Of a DNA stretch of 64,000 nt, positions 1-64,000 are shown piece after piece. A program made the translations under genes and the position numbers. The notes under the pieces are model-generated. The model was not told where the DNA came from, ran no database searches, and saw only the letters and a list, made by a program, of their open reading frames with translations. Position 1 is the stretch's first letter. Each line of letters opens with the position of its first letter. Origin of the DNA: Mytilisepta virgata (Eukaryota > Mollusca > Bivalvia > Mytilida > Mytilidae); NCBI GenBank assembly GCA_028015205.1, contig JAPWFG010000018.1, forward strand, positions 434,001-498,000. Reading direction: 5' to 3'.

Positions 1-1886
1 CTATATGTGTAAACCTTTTGCGATCTAATAAACCAAAAAATAAAATAAGATGGAAAAAGTGTAAAGTTTTATGAAATTGAACATATCTAAGTATTTTGAA
101 AATAATGTATTTCAGCAAAAACTTAAATGTAACAAGTTGTTTTTTTAAAGCAAGATGACTTTATTTTCAAAGAATACTGTTATGATAAACTGAAGTAATT
201 CTTTATCAGTTGTACGAGATTTTTTGTTTTGCAGAATTCCTGAGCTAAGTTTAGGTGAGGTGTTGCCATAACCTGTCAACTGAACTTTTTACATTTGATA
301 TAACTGGTAACAATGTGTAAGCTTAGAAATGACAGTTCAGAGGGAAAAGAAATGTCCCTAGTCACATGTAAATTTTTTAGTTATTTTCAAGGATCAAAAT
401 GTAGACAATTAATTGTGACAAATATGCACAAATAAACCACAAAATACTTTAAATTTCAACTGCAGAATTCAAATAATATGTTCCAAATATACTCAGAGCA
501 GTTACAAACACCACCTCATACCAGATCTTACTTGCTTAAGGACTATATTGCTCACCTTTAATAACAGAAAAGGGAAGTATCCGGTAAGCCTAAAAACATT
601 ATTAGACTCTCAAAAACCTTCAATTGGTTTTAAAATCCACCCCATTTTTTATTATTATTTGTAAAATCCGTATTTTTGTTGTTTAAATCTCTAATATTGG
701 TTTTCTAGTTATTGACAGTGAAGTTTTTATCAGCGTTTGTTACTTCAGGATATACTGGTATGTCACATAGCATATACCAAAGAAAGATTAAAAAAGCTGC
801 CTCCATGCATTTACCTCATCAAATTTTTCATAAAAGTTAATTGATTTTTTATTAGATTCTTAATAAAGGCTTATTTGCCACTTGCTGTGCAATTATCTTT
901 TACCACTATGCTATTACTTTGAACAAAAAGGATATAATTTAATTTTTGATGAGGACATTTTCCCCCTTTTTTGTTACTTTACATAAATAGGAGAAGCCAA
1001 ATATTTCAAATCCAATAAAAAGAGATAACTGTTATAATAATTAAATAATTATACAGTCATCAAGAGAAAATTTAGTAATTTCTTTATACCTCATCAGATG
1101 AGAATATTTTTTTTGCAACAAACATACTATCACAATGCTATTTAGAATTTCTGGGGAGAACACTGCTGAAAGAACAAATATTAATGAGTCTTATAACAAT
1201 ACTGTTGAAAGGACCATCATAAATAATAATATATAATAGGTTATATTTAATGGTCCTTTAAATAGTACTTAACATGATGTTGACCGACCTACACATATCC
1301 CATATATGTTTTTCATATTGAAAATAATATATTTGGTTGCAATTACATAAATTATTTTCAAGATAATAATGAATTAATGATGGATACCAAGTGATGGCCA
1401 CAGGTAAATAATTCAATTTTTAACTTGATACAGTAATGTCCAGCTGAGATTTGGAGAATAGCAACATGCACCATTACAGTCAAGGGTCAAAACCGTTTCC
1501 TCAGAATCAAGAATCTATAAGATCAGTAACCAATTAAAAAGGTCAAAAAGATTACCCTATAGTAGAAAACATTAGTTAACAAATGCAATATTTTTTCATA
1601 AGCTGTATATTTTAAAGAAATTAAATGAACTTTATTTCTAAAAATTTTTGATAAATTCAGATGTGTTGTAATCAATATTTATCTCCCTTGTTAGAAATAA
1701 TTTTCTAAATCGCGTTAAAAAACATGTGACACATTGAGAAAAAAGTAAATTGATACAAAGAGGCAATTTTATCATTACTCAGGCATTTCATTCTCAAATT
1801 AGGTTTTAAACCAATAAAAAATTCTTTAATCAAACAAATATTTTTTTTTCTAATTGAGAAATAATTCAATATGGCTTCAGAATCAT
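1..1886. other. Probable TMEM245 intron, no feature seen
   Basis: AT-rich DNA with many stops in all frames. Near 1380 there is a short string resembling the end of the common repeat at 3189-4807 (CCAAGTGATGGC). Nothing else could be supported. Confidence 0.5.
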
Positions 1887-2005
1887 GAAAATATCCTGAT
1901 TTTACCACGGGTAGCCCATTTATGCCAAGTATTGTCCCATGAGCGAAAGTTAGTGGTAAAATATCGGCATAAATGGCCTACCCGTGGTAAAATCAGGATA
2001 TTTTC
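1887..2005. repeat. Long near-perfect hairpin (40-bp arms)
   Basis: Arms 1887-1926 and 1966-2005 are inverted copies that match at 39 of 40 positions, separated by a 39-bp spacer. The arms contain TTTACCACGGGTAG and its complement. No target-site duplication is evident. It lies in the presumed 3' introns of TMEM245 and, if transcribed, would form a stable stem. It probably represents a small palindromic mobile element. Confidence 0.8.
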
Positions 2006-2417
2006 AAGCCAATGTGAATTATTTCCAATCTAATATGACAGTTTCTTCAACATTTTGAAATGCCGCAAAAATAGGTATTCAGACACAAAGACGCCATTAC
2101 ACAATGCAAGTTATACTATGACGTTGTTACAGCTTGTGGGAAACTTTACTATGACGTTGCCAGACGAGCGGTCTGGTGTCTGTGACATTGGAACCAATAT
2201 ATCTATATTTTAACACGCAAGTAGACTGAAAGCATTTGAAGCAGGTCATATTAAAATTTCTAATAACCACACAGAAACACACAATTGTTCCTAAATAAAT
2301 CAATATATTTCTATGTCAATGAAAAATTATCTATCCATTATAAGATATAAGATATTTTATTTAGGTGTTATCTCCAAGATTTGATGCAACAGTCCTTATC
2401 ATTGTCAGTGATTAATA

Positions 2418-2595
2418 CTGTAAATTCAGAAATTATTGCATGCATTTATTATTGCGATTTTGTCATTTTAGACCAAAATGCAATTTTAATTTTTGGGATA
2501 TTGAGAAAAATCCCGCTTCATTCATATAAAAAATTCCAAAAGCTGTCGCATTTATCGCAATAATAAAAACATTGCAATAATTTCTAAATTTACAG
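2418..2595. mobile_element. Small mariner-type MITE with TA target site
   Basis: 178-bp element with terminal inverted repeats beginning CTGTAAATTCAGAAATTATT on the left and the complement (CTGTAAATTTAGAAATTATT) on the right. It is flanked on both sides by TA (2416-2417, 2596-2597). Inner portions (TTATTATTGCGAT and its complement) extend the inverted repeat. A TA duplication with this structure is typical of Tc1/mariner-derived MITEs. No coding capacity. Confidence 0.6.
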
Positions 2596-3188
2596 TATAT
2601 TGAAAATTGCAATAATTTAGTCTATTTTACACAAAAATTGCTTGAAAGAACCAATAAAAAATTATTAAAAGTCAGTGCTTGACCTGTGAATATAAATGTA
2701 TTAGTAGTCAAAAATAGTCAAAAGAAGACAGAATTTTTAAGATCAGAGAACTAGCCATTAATGTATCAAGTGTTACACCACAAATGTCATTTTGATCTTA
2801 CCGCACGAAACAGCCAACGATACGTATCTGAAACCTTATAACAAATAATTTGGATCTAATTACCAAGCTGGATAATATCATGCAAATTTTACACCATTAT
2901 ATTAAAACAAAGATGTACATATATCGTAACTACAGATTTATTTTAAATTAGATGCGTATGTATATATTTAGATCATGTGACATGCATACTTCTACCTATA
3001 ATAATTGCTGAAAAAAAAACTACAAGAAAGGATTATTTTTGCACCTTTTACATTTTTCCATACAATATGTTATCTGTTTACCCATAATCCAAGTCTCTCA
3101 TTTTTATATATTTTTGAGAAAAAAAATATTCAAATCTCATTTAGAACTCTAAGCAAACTCTTTTGTTTCAATTAACCTATCAATTAAA

Positions 3189-4807
3189 CAAGAGGCTCTC
3201 AAGAGCCTGAATCGCTCACCTGGCAAACAATGCAGTATAAACTAAATTAATATATTAATGTTTGTTGTAAATTAAACTGAGTATTAAAGGTCATGTAAAA
3301 TGCTGAAAATACCTTTAAAAGCCTTTCAAGAACCTCTGGAAAGAAATGGACATGAGTTCTCCCTACACTTGATTAAGATACAGTCATGGTCAATCTGATG
3401 ATTCACAATACAAAATACAAGCTTTAATTCATTTTCAAATACAAGTATAAATCTTTTGGTCTATATGTTGTCTTCGTTTTTAAAATGTTTGAAAGAAGTT
3501 ATGTAAAAATTGTGGGTTAAGTCTTTTTATTGTACTTGAAAAGGAAATATTGCAGGAACAATCATGCTAAGTTTCATCCAAATCCCCGTAGTAGTTTCAG
3601 AGGAGAAGATGTTTGAAAATTTGTTAACAATGATGATGACGGACACCAAGTGATGGCAATTAAAAGCTCACATATTATGAAGTTTAATCATTGTTATACA
3701 ACATTCTCATCATCACCATTCACTAAGGATACCATGTTTACTTTAAAAACCAAATATTGTTGAAATCCGAGCAAGTGTAAAAAATGGCGGGAAAATGGCA
3801 GCCATTTTAAAAATGGCCATCCGAAACAAACTTTCATCATCACCATTCAACTCGGGATACCATGTTTACCTTGAAAGTAGCTTTCATCTTCATTTTATTT
3901 CTATAATTCAGGAAAAAATAGCAAAAAACAGCATTTTGACCCCTATGTTCTATTTTTAGTAAGGGCGGACATGTTTTTCGACCAATCAAAAATCCAAGCA
4001 TTAACATTTTGCAGGATACCCTAAGGAACAATCTTACAAAGTTTCATTTGATTTTGAATAGTAGTTTCAGAGAAGAAGATTTTTGAAATAATAACATAAA
4101 AAAAAGCCAAAAAATGTCAAAAAAGGGCAATAACTCTAACATCAGTTGACAGATTTTCACGAAATTCAGCACACAGGTAGCTCTCATCGTGCTGAACACA
4201 TTCAACCTGCCAGAATTTGCCGTAACCTAATGATTTTTGAGATATTTGCGAAAAACTGTTGTTTGACCCCTATGTTCTATTTTTAGGAACAGTGGCCATG
4301 TTTTTCGACGGATCAAAAATCGAAGCATAAATTTTGTGCAGGATACCCTAAGGAACAATCATGCTAAGTTTTATCCAAATCCATTTAGTAGTTTCAGAGG
4401 AGAAGATTTTTGAAATAATAACATAAAAAAAAGCCAAAAATGTCAAAAAGGGCAATAACTCTAACATCAGTTGATAGATTTTCACGAAAATATGCACACA
4501 GGTAGCTCTCATCATGCTGAACACTTTCAACCTGCCAGAATTTGCCATAACCTAATGATTTTTGAGATATTTGCGAAAAACTGTTGTTTGACCCCTATGT
4601 TCTATTTTTAGTAACAGTGGCCATGTTTTTCGACGGATCAAAAATCGAAGCATAAACTTTGTGCAGGATACCCTAAGGAACAATCATGGCAAGTTTTATC
4701 CAAATCCATTCAGTAGTTTCAGAGGAGAAGATGTTTGAAAAATTGTTAACGACGACGGATGCCAAGTGATGAGAAAAGCTCACATGGCCTTTTAGGCCAG
4801 GTGAGCT
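3189..4807 (+). repeat. Common molluscan-type dispersed repeat, copy 1
   Basis: Begins AGAGGCTCTCAAGAGCCTGA and ends with GCTCACATGGCC...GGCCAGGTGAGC. Near the start is GCTCACCTGGC and near the end GCCAGGTGAGC, so the ends are complementary over 11 bp. The interior reads like decayed, internally repeated sequence. From about 4074 a 327-bp block is tandemly repeated (next at 4401 and 4726), with a diverged earlier copy near 3840. An intermediate end-like motif (ACACCAAGTGATGGC) occurs near 3644. No open reading frame is kept. Confidence 0.65.
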
Positions 4808-7307
4808 AAAAATGAACAGTTATCTCCCCTTCAAGATTTTACTCAGGCATTTTGCTTTATACACACTTTCATACTGTGTACTACCTTTGTGTTTTGTGTC
4901 ATTTAATTCCATCAGAAGTTTTTAGAGGAATCAGGAGTTAATTTTAAACATTCGTCAGATTCCTTCAAATGTGTATGTCCCAAAACTGTGTTTGCTTGGA
5001 GTATAATTATTTTGAAGTACATGTACAATGTATAGTTACAAGAGACTTGGCAAGTAAAACGGACTCAGAAACAATTTTAATACTTTAAGTGTTCTGTTAA
5101 AGACTACTTTTATGAATGAAATATATTTTGCAGTTAAAAATCTTAGCAGCAAAAATAATCCCAATAAAAAAATATTCTACTCATCCAGCTAGAGGCCTAT
5201 ATAAATACTGTATTGGTCACACAGACCACGTCTGTTGTATTACTCATTCAGGTCAGAAAAAAGAAACATTACGGCAAGAAAATAAACCACAGGTGCTGCA
5301 GCTGTAAGCATGCTTGAAAAATGATACCTACAGACCAAAATATGTTGTTGTTCAATTAAAATTACCTCCCCTCCCATATGGCTAACAGGAATCACATCTT
5401 CATACGGTTGAATACATTTATTGGAAGTTTTAATGGATTCCATTCGATGGCTTTAAATAGGGTTGGGTTAACAAGATTCATATAGAAAGATATATGGACA
5501 GAAATATTTACCCTTCCCCTAGCTTTGTGTCATATGTTACATGCTCATATATATACAACATATGTGCAATTTTCCTTCAGCACCTGGGCTCACCTTCTTT
5601 TTAAATTTGTAAAAGATTTGATATTCAACTCAATTAAACAATTATCACACTTTCATAAGTATGAGATGATGATTTGTCCGTCTGAGAATTGTAACTCAAA
5701 TCTCAGGTGAAAGAACCTTTCTCATGTAGACAAATTGTCATGTCACACTCCTACAATGTGATAACTACAAATTGACCTTGTGGTTTAAGATGAGAATACT
5801 GAAAAGTCAAATTTTACGTATGACTGATGACAAATACTTAGTGACAAAAAAAGAAAAAAAAAAGAAATGCAAATAATTCTAAGCCTATATTTTCATACAA
5901 GAGTACCACATCAATGTAATACCTGAACATCTGAGCTATTCTAAAACAAAATAAAACACCTTTTTTCACAAAATAATAACAAATTAACATCAAAATAATA
6001 GTTTGTAATTATATTCATTAATAAAAATGACTGTAATCATGAGATATCTGCAGGCATTTATTAGTATTAACAAAAGGAATATTGTTATAAAAAGAAAATT
6101 AAACATCCAACTTTTTACACACACTGCAAAGAGTTGAAGTAGCACAACAGAAAAAATCTTACTGATGGAAAAATGCTAAACTTATTAAGTAACATGTATG
6201 TATACATATATGTCTAATGTTACCCACTGCAGGTCAACACAATTGTATAAACAAGAATTTTGTCATCTAAATTTTTTTTACACAAGTGCCTTTATACACA
6301 GGTTTGACTGGATTGTTGTAAAATTCATTTTAGTTGTTAGGTTGAGGGCACACAAATTCAAATATTTGCATAATTTAGTCTTCCAAGGGCAGTAAAATTT
6401 AAAAAAAAATTCTATTGGGATTCAGTGTCAAACTTGACCAAGATATTGTTCACATAAATATTTCATATATATTTTTTTCTATCAACAACCATCAAAAACT
6501 GTATTAACATTTTCACCGAATTATTGGCATAATTTAAACGGCCAATTCTACAAAAATTTTCTACTTGCACTCATATTCAAAATACAGTTTCTTTCAACTT
6601 TTAATATAAAATCAAAACCCATCAAGTTATAAGACTGAGAGAGCTTACACGGCAGTTATTCACCTTATTTACACGTAGATTTCAAAAGGCCATAAATTCT
6701 ACAATAATTGTCCCCTTGACAGCGATATATCATTGACAAAACCCTTACATATAAATTTCATGAAAATCTGTCCAAAACTACAAGGGGTAAATGCAAACAG
6801 GTTGGAAGGTGAACACACAGAATTATGGCATGAAATTTGTACGGTTGTGTTGCAGCGATGATAAATCAAGGAAATATATGGTAAATTATTTTAATTTTCT
6901 AACTTAAATAAATGCTTGCATTGATTTCTCAATTTCTGAATGCATATATACATGTATGTAGCTAGTGTATTAATATACATGCACAGGATGCGCAAAAGAA
7001 ACTATTTTTTTAGAGATATAAAGAAGTGCTTGAATGTACACATGAACAAATTTGCATGCTAATTTTTCCTCCAATGCACTTTATATAAATAAAATACACT
7101 ATTCTATATCCATGCTTGTTCAGATATACAAAGCATTCTTTCTGCATTTGCGAATTTTTGTGATGGTCAAATTCAACTAAAAAATATGATTTTAATTTAT
7201 TCATATACATTTCAAAAATTTTAAATTGAAATTTTAAAAATATTTTTCTGGAAAATGATTATTTCAATACAAAAAAATAACCAATTTCACACCAAAACTT
7301 GACCTAC
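4808..7307. other. Probable TMEM245 intron 9, no feature seen
   Basis: AT-rich, no conserved coding segment found on either strand. Short open frames here lack coding character and match no family I know. I looked on the minus strand for the next TMEM245 exon and did not find one. Confidence 0.45.
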
Positions 7308-7412
7308 CCTAGCCAGCCAGTTTTCATATAATCTATCCCAGACCTCTAACACTTGATTTTCCAACTGTGTATTGTTGCTGGTTCCACTTTCTCCATTCAT
7401 CAGATCCCGAAC
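7308..7412 (-). CDS. TMEM245: TMEM245 exon 9 (last exon found in window)
   Basis: Acceptor GTTATTTGTAG|GTTCGG; donor CTGGCTAGG|GTAGGTC. 105 nt, phase 0 at both ends, 35 residues: VRDLMNGESGTSNNTQLENQ then VLEVWDRLYENWLAR. The LE.QVLE.WDRLY motif is strongly conserved in the family. The remaining exons, with the AI-2E-like core, were not found in 1-7300 and are inferred to lie outside the window. Confidence 0.86.
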
Positions 7413-10400
7413 CTACAAATAACACAACTTTTAAAAGAATTGGTGGCTTCCTTGTGTGTGCTTTTGTATAATGTGTGTGGGTGTGTATTTTACAAATTTT
7501 GTAATCATGGTGGAAAACTTTAGACCCTTTAAAATACAATTAATCCACTACATGGATAGCTAACTGAAATTGCAATAAGATAATTATTCTGACAATAAAC
7601 ATCAAAATTTTTCACATTTACAAGCTAACTGCGGACATTGATTTTTGCAAGTTCATGGTTCTACATACATGTATTTGCCAGCCAATAGTTTCTTAAACTC
7701 ACAAAAAATACAGTTTTCCTCTTTGGTCAATGAGACAGTGATTTGAAGTCTTATTTGGTTTGAGAATAAACAATATGGATAACAAGAAAGAAATTAATCC
7801 ATACCCTTGATGCTATCCAATTTCTGCCATACAGGTAAGCATTTCCAACCATAGAGTCCATGGCATTCTGCATTTCATGGCTATCTGGCAACCATCTAAA
7901 ACATAAATCATAGTCTAGACATCAACCATTACTTATTTGAAAAGTAATGAATATGTAACACTTTCTGTGACTTACCGGTAAGCAAAATATTCTAGAATTA
8001 TTCTATGAATGTGTGTAATTCATACATGTACATGCATATTGTGAACAAATATCAACTGAAGATCATTGATCATGGCTGTCAATTTTGTCTCCTATCAAGT
8101 TTCACTTTCTTTATAGCTATAGGGTATGGGGGAATTTTTTTCCCCTGTTAGTCCTTGGGCTCAAGTTGTTTATGTTACCATTGGTTACCATTGGTGGTTG
8201 GCCTCTGGAATCTGAACTTTCCTTGGGGGTGTGGAAAGAATTCAGTTGTATAAGTACATGTATAAGTGTCTAAACTTTGAAATTCAATTGGTGTTCAGTT
8301 TAATGATTTTCGAAAATTGGTAGGGAAGTTAAATTACAAGTATAATTATTTTTTCATAGGCAAAGGTGGGGTTTAATTCTCCCCTGTGATGGTCATGTTA
8401 ATTGTTCAAATGAAATAAATATGCAAATGTTGTAAACTTCAACCCATTTATGCTTCATACCATCTTGGATACCATGCATGTCAGATCAGGATAAGGACCT
8501 CTTGGGAGTTTGTACTCACCTGTCAACAATGAAGTTTTACATTCAAGCCAAACTTGAGGTAGGGTGTGCATGATTCCAATTTTTACTGACAAAGATTGCC
8601 AGTTTTCTTTACCACTAGTTCTCCCTGTGTATTTCTGCTCTATCCACCAATAAAAAACTGCTGCCACAATAAAGCCGTTACTCAGCTGAAAGTGGCATTA
8701 AACCCCAATAAATCAAACAAACCATGACATACGTACTTACGCTGTTATTTCTGGATGAAGTGTTGTGTTGAAGACATTACTAGTCATTTGTACTAAATGC
8801 ATACTTTCTTGTTGAACCTAAAACCAGACATGAATACATGTGAGTGAATTCAAATCAAAAGAGAGCACAGACAAAGATTAAATTTTAAAATACATGCATC
8901 TTCAATCTTCAATACTTTTCCGAACACAAATATTTTCCAACAACTTCTGAAAAACTATTTGCTTATATTTTAAAAATAGTGTATGCATACCTGAGCAACA
9001 CAGAATACTGTTAATAAACTGGTTCCCACTAGTAGTAACAGTATAAACAAGACACTAGTAGCTTTGTCTAAAGATTGTTCCAATATTCTTATGATCTGAA
9101 ATTTATAATAAAAACATTCTGCTACAAAACACATATAATTTAGAGGTACTGTCAGCAAGCTCACAAAAAAAACCCTCTTCAAAATGTCAAACAAAAAATT
9201 ATGTTACTTCATGCACACCATAATGATGTTGGTGCACTACTGTTAAGTGAAGATTCATTGAAATCTACTAGAGGATTTACACTAAGACTTAATAGGTCAA
9301 ATTATCTCCCCTTTGAGATGTCAGAAATTCTTCTGCTTTTGCACATTCTAATATTTAGTAGTCTTTTTAAATTCCATCCTGTCATTTAAGTAGTAGTAGG
9401 TGCACTTACAAGGTCAGTACCTTATGCTGATTCAATCAAGTCCAATTATTTCCCGTTCCAAACTCTACTGTACTACCTTTGTATAAAATTTCTTTAAATT
9501 CCATCCAACTGTTGAGAACAGTTTAGAAATCATATTTACAAGATCATGGACAGACGGACAGACAGATATGGGGATTGAGCCCCCTGAATGACACAATACG
9601 TAAAGATATACATGACTGGCGGCTTCAAACAGAATTCTTACCAATAAATGAATCCACATTGTATAACTTTAAAATAATAATACGGATATTCCATCCTCCC
9701 AAGGACTAACCTTAGCATCTCCTCTCTTTATAAGCAGGAAGAGTCCACAAATCCATCGAGGGGCCAAAGCATCTTTTCTCTTCATTAACCATTCTTCAAC
9801 ACTAGACCTCAATGTTTTCATTCGATCACCAAATATACCTTCACTACTTAACTGATACCCTATGTAGAGTAAAAGAAAAATAATCCAGTTTATATAATTA
9901 TCTGTCATCTTTTCCTTTAAGGAATATGTGATACTTCAGTGTATTATTATCTATACAGAGTTCTAGAGAGCCCAAGATACAGGGGCATTACTCACATCTA
10001 GTCTTAATATGCATCCCTGTGCAATTTAAATGACATAATTTTTCGATACATGTGTTGAATTTTCATTCGTAAAATTTTGAAATTCTGTTCAAAATCGTAT
10101 CTCACCTAAAAGATATAAACAGAACTAAAATTCTTGTTATAATATGGGAAAATCAATATATTTCAACATGTTCTATTTTAATTTTCCATAACTTTTTAAC
10201 AGAAAACAAAAATGTTTTACGTTATAAACATAACTTGTATGGGTGACTGCTTAAATATTGTTTTGTTGGATCTCGCCTCTAAAAAACAATTTTATATGCA
10301 TTGATGCTTCTCAGGAAAATGCTATGGATATAATTGTTTTACTTGTCTTACAAGAGTCAGAAAGTGCTTAGCCATTAGGACAATCTGAGTTCACCTGTTA

Positions 10401-13400
10401 TTTCAACAGGCCCCTGTTGCTAACCATCTTTAAAAAAGGTTTTTGGTATTATGTTTCGGTTGTTGTTAAATTTGTCCTAACCAATCTTTTTTTTTAAATC
10501 TTTGTTTCTAGATTTATGACCTATTCATATGATTATTGTTTTTTTACTATTTTTCAGCTGGATATCTATCGTCTTATCAAACTATAACTTGATTACTTAA
10601 TGCTTTGAAAAGCCATATCACTACAGCAATAGGCAACAAACTATAACTTGATTACCAAATGCCTTGAAAAGCCATATCACTACAGCAATAGGCAACAAAC
10701 TATAACTTGATTACTTAATGCCTTGAAAAGCCATATCACCACAGCAATAGGCAACAAATTATAACTTGATAACCTAATGCTTTGAAAAGCCATATCACAA
10801 CAGCAAAAGGCAACAGCCTATAACTTGATTACCTAATGCTTTGAAAAGCCATATCACCACAGCAATAGGCAACAAATTATAACTTGATAACCTAATGCTT
10901 TGAAAAGCCATATCACAACAGCAAAAGGCAACAGCCTATAACTTGATTACCTAATGCTTTGAAAAGCCATATCACTACAGCAATAGGCAACAAACTATAA
11001 CTTGATTACCTAATGCTTTGAAAAGCCATATCACCACAGCAATAGGCAACAAATTATAACTTGATAACCTAATGCTTTGAAAAGCCATATCACAACAGCA
11101 AAAGGCAACAGCCTATAACTTGATTACCTAATGCTTTGAAAAGCCATATCACTACAGCTATAGGCAACACACTATAACTTGATTACCTAATGCCTTGAAA
11201 AGCCATATCACTACAGCAACAGGCAACAAACTATAACTTGATTACCTAATGCCTTGAAAAGCCATATCACTACAGCAATAGGCAACAAACTATAACTTGA
11301 TTACTTAATGCCTTGAAAAGCCATATCACCACAGCAATAGGCAACAAATTATAACTTGATAACCTAATGCTTTGAAAAGCCATATCACAACAGCAAAAGG
11401 CAACAGCCTATAACTTGATTACCTAATGCTTTGAAAAGCCATATCACTACAGCTATAGGCAACACACTATAACTTGATTACCTAATGCCTTGAAAAGCCA
11501 TATCACTACAGCAACAGGCAACAAACTATAACTTGATTACCTAATGCCTTGAAAAGCCATATCACTACAGCAACAGGCAACAAACTATAACTTGATTACC
11601 TAATGCCTTGAAAAGCCATATCACTACAGCAATAGGCAACAAGAGTTGAAGAATCCACATGTTCATCCAAAGTCTAGTCAAAACCAACATCCAAAAGAGA
11701 ATCAGGAAGTAGGTGTCACTGTCAGACCCTTTTTTAACCTCAGTGACAAAAGAACTCTGAGGCTGTTCCTTTGCAGGTGGTACTTTAGATGTTGCAGCTT
11801 CTTTGTTTTCCACCGGTTCCTTTGCTGTCGTACTAAGTTTAGGAGCAGTTTTCTTTGGTAAAAATGAACCAGTTACATTGTGTACTCTCACTGGTAAGCT
11901 GGTTGGTTTTTTCATTTCTGCTTCTACAATACCATTTTATAATGTATCTTTTATACTACAACTAGGAGATTAGTCAGAGCTCAAAAAGAAGTCTTGTGCA
12001 TAATTGATATCTAGATATATATACATTGTATATCTAAGATAGATATATAGTCTTGTGTGTTTTTTTAATTTTGGTTCTTTTCTATGTTTCAGAGTTTACT
12101 GTGTTGTCCATTTTGCTGAACTAGTATACATTGTTGTTTAGGGGCCAGCTTAAACTAACCTCCGGGTGTGGGATTTTCTCGCTGCGTTGAAGACACATTG
12201 GTAGACTTGAGCTGTTTTCTGCTCTTTGGTCAAGTTGCTGTCTCTTTGACACATTCCCCTTTTCCATTCTCTATTCTATACATATGTTTTTTGTCTGAAC
12301 TTTCAGGCTTATTTCAAATTCTCTCAGTTTCTATCCAATGTTAGAAAAATCATATTTCTTATAATTATGTAGATTCTTTGACCTCAAATAGGATTTATAA
12401 AAAATACATAACGTTTATTATTGTATCATGTGTATCAACCAGGAAACTGTTAGTTTCCTGAATAACCCAGATATCTAAAGGAAAAATCCATTTAAAAAAA
12501 AGTGTTTTTCTTACCATGAACCATATACATGTATATACTGCTAGTTGTATTTATAAATATGTCCAACTATCATTTAAAAAGACAAAAAGTGAAGATGCGT
12601 ATTTCACACACCAAATTTGAATTTCAAATGGACAAAAACCATGTGGAATGACATGTCTTCCTGCAGGCTGTTACCGTCTGAGCTAGCACACTAAAAAACC
12701 TGCTAGTGTGTCAGTTTAGTAAAAAAAAGAGTTTCGTATTCATATCACATTAACATCTACTCGTTCTGATATGCATTTAATAATAACCCCTAGACATTAA
12801 TCAATAATGGGTCTACTCCCTATAATAATGGTTGTACTGCAGTAAAGGGTCTTATTTTCATGACCTAGCTATCTAGAACAGGGTAATAATTTCTCTATAA
12901 TTGTCTAGAATCAACAGGTTCAAAATTTAAAATGTAGAATTAAAGAATAAACAAGAGTGGAAATACTAAATGTCTCGCTCTAGAATGCACATGGATATAT
13001 AATAAAGATTATAAGAAATCTGACATCGTTACTCAAAGGAAAATGCACTGCAGCAAGGTTTATATCATAATGTATCTGTGGACCAAAGATCTTAAGTGTA
13101 GGTTTTGTGTGTGCAAAATTATTAAGGTTTTAAAAAAGTTTACTCCGTCGCTGCCAGAAAGTAATTTAATCCCAGGCCAAAGTATTTAACTTTGTTCCAT
13201 TTTCTGTATTCTTTTAATTCTTTCAAAATTTTTAGTTGCTTGACTCGTCCATAAATAGAGATTTTATAAATTGTTGATTTTATGTAGATCAGCGTTATTT
13301 TTGTTACTGGCTGTTGTGAATAGGGTATGTTATTGGTATTTGCTTGTTGTGACCAGTAAGAAGGAAATGATTCACCATATGTACCGAAATCACAGTATTT

Positions 13401-16400
13401 TTCCTGACGGTTCAATGTACGATACCTGTACATGGAGGCCGCTTACGATATTAAAGATATGGTAGTTTTTATTAGCGTAGCGTTTGTTCCACATATTGTT
13501 TTCAAAGTTTTCAAAAATCAATTGAAACTATAATGTTTGGTCGAGGTCGATGCACATAATTTTTTTTTAATGAACATCAGCAGCTTATAATGGTGGAGAT
13601 GGACCTTGAGGGACTCAAAGCAAATTTCTAACTCAATGGATCGTACTTAAAACGTATCGTGATACATATCGTAAATCTATTGAAATATCGCAATATGTAT
13701 CGTATGTCAAAAAAGTGAATAATTACACCCCTAGTGAACAGGGTGTGTTTTTCTAAGGACAATCAGTACAGCCACAAAAAAATTACTGTCAAAATGCCGT
13801 CATCCCTGTTCCTACCTTTTGTTTACACATTAAGTAATATATGTACAATGATTTTTTTATATAATCTGATGATTACACATACAAAAAAATTTAAAATGTG
13901 TGAATTAATGCAACTTGCTACTTTTTTACCTGGCATTTTCTTCAAAAAGCAGACATGGCTGGCAAATATGATCACTTTGAATCCCTGGTGTGCCAAAACC
14001 CAATTTTTTATATGACGAAGTGAAAAGCTGAACTTTCTGAGACAGTGTACTGACTTTCCTTTCTAAATCACCCAGGAGACACAATGAACAAAAAAAAAGT
14101 TTGTTTTCATTTTACCTGATTTGTCGTCCGTCTTTTCACCATCTCTTCCAGCCTCAGTTTGGTTGCCGCCTTCATCTGATTCACTTGATTGTTTATCAGC
14201 ACTCAAACTATCATAGTCACCAGTAATAACAATCCACGCAGTTTCAACTGGTGATGGTGTTACAAGTTTACCTAATATAAATGGAAATACTTAATCCATG
14301 AAAATTTCACTACATGTTATAATTTCCTATATAAGAATAACAGAGGAAGGAATAAAAAATATTTTCAAAAAAACACATTGGGTTTTTTTCTCAATCAACT
14401 CCATGCCCACTTACATGTATCTCTCGGGGCCTCCGTGGCCGAGTGGTCTAGGTAGTTCGTCATGACTACTAATGATCACTAGCCTGTCAACGCTGAGGTT
14501 GTGAGTTCGAATCTCACCTGTGGCGGGGTGTGTTCGACTCTGATCTTAATTGACAAGGATTGCCAATTTTCCTACCGAAGGTCGGTGGTTCTCTCCGGGT
14601 ACTCCTGCTTCCTCCACCAATAAAAATTGGCCGCTGCGAAATAGCTAAATGTGCTGAAAACGGTGTAAAACCCCAACTAAACAAACATGTATCTCTCTAA
14701 TTCATAACAATTGATTATTGTCAAATTTTTAAAACATGCAGAGTCATTAAATATTTCCTGTTTAATGTGTGTGTATTACCCCTTTCAGATACATACAAAT
14801 GTGGTTCATAAATCTGTTCAAACCTATACAGACTATGTAAAAGACTGAAAATTAGTTCAGAGCAGATTTTTCAGCGATAATTGTGTTTAATTTACTAGAA
14901 TTAAACAAACACACTAAGGAAATGGTATAATTTACAGCTAATCACATTCTTGCATTTTTCAAACAAAAGACTGAAAATTAGTTCAGAGCAGATTTTTCAG
15001 TGATAGTTGTGTTTAATTTACTAGAATTAAACAAACACACTAAGGAAATGGTATAATTTACAGCTAATCACATTCTTGCATTTTTCAAACAAAAGACTGA
15101 AAATTAGTTCAGAGCAGATTTTTCAGCGATAATTGTGTTTAATTTACTAGAATTAAACAAACACATTAAGGAAATGGTATAATTTACAGCTAATCACATT
15201 CTTGCATTTTTCAAACAAAACAAAATAATATTAATGAGAATATTTAACATCATCAATTATTATGCATGCATGCATGCATGCAAATGCAAGAGATAATTAG
15301 CAGGCATGATCTCATGCAATACTATAGTGTTATTAACTGGCTGTTTCTGTATTGGTACTGGTATAGATTCAAGGTTTGCTGTATTGGCCTCGAGACCCGT
15401 AGGGTCGAGGGCCAATACAGCTGACCGAGAATCTATACCAGTGCCAATACAGAAACAGCCAGTTCATAACACTTTTATTAAATAATCCAACTTTTTCAAT
15501 ACAGACTTGTTCTGAATGCTGTATTACATACATCAAATCTGAATATAGGGCCAATATTTCCAATACGGACTGGCAATGAAACGACCGGAAGTGAAAAGGC
15601 TGTATTAGCCCTAGGGCTCATACAGCCTTTTTCAGTATTGGACCGGGCCGAAAAGCAAAATAGATCACGTGATTTATATGACCAGGACGACGTCACCAGT
15701 ATGACACATGCCGTTTTCGTAGTATTAGGGCTGTTTTAATCATATTATTTAATAAACAATTTTATTGTGTAGTCAAAAAACTGTTTTATACATAAATGTA
15801 TAATTACTAACCAGTATCTAGTATGATGTTTATGATAAAAATGCATTTTTTGTATTTCTCAAATCTTTGTGACACAATATAGGGTTATTGAACATGTTGA
15901 AGGAATTTTAGTGATTATCTGTTTAGAATATTAATTGCACATAATAGCTTATGTAATATTTTTCCACTCAAGACAACACTGATCAATATCCATGCAATAA
16001 CCATACTTTTATACCCCAGGATGTTTTTTATATATAAACATTAAGACAATAATTTTACTATTTTGTCTGTTTCTAAACTTGAAACTATTGACTGGTCAAT
16101 AGTTTCCAGTACTATTGGCCGGTCAATAGTTTCTGCTACTATTGACTGGTCAGTAGTTTCCAGTACTATTGGCCGGTCAATAGTTTCCGCTACTATTGAC
16201 TGGTCAGTAGTTTCCAGTACTATTGGCCGGTCAATAGTTTCCGCTACTATTGACTGGTCAGTAGTTTCCAGTACTATTGACCGGTCAATAGTTTTCGCTA
16301 CTATTGACCGGTCAATAGTACTGGAAACTACTGACCGGTAAAGTGATCTTGGTATAATAAAACACTAACTGACTGCATATTCGGGGAAAAGTAAGTTTAT

Positions 16401-19400
16401 TTCCCCTTGGTACCTTGGCGACAATAAACTTACTATACCTCTCATACTCAGTCAATAAGTATATAATATGTACATATGAGAAATATTTTCTTGACCATAA
16501 TAAGAATATATTTTACAAGACATAATTTTGCAAGGGACAATATTTTTCAATGCTTTAAATGTATAGCAACATCTTTTAAATATCAAATGAGTCTATTAAA
16601 GCAATATTGCATGGAACGCAATAACATAAGATTATTATGCCTCAGTATGTTTTTTCTATATATAAATCAAGACATTAATTTCACTATTTCTTTACCGGTG
16701 AGTAGTTTCCAAACCTAATCACTGGTAAATAGTGGCTGGTGAATAGTACTGGAAACTATTTACTGGTAAAGTGTTTCTGTATAATAAAACAGTTATTTAA
16801 CAGTCATTTCAGGATATAGCCATTCTATTTGTCCCCTCGACACATTGACTATTTCCCTCTGCTACGCGTCAGGAAAATAGTCAGTGTCTCGGGACAAATA
16901 AAATGGCTATATCCCTCAATACTGTTAAATAAACTGTATAATATTGCATGTTAAATGTTGGCTATACTCTACACTCTACATGGAATATTGCTATACAATA
17001 AACTTTGTTATGACACACAACAATTTGCTAATATCTAAAAGCACATTGCATTTGTGCATACAACTGCAAATTTCGGTTAGTGCAAAATGACAGCCATGGA
17101 TAACAGGAAAGGTCAACAATGACCTACCAATCAATCAACAGGATCAAGCACCAAGGAACTTAAATTTGAAAAGGGGGATATTACATGAGAAAAACAGAAA
17201 TACATGTAGGGTCCAGAACTGGATGGTGCTAAATAGATAAACGTTTTTATTTTACACTTTATCAGTTAACACAGCAGCAAGGAAATGATTTAAATACAGG
17301 AAATTGAGATAGTTTGTTGTATGGAAAAACTGACCGTTTCTGCTGAATTTTTGAGAGACGCTTGCTGATTGAAATTTTCTTTGTAATAAGGCACATTTAC
17401 AAACCGGTTCTGATGATTTTGAACAAAATTTGGAAGGTGGTGCTTATTATGGAAAACACAGTATGTCAATGTATGGTTCAATTGATTATTTAGAAGTTGG
17501 ACTTATACCTTCTATTTCTCTAGGTTTTCGGACTTCTCGCACTTCTGCTACAAATCCAACCACAATGACAACGAGCAGTAAAATAAACAACGGAACTCGA
17601 AGTGATCCTGCCACGGTAGCTGTATGTAGGATCAAAACAACCCATACTGGTATTGATAAATATCTAAGATAACGCTTGGACTCTGGTGACCATACAAGTC
17701 CTACTGCTAGCAGATAACCCGCCATTATAGTCCAGACCTAAAGTAAAAGACAGAAATGATCTGTTAAATTTAAAGCAACCAGATTTTTCTTCATAAGTAT
17801 TTGGAGCAGGCTGCCAGTGTTTACAGAATTACCACATGACTTTTGTATGTATGTATAAACACTTTAATGGTAACATTGTACACCATGGCTTCTGATTAAT
17901 CAATTTCAGTGTTTAAATGAGTGATAAAGCCTTTACAATCTTACCTACATTCTGCTATTTCTTTTTAAGCTACTTTACTATTTCGAAGGCTATCTACATG
18001 TATTGTTTTGGAAAACTACAAAGATCTTTCCTGCGTGACACAACCAAATAAGGGTATACAAATAAGATGCTATACAATGGGTAAACACCAGTGAGAAAAC
18101 AATCTGACAATCAGTGGTTGCATGTTTCCCTTTCTTTTTTTTTAAAGTTTGCTCTGGAACTTTTGGAGAAATGTTTTAGTTCTCAACATTTTAGGCCTTG
18201 ACCACAACTGATGAATTGTAAATAAAAAATTCTCCACATCTTGTGCATCAATTTGGTATCAATTAAATGTATATTCTGGAAACTATCATTATTTCATAAA
18301 TTTTGTAGTTTTGGATTAATTTCTAACTTATCATCAGTGAGTTGCATGTACATGTAGGCTGAGAAAAAAATAATGTTTAACACTTTTAAATTGTATTTAA
18401 CTGAATTTAAGTCAATGACAGGTAACCATATAACTTCTTTTATTCTTTGATGTTCCGAAGTATGAATTTTAAACATCTTTTTTATACAAGTGAGATTCAT
18501 CAAATATCCAATTAAAGCGAATCATCAATTTACACTAATTATGACAATAAACATTAACGATTATCTAATGATTGGCTTTAGTTTTCACACCTGCGCTCCG
18601 AATCATATGCCTGGATGATCAATGAACTATTTGACAGGTGCCTGATTAATTTTACACGTAAGTTCCAGTTCGAGAAACCAGGGTTTTATTTACATAGATA
18701 ATGGAAAATGATGGGACTCTGACACGAGTTTGATCCAACCGCTGTGTTTGAGTGATCTGAGTGTTGGAGCCAACGAAGTTTGACTATAACAAAAACAAGT
18801 TTGGTAATTTATGCAGTCAATAGAGTGGAATATGTGATTTTTACTTCATCTTCTCAACAGAGTTCTCACTAAGAATTTTTCATGATAAGTCCACAATGAT
18901 GAGTCCCAGCTGATTTTGACTCACCACTTTTTTTAACGTACATTCCTGTATGATTTTGAGCATGGAAGGCCTACTGGACTATTGTTAAAAGTTTAATTAA
19001 AATCATGTGCGGACTCAAAATACTGACGAATATAATTTCAAAAAAAAATTTGATAATATGCACAGTTGGAAGAAAAATTTCTGTTACAGATATGAGCAAA
19101 AACCATTGCGTTTTTTGACACAACTTATTTATTATGGTCATTATTTTGTTTTTTAATAATTATCTATCTATGATCTTTATATTATTTTTTCTCAAAAATA
19201 CTCTTTAATTTCTCCCATTGACCTTGTTTTAACACATTAATAATCAATATTGTCAAAATTTCCATTTGTGCATAGATAAGTCAAAGTCCGCTAAATTTAT
19301 TTTTAAATGAGGTCTACATATTGTTAGTGGTCAGTAAAAAACACTGTGGCCAATAAAAAATTGCGAGTGCCGCCATTTTCTAGCTTACCTTTTGTCATTT

Positions 19401-22400
19401 CCTTAACCATCCCCTTTGATCTCCATAAAAAAAATTGCGACTCAAATTTTTTTATGAAACTTACGGTCTTTGGACGCAGCTGATTAAATCTACACACGTC
19501 CAAAGGACGCACAAGTTTATAGGATGACGTGTCCAGTAAGATTTTCATGTGCCCAGGACGCATGTACGCACCTTAGCGAGAAACCTGTTCTCAAGTCAAA
19601 GATCCTTATCAGAGTTTATTCATATTCAGTGGGCAGGACGGTCTTCCTCTGAGAGTTTAACAAATGAAAAACGCCTGGCTATCTGTAAATATTTGTCAGG
19701 TAGATCACTGTTACTACTACAGAAAAATTTGTTTTTTTCTCAAACTTTTCAGGTAAAAAACAGCTGGCAGTTGTTGGAAACTTTAAAATTAAAGGTTGTT
19801 TGTTGGTTTTCTATTGATATGATACAGCACTTTTTATTGAACAATATTAATATGCAGAACATCATATGTTTATACATTGTACTTATTAGCTAATTACGCT
19901 GATTAAATCACTGTGAATGGTTGTTTGTATGGAATATGTACGTCTGGGGTGCATTTTTTTATTCTGATCATGTTCTTGCTCAAATTTTGATCATGAGCAT
20001 GATCAAAAACTTTGTCAAAATGAATGATCATGAACATGATCAATTTCATATAATCACTTTTATGAACAGAATTGAACATATTTATGATCAAAATTAAAAA
20101 TGGCAGTCGTCATATACATGTTAATGAATACTTTTATGCAAATGCAAAATCAACTCATTATGGAATGTATTCAACATGAAGAATGGGTGAATTTTGATAT
20201 CCTGGTTCCCATTCAGACTAGATTTCAAAACCGAAGGAATTGTCATTTTTGCTGCTCTCATGTTGTAGAAAATTTCCTCCTACAGGTGGAGGAGAACCCC
20301 AAAAATATTGGTGGTAACAGGTTCAGTCATTTGACTGCCATCTTTGATCAGAAAATGATCGAGGTTCTAGCAATGATAGTTTTATTTCATGATCATGTTC
20401 ATGATCAGTAATTAAAAATGAGACTATCAAGATTATGATCATGTACATGATCAGAGTAAAAAAAATGCACCCTTGATGTTCATAATTTATATGATCATTT
20501 ATATGATGGGGGCCTTTGATTTAGCAATATCAACTAACGCCAGGTGGAGCTGTTTTTCCAGAAGTTATTTAAAAACTGGGTTAAAAAATATTTAATAGTA
20601 TCTATAGACGATTTGGGTACCAGATGTAATGTTTACAATTGATTTTCCCGGTAACTCCAAAGACCGAAAGATGCATCATTATCCGAAAAAAACACTTGGA
20701 ATGACCAAAAGACACCTGAAATTTTTAATTATAGCACATATTAGTGACTTTAAACATTGATGAATAAATAATATTACATATATAAGAAGCCTTTGCTTTT
20801 ACAAAAAAAAAAAAAAAATTATCGGAACAGGTAAAAGGCTTTCCAAAATAAAAAAGGAAATTCTTGGATGTCCTTTTTACCGGTATGAAATTGAAAAATT
20901 CCATCAAAATGGCAAAAAAATCATTTTTAGTCTGTTTATTTGTTTAAATTGGTGGTATATTTCAGTAAAGGTAAAACCCAAAGAATAAATTTATTCCAAA
21001 GTAACAATAACTATACTATTAACATTAAAGTTCATTATAAAATGTATCTTTCTGAGACAAATATATCAGAATAAATTTATTCTTGGGTCATGAACAATTT
21101 CAAAGCTAACTGCGTGTAGACTGAGAATAAATTTATTCTTATCTCTGAAATGACCCAACTTCAGTAATAGCCATCTTAATTGTTTTGTTGAGAATAAATT
21201 TATTCTTAAAATCTGAGTTTACCATCTTCTTTTCCGGTGAATAAATTTATTCTTTAAATCCAAATGTACAATCTTCTTTTTCAGAGAATAAATTTATTCT
21301 TTAAATCCAAATGTACAATCTTCTTTTTCAGAGAATAAATTTATTCTTTAAACACCAAGGTACAATCTTCTTTTTCGGGGAATAAATTTATTCCTTATAT
21401 ACAGATGTACAATCTTCTTTTTCAGGGAATAAATTTATTCCCAAATACAAATATACAATCTTGTTATGCCAAAAAGAAATTTTTTCTTTAATTTTGATAT
21501 ACAAAGACAATTTATGTATTCCTAGCATACATTATTTTTTCTTAACTTCATCATCATTCAAAACGACCTCGGTGGTCTCGTGGTAGCATGCCAAGCACAC
21601 AGCATCCGCATTGTAGGAGTAAGAGCAAAGGACTGGTCAGCTCGGAGTCAGTATAATGTGTCAGAGTGGTGTGATATGTCACTTTATGTGATATATTTAC
21701 AGGAGTAGGAATTTGCGAGACATTGACAATTAGTGCAAAGTATCACGATTGAACTCTGAAAAGTACAATGTACTGAAAATATAGCAAACACAGTTTCTGA
21801 ACGAGAACACATAGTATGAAAATTTGAACTAAATTAGCTTGACCTACAAGGTAGAAATTCGTAAAATATGTGACACACCTGTAGAAGGAGGTGAACAATC
21901 TCACAAAGTATCAATATTAAACTTCAAACAGCTCAAAAAATATAGTGTACATATAATTGTGAAGCATGAATTCAGTCAGACATCACTATAAATCTTGATT
22001 TGGGCCATGACTATAAAAAACTGCTTACCAGCTAGCCTGTTAAATCTAACATTTATTCAACTAAACTATAATATAATTTCGTCCTTGTACTTATATAACT
22101 TACATCAGTAGTTAGCTGCTTGTTTGTGTTTTTTATTTATTAACTGTATTTGCCAATAGAAAATTCCCATTGTATTACAATGTAAAGCGAGTGTTGAGAT
22201 GGTGGCAATGTCTAAAAACTGATCATTCAGGCTTCTTGTGATAAATGATTTATTTTTTGTTTATAACAGAATCTTGTTCCAGTTTTATATTGGGTCCTTT
22301 TCATGTTTTAAGCAAAAGTCCTCTAATATGCCCGAGATATATTTTGTTGTGCTCTTTATTATTACTGGTAAAATATTCCATACAAAACTGTTGCAACCTA

Positions 22401-25400
22401 AAAAAAATTCATCATACGTAATTTTTTTTTTATAAAGTCTATTTGAAAAGTAATTAACTGAAATGTACGCATCGACAAACCTTAATAAAATAAATTAGGC
22501 TATATTGCAGATATCCATGAAATTTTCCATGCAACGAGAATATAAGATACTGCATTGAATATTGAACTAGAGGCTCCTAGGAGCCTGTGTCGCTCTTATT
22601 AAATCATTTGCAGACTTAAAGCAGAATAAATCGCTTGATTATGTTTATCTTGACTGGCAGTCTGGAGGATAAATGCTCCAAAGTTCTGATTGGCACACTG
22701 GTTTCAAATAAGAAGAGGTGCCAGTTAACCACCTTGAATGATCCATGCCAACAAATAATATTCTGATAAAAAAGACCTTCTAAGGACCATTTCTGCCAAA
22801 TTGGGTTGGTTTCAGAGAAAAAGACTTATAAGTGAATTTTACCATAAATTTAAACTAAGTTGGCCATCTTGGATGGCAGGCAGGGTCATTGCATACAATT
22901 CTATGAAAGGATCAACTTAGGACCATTGCTACTAAGTTTGGTTCCAATATGCATACTGATTTCAGACAAGTCAATTTTTCCATAGGGTTTAACTATGTTT
23001 GGCTCTGGCGCCATCTTGGATGGAAGTCTGGGTCATCGGTTACAACTTTAACTAAAGGCTCCCAGGAGCCTGTATCGCTCACCTGGACTACGTCCATCTT
23101 GACTGGCAGCCTGGAACTTTGCTGTCAAGTTCCATTTTCAAACAAGAAGATCTTTCAGTGATTTTTCCAGTTAGGTCCTATGTTAAACACTGCTCGGCTC
23201 TGGTAGCCATCTTGGGTGACGGATTGGGTCGTAGGATATAACTCTGTAAGAGGACCAACTAAGGACCATTGCTGCCAAATTTTTTTCCAAATGTCCCAGT
23301 GGTTTTAGACAAGATCTTTAAGTAAATTTCCCATAGGGTCCTATATTAAACTAGGTTTCAGACAAGAAGATCCTTAAGTAAATTTCCATAGGGTCTTATG
23401 TTAAACAATGTTCAGCTCTGGCGGCCATCTTGCATGATGGGCTGGGTCATCAGCTATAATTCTGAAAGCGAACCACCTAAAGACCATTGTTGCCAAGTTT
23501 TGTTCCAATTGGCCTCGTGGTTTCAGACAAGATCTTTAATTAAATACTCCATAGGGTCCTATGTTAAACTATGTTTGGCTGTGGCGGCCATCTTGGATGA
23601 CAGGGCCGGTCATCGGATATAATTCTGAAAGAGGACCACCTAAGGACCATTGCTGCTAAATTTTATTCTAATTGGCCAAGTGGTTACACGCCGGAGGCAA
23701 GAACATCTTTACGTAAATTTCCAATAGGGTCCTATGTTAAACTGTGGCCATCTCGGATAACAGGCGAGGTCATTGGACATTTTTCTGAAAGAGGACCACC
23801 TAAGGACCATTACTGTTAAGTTTTGTTCCAATTGGCCAAGTGGTTTCAGGCAAGGTCTTTAAGTAAATTTCCTATAGTGTCCTATGTTAAACTATGTTCG
23901 GCGCTGGCGGCAATCTTGGATGAGGGGCCGAATCATTGGATATAATGCTGAAAGAGAACCACCTAAGGACCATTGCTGCCAAATTTGGTTCCAATTGGCT
24001 CAGTGGTTTTAGAGAAGATCTTTAAAGGAAATTTTACTACGACGACGATGACGACGGACGCCAAGTGATGGCAATATCTCACATGGCCCTTTGGGCCAAG
24101 TGAACTAATAAAGGATCATCTAAGGACCATTGCTGCCAATTTTGGTTCCAATTGGCATACTGATTTCAGACAAAATATCTTGGATGGCGGGCGGAATCAA
24201 TGGATACAATTCTGAAAGAGGACTTTATTTCACCTGACCTGTAAATATATATAATACTGTGCAAAGTTAAATGCAGAAAAGTCTAGGTCACAAGCTTAAA
24301 TGTACATTTTTTATAAATTCGACTACATGCGAACACTAATGTTTGCAATTGATCTACAGATTGTTTGCAATCATTATGTAAAAAAATAACGCCCCTAATC
24401 GCAACAATAGAAGATACATGTAAGAAGTTGATGGACGCCTGAATGGAAAATCTTACCGTGTAACGTACGAACAGTTAAAGTTATATTAATAATAAAAATC
24501 ATAAAACAATCCTTCGAAATGGTCTACAGAAATTTTTTGTGTAAACAAATCAACGATGGACTAGCATTAAACACAAACCCTGTCGGTGCGACAAAAAATC
24601 TAATTCCCGCCCCTATTCATATGACCTCAACATGACCTCTTACCGTGGAAATCGTGCGCGTGCGTATAGCGAAAGTTGCTGAAGAAAATGTCTACACAAA
24701 GTAAATAGTAGTAGTCGACCAAGATCATTTACTGTTTTTGCCAAAAAAAGAAATAGCAAAGTGGTTTTTGCAACGCCTACGAAACGTATGACATTTGCCA
24801 GGCGTCAAATGGACAAGAAGAGGCTGGGAATGAAATACATTATCATAAACTTCATCGATTGAATCATCATGTGTTTTGATATTTACGATTTCCCAAAATA
24901 GCTCCTAAATGTTATTGTTTTACCTTAACTATAGCTTCTTACGCTAATTTTATCAAAACAAATGTGTGAAGATTGTAATTAAAATGTATAAAATAAATCT
25001 GAAATGCATTATATTGTTTACGTTCTCACTTTTTGGAATTAGATTATTTTGGGCAACTAATACGAACATGACGAAGTTCGGTCATTTCCGTTAAGACTTA
25101 CCAATTGCATAAATAATCAGCCTCATTGCTAAAGCCGATGCGAAATGTTCTTGGAAATTAGTGTAATTACCCGGAAGGGGGGGGGTTACTCTCTGGATTG
25201 TTGACGGGGATGTGTGGAAATGGCCTAAGAAAAGGTACCCGAGCAAATAACAGAATATATGTTAATAATATACAAAAAAAAATTATTTAGATGAAAATAC
25301 CTATACCCGCAAAGCAGCCACATCGGCAAAGCACACCCGGACTTATACTGATGTTAATGTACAAACGTCTGAGGAATTGAATAGCACTCAATTTACAACC

Positions 25401-27841
25401 CGAATAAATATTAGTTTTTCAAAACATACCCCGAATTAATACCAAAAATCATGAAAAACCCCACCCCGGGTTATTAAATTAACTGAAAACCTAGACCTAC
25501 AAATATACCTGAATTAATGTCTTTGGGTTTCAAAATAGCAGTTTTCCGAGATACTTGGAAATCACAATTTTCATAATATTGTATTTTGAACAACCTTCCA
25601 ATCCTCAATGCATTCAATTACATACGGCATGATTAACTCGATCGTGACTAAATCTTAAATAAAATGAACATACCTCTCAACTTAAATGACTTCTGTGTAA
25701 TCTTTCATCAATTAATTATAGTTTTTCGTATCTAAAGATTATACGGTTCCATGTAATAATGTGACCATGACCAATTCAAACCATATGATTGGTTATTGTT
25801 GACCGCACCCATTATATCCATCAATTCATCATAAACGTGCATATATTTGAGCGCTTTAACCCCGTTACTTATGAATAAAAGAGAATTATCAAATCTCTAA
25901 TTGATAAAATGGAAAGTATTTAGCATTACCATGATGATATGAGGCGTATGTCCCTTTCAAGATAGTTCTAGTTTTTCTTGAGTAAATGATAATTTATATA
26001 ATTTGGCAGTGTAAATTGATTTTAACAATAGATAAATTCAAAATATGCTCTTAAAAGGAAGCCCATATTATTGAAATATGTATTGCAAATCAATATCGAA
26101 TATATAGGACAACTCAAAAGAGCAAAGGGCTAGGTCTTTATATTCTTATTTTATGAAATAATCGAATATGAAGTCCCAGTCCATGTGTAAATGACTTCAA
26201 CTCACGCAGGTAAAAAGTTTCGAAAATTAAGACGTGGCACTTTTTTGACCCCTTTAAATCTCTAAAAGATAGAGATATTTAAGAGATAGTCAAAATATGG
26301 ATCTAAATGAATCAATCAAGAAGCATTGAAAAATAAAAATGAGTTGAAAATTTTAAAATGTACACCAAAATTATAAAAAAAACTTTCTCATCCCCCCCCT
26401 CCAAAAAAAAAGCTGGAGAGTCCAGATTTACTAAAATCATTCGTATATGGAGACTACTGTGGTAAAATATTATAAGGATTTGTTAAATACATGTAGAACA
26501 AAAGTAAATGAGCGGAAAATTAACGGTCTACGGAAGCGGACACCGACGACAACGACACTACCATACCATAATACGTCTGCACACATTTTTCTACACCAAG
26601 GTGAACACGTCGGGCTTAGTAGTGTATGGACATAACATGCTCATTGTCCACAGATGGAATGATATACTCTTCAAAAAAAGAAACGCATAGACAAAATATG
26701 TATGATTGAGATTTAATTTTTCTCTGTTTATGTCTATTTTAAGCAAAGGTGTTTTATGAGGCAATAACTCAATGCTAAATGATTTCAAATCAAGTGCAAA
26801 AAATTTGTTATTACTGATTATGGCGTCATTTCACGAAATTTTCGAAAAATAACGAAATTGACAAAAATCACCCAAAATATGAAAACGAAAACTTTATTAA
26901 TGACCTTGATTATGTTCACCATAATTCGTAAACTTAAAAAAACAACGGAAATGAACCAATTTCCATGATAATCTGGACCATTTGCCCTTCAATTGTCCGT
27001 TCGAAAAAATACGAAATCGGTGTTTCTTTCTGGAAACTTCCCAGAAAAAGAAATTTTGAACTTTATACAGCTGGGTGAGTTGACCTTTAACAGGATATCT
27101 TAGTAGTATTAATTTTTTTTTATTAAAATGTCATAAAAAATGTTTAAAGGTGTTTAAGTCATTAATATGTGCTATAATTAAATTTTTTAGGTGTCTTTCG
27201 GTCATTCCAAGTGTTTTTCGGATAATGACGCATCTTTTGAGTTACCTGATGTTTCCACCCAATGCTGCACCTAGCATTAACTAGAATTGCTATTTGATTG
27301 GGAATAAAGAATATGAATTGAATAACCGAATCCTTACCCAAAAGGATGAGAAATATCCCAACATAGTATATATAAAGTGCAGAACTGACTGGATGGCACC
27401 AAATATTGCACTAACAGGACCAAAATGCCATAATATATATGAAGAAAATATTGCCAACAATACTCCCAGCAGCAATTTCAAATGTTTTACAATCTTTGAA
27501 TAAATGCTCTCATAAACTTCATTTGCAGTGCTAATTGGCAATGTGATAATGCCAACTACAAATGGGGTTCCAGAGTCGTGCAGTCCTGTCAACCATTTTC
27601 TCAGCGAATTAGTCAACGATCTCTTAAACGGATACAAAAAGGTTCCACATAGCACCGACCACATCAGTGGACCAAGAAAAGGTTCCAAAATAAAATAAAC
27701 TGCGATTGCAGCTGCACCCGCTAATAGTACGAAAATATTGGCTGCTGTTGTGTAAATAGCCTGCTTAAATGCTTTATCATGGCCTTGTGGTAAGATTGCA
27801 TTGATGGAAGAACGAAAATTGACAGGTGTCTGTGGTTCCAT
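7308..27841 (-). CDS. TMEM245: TMEM245 orthologue, nine 5' exons (3' end outside window)
   Basis: Multi-pass membrane protein of the TMEM245 family, whose C-terminal half (not in this window) belongs to the AI-2E family of putative transporters; the substrate in animals is not settled. I joined nine minus-strand exons: 27338-27841, 17509-17737, 14116-14271, 11600-11923, 9711-9859, 8991-9095, 8741-8817, 7805-7895 and 7308-7412. All introns are GT-AG and all phases agree. Together they give 1740 nt (580 codons); vertebrate TMEM245 is about 880 residues, so roughly 300 C-terminal residues lie further left. Recognition rests on the N-terminal motifs VYFILEPFLGPLMWSVLCGT and YPFKRSLT and on the C-terminal QQESMHLV and LEVWDRLY, which match my memory of the vertebrate protein. 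Individual exons are listed separately. Confidence 0.88.
7805..7895 (-). CDS. TMEM245: TMEM245 exon 8
   Basis: Acceptor TTATGTTTTAG|ATGGTTG and donor GCATCAAGG|GTATGG. 91 nt; one base completes the split Ala codon, then it reads WLPDSHEMQNAMDSMVGNAY and LYGRNWIASR, ending in phase 0. The order W-L-P, then M..A..S..., then Y..GR.WI matches the family. Too short to appear as an independent open frame. Confidence 0.85.
8570..8720 (+). repeat. Relic of a SINE 3' domain
   Basis: Sequence from GACAAAGATTGCCAGTTTTC to TTAAACCCCAATAAATCAAA is a diverged copy of the 3' part of the SINE at 14426-14684. They share the order GATTGCCA, GGTTCTC-like, CTGCT, TCCACCAATAAAAA, then AAACCCCAA. The tRNA-like head is missing. 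It lies in TMEM245 intron 7, antisense to the gene. Confidence 0.55.
8741..8817 (-). CDS. TMEM245: TMEM245 exon 7 (conserved VQQESMHLV block)
   Basis: Acceptor CTGGTTTTAG|GTTCAACAA; donor ATAACAGC|GTAAGTAC. 77 nt, entering in phase 0 and leaving two bases. It encodes VQQESMHLVQMTSNVFNTTL and HPEIT. It closely resembles the QQESMHL...TSN...HPE block that I remember from vertebrate TMEM245. It contains two possible N-glycosylation sequons depending on topology. Too short to stand out as an open frame. Confidence 0.85.
8991..9095 (-). CDS. TMEM245: TMEM245 exon 6 (one membrane span)
   Basis: Acceptor ATAAATTTCAG|ATCATA and donor GTTGCTCAG|GTATGC; 105 nt, phase 0 at both ends. It encodes IIRILEQSLDKATSVLFILL followed by LLVGTSLLTVFCVAQ, a strong transmembrane helix of about 22 residues. 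The open frame can be read upstream to an ATG at 9194, but that part is intronic. Confidence 0.86.
9711..9859 (-). CDS. TMEM245: TMEM245 exon 5 (residues ~405-454)
   Basis: Acceptor TTTTACTCTACATAG|GGTATC with a clear pyrimidine tract; donor GATGCTAAG|GTTAGT. It takes two bases into the split Gly codon and ends in phase 0. It encodes YQLSSEGIFGDRMKTLRSSV and EEWLMKRKDALAPRWICG, then a short hydrophobic stretch (LFLLI) and KRGDAK. It is largely amphipathic or hydrophilic. An upstream ATG in the same open frame (9908) lies in the intron and is not used. Confidence 0.85.
9860..10576. other. TMEM245 intron 4, unique part
   Basis: No coding, RNA or repeat feature could be supported between exon 5 and the minisatellite. 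AT-rich. Confidence 0.5.
10577..11641 (-). repeat. 59-bp minisatellite of exon-4 end plus splice donor, 18 copies
   Basis: Eighteen head-to-tail copies of a 59-bp unit. Read on the minus (gene) strand each unit is 43 bp matching the 3' end of TMEM245 exon 4 (TTGTTGCCTATTGCTGTAGT... ending CAAGGCATTAG) followed by 16 bp of intron starting GTAATC. The copy at 11583-11641 is the genuine exon end. All 18 copies keep the GT of the donor: ten read AG|GTAATC, four AG|GTTATC, three AA|GTAATC and one TG|GTAATC. Variants recur in a higher-order pattern of three to six units, so the array grew by stepwise block duplication. Confidence 0.93.
11600..11923 (-). CDS. TMEM245: TMEM245 exon 4 (loop plus two membrane spans; end lies in a minisatellite)
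   Basis: Acceptor GGTATTGTAG|AAGCAG; donor GGCATTAG|GTAATC. It encodes a Lys/Pro/Thr-rich loop (MKKPTSLPVRVHNVTGSFLP...) and then GSDSDTYFLILFWMLVLTRL and MWILQLLLPIAVVIWLFKAL, two hydrophobic segments. The exon enters with two bases and leaves with one, matching exons 3 and 5. The last 43 bp plus the donor form the first copy of a 59-bp tandem repeat that runs on into the intron. If this donor were skipped, translation would continue 11 codons and meet TAG at 11565-11567. Confidence 0.87.
12045..12290 (+). repeat. Dispersed repeat tail (TTGACACATTCCC type), copy 1
   Basis: Contains GTCCATTTTGCTGAACTAGT, TCTGCTCTTTGGTCAAGTTG and GTCTCTTTGACACATTCCCC. The same string order occurs at 36840-37030 and, in part, on the opposite strand at 42030-42105 and 51525-51605. 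This is a dispersed tail that I associate with mussel genomes; its parent element is not identified. It lies in TMEM245 intron 3. Confidence 0.6.
12291..14115. other. Rest of TMEM245 intron 3
   Basis: No coding exon supported. Around 13640-13735 there is a run rich in ATATCG/CGTATCG strings ending in TAATTACACCCCT, which resembles the end of a DNA transposon, but no partner end was found. Confidence 0.4.
14116..14271 (-). CDS. TMEM245: TMEM245 exon 3 (acidic, low-complexity loop)
   Basis: Acceptor ATATTAG|GTAAACTT and donor AAATCAG|GTAAAATG. It takes two bases to complete the split Gly codon and leaves one base. It encodes about 52 residues beginning KLVTPSPVETAWIVITGDYD and then a hydrophilic Ser/Asp/Glu-rich run (QSSESDEGG, GRDGEKTDD). 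This is probably a disordered cytosolic loop between membrane blocks. It contains no membrane span. The exact fit of both phases to its neighbours is the main support, because such loops are poorly conserved. Confidence 0.82.
14413..14697 (+). mobile_element. tRNA-derived SINE with perfect 13-bp target duplications
   Basis: The element (14426-14684) starts with a tRNA-like head. The A-box-like string is TGGCCGAGTGGTCTAGG and the B-box is GAGTTCGAATCTC, followed by CACCTGTGGCGGGG, resembling a Ser/Leu-type tRNA. It continues into a non-tRNA body (GATTGCCAATTTTCCTACCG, then TCCACCAATAAAAATTGGCC) and a short A-rich tail. Both sides carry the identical 13-mer ACATGTATCTCTC (14413-14425, 14685-14697), so this is an L1-style insertion and probably fairly young. 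It sits in TMEM245 intron 2, antisense to the gene. Confidence 0.85.
14842..15218. repeat. ~125-bp direct tandem repeat, 3 copies
   Basis: Three nearly identical units starting AAGACTGAAAATTAGTTCAG at 14842, 14967 and 15093. They differ at only a few positions (for example CAGCGATAATT against CAGTGATAGTT). The first two are followed by CATTTTTCAAACAAAAGACT, the junction of the tandem. High identity suggests a recent expansion. Confidence 0.85.
15327..15472. repeat. Long hairpin with ~70-bp arms and CG-containing loop
   Basis: Arms about 15327-15398 and 15402-15472 are inverted copies with a few mismatches. They include ACTGGCTGTTTCTGTATTGG and CCAATACAGAAACAGCCAGT. The tip of the hairpin is CCTCGAGACCCGTAGGGTCGAGG-like with almost no loop. 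Next to it, 15594-15633 forms a second stem (AAAAGGCTGTATTAGCCC and its complement). Probably one palindromic mobile element of about 400 bp (15326-15730). Confidence 0.8.
15594..15633. repeat. Short hairpin (AAGGCTGTAT stem)
   Basis: AAAAGGCTGTATTAGCCC pairs with GGGCTCATACAGCCTTTT across a 4-bp centre. It shares the AATACAG/CTGTATT vocabulary with the larger hairpin 120 bp to its left, so the two are probably parts of one element. Confidence 0.6.
16079..16338. repeat. 27/54-bp palindromic minisatellite (CTATTGACCGGTCAATAG)
   Basis: About nine and a half 27-bp half-units alternate as two types, giving a 54-bp period. Each half-unit contains a dyad of the form CTATTGACCGGTCAATAG (a perfect palindrome in the last copies) followed by TTTCC(A/G). 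One frame stays open for 92 codons with an 18-residue period, but this is a by-product of the period being a multiple of three. It lies in TMEM245 intron 2. Confidence 0.85.
16390..16434. repeat. Short hairpin
   Basis: AGTAAGTTTATT (16390-16401) pairs with AATAAACTTACT (16423-16434) around CCTTGGTACCTTGG. It directly follows the 54-bp array. Confidence 0.6.
16616..16800. repeat. Diverged second copy of the block around the 54-bp array
   Basis: The sequence ATATATAAATCAAGACATTA...TTTACCGGTGAGTAGTTTCC then ACTGGAAACTATTTACTGGT and GTATAATAAAAC parallels the flanks of the 16079-16338 array (about 16025-16080 and 16320-16365). Here it has only one or two dyads instead of an expanded array. It therefore looks like an unexpanded paralogous copy. 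Confidence 0.6.
16812..16913. repeat. Long hairpin (~45-bp arms)
   Basis: GGATATAGCCATTCTATTTG... (16812-16857) pairs with ...CAAATAAAATGGCTATATCC (16870-16913), with a few mismatches and a 12-bp CG-containing centre (CTGCTACGCGTC). It follows the pattern of the hairpins at 1887 and 15327. Confidence 0.75.
17509..17737 (-). CDS. TMEM245: TMEM245 exon 2 (residues ~169-245)
   Basis: Acceptor CTTTTACTTTAG|GTCTGG and donor GAAATAGAAG|GTATAAGT. It enters in phase 0 and leaves with one base. It encodes VWTIMAGYLLAVGLVWSPES followed by two hydrophobic segments (VWVVLILHTATVAG and PLFILLLVVIVVGFVAEV), so it adds two membrane spans. The terminal Gly codon is split with exon 3. Length 229 nt. It is separated from exon 1 by a 9.6-kb intron full of repeats. 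Confidence 0.88.
19946..20475. mobile_element. MITE-like element with TGATCATG-rich ends
   Basis: The left end GGGTGCATTTTTTTATTCTG and right end AGTAAAAAAAATGCACCC are inverted copies, each followed inward by TGATCATG-type dyads. The motif GATCATG(N)CATGATC recurs at about 19968, 19990, 20024, 20390 and 20436. An internal open frame (20100-20411 +) has no recognisable domain. No clear target duplication. Confidence 0.5.
20650..20757 (+). repeat. Left member of a widely spaced inverted repeat
   Basis: Begins GGTAACTCCAAAGACCGAAA and contains ATTATCCGAAAAAAACACTT and TTATAGCACATATTAGTGAC. It is an inverted copy (about 85% by eye) of 27142-27246, next to TMEM245 exon 1. The two could be the ends of one 6.6-kb element or two copies of a short one in opposite orientation. 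Confidence 0.7.
20982..21442. repeat. Array of nine 16-bp palindromes with AATAAA on both strands
   Basis: AGAATAAATTTATTCT or a variant occurs at 20982, 21069, 21124, 21191, 21238, 21285, 21332, 21379 and 21427. The last five are spaced 47-48 bp apart, separated by a repeated linker (GTACAATCTTCTTTTTC). In the last two copies both outer bases change together to GGAATAAATTTATTCC, keeping the dyad perfect. Each palindrome contains AATAAA on both strands. It lies in TMEM245 intron 1. Confidence 0.9.
21565..21700 (+). repeat. Degenerate tRNA-headed SINE
   Basis: GACCTCGGTGGTCTCGTGGT resembles the tRNA-like A-box head of bivalve SINEs. It is followed after about 80 bp by CAGCTCGGAGTCAGTATAATGTG and GTGATATGTCACTT, a body typical of those elements. 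The B-box region is eroded. No target duplication was found. Confidence 0.45.
22569..24106 (+). repeat. Common molluscan-type dispersed repeat, copy 2 (nested)
   Basis: Begins AGGCTCCTAGGAGCCTGTGT and ends with ACGCCAAGTGATGGCAATAT...GGCCAAGTGAACT, the same start and end vocabulary as 3189-4807. A second start (AAGGCTCCCAGGAGCCTGTA) at 23055 shows two copies joined or nested. The interior repeats blocks of the form GCCATCTTGGATG...GGACCATTGCTGCCAA...GTTTCAGACAAG every 150-250 bp. A leftover fragment continues to about 24230. No coding capacity. Confidence 0.65.
27142..27246 (-). repeat. Right member of the widely spaced inverted repeat
   Basis: Inverted copy of 20650-20757: it ends ...CATCTTTTGAGTTACC and contains AAGTGTTTTTCGGATAATGA. 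It lies only about 90 bp inside intron 1 from the exon 1 donor. Confidence 0.7.
27338..27841 (-). CDS. TMEM245: TMEM245 exon 1 (N-terminus, 168 codons)
   Basis: Starts at the only suitable ATG (27839-27841), reading MEPQTPVNFRSSINAILPQG. Membrane segments are visible at about residues 30-52 (IFVLLAGAAAIAVYFILEPF), 55-72, 120-140 and 145-165. The block FLGPLMWSVLCGTFLYPFKR is the family signature near the N-terminus. The open frame continues past the true end: the donor is TTTTGG|GTAAGG, so the exon ends after Trp168 in phase 0 and the following residues (VRIRLFN...) are intron. There is no signal peptide; the first 30 residues look cytosolic. The bases before the ATG (AAAATAAAG) are an acceptable but not strong context. 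Confidence 0.9.
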
Positions 27842-27974
27842 CTTTATTTTGCTACTTGAAACTCTTCATCGGTCCAGGCGTACTTGTACCAACATACTAG
27901 AGAGGACTCGAAAGCAAAGTGTGATATGATGATATAAGAAAGATTACATTTTAAAACTTTTCGTTAAAAGTATC

Positions 27975-27992
27975 TGTATCTGTATATATACC
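27975..27992 (-). promoter_or_regulatory. Possible TATA-like element upstream of TMEM245
   Basis: The self-complementary run GTATATATAC lies about 140 bp upstream of the TMEM245 ATG. It is the only TATA-like string between the ATG and the retroelement tail that begins at 28040. Position and composition are suggestive only; no initiator or transcription start can be fixed from sequence. Confidence 0.2.
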
Positions 27993-28039
27993 GTCGGAGA
28001 TACCAATTCTGCCTTTTATCAAACGGGAGAGAGAGACAC

Positions 28040-28235
28040 CTATTGACGGTGTTGGAGTGCTGCCTTGGAGCTCTCAACTGTATTTGCGCATACAATACTG
28101 TCTTCCAGTTGGTTCCAATATATTATGCTCTTGACAAAGAAAGAGTTCTTATATGGATCCGTGTTATATGGAATAGTGTCTAGTGCCTTCGTATTGTTCT
28201 TCACTGAATTTGACACTATCTTGGGGGCGGGACGG
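28040..28235 (-). pseudogene. C-terminal tail of a CR1/Jockey-like non-LTR RT
   Basis: The frame reads ...DPYKNSFFVKSIIYWNQLED and ANTVESSKAALQ, then a stop near 28040. The pattern (K)NSFF...I..WN.L......(T)VE.(F)K..L is the characteristic C-terminus of CR1/Jockey-group ORF2 proteins. The matching RT body lies at 31137-32501, beyond an intervening DNA transposon. This tail ends about 200 bp upstream of the TMEM245 ATG, on the same strand as the gene. Confidence 0.7.
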
Positions 28236-28243
28236 GTCCATAG

Positions 28244-30625
28244 ACTTACCCAAAAACACCCAAAACTACCCAAAAACTACCCAAAAACACCCAAAAACAC
28301 CAAAAACAGTAAAATTATGGAATAAAAATTAAAGATTTATTTTCTATATAAGTTTTTATTTGTTTTTTTTTTTAATAAAACAGGTAGAATTATATTTGCC
28401 CAGTATATTCGTATTTTTACTATCCCGTGCAAGAACGATAACTCAGTATGACAGTTCAATGCCTACTTTGCATTACAAAAAAAAAATTATAAAATCATTC
28501 GACAGCACTAAATAATAAAAAAGAATATTTTTAATTTTATTAAATAAAGGATATTATTTTCCCGGCAAATTAATCGTTTTTATTTAACTTATTGGTATGG
28601 ATAACAGTATGACATGCGTTTTATATTCAAACAGCTTCTAGGCAAATTCTCTTTGTCGAAAGTCAATAATCCGATTATCAATTAATGATCAATTTGTTTT
28701 CTGTAGTACCGTTGCAAATATAATAAAAAGGTAGAAAGGACAAGCAAAAATTATTAATAAATTTACAAAAAAGAAAAAGCGAAAGAACAAAATTATGGAG
28801 TATAGGAATACAACTTAATGTGTTTGTGTATTAAACCTTCGATGTCGTTTACATTTTTTTTTCTTGTTTGTAATTTGCTGACAGTATATCGAATACAGAT
28901 GAACCATACTGCAAAAAAGCATGAACACCAACACCACTCTAAAAGCTAGTCAACGTTTATATAAAGATACAAACAAAGATAGCAGGGCGTTTGCGTGGAG
29001 TTAGAAACAACAAAACACTGAACTACACACAAACAATTTCAATATAAACATGACAAATAGATGACAAATTAATTATTCCCGTCTACGGGAAAGACTCGTA
29101 AGATGAAGAACGACAATAATAGCTTTGGTCCTTTCTTTTTTGCTTTGTTAAACCCTGTATTGATTTAAGACGTGTTCTCATGTACATTTATCGCATATCC
29201 TTCTAGTTAATCTTGTAAATTCAAGAGTCAAACAACTAAAGTAAATAAATAAATCATTACAACAATATAAATTTATTTTTGTTTACTTTATAATAATACA
29301 ATAATTGAAGATCAAATGTTTTATGTAAATTTCTTAGACGTTTTGGCATTTCTTGGCCTCTTTGATTGTTGTGGTTTTTTTTTGCTACACATTTGGCCTT
29401 ATTGGGAATTGCATAATTGCATTTTACTGATCTGACCTCGGTTACACACGGTTTCTTGCATCTTAAAAACTTAAGAAAGTATTTGTCGCGAATTTCCTTG
29501 CATTTTGCCTTGAAAATGTCTTCTTTTATATAGAATGTCTTATACGAACTACAAAGTCTGTAATTGCCTGTGCCATATAACGCTCTCCGTAAATCTATGA
29601 GGTGGAGTTTTATCACATCACAAATCTTGTTAATTAAATCTGGCGTGCTTTGAGGAGCCCAATTTGTGTCTATTTTTAAAATACTGTTCATTGACTCGGC
29701 GTTGTTGTTAGTCCAACTACGTTCTGTTTTAGCCAGATGTTGCATGTTTAATAGCAACTTCGGTTTCAAAGTTCTGTCGTAGTACTGGCGGAATCTTGGA
29801 TACATGTTGAGGTCACTTAAAAGAAAATCCGAGCGCTCCTCAAATTCAAAAGTGTCGTCTGCGTTAAGTATACCTATTAAGTAGTCTATTTAGACTCTTT
29901 GCATAGTTGACGTTGTGTTGCATTTTGATTGCCAAAAAGAACTAGGATTGTACAATACCATCTCCAGTTTTTATTGAAATTCAGAAAATTGAGTAAATTG
30001 GTTTCACTTAAAACATTATTTTTACTTGTTTAGTATTGTTTAAACACAAGCCAATTCATTGCGTTTGATTTCCGTCCTCAGTTTCTTTGATCCATTTTGT
30101 ACAGGGAGCACATGTTTTTCTTAAAAAAATCTCAAAACATACCTCTGTTTTGACTAGCAACTAACACAAAAAAATAATTACTTTCAATTAAAAAAGGAAA
30201 CGATTGTTTGTAAACAAGTAGTCGTAAGTAATAAGATGAATGATAGACGAGGATCAATTACAAAATTATTAAAGCAATTGTTAACCTTTGATCTTTCGGT
30301 ATGGTTGTATATAAATAAATTTTAAATATTTATTAAAAATTTAAATCCTAAAGGATATTTTTTTCCTCGAAATTTCCAATAATTTTATAAAATTATAAAA
30401 TCAGAAGATCTTAATATTCAATGACATCTTACTGAGTTATCGTTCTTGCACGGGATAGTAATAATACGAATATACTGGGCAAATATAATGATTTATACCT
30501 ATTTTATTGAAAAAAAACAAATAAAAACTTATATAGAAAATAAATCTTTAATTTTTATTCCATAATTTTATTGTTTTTGGTGTTTTTGGGTGTTTTTGGG
30601 TAGTTTTGGGTGTTTTTGGGTAAGT
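28244..30625 (-). mobile_element. MULE-like DNA transposon with ~200-bp terminal inverted repeats
   Basis: The ends (28244-28448 and 30430-30625) are inverted copies over about 200 bp. Outermost is ACTTACCCAAAAACACCC, a run of ACCC-A(3-5)-spaced motifs, and innermost the shared string CCGTGCAAGAACGATAACTC. The left end has one extra AAAACTACCC unit. The interior carries a transposase remnant (29257-29880, minus). Size 2.38 kb. I could not find a matching 8-10 bp target duplication; the left flank is retroelement and the right flank an unrelated repeat. Confidence 0.8.
29257..29880 (-). pseudogene. MULE-type transposase, C-terminal part
   Basis: The open frame from an upstream stop near 29882 gives about 205 codons. 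It contains AKTERSWTNNNAESMNSILK, then NWAPQSTPDLINKICDVIKL and RRALYGTGNYRL, and ends in a basic tail. The NNN(A/S)ES(M/F)N..LK motif followed by W.P..L..LI and (R)AL.G.G.Y is typical of the C-terminal half of MULE-like transposases in molluscs. The catalytic DDE core and N-terminal zinc finger were not found between here and the right end, so the element is probably non-functional. ATG at 29803-29805. Confidence 0.55.
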
Positions 30626-30639
30626 TTATTGGCACTTTC

Positions 30640-31140
30640 AAAGTTATCAAATTTTTTCAGTATAATTTTTCGTCAGAAAGCTCGATATAGGGATACTGAT
30701 CCGGCGGCGGCGGCGTTAACTAACTTCTTAAAAGCTTTATATTTTAGAAGGTGGAAGACCTGGATGCTTTATATTTCGTATATATATAGATGCCTTATGT
30801 TACGAAGTTTCCGTCTGTCATATGTACATTGTCCTTGACCTCATTTTTATGGTTCAGTGACTACTTGAAAGAAAAGTTAAGATTTTTTGTAATGTTATTA
30901 TGAGTAATATGATAACTATATTTGGTATGTGCGTACCTTACAAGGTCCTCATCCCCGTCAGACAGTTTTCAAGTGACCTCGACCCCATTTCAAGGATCAG
31001 TGAACAGGGTTAAGTTTTGGTGGTCAAGTCCATATCTCAGATACTATAAGCAATAGGTCTAGTATATTTGGTGTATGGAAGGATTGTAAGGTGTACATCT
31101 GAACTTGACTTCATTTTCATGGTTCAGTGGTTATAGTTAA
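30640..31140 (+). repeat. Diverged tandem-like repeat (TTCATGGTTCAGTG type)
   Basis: CCTTGACCTCATTTTTATGGTTCAGTGACT (about 30830), a degenerate middle copy (CCCCATTTCAAGGATCAGTG, about 30985) and ACTTCATTTTCATGGTTCAGTGG (about 31108) show three diverged units. Each is associated with CATAT(C)TCAGATACTATAAGCAAT-like text. A GGCGGCGGCGG run occurs near 30702. Non-coding. Confidence 0.5.
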
Positions 31141-32501
31141 GTTTTTGTGTTTTGGCCTGTTTTTCGAATACTGTATGCAATATGTCTGATAGCATTTACT
31201 TTCATTAGAAATACACGACAGGCGAGACATTTTTGTGTGTCCACTCTTGTTCTCTTAGGTTTACTTTTAACCAGAAAATCGTTAGGATTAATATCTGGAA
31301 CGAAACCCCCTTTGTTCAGAAATACCAGCCGTTGACTTGTTCTTCTTGACTGTAGATTGTCCAGTTCTAACTCGGCTAGCATTTTGGAGACCGACCCATC
31401 TTCTATAGATCTGTATAATCGCCTGCTATAAATCTGGCTGCCCTATAGTATACGTTGGATCCTTTCCAGTTGGTTTATATTGTCTCGTATCCCATATTAT
31501 GGTCCCATATTCCATAGTCGATCTCACTGACGATATATATGCGGTCTTTTTGCAATCTTTTGGGAAGAATCTTAGATTTCTTCTGAGAAAATCAAGCATG
31601 GAATTGGCTTTCTTGGCTACATTTGAGATATGTGTAGTCCATTCCAGGTCTTCCGACGTTTGTAAATAAGGATTATGTTGGACCAGTTCTAGTATCTGTC
31701 CGTCAAGGCTGTACATGTTCTGGCTTTTGTTCTTGATGCTCAGAATGTAGAACTTCTTTGCATTGAAGCGCATGACCCAGTCTTTGGCCCATAATTCTAA
31801 GTTTTGGAGGTCCTGTTGTAGGAGTGTGCGGTCATGTTGTGCATTTATGGTCCTGTATAGAAGGCAGTCGTCCTCAAAAAGTCTGGCCGATGATTTAACT
31901 GCGTCGGGCAGGTCGTTAATGTGGCAGAGGAAGAGGAGGTGTCCTAGTACAGTTCCTTGTGGAACACCCTTGTCAACTAAGCCTGTTCTGATTCCTCATC
32001 ATCTACAAAGGCTTTCATTTTCCTTTGGGTTAGGAGCATCTCTAACCATTTGTCGAATTGTCCTCTCACACCGTATTCGTCCATTTTAAGAAGTAGTTTG
32101 TTATGTGGCATGGTGTCAAATGCTTTGGAGAAGTTCAGGATAGCTACATCGGTTTGTTTTCCTGCATCAAATGATTTCATGAAGTCATGTAGTGTGACTA
32201 GCAGTAAGGTTTCACAGGAATAGCCTGACCTGAATCGATGGTTCAGTGATGTAAGTACCCTGTGCTTTTCTAGATGTTTAAGCATATGTCTACAGATAAT
32301 ATGTTCTAAAAGCTTGCACGGTACAGATGTAAGTAAGTATTTATGGATTTTTGGAATATTAATGCAAGTCCAGGTGCTAGTTGTTTGAAGCATTCTTTTA
32401 ATATTCGGTTTGGTATGCCGTCTGGGCCTGATGCCTTTGATGTATTTAGTTTTTTTAGCAGCTATGGAAATACGGACAAAAACAAATGACGATAAATTCA
32501 A
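31137..32501 (-). pseudogene. CR1/Jockey-like non-LTR RT domain, frameshifted
   Basis: Reverse transcriptase of a non-LTR element, broken into frames at 31977-32501, about 31426-31975 and 31137-31382. Seen in order: PCKLLEHIICRHMLKHLEKH (fingers), SLNHRFRSGYSCET, ILNFSKAFDTMPHNKLL (motif A, with D changed to N in the LDFSKAFD core), a GVPQGTVLG-type motif B, an FEDD motif in place of F/YADD, LELWAKDWVMRFNAKK, and a C-terminal LELDNLQSRR...GFVPDI block. A frameshift lies near 31976. The frame then runs into unrelated repeat; the true C-terminus is at 28040-28235. No endonuclease found. Confidence 0.75.
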
Positions 32502-33477
32502 TATAATTAAAAGTTTTACAATTTAATTATTTTTTAAACAGACAAATGTTATATAAGTTGTTTAAAACAATGTTATTGGATTCCTAAACTACATAAGAAT
32601 CCTTTTAAACAAAGGGACGTTAATCATGTTAATGTACGTTAACGTTGCTGGGTCAGCTAATTGCTCTACAAAACCTCTTTCAAAGATTTTAACATTCATA
32701 TTGACATGTATTAAAGAGGACCTTCAGAATTACAGTGAAACATCATATTTCACCAGTGTCGTCAATCAGACGTGGATTCTTAAAAACTCAAAAACATTTA
32801 ATCAATTATACATGTACTATACAATATTATAAAATTAAAATCTTTGGCTACATGCAACAGCAATTAAACATTGAACTTCTCTACACTCGATCTATACTAC
32901 CCTATCACATCTTCAATTAAAATATCGACTGAAACAACTAGATCATCAATGTTGTTTCAAGAAAAATGGCACACGCAGATATATAATTTTCTAGTTTTAG
33001 GTAGAGAAAAGCCGGCTTAATTCATGAAGAACCACTCTTATTCTGACAAAAAGAATTCTGAAGATGAAATTACAAACATGTGAGATTTTTTCATAGACAA
33101 CATAATTGTTGAATTTGGCGGTCGAATTTTTCAACAATCAGCATCCCAATGGGAACCAACTGTGCTCCTCTCCAAGCCGATCTGTTTTTGTATTCATGAA
33201 TATGAAGCGGACTCCATTCAAGGGCTACTACGTGAAAACTAAAAGAAACTAACCAATCCTTTAATTTCACTTTTCGTTATATAGATGACGTGTTAATTGT
33301 CCTTAAATAGCGACAAATTCCAATTAAGACTTTCTACATCTCATCTACCCCGGTAAGCTTGAAATTAAGCTTATGATACTACAGATACATCGAAGTCCGC
33401 TTCATATTTGATATTTGGACTTGTTTCTTGAAATAACCAACGAGGGACATTTAAGGAATGTTTCCAATTTTTTAACA

Positions 33478-33685
33478 GGTTATACAATATAACCTGGTTT
33501 GGGTCAGTTTACGCATAACTAAACCGCGATGCGGTTTATGAATACCGTAAACTGACCCATACCAGTTTACCATGATTCCTTGATTCAAGCGTCAATAATG
33601 ACATGGGAGTATTTGAATTTACAAGTGGGAGATTAATCCGTTGGTGGACGTCACAAGACCAAACCAGATTATACAGAATAACCAA
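33478..33685. mobile_element. Hairpin-type insertion in the decayed Penelope-like element
   Basis: Ends GGTTATACAATATAACCTGG and CCAGATTATACAGAATAACC are imperfect inverted repeats (about 20 of 25). Inside, TGGGTCAGTTTACG...AACCGCGATGCGGTT...CGTAAACTGACCCA forms a further stem with a CG-rich tip. Homology to the reference RT frame stops at the left end and resumes shortly after the right end. Confidence 0.6.
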
Positions 33686-34010
33686 TGTTGCTTTATGCTG
33701 TTCAGCCCATTAAAATGCAGTATTCAAATCAAAGTAAATTATTTGTAGACAAAACTTTATGACAAACGTAATGACTTCAACTTTCCCATTGTTAACTTTC
33801 CCTTCTTGAGTAGCAATATTTCAACATCACCGGCATATGACGTCTACGTTTCTCAGCTTATCCGATATTCAAGGGCATGTGTGAGTTACTCTGACTTTCG
33901 ACAAAGAGGATTACTGCTGTCACAAAAGCTTCTTAATCAGGGTTTTATCAAGGATATGTTGATGTCATCTCTTAGGAAATTTTACGGTCGTCATCACAAC
34001 TTGATTGCAT

Positions 34011-34320
34011 GGCAAGCCGTTTTACTATTTATTCTAACTTCAAGATATCTAATAAACTTTATAAGATATCTCATATAGTTTATAAAAAATCTCATATAAT
34101 ATATAAGATATCTCATATAATATATAAGATATCTTATAAAGTAAATTATATGAGATATCCTATAAATTATATAAGATATCTCATATAATATATAAGATAT
34201 CTTATAAAGAACATTATATGAGATATCTTATAATCTTATATAATCGATTATATAAGATATCAGATATATTATATGAGATATCTTGAAGTTAGAATAAATA
34301 GTAAAACGGTTTGCCATATG
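34011..34320. mobile_element. Giant hairpin element rich in AGATATCT/TATAAGATATCT
   Basis: Arms start CATGGCAAGCCGTTTTACTA on the left and end TAGTAAAACGGTTTGCCAT on the right, continuing inward as ATTCTAACTTCAAGATATCT. The centre is a chain of (ATATAA)GATATC(TTATAT) dyads, so nearly the whole 310 bp can self-pair. It interrupts the Penelope-like frame between the codons after GRHHNLI and the resumed sequence. TGATTG is present on both sides as a likely target duplication. Confidence 0.75.
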
Positions 34321-34535
34321 ATTGGCCGTTACAGTGTTCCAATATCTAAGATGATGTTGGACCTGTTCCCAATGTCGTAATATTTCATGTACCTCCACCG
34401 ATTTGTGACTTCCACCGGATTGACTTTGTTGAACCTTATGTCCTGTGCCATATACGGAGCAGGAACTGATTGCCCTTCCGAAGCACCTGAGTTCACTCCT
34501 GGTTTTTATAGAGTTCGTGTTGTTCATTGTTTTTT

Positions 34536-35300
34536 AGTTCTCAGTGTTGACTCGTAAATTGACGAAATGTGCGCATCTTGTGCATCAAAATTGGTATCAA
34601 AGAATTGTATTTTATCTCCAGCTCAATTGTTAGTATTTCTATACTAACCCGAAATTGATACTTAAAATTTACTGTTACAATATTGTAAAATTTGTGAAAC
34701 TAAAGAGTATCTCCCCCGTGCATAGCTCTGTCTTTAGATGCTTTTGGCTTTACCCATTTTGGTCATTTTGGTATTTTGAATTTGCTCTTCAACATCTTGG
34801 ATTGATATTTTGGTTTTCAACATTTTAGGCCTTGGGCACAACTGAAGAATCGAACATCGATGGAATTTTCACATTTTGTGCATAAAAAAAATGGTATCAA
34901 AGAATTGTGTTTATTTGTTTTGCTTGTGGTTGTTCATTTGTCTTCCCAGGTTTGTCTGTCTAATGGTCTGCGTTCTTTGTCCTCCTTAAAAATTATGTTT
35001 ACGCACATGACAAATGTACATGTATTTTATGCGACTTTATTGTGAAATAAGAATGTAGAACCCTGAGAAATTTAATAGTAACATTAATTCTTCTTTTATT
35101 CGAACTGGTATAAGGAACTCTACTGCAACTAAAATAGTTGACAAATCCCCACACTTTCGAAGAAATTTCGTGGATATTGGGATTCACGTTCTGAGTCCGT
35201 CCTGAAATCCGTCGGTCCTATGCCAATCCGTTCTTGTGACATCAACTCATCCTAGTTCACTTTTGGTTTTAAGGCTTTTATTTTCTATATAGAATTGTTG
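34536..35300. other. Intergenic, fragmentary repeats
   Basis: Contains two related strings (GCATCTTGTGCATCAAAATTGGTATCAA near 34572; a similar one near 34875) and TTCAACATTTTAGGCCTTG near 34815, also seen near 18185. No gene is supported. Confidence 0.4.
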
Positions 35301-35620
35301 CATACTACCTGTAGATGCGCAAAAAGGTTTTAGAACTGTACTAAATTTGAGGTCCATAGGGTCGAAATTCGAAAATTGTGAATTTACTAGCGAGCTTGTG
35401 ACCTAAACTTCTCTTTCATTTTGCAATTTATGCTTTTTATTTCTATATAGTATTGCAATATACCATACGGAGCAGGATGTCGAATTTCAAAAATTGTAAA
35501 TTTTGGTTTGTGACCTAAATTGCTCTTATTTTTTTCCCCATTTATGCGTTTTACTTTCTTTACATTATTGTCACACACCATGTGTATATCCGTAATAAGG
35601 TTTTTACATTGGGTTTAGTA
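35300..35620 (-). repeat. ~150-bp satellite, two diverged units (opposite orientation)
   Basis: The minus strand reads in the same order as the arrays at 40745-41800: TGACCTAAACT..., TTTGAAATTCGAC..., AGGTTTT.GAA..., CTATATAG.AAT. Two diverged units. Confidence 0.5.
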
Positions 35621-35939
35621 ATTATTTAGTTTCTTAATACAATTGTGCAATATAATGCTGCTTTCTAGTTTCAAATTGCTATGCTGTTCTGTTTCTAGGC
35701 TATCATCTTAAGTTTTCTACGTGATTTTTATTCCCATGATGATTGTATCGTTATTGTATTTGTTTTCTATGTTACTATGTAGTTGATCTGATTGAAATCT
35801 ATCCTCTCTTAATTGATCTTAATCCTTCGGTATTCTTTTGCCGATGTCGACCGCCGATTATACATTTTGCATAAACGTTTATCAATTCCTATCTAATGTT
35901 GAAATATATATATCTAAAATCACAAGGACCCAACGAAAC

Positions 35940-37030
35940 AACATTTGATGCAAAAATTTAATAACACTTTTAGATATTTGGATGATATTTTGACTGTCAA
36001 TAATGACGACTTCAATATGTACACTAAAGACATTTATCCTGTTGAACTTACTTTAAATAAAGCTAATACTAACAATGAACACTGCCCTTTCCTTGATCGT
36101 GATATCTATATCTGTAACGGGAAGCTTACTACTAAAATTTACTATAAGAGAGATGATTTTTTTTTTCATTTCCTTTGTTAATTATCCGTTTTTAGATGGC
36201 GACGTTTCCTTGGCACCATCTTATGGTGTTTATATATGTCAACTTGTTCGATTCGCTAATGTATGTAACAACGTATTGGTTTTAACGAAAGAGATCTCTG
36301 TATTACAGAAAAATTATTACGCCTGGGATTTCGATAACACAAACTTCATGAACTTGTCAAAACTTTTACTAATTTTATCATCGGTACAAGGACCTCATTC
36401 GTAAATATAAATCAACGTGCAAACATCTTATATGTTCAGGTATTTCACATCCCATCGTTGGCATGATACGGTTTATGTTCTTCTCGTATAATTTATGATG
36501 GCATGATACTAAACCCCTAACGGGAGGGATTGTGACAGATTTTCTATATGATATGGACATAATCTTTCTATCAGTTTAATTGAGGTCTGGAGCTGGCATG
36601 TCAGTAATTGCTAGTAGTCCTTTGTTAATAGATATTGATCATTGTCATTTTGCTTAGTTTCTTCTGTTACCTTTTTAATCATCGGACTCGGACATCTTTT
36701 GAGTCTTTCTGTGTGTATCGCTGTATGTTTGTTTATTCCACATTGGCTAGAGGTATATAGGGGGGAGGGTTGAAATCTCACAAAACATGTTTAACTCCGC
36801 CGCATTTTTGCGCCTGTCCCAAGTCAGAACAACGGGCCTTTGTTAGTCTTGTGTGTTTTTTAAAATTTTGGTTCATTTGTATGTTTCGGAGTTTAGTGTG
36901 CCGTCCATTTTGCTGAACTAGTATAGTTTACACTATTGTTTAGGGGGCAGATGAAGCCCGCCTTGACCTGTTTTCTGCTCTTTGGTTGGGTTGTTGTCTC
37001 TTTGACACATTCCATGTTTCCCTTCTGTAT
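35940..37030 (+). pseudogene. Fragment of a second Penelope-like RT plus dispersed 3' tail
   Basis: MQKFNNTFRYLDDILTVNND (YLDD catalytic motif), then DIYPVELTLNKANTNNEHCP, FLDRDIYICNGKLTTKIYYK, RDDF, and after a frameshift at a T-run (36158-36167) NYPFLDGDVSLAPSYGVYIC and QLVRFANVCNNV. This is a different lineage from the 44620-46368 element but has the same palm and thumb architecture. The 5' half is missing. From about 36840 the sequence becomes the dispersed tail also seen at 12045-12290 (TCTCTTTGACACATTCCATG). Confidence 0.75.
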
Positions 37031-37736
37031 TATATACATTAAAATCCTAAACTTGAACTTATACCAAATATGTTTGCGACTAAAATTTGTAATAAAACTA
37101 AAATCATTCATATTGAGAAAAAAGGTCCATTTATGCCATAAAGTTTGATTTAGATATGTATTATGACATCACGAACACTGGACAGATTTATGACATTTTT
37201 CGAGCAGATACTTTAATATATGATGTTGTGTCAAACAACAATGAGAGAGACATGTGCTGGTTTAATTCATGTGATTTGGTGATATTCCACGACACAAACA
37301 TGGACAGGAGTAGTGAATAAAAAAAGCGATTGTGCTTTTCTAGCGGGATATAAATTGAGAGCACTTATTTTAATCAAAGAGAGAATATTTTGCTGACCTG
37401 GAACCTAAAATAAAACAGGTTTTTGGAACCGTATATACAATGAAAAGCTTGATACCTGCTCACCATTCCTAAATACATATATATACGGGATTAACTCCAA
37501 ATTTTTATACGAGGTTGTTTTTAGAATTGCAATGTTCTTTGTTATGATATTGTATTATTATATTTATTTTGATATGGTATTGTAATTATTATATTATTTA
37601 TCTTGGCCTAATTTGTTTTGCGTAGCCTTATAACATGTATAATATGTTTACATAATACCTATAGCTGTTTACCAAATAATGTTATAAATGCGCAGTTTAG
37701 AAATCACTGGAACAGTAATAGATATTGATGGAATGA

Positions 37737-37934
37737 CTAGAACTTTCTATTTGACTTACGTAATAATTCTGGTGTGATTCGAACTTCTACCGTATTCCAG
37801 AAGTTTCCGTCACTGTTATATATATACGGAAAAGAAAGTTGGACTTTCAGAGCAGAACATTTTGGACCAGACAATAACATTCTTGTGTTCTCAGCTGTTG
37901 GATTTATTAACGTTTCACACATCGTACTTGACAC
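37737..37934 (-). CDS. Possible single exon of an unidentified gene
   Basis: Minus-strand frame containing LLSGPKCSALKVQLSFPYIY and NSDGNFWNTVEVRITPELLR, followed by a textbook donor GAATTATTAC|GTAAGTC near 37756. Residue composition and the donor are exon-like, and the text does not resemble any repeat in the window. No partner exon or convincing acceptor was found and I recognise no family. It may be an isolated exon of a gene whose other exons are outside, or chance. Confidence 0.3.
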   Translation of the reverse strand: MSSTMCETLINPTAENTRMLLSGPKCSALKVQLSFPYIYNSDGNFWNTVEVRITPELLRKSNRKF

Positions 37935-38744
37935 ACTTTTATTTACGTTACATCATACTAGATTGTGACTGATTGGATATAATATTCCGTTTGGATTCCC
38001 ACAACAGTGACGAGAAGAATTCCGGATTAGGAAAAGACGAAGGATTTTGAACAGTTAAGTTGACATTTTAGTTTGTGTAATATTTTTTTCTAAACTTGTA
38101 TATAATAAATCTTGTTAAATTTAATTATTGATTTGTGTCTTTTGTTGGCTACAATTTAAAGGTGATTTCGGCCGTAACATCTTTTATGATGTATTTGATC
38201 ATTGTGTCCTTTTGTCTGCCACAGTGAAATATCTGATATGGAAATTTAAGGATAAGTGTAATGCAAGTTATTACTCGTATATAGTCCGAGATTATTCTGA
38301 CGACTAACGGACTTTGTATAATTTATGTGATTTGTTAGGGCCGTAGGACGTCAGAGCGCTCTCCATAAATAATACTTGGAAATTTGCCGATTCTATCATG
38401 TCTGTCCTAAATCTACACTTATTGTTTTACCATTAACACATTAATTTTCAACTAAACCTTAAGCATAAAATTAAAAAACATGACCAGCGAATATCCTTAA
38501 TATGGTCACAGAAGTGAAACATACGACGTTTCCCATTCAAAACACCATTTTGAAATCCGAAATACATTTTTGCACATTGATAAATGTTGTTCGTAGTATT
38601 TCCAAGTTTTGTTTGTGGAGCACACTCTAAAAATTAAGTTTATTTGACATCAGAGGAATTTCAGACTACGGATCGTCGTGTGGTCAGGAATATCGAACTA
38701 CATATTCTACTAATAACATGTTGGGATATCGTGTGACCTACAAC

Positions 38745-39447
38745 AATCAACCAGAAGTAAATCTATATTTATTATAATTAAAGATAAAATGCGCAACAAT
38801 CATGACAATGTTTGTCACAAAAAAGAAATACACGTACACATGGTACATGACGTAGGAATATTTATAACAATATATAAACAGTTTACTAGTATGTTTGGAT
38901 TTTAATCGAAGGACAATTTTGAAATTGAAGCTAAATAATGCTTATCTTTCTTGTAACTTGATTAAACTTTTTCATCAAGGCGAAGTCACAAGCTTAAATT
39001 TCCAACTTTCGAAATTTGACTCCTGTGGTCCCCAATTTTTGAAAACAAAATTCTAAAACCTTATTGCGCATCAACATACAGTTTATGACAATACTGTACA
39101 GAAATTAACTGCATGAAATAAAAAATGAACGAGGGGTTCTGGAGACAAAATTATCTAACGGACGGACAGACGGACTAACGAACAGACGGATGGACAAAGA
39201 ACAATCAACCAGAAGTAAATGTATATTTATTATAATTAAAGATAAAATGCACAACAATCATGAAAATGTTTGTCACAAAAAAATAGGAATACACGTACAC
39301 ATGGTATATGACGTAGGAATATTTATAACAATATATAAACAGTTTACTACTATGTTTGGATTTTAATCGAAGGACCATTTTAAAATTGAAGCTAAATAAT
39401 GCTTAGTTTTCTTGTAACTTGATTAAACTTTTTCATCAAGGCGAATT
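38745..39447. repeat. Direct duplication, ~457-bp period
   Basis: The block CAATCAACCAGAAGTAAATC...TTGATTAAACTTTTTCATCA (38745-38985) recurs at 39202-39447 with few changes. The spacer contains one ~150-bp satellite unit (38985-39130) and an ACGGACAGACGG microsatellite. Confidence 0.8.
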
Positions 39448-40744
39448 TACCATAACTATTGTTTTACAAAATTATTTAAGGTAGAAAATTTCCTTCAAGA
39501 TTTTATTAGAAACACTCAGACACATAAATAAATGTGTAACAAGAGGTCATTTTACAACATTAATATATAATCAACAAAGACAAAGACAATGCATGGTAAT
39601 GTAAATATGATAGCATATACATAAAAGTAATTTCAAAATTTTTAATATATTGGGAAAAGCATAGAGAATAATTATAAATATTGATTTCAAAACAGTTTAT
39701 AGTAACAGCATATCATCCATTCAACAGTCCGGTCCTTATATAGAATATAATTTGAGCATATACGTTTTGGTATTTCCATCATTTAAAAAACATTTTAGGT
39801 GTCAGTATGAAAGGTTTCAGATTTCATATTATTTACTTTTTTCTCCATTTTCTGTTTTCCATTTAAAAATGCTTATTAATTTTGTAAAATCTTGTGTCAG
39901 AAATTCAAAATATTGCAACAATCCGTGAAACTAAACCTTGGATAAAGTTTAAATAACTCGCAATTGACCTCCAAGTCTTTGAAAATGTTTCTAGTATTAA
40001 AATGATTAAAGCATTATATCAATGCATGTACAGGAAAAAATAAATATATTAGATAGAGCACAATTTCTCTATTATGTACGGTATTTTGTCCAAATTCTCT
40101 ATCTCATTTCTTCTTTTTATTTCTTTACGTGGTTTTTACGGTGATTGTTTTCTGTTCATTAATTATCAGACACTCAATGAAAATAATTTTGTATTATATA
40201 AATTCCCAAAAAACCTTATGACTGGCATACGACTCTTTCGCTATCTTAAAAATGTTACAATGAAGAAAACAAAATTGATGAAATTATTAAGATTGTATGT
40301 TATATACACATAAACAGAAGAAAACGGAGAACATGCATTTTAAAGTCGCTATTCCTGTGGAACATCCCATCGTGTTCGTGTCTCAATTTTTCAAGCATTC
40401 AAAGCCTGAAAATATAGCAAAAAAGAGATATAAATTATTGAGAATTATGGTCATAAAAAGGGAGCAACCGTTTATTTTTTTGCGGCTAAGAAGTTATTGT
40501 GAGTAATTGAAATTTTTTTCGTGGCAACGATGGACCATCATTTTGTCGGTACGCAAATATGCCATTTTTTTCAAAACATACTACTACTTGATTCTTTCCA
40601 CCATATATTTTTATCTTGCACTTTTCAATACCCTTTTGTCCCTCTCCAATATAAATCAAACTAGAAATTGGTGCCATCAGAAACGACGTCGATCCCCACA
40701 CTGCACAAGTTAAAAAAACAATTGACAGTGAAAAATTAGCAATT
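39448..40744. other. Intergenic, no feature seen
   Basis: AT-rich; several short open frames on both strands lack any recognisable domain or splice context. Confidence 0.45.
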
Positions 40745-41800
40745 TCATAATTTCAGTCTAAAAATTGGAACCCTGAATCAAATTTCAAAATTGAAAACCT
40801 TATTGCACATGTACACATAGTGAAAAACAATATTATAAGGAAATGAAATCCCTGAAACAAAAAATGAATGAGTATTTCCAGACAGAAGGCAAAATTAGCA
40901 ATTTCACCATTTTCGGTCCCAAAATTTGAACCCTTAATAGATTTTCAAAATTAAAAACCTTTTCACGCATCTACAGAAAATAACGAACAATATTATATAC
41001 AAATAAATTTGCTAAATCTAATTGAAAAATGAAAGAGGAGTTTAAGGCACAAGCATAAATTCCGAAATACAACCCATGTGGGCCTCAAGTTGTCAAAATC
41101 GAAATTCTAAAACCTTATATGACAATATTGTTTAGAAATTAAAAGCATAAAATGAAAAATTAATAAGGAGTTAAGTTTGAATTTCCAGTTTTCGAAATTC
41201 GACTCCTGTGGGACCCAATTTTTGAAAATCAAAATTCTAAAACCCCATTGGGCATCTACATATAGTATGTGACAATACTCTATGGAAATTAAATGCATGA
41301 CGTGAACAATATATGAGAAGTTTAGATCACATGCTTAAATTTCAATTTTCGAAATTCGACCCCTGTGGGTCCCAATTTTTGTAAATCAAAATTATAAAAC
41401 ATTAATGCACATCTACATACCGTATGTGACAATACTGTGTAGATATTAAAGCATAAAATGAAAAATGTATGAGGAGTTTAGGCCACCGTTTAAACTTCAA
41501 TTTATTAAATCCGACCCATGTGGACCCCAATTTTTAAAAATCAAAATTCGAAAACCTTATTGCGCATCTACATACAGTATGTGACAATATTGTATAGAAA
41601 TTAAAATCAGAAAATGAAAAATGAATAATAAATTTCCAACTTTCGAAATTTGACTCCTGTATTCCCCAGTTTTTGAAAATCAAAATTCTAAAACCTTATT
41701 GCGCATTTACCTACAGTTTATGACAATACTGTACAGAAATGAAATGCATGAAATTAAAAATGAACGAGGGCTTCTGGAGACAAGATTATCTAACGGACCG
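40745..41800. repeat. ~150-bp satellite array, about seven units, left of lectin unit 1
   Basis: Units carry in order: AAATTC(C/A)CAATTTTCGAAATTCGACCC..., TGTGGG(A/T)CCCAATTTTTGAAAATC, AAAATTCTAAAACCTTATTG, CGCATCTACATACAGTATGT, GACAATACTGTATAGAAATT, AAATGCATGAAATGAAAAAT. They are diverged by 10-25% by eye. The last unit runs into TTCTGGAGACAAGATTATCT and an ACGGACGG microsatellite (41816-41840). The same satellite borders lectin unit 2 and is present at the internal duplication junction. Confidence 0.8.
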
Positions 41801-42029
41801 ACACACGGCACAACGGACAGACGGACGGACGGACGGACAGATGGGCCGATTACAAATATCCCCGAACTTGGATAATGAAACTTCATCTTGAAGGTTTTAT
41901 GTTAATATAGTTCAATTCACTCAGGCAAATGTGGCTGCGTTTAACATGTCTTACCTGGCAATTTTAGAGTGGTTTTGTATTAATTGTTTGCATTGCTAAC
42001 ATACTTTTCCGATATTTGAAAGTTTTGGT

Positions 42030-42105
42030 ATTGGATAGAATAGAGAATGGAAACGGGGAATGTGTCAAAGAGACAACAACCCCACCAAAGAGTAGAAAAC
42101 AGCTC
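42030..42105 (-). repeat. Dispersed repeat tail (TTGACACATTCCC type), copy 3
   Basis: GAGAATGGAAACGGGGAATG followed by TGTCAAAGAGACAACAACCC is the reverse complement of the tail at 12045-12290 and 36840-37030. It is duplicated in unit 2 at 51525-51605. Confidence 0.6.
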
Positions 42106-42315
42106 ATAGTTGAAAGGAGTTTACTAAGGAGAAGAGTTTCGTGCTGTTTTTTTTCGATTAAGAAATCGACAGATGTGTTTGGGTAAAGGTAGTGTTGGCT
42201 TACCATTGTGAAAACTTTACATGATCTTCAAGACAATCAAATATAATAAAACCATTGTTCACAACAACCCTTAATAAGTATGTTGTCTTATTCTACAAAT
42301 TCACCTTTAATTGGC

Positions 42316-42570
42316 CTATTTTTTATGTACGTTTCGGCTGATACCACTTGCTTGTTTGACGGATAGTGTTGTACATGTATTTTGATTTGTTGTCAGTATT
42401 ATTAAATTTGTCTTTTTAGAGCTTCGATCCGGCTTGGCAAAAGTTGACGTGACTTGAGGATCACAGTCAAAATGTGTGCACGATGACGCTAAACAGCATC
42501 CTAACAAATATAGCAAGGAAACCATAAGGGTAAAAAGTTCAATTATACTCTTTCTTAAAATTTTCAACAT
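42316..42570 (-). CDS. Signal-peptide-like ORF downstream of lectin exon c (unit 1)
   Basis: The frame begins MLKILRKSIIELFTLMVSLL then YLLGCCLASSCTHFDCDPQV: a basic start, a hydrophobic core of about 15 residues and a small-residue cleavage region, as in a secreted protein. It continues hydrophilic and is conserved in unit 2 (51864-52076) with mostly conservative changes. It starts only about 70 bp after the lectin stop, so it could equally be lectin 3' UTR. In unit 1 the end of the ORF differs from unit 2 and the GTAAGT donor seen there is lost. Function unknown. Confidence 0.3.
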   Translation of the reverse strand: MLKILRKSIIELFTLMVSLLYLLGCCLASSCTHFDCDPQVTSTFAKPDRSSKKTNLIILTTNQNTCTTLSVKQASGISRNVHKK

Positions 42571-42640
42571 TTATACATATAAATAACTTCCAAAAGGCTC
42601 ATTTTTATTATTTTAAAATAAAAATAATATTTTGCGATAT

Positions 42641-42909
42641 TCAGTTATAACTGAAGGTAAAATTATACATTACCAGCTTCTCACAAATATATCCATTGAT
42701 AGCAGTGTCACTACATGAACCATCATTCCATCCATAAACTCCATTCACAAAACTGAAAGTAGCACAATCTTCATTGAACTGATTATTAGGTTCTCCAATA
42801 ACCCAGTCCAGAAAATCTACGGCGGGGGTTTCTGACTGCCATTTCCATTCCCCTTCCACCTGTAGGTCATTAAATCCTATCCAAAGTAGAGAGAAGCTGC
42901 CAGTTTTTT
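42641..42909 (-). CDS. C-type lectin exon c, unit 1 (C-terminal half of CTLD)
   Basis: Acceptor ACTTTCACAG|AAAAAACTGG. The frame needs one base from the previous exon and reads KTGSFSLLWIGFNDLQVEGE, then WKWQSE, GEPNNQFNEDCATF, YGWNDGSC and GYICEK, with a stop at 42641. It has the WIG, EPN (calcium site 2, usually mannose-type binding) and WND motifs and the three C-terminal cysteines. This is the carbohydrate-recognition part of a secreted lectin, a large family in mussels. An alternative end is the donor CTG|GTAATG at 42674, leading to a short last exon near 42550. Confidence 0.85.
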
Positions 42910-43888
42910 CTGTGAAAGTAATGACAGCTTTTATTAATTTTAATATTTTTAGAATAGAAAATTTAAATTATCAATTTTGTGCTAGTGCGAAAATAATAGC
43001 TACTGAATGGACTTGGAGTTCACTAGCAGATGTACCAATTGGGTTATAATCATAAATTTTGATAAACACAGTGTGCACAGTTAGTCGATTTTTGACTGAT
43101 TAGTTGTGCCCAAGGTCTGAAATCCCAAAAATCATCCAAACCGTTAAAGAGAAATCTATTAAAATACCAAAAGCCCAATGGGTCAACATAATGACACCTT
43201 TTATTCATTTTAGGGTATATTTCAAGTTTCATTTACGACAGGGGAACTTTGTATCGGCCAATGAATTCTTAGACAATGGTCAAGTCAACAAAGACTGAAC
43301 ATATAGCCCTGTGGTATCAATCTTGATATGCCGAGAAATTTGTAGTTTCGGGTTTAATGCTGCTGATGAGAGGTAACTCCTTGAAATGCGTCGTATACAG
43401 CATAGTATAAATTTACTGTATCTAATATTAGTATCTTTGCATTGTTATTTTATATCACATGAAGAATGGAATCAACTGTGAAATGTATATATCATAGGCT
43501 GCAGATCTAGAGATTGGAATGCTGCTAAAAAAGGAAGTTCATTGTCTATGTAGCAGCATATCTTATTCTAGAAATGTCTGTATTAAACTGGAGATCAAGC
43601 ACACTTCTCACAAGAATCACAATGTTTTTTAGGTTGAAAAAGGAGAAATAAGACTTTCTCAATAACCACAATACTCCTGGCAAATGCAAGTTTGTTTAAA
43701 ATTTGAGCTTATTTTAACAAGTCATACTATATTTGAGTACACTTTGTAATAGCGTCATCGTCGATAATCGTATCAAGGGGTATTTGGATGGTAATTTCCG
43801 GTCCCATGTTAGCAAAAAGAACATCGACAATGACTAATGTTTCTACTATAACACAAAAAAGACACCAATAACATATTCAAATACTTTC
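42910..43888 (-). other. C-type lectin intron b-c, unit 1
   Basis: AT-rich intron of about 980 bp, ending TTTCACAG. No repeat or coding segment is supported. The corresponding intron of unit 2 (52416-53290) is about 100 bp shorter because of a deletion near 52850. Confidence 0.55.
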
Positions 43889-43970
43889 CTTTTATGAGGT
43901 CTTTCATCCATTTGTTCTCTCCACCTGTTTCAATCTTGATTAAATAGGATTCAACATTTTCACATCCTTG
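43889..43970 (-). CDS. C-type lectin exon b, unit 1
   Basis: Acceptor ATTTTGCAG|CAAGGATG. It encodes QGCENVESYLIKIETGGENK then WMKDLIK; the Cys and the LIKIET...EN.W..D pattern belong to the first half of a CTLD. It joins exon a (ending AAG, phase 0) in frame. To join exon c in frame it must end ...ATAAAAG with the intron starting GAAAGT, so a GA stands where GT is expected. The nearest GT (GGAAA|GTATTT) would shift the frame into a stop. Confidence 0.75.
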
Positions 43971-44356
43971 CTGCAAAATAGAAGATTGTTCTATTTTTAA
44001 TAATAAAAATAATATATTAGTTATTATTAAATACCTCTAATGATTTATATATCAATTTAATTATCAAACAAATACCTAAATTCTTTCTAAGAATAGCAAA
44101 AAGTGATCAAATCATCAATCCGTTTTGTGAACGTATATCTAATGATATTTTCTTAAAATTCCTTTGTTTGATGGTAAAAAAAAATGCATGCACGTGAACG
44201 TGATGGAGTTTGTAAAAGTCGAAACATTAGTATCTGAATGGAAATCTTTTCCAACTGCAAATAACCAACATGAAATATGATTGATTGATTGATTATCGTT
44301 TTACGCCGTGTGGGAGACATTTAAGCCATATCACGGCGAGAACTAATTATATTAAA

Positions 44357-46354
44357 AAGGACAAATATACCTAAGGAGCAATCAATAAAACGTAATCCAT
44401 TGGACAGACAAACCGGGGAAGACAAACGAACAACCACAAGCACAACAAATAAACACAGAAAACTAAAAACAATGAACAACACGAACTCCTATAAAAACCA
44501 GGAGTGAACCCAGGTGCTCCGGAAGGGTAAGCAGTTCCTGCTCCGTATACGGCACCCGTCGTGAAGTTCAACAAAGTCAATCCGGTGGAAGTCACAAATC
44601 GTAGGAGGCACATGAAAGGTTACGACAGTGGGAACAGGTCCAACATCATCTTAGATATTGGAACACTGTAATGGTCAATCAATTCATGATGACGACCGTA
44701 AAATGTCTTAAGTGATGACATCAACTTATCCCTGATAAAACCCTGGTTAAGAAGCTTTTGTGACAGCAGTAATCCTCTTTGTCGAAAGTCAGCGTAACTC
44801 ACGCATGCCCTTGAAAATCGGATAAGCTGAGAAACGTAGACGCCATATGCAGACGATGCTGGTATATTGCTACTTAAAAAGGGAAAATTAACAATAGGAA
44901 AGTTGAAGTCATCACGTTTGTCATAAAGTTTTGTCTTCAAACGTCCCTCATATTCAATTTCAAGAAACAAATCCAAATATGAAGCGGACTTTGGTGTATC
45001 TGTAGTATCCTTAATTTCAAGCTTACTGGGGTAGATAAGATGTAGAAAGTCTTGGAATTTGTCGTTATTTAACGACAACACATCATCTATATAACGAAAA
45101 GTGAAATTAAAGGATTGGGCTAGTTTCTTTTTGTTTTCACGTAGTAACCCTTGAATGAAGTCCGCTTCATATGAGTACAGAAACAGATCGGAGAGGAGAG
45201 GAGCACAGTTGGTTCCCATTGGAATGCCGATTGTTTGTTGAAAAATTAGACCGCCAAATTCAACGAATATGTTGTCTATGAGAAAATCTAACACGTTTGT
45301 AATTTCATCTTCAGAAAACTTTTTGTCAGAATAAGAGTGGTTCTTCACGAAATAAGACTTTTCTCTACCTAGAACAAGGAATTTATACCTGCGTGTCCCA
45401 TTTTTCTTGAAAAAACATTGATGAACTAGTTGCTTTAAGCGATCTTTTAATTGAGAATGTGGTATGGTAGTGTAGAGTGTAGAGAAGTCGAAAGTTTTTA
45501 TGCTGTTGCATGTAGCCAAAGATTTTGATTTTAGATATTGAAGTAAATTTTTGGAGTTTTTAAGAATCCACTTCTGATTGACGCCACTGGTGGAATATGA
45601 TGTTTCACAGTAATTCTGAAGGCCCTCTTTAACAAATGTCAATATGGATGTTAAAATCTTTGAAAGAGGTTTTGTAGAGCAATTAGCTGACCCAGCAATG
45701 TACCTTTGTTTAAACGGACTCTTATGTAGTTTAGGAATCCAATAAAGAGTAGGAAGGTCCATTTCTTCATCCTTTGTAGAAATGCCAAAGGAATGAAGAA
45801 CGGTCTTGTGGTTATCTATTCCCAATTCGTTTCTAAGACACTCAAAATAATAGTTCTTACAAACAAAAACGATGTTATTGGGGGCCTTGTCAGCTGGGAC
45901 AACTACATATTTGTCATGGAGGCGAGTCAAGTTTTCAACAACCTTGGGGTCTTTAAAGATGGATATAACTTTAGTGCTCATAGACCCTTGGAGGCTTTTA
46001 ATTATGATTTGTATCATTGACCTAATAGTCTTCACCCACTCTGAAAATGTGTCAGCAGGCTCCTGTTCTTTTGAAGTCCATTTTCTGGCATAGTCCTCAA
46101 CCGAATCCATAAGTAACTTGAAAGTGTATTTCCAATTAATTGGCTGAGGTTCTCGGTATTTGGGGCCTTTAGCTAGCATATTTTTAAGCTTTTGATTATC
46201 AACTAGATTGAAATCTCCAGTGATAACATGACCCACAGGACTATAATTGAATGGAGATGTCGAACAGGAGCAGTCAGGGGGTTTAGACTTGAGGTCATCG
46301 GAATTAAGGTCCCGCAATGCCCGTTTGTAATTGAAAATCTTGGTTGCAATTAAA
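44357..46354 (-). mobile_element. Penelope-like element inserted in unit 1 (5'-truncated)
   Basis: Present only in unit 1. Unit 2 reads straight through ATTATATTAAA|TGTGATTG (53755-53768). In unit 1 ATTAAA occurs on both sides (44351-44356 and 46349-46354), so the element is about 2.0 kb with a probable 6-bp target duplication. It holds one long RT frame and a 3' tail (44357-44619) shared with the decayed copy at 34360-34535. There is no long terminal repeat. It is inserted in the lectin intron in the same orientation as the lectin gene. Confidence 0.8.
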
Positions 46355-46368
46355 TTTGATTGAAACAA
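44620..46368 (-). CDS. Penelope-like reverse transcriptase, 582 codons, uninterrupted
   Basis: RT motifs in order: LPTLYWIPKLHKSPFKQRYI (the 'IPK.HK' and 'R.I' finger motifs of Penelope-like RTs), GSANCSTKPLSKILTSIL, FDFSTLYTTIPHSQLKDRL (motif A), IGIPMGTNCAPLLSDLFLYS (motif B), FTFRYIDDVLSLNN (catalytic YIDD), then SASYLDLFLE, KLYDKRDDFNFPIVNFPFL and SAYGVYVSQLIRFSRACVSY (thumb). No GIY-YIG endonuclease domain is visible. The frame is open from its first base in flanking DNA. The start codon used by the frame is a TTG outside the insertion, so the real N-terminus has been truncated. No stop or frameshift in the RT itself, implying a recent insertion. Confidence 0.8.
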   Translation of the reverse strand: MFQSNLIATKIFNYKRALRDLNSDDLKSKPPDCSCSTSPFNYSPVGHVITGDFNLVDNQKLKNMLAKGPKYREPQPINWKYTFKLLMDSVEDYARKWTSKEQEPADTFSEWVKTIRSMIQIIIKSLQGSMSTKVISIFKDPKVVENLTRLHDKYVVVPADKAPNNIVFVCKNYYFECLRNELGIDNHKTVLHSFGISTKDEEMDLPTLYWIPKLHKSPFKQRYIAGSANCSTKPLSKILTSILTFVKEGLQNYCETSYSTSGVNQKWILKNSKNLLQYLKSKSLATCNSIKTFDFSTLYTTIPHSQLKDRLKQLVHQCFFKKNGTRRYKFLVLGREKSYFVKNHSYSDKKFSEDEITNVLDFLIDNIFVEFGGLIFQQTIGIPMGTNCAPLLSDLFLYSYEADFIQGLLRENKKKLAQSFNFTFRYIDDVLSLNNDKFQDFLHLIYPSKLEIKDTTDTPKSASYLDLFLEIEYEGRLKTKLYDKRDDFNFPIVNFPFLSSNIPASSAYGVYVSQLIRFSRACVSYADFRQRGLLLSQKLLNQGFIRDKLMSSLKTFYGRHHELIDHYSVPISKMMLDLFPLS

Positions 46369-46389
46369 ATACTACCTAAAACGAATGAA

Positions 46390-47136
46390 CTATTTACAAA
46401 TAATATTTAAGGAGAGAGTAAAACAATAAAACAAATAAAAAAGCAGCTGCTTTATCTCCGTCTTTTGTAAACAAAGTTTTATCCTACGGTTATAAAGAGA
46501 CGGCTCGCTCGTCTCTACATATAAACTCTCTACTGGAGATGTTCTGAACCCCCCCCCCCCCAAGGCCAAACGTAGGCCTTGGTGGTGAAAAGTATCTAAA
46601 AGTTTTATATAGGATTTGCGAGTAGATCCATTTATAATGGAATCATAATCAAGTTTAGATCGTACAAGTGATCGATATAGATTTAACAAAATGTTTTTGT
46701 CAGCACCCCAGTCAGTGCTGGAAACAGCTAGTAAAATACCCAATGCCTTCAAGCATTTATCTTTAAGCAATTTGATATGGGGTAGAAAGGTAAGTTTATT
46801 GTCAAACAGAACACAAAGAAATTTGGTTTCTTTGACGACCTTAATGGGAGAATTATAAATGTTAAGTTCGGGGTCTAAATTTATTTTCCCTTTATTACAA
46901 AAATGCATAAATACTGTTTTGGAATTGGAATATTTAAAACCATTTTCCATAGCCCATATTTCAATTTTATTTAAAGATAATTGTAGTTGTCTTTCTATGT
47001 TGTTCATATTTTTACCTCTATAGCATATAAGAAAATCATCAATTTGAACATAAAGCGAGCCTCCAACATGCGTTTGTAATGTTTTAGCCAAACTATTTAT
47101 TTTAATACTGAATAGAGTAACAGAGAGGATACTCAT
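46390..47136 (-). pseudogene. LINE ORF2, RT palm/thumb remnant, unit 1
   Basis: RT of an I/Nimb-like LINE: SLAKTLQTHVGGSLYVQIDD, where the catalytic YVDD has two extra residues (YVQIDD) compared with unit 2. Then NNIERQLQLSLNKIEIWAME, NGFKYSNSKTV, KFLCVLFDNKLTFLPHIKLL and LYRSLVRSKLDYDS. It ends at a short leftover of the RNase H region (46441-46467) left by two deletions relative to unit 2 (about 53845-54710 and 54740-55022). Confidence 0.8.
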
Positions 47137-47840
47137 CTGAGGTGAGGGACACTTTAAACTGTCTGTCTAACAAGAAGTTATCAATAAATGAGAGTAATCT
47201 ACCTTTCAACCCCATATCATTTAAGTCTTTTAAAATTACATATTTCGAAGTGGTGTCGTATGCTTTTTCAAGGTCGAAAAAGACCGACACCACGTGTTCA
47301 CCTTCGGCAAACCCTTTGCGTATGAAAGGCTCGAAGCAAACGAGATGATCTAACGTGCTTCTGCCCTGCCGGAATCCACACTGTATATCGGACAGGAACC
47401 AGACAAGGCGGTCGTTAATCATCCGTTCCATCGTCTTGCATACGTAATTGTAAGGGCAATTGGCCGATAATTCGACAATTCGAAATGATATTTGCCAGGT
47501 TTTGGAATAGAGATAACTGTAGCTTGTTTCCAGATGGAAGGCAAGTCACCAGATACCCATACTTTATTGAGGAGGTCCAGAAGAGTTTCTAAACACATAT
47601 CTGGAAGGTGTTTCAGAAGTTTATAATGAATATCATCCGGGCCACATGCTGTGTCATGGGCCTTTGCCAGAGAATTTTTTAGTTCATCTAGAGAGAATGG
47701 ACGGTTCTAGTCTTCCGAATTATTTGATCGAAAGTTGGGTTTGTTTTTTTCGGTTCGGTTTTTAATACGTTGAAATTCCTGAGAGTAATTTTGAGAAGAA
47801 GAATTTTTAGAAAAAGTTTCACCAAGTTTTTTGAAAGATC
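47102..47840 (-). pseudogene. LINE ORF2, RT fingers/palm, unit 1
   Basis: Contains SDIQCGFRQGRSTLDHLVCF and VVSVFFDLEKAYDTTSKYVI (motif A, with W changed to S). Upstream, across frameshifts, are segments equivalent to GPDDIHYKLLKHLPGTCLKT and WKQATVIPIPKPGK in unit 2. A stop (TAG) near 47708 in the segment after NRPFSLDEL distinguishes it from unit 2. Non-functional. Confidence 0.75.
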
Positions 47841-48366
47841 TCATTTTCTGATGTTAAAAGGGTCTGGCCATCTTTTAGTTGGTGAAGATTAGCTTTCCTG
47901 TTTTTACCATTAACTTTTTGTATAAATTTCCAAACTTGGTTCATTGGTGTATGAGAATTCAGTTTTGAGACGAAGTTTTGCCAAGACTTACGCCTCTTTT
48001 GTTTGAATGTTCTACGTGCTTTTGCACGGAATACACGTATGTTACTTAAATTATCTCGGTTCTGCATGCATATTGAATCGTCGTTTGGCCTTCTTCCTAT
48101 TTTTCTTGGCCTTCTCACAATCATGGTCAACCCATGGTTTGCTGGGTTGTTTTGGATTTGTCGAGGTTTTAGGAATGGTTCTCTCAGCGATCGATACCAC
48201 CTTTTCATTAAATTTAAGGACAGGACTAATAACATTATCAAAAGTACCTTTTTTTCAGTTCATCTCGACAAAGTTGCTCGAACAAAGGCCAATCGGCCTT
48301 GTCAAATATCCAGCGTGCAACTCTCTCGGATGACGTCGGAAACAAATTTTCCAAAATAATGGGAAA
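47819..48366 (-). pseudogene. LINE ORF2, region between endonuclease and RT, unit 1
   Basis: Contains RRTFKQKRRKSWQNFVSKLN and SHTPMNQVWKFIQKVNGKNR (RT N-terminal extension), and upstream, in another frame, a basic region. At 48366 the sequence jumps (GGGAAAGTG|GAGCGAGAG) to the ORF1/ORF2 border, deleting about 475 bp that unit 2 retains at 56887-57361, including what is left of the endonuclease. Confidence 0.7.
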
Positions 48367-49640
48367 GTGGAGCGAGAGTCTCTAGATGGGACTGACGAAT
48401 CATCCCATATCGACTCCAAAGGATCATTCGTATCCATTTGTTCCGAGTTGTCATCGTCGACAAACTCTGCACAAAGATCTCTAAATCTACTGAACTTATT
48501 TTTGCGGCCTTTGAGAGTCTACCAGAAGATTGTGTATTCTTTGATTTATCTGTTTTAGATGGTTGTCCAACTTTCTGTGACGATGAGGGTTTTTGAGGTG
48601 ATTTTTGTTTCGAAGACGTGGAAGTCCTTTTCGTGGGGATTGGTTTTGTATGATTAGTGATTGAATTTGATTGGACAAATGTTTGAGATGTTTGGGAGGA
48701 GTTTGATGTGGATGTTTTGGTTTGAGAGGTTGACCCTTCTTGTTGACAAGATGTAGGTACAGGTATCGGGAGTTCTGCACCATCTTGTCACGTGTATTCA
48801 GTTTGGATAGCAAAAGACCTGGTAATTTTGGGAGATTTAACTTTGTCAGCATAAGAGGTTGTTGGAACGGAGTTATTCGATGCAGAGACCACTTTTAACT
48901 TCTTGATAGCTGATGTTTTTTTCGGTTTTTGTTTTTTTAATTTCTATTTTTTTTTTTATAAATCTCGCAGTTTCGATAATTTGCCAAATGATCTAATCCA
49001 CAGTTAGCACATTTAATTTGACCGTCACATCAAAGCTGGAATGGCCCTCAACAGAACATTTGACACTTTTTTCCGTACTGCGACAAGAACTCCTACCGGG
49101 ACCAAATTTCTGGCATTTGAAACAGCGGATAGGGTTAGGTACGTATGTGTCAACTCTGATTCTGTAAGGTCCTTTGTAGATATGTTCCGGTACAGTGTCA
49201 GGTTAAATGTAATTAGGTATGTATTTAATTTCAGAATTTTGCCTTCAAATTTCTTGGTGAAGTTTTTGACCTTGGATACGTGTTAAGATTGAAGTTCTTC
49301 CTGGATTTCTTCTTCTGATAGTTCGTAGAAGTCGTGGTCTCTGTCTCGAATAACTCCCATACAAGAATTGAGTTTGCGATGTGGAGTTACCGAGATTTGA
49401 ATATCCGAAATACAAGTTAAAGAGAGAAGATTTTTAGACTGTTGTGTCCTACTACATTCTACTAAAACACTTCCATTTCTCATTTTTGACACTTTGTTAA
49501 TCTGTCCAGCTCGGCTAATAATTGTTTTTTGTAAGAGAAAAGGAGAAACTTTGGTTAATGGTTTTTCGGAATTTTGACATCTTAATACCAAAAATTTTAA
49601 AAAATTGTCAGAAGTTGTATTTTGAATTTTTGTCATGTGT
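48367..49640 (-). pseudogene. LINE ORF1 (gag-like, CCHC zinc knuckle), unit 1
   Basis: Read from 49636 down: MTKIQNTTSDNFLKFLVLRC, SEKPLTKVSPFLLQKTI, NGSVLVECSRTQQSKNLLSL and HRKLNSCMGVIRDRDHDFYE. A frame change near 49280 follows, then PIRCFKCQKFGPGRSSCR (zinc-knuckle cysteines) and a Ser/Thr/Lys/Pro-rich C-terminal part. ORF1 proteins of I-group LINEs bind their RNA; this one is broken by frameshifts and a stop (around 49004). Confidence 0.75.
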
Positions 49641-51158
49641 TCCTCATCGTCACTACAACTAAATTTGCGTTTTGAGGTTGTTGTTTTTGCGGTTTTTTTC
49701 TGACATCGCCATGGTGATTGTGTAATGATTCGTCACCCCTGCTCCCCGCCGCCTCGGAGAAGCACCAATATAATGTATGCGACAAGCACTAGGGCTACAG
49801 GGATAAGACACTCGCGTAGAGCACTTCTGTTCGGACGCAAGCTTCGTGCCAGGAGTTACCTGATGAAACAACCGTCCGAAGTATCATCTACACGATTGAC
49901 CAATAAGCCACCGCCTTCTTGAACCGACTTATATAAATGGTACTATTGTGGTACATTTTGGTAACAGGCAAGTGCAAGGGCCCATCCGACCGCCCGTTTA
50001 AGATAAAGTAAGGGCCAAGTGGCGTGTTTCAGCCACAAAGATCCCATCCTCTATCCTTACGGTATCCACATACGGCAAACATGTGGCCTCATTTAGCCGA
50101 GGAAGCCTAGTCTCATAAGCCACAGCCTTCTCCGCGCTTCCGTCAGTGATTATCATCTAAGAGCCCAGAACCCAAACATCAACGTACAGCGATACATGCA
50201 GACCAAACCTAACCCACCCATCGTATCTCAGTATCATGGAGAGTTCATATGGGTCATTTCTGATAACCACGAGAAAACAGCATAGGGCTAGACATGACCA
50301 TTTAATGGTTTAACCGGGACAATCGAGCCATATTTTGAGCAGGTTGGAAAAATAATATTCAGAAAGAGACCAAAATTTGAAGTTTACAATATTGGATGAT
50401 TGAGACAAACAAAAATTCTGTACTGTTTGAAATTATCAGAAAAATAATAAATTAAAGCAATAATAAATAATATAAAATGGATAATCCAAAAGTGAAGATT
50501 TTGAGCCTGTTGAAGCTTGTGAACCTTAAGCCAACACTAATCCCGTATTTCAGAAATTTTTAATTTAGATAAGCAAACTTTGAGGGCAAAAATAAATATA
50601 TATTAACTATTGTAAAGGGATTGGGGTGACCAGCCGATTGACCGAATCGGGTTCATCCGGTCTCTCGTCTAGATAAAGATTGTGCCCCAGTTGGTGATCG
50701 GAGCCGTTTATCCGGCCATCCAGGAATACTCCCTATTACCGACACGAGGTTGCGACACACGGCAAACATGTCGCCTCTTTAGGGGCCTCTTACGCCAAGC
50801 CGGGGAGCTGTGGGCCTATTCTATATGTGTCCCCTGGACTCACACGGGGGAACATGAAATATGAAAAACTCACTTTAAAACGAATGTCAAAAAAGAAACT
50901 CGATTTTTCGTTTGATATTCTACAAACATCTGACGTACGGCTTCAAAATTTGAAAAAAAAACGAATAACCAAAATAACACGGAAACCTACCTGATCTCCG
51001 TCTTAGCTTTCTCGCCAATGAATATCCTATACAGAAGACATAATCACCCAAGATATTCAATTATTCACGTTTTTCTTTTGCTATAAAATCTATCTTTAGG
51101 GATATACTACAAAGATTTCATATATCAACTAAATGTACTACATGAGAAAAGGTTTTAC
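49641..51158 (-). other. LINE 5' region, unit 1
   Basis: Non-coding, GC-richer than the surroundings, almost identical to 58620-60189. It holds two related blocks: 49978-50130 (CATCCGACCGCCCGTTTAAG, CACATACGGCAAACATGTGG) and 50630-50870 (CATCCGGTCTCTCGTCTAGA, CACACGGCAAACATGTCGCC). They look like diverged copies of one promoter-like monomer. The true start of the LINE is not fixed; the last few hundred bases next to exon a may be lectin intron. Confidence 0.5.
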
Positions 51159-51250
51159 CTTTGCACTGTACCAGTTGCTTGTGTTGACCACAATCAAGTA
51201 GCAATGTCCACCATAGAAATCCCATCCATCAGGGCATGATTGACGGTGCT
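51159..51250 (-). CDS. C-type lectin exon a, unit 1 (cut at the duplication junction)
   Basis: Encodes HRQSCPDGWDFYGGHCYLIV then VNTSNWYSAK, with donor GCAAAG|GTAAAACC: the first two CTLD cysteines (CPDGW, HCYL). The duplication junction lies exactly at its 5' edge. Unit 2 has ATTGGTAG|AGCACCG, whereas here it is ATTTCTGTACAG|CACCG. The original acceptor is lost, but the satellite sequence now joined to it happens to provide a CAG preceded by TTTCTGTA. Ser replaces Gly of unit 2 in NTxNWY. Confidence 0.75.
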
Positions 51251-51524
51251 GTACAGAAATTAATGCATGAAATTAAAAATGAACGAGGGGTTCTGGAAAC
51301 AAGATTATCTAGACGGAAAAACGGACAGACGGGCCGATTACAAATATCCCCGAACTTCATTCGAAGTGTGTGGATAATGAAACTTCATCTTGAAGGTTTT
51401 ATGTTAATATAGGGTTCAATTCACTCAGGCAAATGTGGCTGCATTACCTAGCAATTTAAGGGTGGTTTTGTATTAATTGTTTGCATTGCTAACATACTTT
51501 TCCGGTATTTGAAAGTTTTGACAT

Positions 51525-51605
51525 TGGATAGAATAGAGAATGGAAACGGGGAATGTGTCAAGGAGACAACAACCCAACCAAAGAGTAGAAAACAGCTCAT
51601 AGTTG
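51525..51605 (-). repeat. Dispersed repeat tail (TTGACACATTCCC type), copy 4
   Basis: Duplicate of 42030-42105 within unit 2 (GAGAATGGAAACGGGGAATG). Confidence 0.6.
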
Positions 51606-51863
51606 AAAGGAGTTTACTAAGAAGAAGAGTTTCGCGCTGTTTTTTTCGATTAAGAAATCGACAGATGTGTTTGGGTAAAGGTAGTGTTACCATTGTTTAT
51701 GTGGAAACTTTACATGACCTTCAAGACAATCAAATATAACAAAACCATTGTTCACAACAACCCCTAATAAGTATGTTGTATTATTCTACAAATTCTCCTT
51801 TAATTGGCCTGTTTTATTTACGTTTCGGCTGATTAGATATATTCGGAAACCGTCTGATACCAC

Positions 51864-52076
51864 TTACTTCAGTGTTGTATATGTATTTTGATTTGTTGTC
51901 AGTATTATTAAATTTGTCTTTTTAGAGCTTCGATTCGGCTTTGCAAAAGTTGACGTGACTTGAGGATCACAGTCAAAATATGTGCACGATGACGCTAAAC
52001 AGCATCCTAACAAATATAGCAAGGAAACCATAAGGGTAAAAAGTTCAATTGTACTCTTTCTTAAAATTTTCAACAT
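51864..52076 (-). CDS. Signal-peptide-like ORF, unit 2
   Basis: MLKILRKSTIELFTLMVSLL then YLLGCCLASSCTYFDCDPQV; it differs from unit 1 by Ile to Thr, His to Tyr and Asp to Asn. Here the end carries a strong donor-like string CTGAA|GTAAGT (around 51866). In transcription order it precedes lectin exon a of unit 1 (51159-51250), so it could be the signal exon of that gene. However, the donor leaves phase 2 and exon a accepts phase 1 or 0, so they do not join in frame as read. It may instead be 3' UTR of the unit 2 lectin. Confidence 0.3.
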   Translation of the reverse strand: MLKILRKSTIELFTLMVSLLYLLGCCLASSCTYFDCDPQVTSTFAKPNRSSKKTNLIILTTNQNTYTTLK

Positions 52077-52146
52077 TTATACATATAAATAACTCCCTAA
52101 AGTCTTATTTTTATTATTTTAAAATAAAAATAATATTTTGCGATAT

Positions 52147-52415
52147 TCAGTTATAACTGAAGGTAAAACTGTACATTACCAGCTTCTCACAAATATATCC
52201 ATTGATAGCAGTGTCATTACATGAACCATCATTCCATCCATAAACTCCATTCACAAAACTGAAAGTAGCACAATCTTCATTGAACTGATTATTAGGTTCT
52301 CCAATAAGCCAGTCCAGAAAATGTACGGCGGGGGTTTCTGACTGCCATTTCCACTCCCCTTCCACCTGTAGGTCATTAAATCCTATCCAAAGTAGAGAGA
52401 AGCTGCCAGTTTTTT
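52147..52415 (-). CDS. C-type lectin exon c, unit 2
   Basis: The same 269-nt structure as 42641-42909: acceptor CACAG|AAAAAACTGG, WIGFNDLQVEGEWKWQSE, VHFLDWLIGEPNNQFNEDCA, YGWNDGSCNDTAINGYICEK, then a short tail and stop. The EPN and WND motifs and all cysteines are kept. Replacements against unit 1 are few (D to H, V to L, S to N, N to S), all outside the calcium-binding residues. Confidence 0.85.
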
Positions 52416-53290
52416 CTGTGAAAGTAATGACAGCTTTTATTAATTTTGATATTCTTAGAATAGAAAATTTAAATTATCAATTTTGTGCTAGTGCGAAAAT
52501 AATAGCAACTGAATGGACTTGGAGTTCAATAGCAGATCTACCAATTGGGTTATAATCATAAATTTTGATAAACACAGTGTGCACATTTAGTCGATTTTTG
52601 ACTGATTAGCTGTGCCTAAGGTCTGAAATCCCAAAAATCATCCAAACCGTTAAAGAGAAAATTATTAAAATACCAAAAGCCCAATGGGTCAACATAATGA
52701 CACCTTTTATTCATTTTAGGATATATTTCAAGTTTTATTTACGACAGGGGGACTTCATATCGGCCAATGAATTGTTCGACAATGATGAAGTCAACAAAGA
52801 CTGAACATATAGCCCTGTGGTATCAATCTTGATATGCCGAGAAATTTGTCGTTTATATCACATGAAGAATGGAATCAACTGTGAAATGTATATATCATAG
52901 GCTGCAGATCTAGAGATTGGAATGCTGCTAAAAAAGGAAGTTCATTGTCTATGTAGCAGAATATCTTATTCTAGAAATGTCTGTATTAAACTGGAGATCA
53001 AGCACACTTCTCACAAGAATCACAATGTTTTTTAGCTTGAAAAAGGAGAAATAAAACTTTCTCAATAACCACAATACTCCTGGCAAATGCAAGTTTGTTT
53101 AAAATTTGAGCTTATTTTAACAAGTCATACTATATTTGAGTACACTTTGTAATAGCGTCATCTGGATAATCTTATCAAGGGGTATTTGGATGGTAATTTC
53201 CGGTCCCATGTTAGCACAAAGAACATCGACAATGACTAATGTTTCTACTATAACATGAAAAAGACACCAATAACATATTCAAATACTTTC

Positions 53291-53372
53291 CTTTTATGAG
53301 GTCTTTCGTCCATTTGTTCTCTCCATCTGTTTCAATCTTGATTAAATAGGATTCAACATTTTCACATCCTTG
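53291..53372 (-). CDS. C-type lectin exon b, unit 2
   Basis: Acceptor TTTGCAG|CAAGGATG; encodes QGCENVESYLIKIETDGENK then WTKDLIK. Like unit 1 it ends ATAAAAG|GAAAGT, with GA in place of the GT donor, and is followed in frame by exon c only if that site is used. Confidence 0.75.
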
Positions 53373-53759
53373 CTGCAAAATAGAAGATTGTTCTATTTTT
53401 AATAATAGAAATAATATATTAGTTATTATTAAATACCTCTAATGATTTATATATCAATTTAATTATCAAATAAAAACCTAAATTCTTTCTAAGAATAGCG
53501 AATAGTGATCAAATCATCAATCCGTTTTGTGAACGTATATCTAATGATATTTTCTTAAAATTTACCTTTGTTTGATGGTAAAAGAAATGCATGCACGTGA
53601 ACGTGATGGAGTTTGTAAAAGTCGAAACATTAGTATCTGAATGGAAATCTTTTTCCAACTGTAAATAACCAACATGAAATATGATTGATTGATTGATTAT
53701 CGTTTTACGCCGTGTGGGAGACATTTAAGCCATATCACGGCGAGAACTAATTATATTAA

Positions 53760-54540
53760 ATGTGATTGGAACAAATACTACCTAAAACGAATGAACTATT
53801 TACAAATAATATTTAAGGAGAAAGTAAAACAATAAAACAAATAAGAAACAAAATTTCAATATGAAAAATTATATCACAAATACGCTATTAAATAAATTAA
53901 CATCATTCAAAACATTTGAACAAATTTACAATTATTGGACTCTATTCAAAAATGCAGTCATACTATATTTTTTAATACAGTCCAACATCTTTCAAATACC
54001 GTAAAAGACGGTTGCCAGCAACATTTGTAAACAACTCTTTCATATATGTTGACTGTGTAGTACCGACAAATAATGTCGGACTTATCTACACAGTCAATTA
54101 AAAGATGTTTAATACTATGTCGACATTGGCATGATATACACTCAGGAGGCGGGTCACTCTCTAAAATAAAAGAATGAGTCGTCCTGGTGTGGCCAATGCG
54201 ACATTTATTAAAACAACTTCATATCGTCTGCATTTGCCGAAAAAACACACATTCTTGCCAACAGTTGACTCTATAGAATGAAGTTTATTGTCTCTAAGCA
54301 GATCCCACTGGGACTGCCACAGACGTAAAACATACTGGTAAATTTAAGGTTTAAAATCAGAGTAAGGCACTGACATATTAGTAATGGGGTCTTCTAGAGC
54401 ATTTTTCGCTATTCTATCTACAACTGTGTTTCTCTTTATACCGACTTGGTATCCGGAGGAAAACTACTTCTTTACCCATAACAGAAAGTCTTTTATAAAA
54501 TTCTATGATATATGAAATCAAAAGATTTCTATATTTCTGA
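53760..54540 (-). pseudogene. LINE ORF2 3' part with C-terminal CCHC, unit 2
   Basis: Below the RNase H domain the minus strand contains PPECISCQCRHSIKHLLIDC (about 54090-54150), a C-x2-C-x7-H-x4-C knuckle typical of the C-terminus of I/Nimb-like ORF2. The region to 53760 is probably 3' UTR (AATAAAACAAATAAG-type A-rich end). Absent from unit 1. Confidence 0.65.
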
Positions 54541-54990
54541 CCTTCTATGGCCAATAAACATGAAAGAGAATCAGAACAAATTAGAAAGTTTTCTTTGTCA
54601 GAAGATCTAATGAATTTTAAGGCAAGAACAATAGCTCTTACCTCAGCTGTAATTATAGAACTAGAAGATGGAAGACGAAGAGTCGCTGCCCGTTGTCCAT
54701 AAACAGCTTCAGCAGCTGCTTTATCTCCGTCTTTTGATCCATCAGTATAAATGGTATCGAACCCTTGATAATTTGATTTAATTTCAGCAAACTGTTGCTG
54801 AATTTCAATGGGGTTATTTTCCGACTTTTTGTGTTTTCTGATGTCAGAAATGAATTTGGGTTTGGGTATAAGCCAAGGTGGCGATTGCGGTAAATCAATA
54901 GGAGCTATTTCATCAAGGTTGATGTTACAACCATAAATATGTGGTTTAATGTTTCATGTTGTTCAAATATATCCTCATAGAGCGGATTGA
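54541..54990 (-). pseudogene. LINE ORF2 RNase H domain, unit 2
   Basis: Minus-strand text reads TIYTDGSKDGDKAAAEAVYG, then SSSSIITAEVRAIVLALKFI and NFLICSDSLSCLLAIEGQKY. The D-E-D catalytic acidic residues of RNase H are recognisable (TDGS, AEV.A, CSDS). An RNase H domain after the RT places this LINE in the I group, a Nimb-like lineage being most likely. The reading frame is interrupted near 54740. Confidence 0.75.
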
Positions 54991-55021
54991 AAACACAGTC
55001 GTAGGCAGGATTTGAAGGACA

Positions 55022-55639
55022 TTATTGTAAACCAAGTTTTATCCTACGGTTATAAAGAGACGACTCGCTCGCCTCTACATATAAACTCTCCACAGGAGAT
55101 GTTCTGAACGCCCCCAAGGCCAAACGTACGCCTTGGTGGTGAAAGGTATCTAAAAGTTTTATATAGGATTTGCGAGCAGATCCATATATAATGGAATCAT
55201 AATCAAGTTTAGATCGTACAAGTGATCGATATAGATTTAACAAAATATTTTTGTCAGCACCCCAGTCAGTGCTGGAAACAGCTAGTAAAATATCCAATTC
55301 CTTCAAGCATTTAGCTTTAAGCATTTTGATATGGGGTAGAAAGGTAAGTTTATTGTCAAACAGAACACAAAGAAATTTGGTTTCTTTGACGACCTTAATG
55401 GGAGAATTATAAATTTTAAGTTCGGGGTCTAAATTTATTTTTCCTTTATTACAAAAATGCATACATACTGTTTTGGAGTTGGAATATTTAAAACCATTTT
55501 CCATAGCCCATTTTTCAATTTTATTTAAAGATAATTGTAGTTGTCTTTCTATGTTGTTCATATTTTTACCTCTATAGCATGTAAGAAAATCATCAACATA
55601 AAGCGAGCCTCCAACATTCATTTGTAATGTTTTAGCCAA
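55022..55639 (-). pseudogene. LINE ORF2 RT palm/thumb, unit 2
   Basis: MAKTLQMNVGGSLYVDDFLT contains the intact YVDD catalytic motif. Then CYRGKNMNNIERQLQLSLNK, NGFKYSNSKTVCMHFCNKG, FLCVLFDNKLTFLPHIKMLK, ADKNILLNLYRSLVRSKLDY and LLDTFHHQGVRLALGAFRTS. The frame is open for 205 codons. It is separated from the upstream RT part by a frameshift near 55660-55680. Confidence 0.8.
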
Positions 55640-55680
55640 ACTATTTATTTTAATACTGAATAGAGTAACAGAGAGGATAC

Positions 55681-56596
55681 TCAGCTGAGGTACACTTTAA
55701 ACTGTCTGTCTGACAAGAAGTTATCAGTAAATGAGAGTAATCTACCTTTCAACCCCATATCATTTAAGTCTTTTAAAATTACGTATTTCCAAGTGGTGTC
55801 GTATGCTTTTTCAAGGTCGAAAAAGACCGACACCACATGTTCACCTTTAGCAAACCCGTTGCGTAGGAAAGGCTCGGAGCAAACGAGATGATCTAATGTG
55901 CTTCTGCCCTGCCGGAATCCACACTGTATATCGGACAGGAACCAGACAAGGTGGTCGTTTGCATCCGTTCCATCGTCTTGCATACGTAATTGTAAGGGCA
56001 ATTGGCCGATAATTCGACAATTCGAAATGATATTTGCCAGGTTTGGGAATAGGGATAACTGTAGCTTGCTTCCAGATGGAAGGCAAGTCACCAGATATCC
56101 ATACTTTATTGAGGAGGTCCAGAAGAGTTTTTAAACACGTACCTGGAAGGTGTTTCAGAAGTTTATAATGAATATCATCCGGGCCACATGCTGTGTCATG
56201 GGTCTTTGCCAGAGAATTTTTGAGTTCATCAAGAGAGAATGGACGGTTGTAGTCTGATGAATTATTTGATCGAAAGTTAAGTTTGTTTTTTTCGGTTCGG
56301 TTTTTAATACGTTGAAATTCCTGAGAGTAATTTTGAGAAGAAGAATTTTTAGAAAAAGTTTCACCAAGTTTTTGAAAGATCTCATTTTCTGATGTTAAAA
56401 GGGTCTGGCCATCTTTTAGTTGGTGAAGATTAGCTTTCCTGTTTTTACCGTTAACTTTTTGTATAAAGTTCCAAACTTGGTTTATTGGTGTATGAGAATT
56501 TAGTTTTGAGACGAAGTTTTGCCAAGACTTACGTCTCTTTTGTTTGAATGTTCTACGTGCTTTTGCACGGAATATACGTATGTTACTTTGATGCAT
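55681..56596 (-). pseudogene. LINE ORF2 RT fingers/palm, unit 2
   Basis: Two overlapping frames (55847-56596 and 55681-56091) joined by a frameshift near 55960-55980. They hold RKSWQNFVSKLNSHTPINQV, HDTACGPDDIHYKLLKHLPG, WKQATVIPIPKPGKYHFELS NYRPIALT, then DIQCGFRQGRSTLDHLVCSE and VSVFFDLEKAYDTTWKYVIL (motif A intact). Confidence 0.8.
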
Positions 56597-57271
56597 ATAT
56601 TATGTTCGGCCTTCTTCCTATTTTTCTTCGCCTTTTCACAATCATGGTCAACCCATGGTTTGCTGGGTTGTTTTGGATTTGTCGAGGTTTTAGGAATGGT
56701 TCTCTCAGCTATCGATACCACCTTTTCATTAAATTTAAGGACTGGACTAATAACATTATCAAAAGTACCTTTTTTCAGTTCATCTCGACAAAGTTGCTCG
56801 AACAAAGGCCAATCGGCCTTGTCAAATTTCCAGCGTGCAACTCTCTCGGATGACGTCGGAAACAAATTTTCCAAAATTAAGGGAAAGTGATCGCTTCCAC
56901 ACAAGTCATTATGGACTCGCCATGAGTAATCCAGTAACAAAGAAGGGTCACAGATCGTTAGATCGATAGCCAGTTAGAACCATTCCCAGGGTGGAGATAA
57001 GTATCTGATCCATCATTGAAAATGCACAAGCTTTCCTGGTTTAAAAAATCTTCTATCTTCTAACAAGGATTGATGAACCGCCAACAGCTCTTTCATCCTT
57101 TTTAACGTGGGTGCTGAAGAGAGAGTAATTTTTAATATTAACGGTATCGTTTTCATTTAAATGAGTTCCCTGAAGACCAAAAACAACAGGAAGGAAAGCT
57201 TGTACAAGAAATGATAACTCTATTAAATTAATTTTGAAACCTCGACAATTCCACTGTATTATATTATTCAT
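56500..57271 (-). pseudogene. LINE ORF2 endonuclease, internally deleted, unit 2
   Basis: The start of an APE-type endonuclease, MNNIIQWNCRGFKINLIELS, then PVVFGLQGTHLNENDTVNIK (the catalytic E of the usual LQET motif is replaced: LQGTH). After ILVRR the frame breaks and the middle of the domain is missing. It resumes at about 56980 with a DP/SDHFPL end region (LCGSDHFPLI, the catalytic SDH motif) followed by VARWKFDKADWPLFEQLCRD. Non-functional. Confidence 0.75.
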
Positions 57272-58620
57272 TTTAAGTGTGGTCGGATGGGGGAGTAGTT
57301 CTTTCTCTGTTGTTCATTCGAAGAACTTCTTGGCCTCGGCCTGGAACGCAAGAGCCTCTGGTGGAGCGAGAGTCTCTAGATGGGACTGACGAATCATCCC
57401 ATATCGACTCCAAAAGATCATTCGTATCCATTTGTTCCGAGTTGTCATCGTCGACAAACTCTGAACAAAGGTCTCTAAATCTACTGAACTTATTTTTTCG
57501 GCCTTTGAGAGTCTACCAGAAGATTGTATATTCTTATATCTGTTTTCGATGGTTGTCCAAGTTTCTGTGACGATGAAGGTTTTTGAGGTGATTTTTGTTT
57601 CGAAGACGTGGAAGTCCTTTTCGTGGGGATTGGTTTTGTATGATTAGTGATTGAATTTGATTGGACAAATGTTTGAGATGTTTGGGAGGAGTTTGATGTG
57701 GATGTTTTGGCTTGAGATGTTGACCCTTCTTGTTGACAAGATGTAGGTACAGGTATCGGGAGTTCTGCACCATCTGGCCACGTGTATTTAGTTTGGATAG
57801 CAAAAGACCTGGTAATGTTGGGAGATTTAACTTTGTCAGCATAAGAGGTTGTTGGAACGGAGTTATTCGATGCAGAGACCATTTTTTAACTTCTTGATAG
57901 CTGATGTTTTTTTCGGTTTTTGGTTTTTGAATTTCTATTTCTTTTTTTATAAATCTCGCAGTTTAGATAATTTGCCAAATGATCTAATCCACAGTTAGCA
58001 CATTTAATTGGATGGACCGTCACACCAAAGCTGGAATGGCCCTCAACAGAACATTTTTCCGTACTGCGATAAGAACTCCTACCGGGACAAAATTTCTGGA
58101 ATTTGAAACAGCGGATAGGGTTAGGTACGTATGTGTCAACTCTGATTCTGTAAGGTCCTTTGTAGATATGTTCCGGTACAGTGTCAGGTTAAATGTAATT
58201 AGGTATGTATTTAATTTCAGAATTTTGCCTTCAAATTTCTTGGTGAAGTTTTTGGATACGTGTTACGATTGAAGTTCTTCCTGGATTTCTTCTTCTGATT
58301 GTTCGTACAAGTCGTGGTCTCTGTCTCGAATAACTCCCATACAAGAATTGAGTTTGCGATGTGGAGTTACTGAGATTTGAATATCCGAAATACAAGTTAA
58401 AGAGAGAAGATTTTTAGACTGTCGTGTCCTACTATATTCTACTAAAACACTTCCATTTCTCATTTTTGACACTTTGTTAACCTGTCCAGCTCGGCTAAAA
58501 ATTGTTTTTTGTAAGAGAAAAGGAGAAACTTTGGTTAAAGGTTTTTCGGAATTTTGACTTGTTAATACCAAAATTTTGAAAAATTGTCAGAAGTTTTATT
58601 TTGAATTTTTGTCATGTGTT
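57272..58620 (-). pseudogene. LINE ORF1 (gag-like), unit 2
   Basis: N-terminal part 58263-58571 (SEKPLTKVSPFLLQKTIFSR, NGSVLVEYSRTRQSKNLLSL), a zinc-knuckle region about 57960-58130 (NPIRCFKCQKF), then a C-terminal segment 57490-57882 (MVSASNNSVPTTSYADKVKS, PVPTSCQQEGSTSQAKTSTS) rich in Ser/Thr/Pro/Lys. Frame changes near 58255 and 57885. ORF1 precedes ORF2 by about 220 bp. Confidence 0.75.
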
Positions 58621-60189
58621 CCTCATCGTCACAATACCTAAATTTGCGTTTAGAGGTTGTTGTTTTTGGGGGGTTTTCTGATGTGGTGATTGTATAATGA
58701 TTCATTACCCCTGCTCCCCGCCGCCTCGGAGAAGCCTCTTAGAAGCACCAATATGATGTATACTTACCGCATATGCGACAAGCACTAGGGCTACAGGGAT
58801 AAGATACTCGCGTAGAGCACTTCTGTTCGGACGCAAGCTTCGTGACAAGGGATACCTGATGAAACAACCGTCCGAAGTATCATCTACACGATTGACCCAT
58901 AAGCCACCACCTTCTTGAACCGACTTATATAAATGGTACTATTGTGGTACATTTTGGTAACAGGCAAGTTCAAGGACTTGGCGTGACGAGCCTTTTGGTC
59001 AGAACCGGGCCCATCCGACCGCCCGTTTAAGATAAAGTAAGGGCCAAGTGGCGTGTTTCAGCCACAAAGACCCCATCCTCTATCCTTACGGTATCCACAT
59101 ACGGCAAACGTGGCCTCATTAAGCCGAGGAAGCCTAGTCTCATAAGCCACAGCCTTCTCCGCGCTTCCGTCAGTGATTATCATCTAAGAGCCCAGAACCC
59201 AAACATCAACGTACAGCGATACATGCAGACCAAACCTAACCCACCCATCGTATCTCAGTATCATGGAGAGTTCATATGGGTCATTTATGATAACCACGAG
59301 AAAACAGCATAGGGCTAGACATGACCATTTAATGGTTTAACCGGGACAATCGAGCCATATTTTGAGCAGGTTGGAAAAATAATATTCAGAAAAGAGACCA
59401 AAATTTGAAGTTTACAATATTGGATGATTGAGACAAACAAAAATTCTGTACTGTTTGAAATTATCAGAAAAATAATAAATTAAAGCAATAATAAATAATA
59501 TAAAATGGATAATCCAAAAGTGAAGATTTTGAACCTGTTGAAGCTTGTGAACCTTAAGCCAACACTAATCCCGTATTTCAGAAATTTTTAATTTAGATAA
59601 GCAAACTTTGAGGGTAAAAATAAATATAGATTAACTATTGTAAAGGGATTGGAGTGACCAGACGATTGACGCGCGAATCGGGTCCATCCGGTCTCCCGTC
59701 TGGGTAAAGATTGTGCCCCAGATGTTGATCGGAACCGTTTATCCGGCCATCCAGGAATACTCCCTATTACCGACACGAGTTTGCGACACACGGCAAACAC
59801 GTCGCCTCTTTAGGGGCCTCTTAGGCCAAGCCTGGGAGCTGTGGGCCTATTCTATATGTGTCCCCGGGACCCACACGGGGAACATAAAATGTGAAAAACT
59901 CACTTTAAAACGAATGTCAAAAAAGAAACTCGATTTTCCGTTTGATATTCTACAAACATCTGACGTACGGTTTAAAAATTTGAATAAAAAACGAATAAAC
60001 AAAATTACACGGAAACCTACTTGATCTCCGTCTTAGTTTTCTCGACAATAAATAACCTATACAGAAGACATAATCACCCAAGATATTTAATTATTCACGT
60101 TTTTTATCTTGCTATAAAATCTATCTTTAGGGATATTCTACAAAGATTTCATATATCAACTACATGTACTACATTAGAAAAGGTTTTAC
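58621..60189 (-). other. LINE 5' region, unit 2
   Basis: Duplicate of 49641-51158, slightly more complete near 58977-59010, where it has GACTTGGCGTGACGAGCC, missing from unit 1. It contains the same two related blocks (about 58975-59130 and 59640-59885). The string GTATCCACATACGGCAAAC in one and TTGCGACACACGGCAAAC in the other are the most conserved cores. No coding sequence. Confidence 0.5.
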
Positions 60190-60281
60190 CTTTGCACTGT
60201 ACCAGTTGCCTGTGTTGACCACAATCAAGTAGCAATGTCCACCATAGAAATCCCATCCATCAGGGCATGATTGACGGTGCT
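60190..60281 (-). CDS. C-type lectin exon a, unit 2 (start of CTLD)
   Basis: Acceptor TTTTTGTTATTGGTAG|AGCACC with a good pyrimidine tract; donor GCAAAG|GTAAAACC. 92 nt: two bases finish a split codon, then HRQSCPDGWDFYGGHCYLIV and VNTGNWYSAK. It supplies the first disulfide of the CTLD. It joins exon b' (53372) in frame across a 6.8-kb intron that contains the LINE. No upstream signal-peptide exon was recognised between here and 64000. Confidence 0.85.
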
Positions 60282-60339
60282 CTACCAATAACAAAAAGGA
60301 ACTAGATTGAGGCAGTCGGAAACGACAGCTATCCTCGAA

Positions 60340-61790
60340 ATCCTTATGCACCTTTTTCACAATTATATCTTTAAATACAAACCCAAATTTTTCGCATCTA
60401 CATATAGTATGTGACAATGAAAAATGAAAGACTGGTTTATGATAATACTGTATAGCAATTAATGCATAAAATGAAAAATGAAAGAGGAGTTAAGGTCACA
60501 AGCTTAAATTCACAATTTTCAAAATTCGACTCCTGAAAATCAAAATCCCAATACCTTATTGTGCATCTACATACAGTATATGATATTACTGTGAAGAAAT
60601 TAAATGCATAAAATTAAAAATGAAAGAGGACTTTAGGTCACAATCTTAAATTCGCAATTTTTGATATTTTACCCATGTGGGCTCCAAGTTGTGAAATCAA
60701 GTTTCGAAAACCTTATGACGTACCTAAATACACAATGCGACAATACTGTATAGAAATTAAATGCATAAAATGAAAAATTAAGAGGAATTTAAGTCACAAG
60801 CTTAAATTCACAATTTTCGAATTTCGACCCCTGTAGTCCCCAATTTTTGAAATTCAAAATCCTAATACATTATTGCGTATGTACATACAGTGTATGATAT
60901 TATTGTAAAGGAATTAAATGCATAAAATAGAAAATGAAAGAGGAATTTATGTCATTTATGTCACAAGCTTTAATTCACAATTTTATAAATTCGACCCCTA
61001 TGGACCCAAAGTTTTGGAATCAAATTTCTACAACCTTACGGCGCATCTAAATAAAGTATTTGTCAATACTGTATAGAAATTTTTTGAAATTCGATCCCTG
61101 TAGTGCCCAATTTTTGAAATTCAAAATCCGTATACATTATTGCGTATGTAAATACAGTGTATGATATTACTGTAAAGAAATTAAATACATAAAATGAAAA
61201 ATGAAAAAGGAATTGATGTCACAATTTTATAAAGTCGACCCCTGGTGGCCCAAAGTTTTGAAATCAAACTTCCAAAACCTTTCGGCGCATCTAAATGAGG
61301 TTTGTGACAATACTATTTAGAAATTAAATGCATAAAAGGCAAAAATGAAACAGGAGTTTAAGTCACAAGATTAAATTCACAATTTTCGAAATTCGGCCCT
61401 TGCAGTGCCCAATTTTTTACATTCAAAATCCTAATACATTATTGCGTATGTATATACAGTGCATGCTATTACTGTAAAGAAATTAAATGTATAAAATGAA
61501 AAATTAAAGAATAGTTTTAGTCACAAACTTAAATTTACAATTTTAGAAATTTGATCCTTGTGGGTTCCATTTTTTTAAAAGCAAAATTCTAAAACCTTAG
61601 TGCGCATCCACATACAGTATGTGACCATACTATATAGAAATTGAATGCATGAAGGTAAACATGAACGAGGAGTTCAGGTCACAAGCTTAAATTCCAAATT
61701 TTCTCAATTCAACCCCTGTGGTTCCCAATTTTAGAAAATTAAAATTCTAAAGTATGTGACAATACTGTATAGAAATTAAACGAATGAAAT
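60340..61790. repeat. ~150-bp satellite array, about nine units, right of lectin unit 2
   Basis: The same unit as at 40745-41800 (AAATTCACAATTTTCGAAAT, TGACCCCTGTAGT.CCCAAT, CATACAGTATATGATATTAC, AGAAATTAAATGCATAAAAT), with a sub-family in which GCATCTAC becomes GTATGTACA. Direct orientation, diverged. Confidence 0.8.
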
Positions 61791-62815
61791 AAACATTCAA
61801 AACAAAATTATTTGACATGGGACATACAATACGAGTTACGATATAATTATTCTACCTTAAATAATAAAGGGGACGTCAGCATTCAGTTTATCATGCAAAA
61901 TTCCTGACCATTATTTTGCCCCAGATGGAACACTTATCCAATGCTACAATTTAATACTAATTGTCTATTTATCAGATAGTATGCAATCATTCTGTGAAGA
62001 AATGCAATAAATAGAACTAGTGGAAATTTAAAAAATATATGATCGAAAGCCAAAGTTCTACTTTTTTGAAATGTTTAGGTGGAGGGGTTCAACATATCAT
62101 TAATAATTTAGTAATACATGTAAGCTATCATTGACACTTTAGGCATGTTAGTCACGGTTGCAAAATTCAGATTATCATGTTAAAATGTTTATCCTTGAGA
62201 ACTATACTATCGCCGCATGTTTTGTTGAAAAACTAATATTCTTGGTATCAGAACTGGAAATATACAATACTTAGAACATAGGAGTAATAAATGAACCATT
62301 TTCCAAATGATGTACCTTGATCAAACGTTATACCATGTTCCATTTACCATGTTCAAATTACGACGCACAATGTAAGATTTACAATAAATGCTGGATTCCA
62401 GCGTTTTACTTGTAGTTCTATTTATTTTTGTAATAATTTTATCGTTTTTAGAATTCTAAATGTAATTTAAATGAATAACAAAATTTCTTTCTTTCTTTAT
62501 TGATATAAACGGATATGTGACATAGGTTGTATCCAGGAACGCCAACATTTGATTAATTTTTTCTTTCCAAACATAGTAATTAAGAGGGATTAGGAGGCAC
62601 TCTAAGGGTAAATTAGACAGCGTGAATGGTCAATATTGTATTGAAATAAGAAGAAAGGCAATAATATACATTACTAAAATGTATTGAGGTCTATTTCTAC
62701 TATTTATACACAATCAATAATAATACAAATTAATAACACTATTTACTTACAATCACAATAAAACACAGATATTATATATAAATAATACACAATTTATTTA
62801 CAATTTTTAAAATAA
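61791..62815. other. Intergenic, no feature seen
   Basis: AT-rich. AATAAA and ATTTATT strings near 62690-62800 could serve a minus-strand transcript ending here (see 62820-63330). Confidence 0.4.
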
Positions 62816-62819
62816 TTCA

Positions 62820-63330
62820 ACCAAGGTGTAAAATCTGTGAAACATCGTCGATGTAATTCATAAGGTCGATGTTGTTGCTGGTGAGTCTCTATTTCATTAC
62901 TGTAAGTAGGTTGTCAATTCTTCTGTACTTACTTGGTCGTTGTCTCTGGGTACCTCCTGCTTGAAGTTGTCTTATGTGAATCGCGTTTACGGCCTCGATG
63001 TCTTTGAAAGTCTGGATGGTGAAAATATTGGTATGCGGGTGTTGAATCTTCTTCTTCTGCCGAGCTTCCAAGTTGCTGGCGCTCCTGGTCCGCCTGTATC
63101 GAAGTGGTTCCAAACTGTTCCGTCACTGTCGACCCACTGCGTAATGTCGGCATTCTCTAAATCTTGTAGTGTGTTAAACGAGGCATCCTCTGCCATGTTG
63201 TCAAGAACCAGGGGTGATGCTGATGTTCTATTTACAAGTCGGCATATGTCGTTTGTTTGTGAAAATCGTTGTGCTATCAGTGTCAGCTTGGATTGTTCAC
63301 TATTACAAGACTTAACAAGCTGGTATAATT
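62820..63330 (-). pseudogene. Unrecognised broken coding sequence
   Basis: The minus strand is clearly less AT-rich than its surroundings. One frame is open from a stop near 63330 and reads ...SKLTLIAQRFSQTNDICRLV, NRTSASPLVLDNMAEDASFN, TLQDLENADITQWVDSDGTV, W..., stopping near 62987. The neighbouring frame then gives TNIFTIQTFKDIEAVNAIHI, RQLQAGGTQRQRPSKYRRID and, after a single TAG at 62889-62891, NNIDLMNYIDDVSQILHLG and a stop near 62832. This looks like one protein with a frameshift near 63070 and one stop, perhaps a transposon ORF. Alternative start MAEDASFNTLQ at 63196. No family recognised. Confidence 0.4.
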
Positions 63331-64000
63331 GTAATCATTTCTTATTCTCAGCTCATAGTTAGCTGATATGATTAAAGGAAAGCAAAAGACTACCAGTGTC
63401 AGATTGTTGTGTTTTGTTTTTTCTTGTTATCTATATAAAGGGTCTGCGGCATGTCCCTCGCGGTCTCAATGTAAACAAGACTTCATTAAGTCATTAACCT
63501 AATAGACTAACGTTATTCTATCCCTGTTATAAGACTGGAAATGACTTGATCGCAGGATAAATTACTAGGTATCACCAGTGTATCCGGTATCGACAAATAC
63601 GCCCAATATTTTGGCCACCCAAAGTAGTGCTCGGATAAAACAGTAGAACGTTTTTGATTGGATATTAATGTTATGCATAAAATTATGAATGTAATCAATA
63701 TATGTTTTAAAATCGATTTACTGCTACGAGTTTTTTTTTTATAGCAGTCAATAAATCACGATGAAAAAATTTCGGATTTTGGACGAAAAAAACACGTATT
63801 TTTTCCAGCCTCATTTTTCACCAATAATATCAATGGGAATGTATTGTATAGTATATCGCAAATTTACGTGTTTATACTAATCTAAAAAATCATATTTCTG
63901 TAAAGGTGAAATTCGTATCAGAAAATATAAATAAATTGAAAAAAAGGGGTCGCCTCCCCCTATGGAAATAGCATTGCGCGGTAATTGCTTTAAAAATAAG
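63331..64000. other. Intergenic, no feature seen
   Basis: No supported gene or repeat. One short run of different composition (63440-63500) without structure. Confidence 0.4.

What the first reader, a model, noticed from the sequence alone, without database searches (positions are those of the whole stretch)
10577..11641. A tandem array of 18 splice donors made from the end of TMEM245 exon 4
The 59-bp minisatellite is a direct amplification of an exon/intron border: 43 bp of coding sequence plus 16 bp of intron including the GT. All 18 copies keep GT despite other changes, and fourteen keep AG|GT. Because 59 is not a multiple of three and each extra unit carries a TAG (first at 11565), use of any donor but the first gives a truncated protein. 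The gene therefore carries a copy-number-variable set of competing 5' splice sites, which could tune the ratio of full-length to truncated or decayed mRNA, or sequester U1 snRNP.
Basis: partly seen in the sequence, partly recalled or inferred. Interest (0 to 1): 0.88.

Follow-up and report, generated by a model that had tools for sequence, protein, structure and literature searches.

The report
Splice-donor minisatellite in mussel TMEM245
In a mussel-like gene, the border between one exon and its intron has been copied 18 times in a row; only the first copy gives the normal protein, and similar copied borders are already known from lancelets and humans, so this is a striking example of a known kind of repeat rather than a new mechanism.

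Summary
On the minus strand 18 head-to-tail 59-bp units (11642 to 10581) each carry the last 43 bp of exon 4 and first 16 bp of intron 4 of TMEM245; 18 of 18 keep GT, 14 of 18 AG|GT. I rebuilt nine exons (580 aa, open) of a bivalve TMEM245, closest Mytilus (69%); donor 11600|11599 joins exon 5 at 9859 as the protein demands: 35 of 36 homologues have no extra residue there. Any of the other 17 donors gives one and the same stop in unit 2.
The functional reading is not supported: GT conservation is what chance gives (10 of 59 columns vary; P = 0.69), while three of eight donor-core columns vary. The three donors nearest exon 5, and five others, are weaker. Units fall in repeated blocks, as unequal exchange leaves them.
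The closest known kind is the amphioxus "mirage" minisatellite, tandem copies of exon/intron borders reported not to disturb splicing (PMC3087553, PMC3902484, passages); human IFI6 has one whose donors are used (PMC4526556, passage). I judge this a new, long member in a bivalve. RNA, other alleles and relatives' DNA were not seen.

The parts
10581..11642 (-). array of 18 units of 59 bp, each 43 bp of exon-4 end plus 16 bp of intron-4 start
10578..10580 (-). TTG after the last unit; the same three bases begin unit 1 (3-bp microhomology at the two edges of the duplicated segment)
11600..11923 (-). TMEM245 exon 4 (324 bp), ending in unit 1
11598..11599 (-). donor 1 GT, the only donor of 18 that keeps the reading frame without a stop
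10595..11540 (-). span of donors 2 to 18, every 59 bp (last exon-side base 11541 down to 10597)
11565..11567 (-). TAG in unit 2, first in-frame stop for donors 2 to 18 (17 of 17)
9711..9859 (-). exon 5; its acceptor is the partner of donor 1
27338..27841 (-). exon 1 (from the ATG; any untranslated exon upstream not sought)
17509..17737 (-). exon 2
14116..14271 (-). exon 3
8991..9095 (-). exon 6
8741..8817 (-). exon 7
7805..7895 (-). exon 8
7308..7412 (-). exon 9; the 3' part of the gene was not found in the window

Best explanation
A mirage-type minisatellite. A 59-bp segment across the exon-4/intron-4 border of a bivalve TMEM245 gene was duplicated between two TTG triplets, then grew by unequal exchange or slippage of single units and of blocks to 18 copies. 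Donor 1, the only one that keeps the protein, is the one mainly used; the other 17 copies (1,003 bp) lie in the first 1,019 bp of intron 4 and are removed with it. They evolve like neutral minisatellite DNA, at the price of some mis-spliced message that ends at one common stop and is probably destroyed by nonsense-mediated decay. Shown: array, border, open frame through donor 1, common stop, block structure. Inferred: donor use, decay, neutrality, growth by exchange.
For: Donor 1 to exon 5 gives an open 580-aa protein part. At that junction 35 of 36 homologues, the three Mytilus ones included, have no extra residue; the exception, P0018, has 7 extra residues just before the split codon, unlike the array's reading, and 0 of 36 hold the three read-through strings I looked for. 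Unit order by type is ABBCDEABCDFGDHDEIJ, 10 types in 18 units; mean difference at lag 5 is 2.1 against 4.1-4.7 at lags 1-4; units 1 and 7 are identical. 3-bp microhomology TTG at the edges. GT invariance expected by chance, P = 0.69. Unit 1 does not recur elsewhere in the window beyond 12-bp matches. Arrays are common here: if the seed units of 7 arrays in the gene, this one included, fell at random, at least one would cross a splice border in 32% of trials. Amphioxus mirages show the same anatomy and regular splicing.
Against: No RNA was seen. Nine of the other 17 donors equal donor 1 in U1 pairing (-6.5 kcal/mol; U1 sequence recalled), and when equal donors compete the one nearer the acceptor is often favoured (recalled), which would give truncated message; donor 1 must win through exon length (324 bp against 383-1327 bp) or enhancers, neither tested. 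No other species' DNA and no second allele was seen, so neutrality and growth by exchange rest on one array.
Confidence: 0.76

Rival explanations
1. A splice rheostat: the 17 extra donors compete with donor 1, so that array length sets how much TMEM245 message is full-length and how much carries the common stop and is decayed (IFI6-like donor minisatellite with a poison outcome).
For: All 17 other donors give the same stop; 9 of the 17 equal donor 1 in U1 pairing; in human IFI6 repeat units are used as alternative donors (PMC4526556, passage).
Against: No sign of constraint on donor core positions; the donors nearest the acceptor (16-18) are all weaker (-4.0, -5.1, -4.0); amphioxus mirages splice normally.
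Confidence: 0.12
2. Stepwise (recursive) removal: since the units read AG|GT, a donor can be spliced to the AG of a later unit and restore a donor, so the array is shortened within the pre-mRNA without changing the final message.
For: 14 of 18 units carry AG|GT with CTTTTC upstream.
Against: As acceptors those 14 score at the 60th percentile of all AGs on the strand, the other four lower, in a small 8-acceptor model that ranks real sites poorly (leave-one-out -3.5 to 9.2), so the test is weak; another AG lies 6-7 bases upstream.
Confidence: 0.05
3. Copy number is wrong in the assembly (collapse or false expansion of a longer or shorter array).
For: Arrays are hard to assemble; PMC3087553 reports that an amphioxus mirage appears aberrantly assembled in the genome draft. 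Blocks of identical units occur.
Against: Ten distinct unit types in an order that is not a simple block copy. Reads were not available.
Confidence: 0.05
4. The array soaks up U1 snRNP.
For: 18 donor-like sites.
Against: Ten of 18 pair about as well as the median of the eight exon donors scored (-6.45), the other eight less well; 18 sites in one transcript are few beside all other donors in a cell (recalled).
Confidence: 0.02

Closest known systems
'Mirage' minisatellites of amphioxus (Adh3, globins BflGb6 and BflGb9, troponin C, PGBD5)
   Same: Tandem copies of an exon/intron border, minisatellite unit size, many units with AG/GT, homogenised inside the array (PMC3087553 abstract and passages; PMC3902484 passage).
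   Different: Bivalve, not cephalochordate; 18 units against 6 and 3 in the two BflGb6 haplotypes (unit numbers at Adh3 not seen). Length instability and undisturbed splicing are reported there, not shown here.
IFI6 (6-16, G1P3) minisatellite with multiple splice donor sites (Turri, Cuin and Porter 1995)
   Same: A minisatellite that multiplies a splice donor at an exon end.
   Different: There two downstream repeat units are used as donors, giving three mRNA species and different isoforms (PMC4526556 passage; the 1995 paper is not held). Here every extra donor gives a stop.
Introns from tandem duplication of exonic AGGT (Rogers; Zhuo 2007; Gao and Lynch 2009; potato RdRp)
   Same: Tandem duplication that copies splice signals; the potato case crosses an intron-exon boundary (PMC4974935 abstract).
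   Different: Here no new intron is needed to explain the product; an existing border was copied many times. Rogers, Zhuo and Gao/Lynch were seen only as cited in PMC3087553.
Variable internal tandem repeats in human segmental duplications
   Same: Minisatellite expansion changes exon and intron structure, with novel introns in some cases (PMC2812944, passages).
   Different: Human paralogues, units of 30 bp repeated 4 times on average.

Membership tests
mirage minisatellite | tandem repeat whose unit spans an exon/intron border | tested here: met
   43 + 16 bp across 11600|11599; border supported by 35 of 36 homologues, the other having 7 extra residues beside it
mirage minisatellite | minisatellite unit (10 to about 160 bp in the published cases) | tested here: met
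   59 bp; range from PMC3087553
mirage minisatellite | many but not all units keep AG/GT | tested here: met
   14 of 18
mirage minisatellite | concerted evolution inside the array | tested here: met
   10 types in 18 units, repeated blocks
mirage minisatellite | length differs between haplotypes | not testable with these tools
   one haplotype; the search of the window's own assembly did not complete
mirage minisatellite | regular splicing not disturbed | not testable with these tools
   no RNA; frame analysis only
IFI6-type donor minisatellite | downstream repeat donors are really used | not testable with these tools
   no RNA; donor strengths only
IFI6-type donor minisatellite | alternative donors give protein isoforms that read on into the next exon | tested here: not met
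   17 of 17 alternative donors stop in unit 2; that this feature defines the type is my reading of the passage
intron gain by tandem AGGT duplication | a new intron formed between copies of an exonic AGGT | tested here: not met
   the copied segment is an exon/intron border and the frame needs only the donor-1 intron; intron positions in relatives were not seen

The most novel reading that the evidence does not exclude
The array is a length-variable splice rheostat: each added unit adds a poison donor with one shared stop, so individuals with longer arrays make less full-length TMEM245, giving the animal a heritable and possibly somatic expression dial built from the exon's own end.
Probability: 0.1. 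Interest if true: 0.72.

Novelty: new member of a known kind. Interest (0 to 1): 0.36.

Why it matters
It takes the border-copying minisatellites known from amphioxus to a bivalve, with 18 units of which 10 pair equally well with U1: a natural test of how the splicing machinery picks one among many equal donors and of how a gene tolerates such an array. If the outermost donor wins, exon length or enhancers must outweigh nearness to the acceptor.

Tried and rejected
Selection on the donors: no sign of it; GT invariance P = 0.69, and core donor columns vary at least as often as others (3 of 8 against 7 of 51).

Faster change of the coding unit through exchange with the intronic copies: 5 of 15 residues differ from Mytilus californianus inside the unit against 12 of 77 in the flanks, P = 0.14; M. 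coruscus 0.13 and M. edulis 0.16; the comparisons with other bivalves (window against three, P 0.28-1.0; Mytilus against five, P 0.08-1.0) show no consistent trend. Not claimed.

Recursive splicing: unit AGs are ordinary. Conserved RNA families: none in the window at gathering score; tRNA scan 0, with the bacterial code. Pfam on the exon-4 peptide alone: one match below cut-off (PF12280, 14.7 bits against 25), discarded. Unit 1 elsewhere in the window: only 11-12-bp matches.

Dropped rows: in the placement test I used 7 arrays within 7308-27841, this one included, merged two rows at 23136-24025 under a period of 190, and dropped overlapping short-period rows. The U1 null used 3,476 GT sites of the minus strand: 3.3% reach -6.5. 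Exon 3 was not in the first gene model, nor in the protein given to the homologue search, nor in the alignment; it was added, and its donor was not scored against U1.

Papers: PMC3087553 (abstract in part and passages), PMC3902484, PMC4526556, PMC2812944, PMC2572611, PMC5585400, PMC12783039 and PMC3039753 as passages; PMC4974935 abstract and outline. PMC2572611 gave only a reference; PMC5585400, PMC12783039 and PMC3039753 did not bear on the verdict. Nine paper searches ran and one was rejected for a sign in a term. I saw no mirage-type array in a mollusc in their listings; only named molluscs, and it listed 20 of 62 papers, so this is no proof of absence.

Full report
What is there. Tandem Repeats Finder reports 10578-11642, period 59, 18.1 copies, 92% matches and no indels. 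Read on the minus strand and cut in register, 18 units run from 11642 to 10581; each has 43 bp that in unit 1 are the end of a coding exon, then GT and 14 more intron bases. All 18 keep GT; 14 keep AG|GT, units 6, 16 and 18 read AA|GT, unit 17 TG|GT, and units 5, 10, 13 and 15 have T at +3.

The gene. Exons were found first with a recalled human TMEM245 and then with the fetched Mytilus californianus protein. Nine exons lie on the minus strand: 27841-27338, 17737-17509, 14271-14116, 11923-11600, 9859-9711, 9095-8991, 8817-8741, 7895-7805 and 7412-7308, with consistent phases, 1,740 bp and 580 codons without a stop. The 3' part was not found in the window. A homologue search with the eight-exon model gave 36 proteins at E up to 0.001 (from the 7,997 best candidates scored); the best are TMEM245 of Mytilus californianus (69%), M. 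coruscus (66%) and M. edulis (64%), so the host is probably a mussel-like bivalve other than these. The species is not known.

The border. With donor 11600|11599 and acceptor 9860|9859 the protein reads ...WLFKAL-G-YQLSSEG..., against ...WLFKFL-G-YQLSSEG... in M. californianus. In the alignment with all 36 homologues 35 have no residue inserted here; P0018 has 7 extra residues just before the split codon, and some others lack residues just after it. In a second alignment no homologue has a residue between the split codon and the first full exon-5 codon, and 0 of 36 hold the three short read-through strings that I looked for. Donor 1 is therefore the productive site. Using donors 2 to 18 (17 of 17) puts the same TAG, 11567-11565 in unit 2, in frame after 415 residues; for donor 2 that stop lies 24 nt before the exon-4/5 junction, for donor 18 968 nt, and further junctions follow. 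This corrects the finding: the alternative donors do not give a series of proteins but one, with different lengths of untranslated tail.

Is the GT conservation meaningful? No. Ten of 59 columns vary; the chance that two given columns are both invariant is 0.69. Positions -2, -1 and +3 of the donor vary, 3 of 8 core columns against 7 of 51 others (Fisher P = 0.13). The three donors nearest exon 5 are weaker, which would help donor 1, but edge units of minisatellites often degenerate (recalled).

How it arose. The left edge reads CAACTC|TTG|TTGCC, the right edge TATAGT|TTG|ATAAG and the unit junction TATAGT|TTG|TTGCC: a 59-bp segment duplicated between TTG triplets. Units fall into ten types in the order ABBCDEABCDFGDHDEIJ, with a period-5 echo (mean difference 2.1 at lag 5 and 2.3 at lag 10, against 4.1-4.7 at lags 1-4); units 1 and 7 are identical. 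That is how unequal exchange and slippage leave an array. Unit 1 has no match over 12 bp elsewhere in the window. The gene holds several other arrays, and with seven seed units placed at random in it at least one would cross a splice border in 32% of trials, so the position needs no special cause.

How it most likely works. Donor 1 is used, the other 17 units leave with intron 4 (1,740 bp), and donor errors give one truncated reading frame that decay should remove. Exon definition favours the shortest exon (324 bp against 383-1327 bp), which is inference. Against this, nearness to the acceptor often favours the innermost of equal donors (recalled); only RNA can decide.

What is known. Amphioxus genes have tandem copies of exon/intron borders, called mirages, reported at Adh3 (Canestro 2002, seen as a reference only) and in globin genes, where two haplotypes of one gene have 6 and 3 units, many units carry AG/GT, and RT-PCR suggests that regular splicing is not disturbed (PMC3087553); PMC3902484 adds PGBD5 and cites troponin C. 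The human IFI6 minisatellite supplies donors that are used, giving three messages (PMC4526556). Tandem duplication as a source of introns is a published model (PMC4974935; PMC2812944). The array meets the four mirage features that I could test; the other two, length variation and undisturbed splicing, could not be tested. I file it as a new member of that kind, notable for its 18 units and its bivalve host.

Noticed in passing
14271 (minus strand): Exon 3 begins with GTAAAC directly after its acceptor (ATTAG|GTAAAC), a ratchet-like AG|GT arrangement at an ordinary exon start.
   Followed up: no
44620-46368, 46390-47136, 47819-48241, 55022-55639, 55681-56596 (minus strand): Open reading frames, some of which look like reverse transcriptases of non-LTR or Penelope-like retroelements; the pieces at 46390 and 55022 are near copies of each other (by eye).
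   Followed up: no
29257-29805 (minus strand): A 182-aa open frame that may be a transposase fragment (by eye).
   Followed up: no
41116-41769, 60537-60954, 61319-61751: Three arrays with related units of 155-158 bp (relation by eye), like the satellite-type repeats carried by mobile elements in bivalves (recalled).
   Followed up: no
16084-16319: A 27/54-bp array in TMEM245 intron 2 with palindromic units (ACTATTGACCGGTCAATAGT).
   Followed up: no
11348-11406 and 9845-9859 (minus strand): Units with GTTATCAAGTTA after the border resemble the start of exon 5 (GGTATCAGTTA), so that they read GYQV against GYQL; probably chance, not tested.
   Followed up: no
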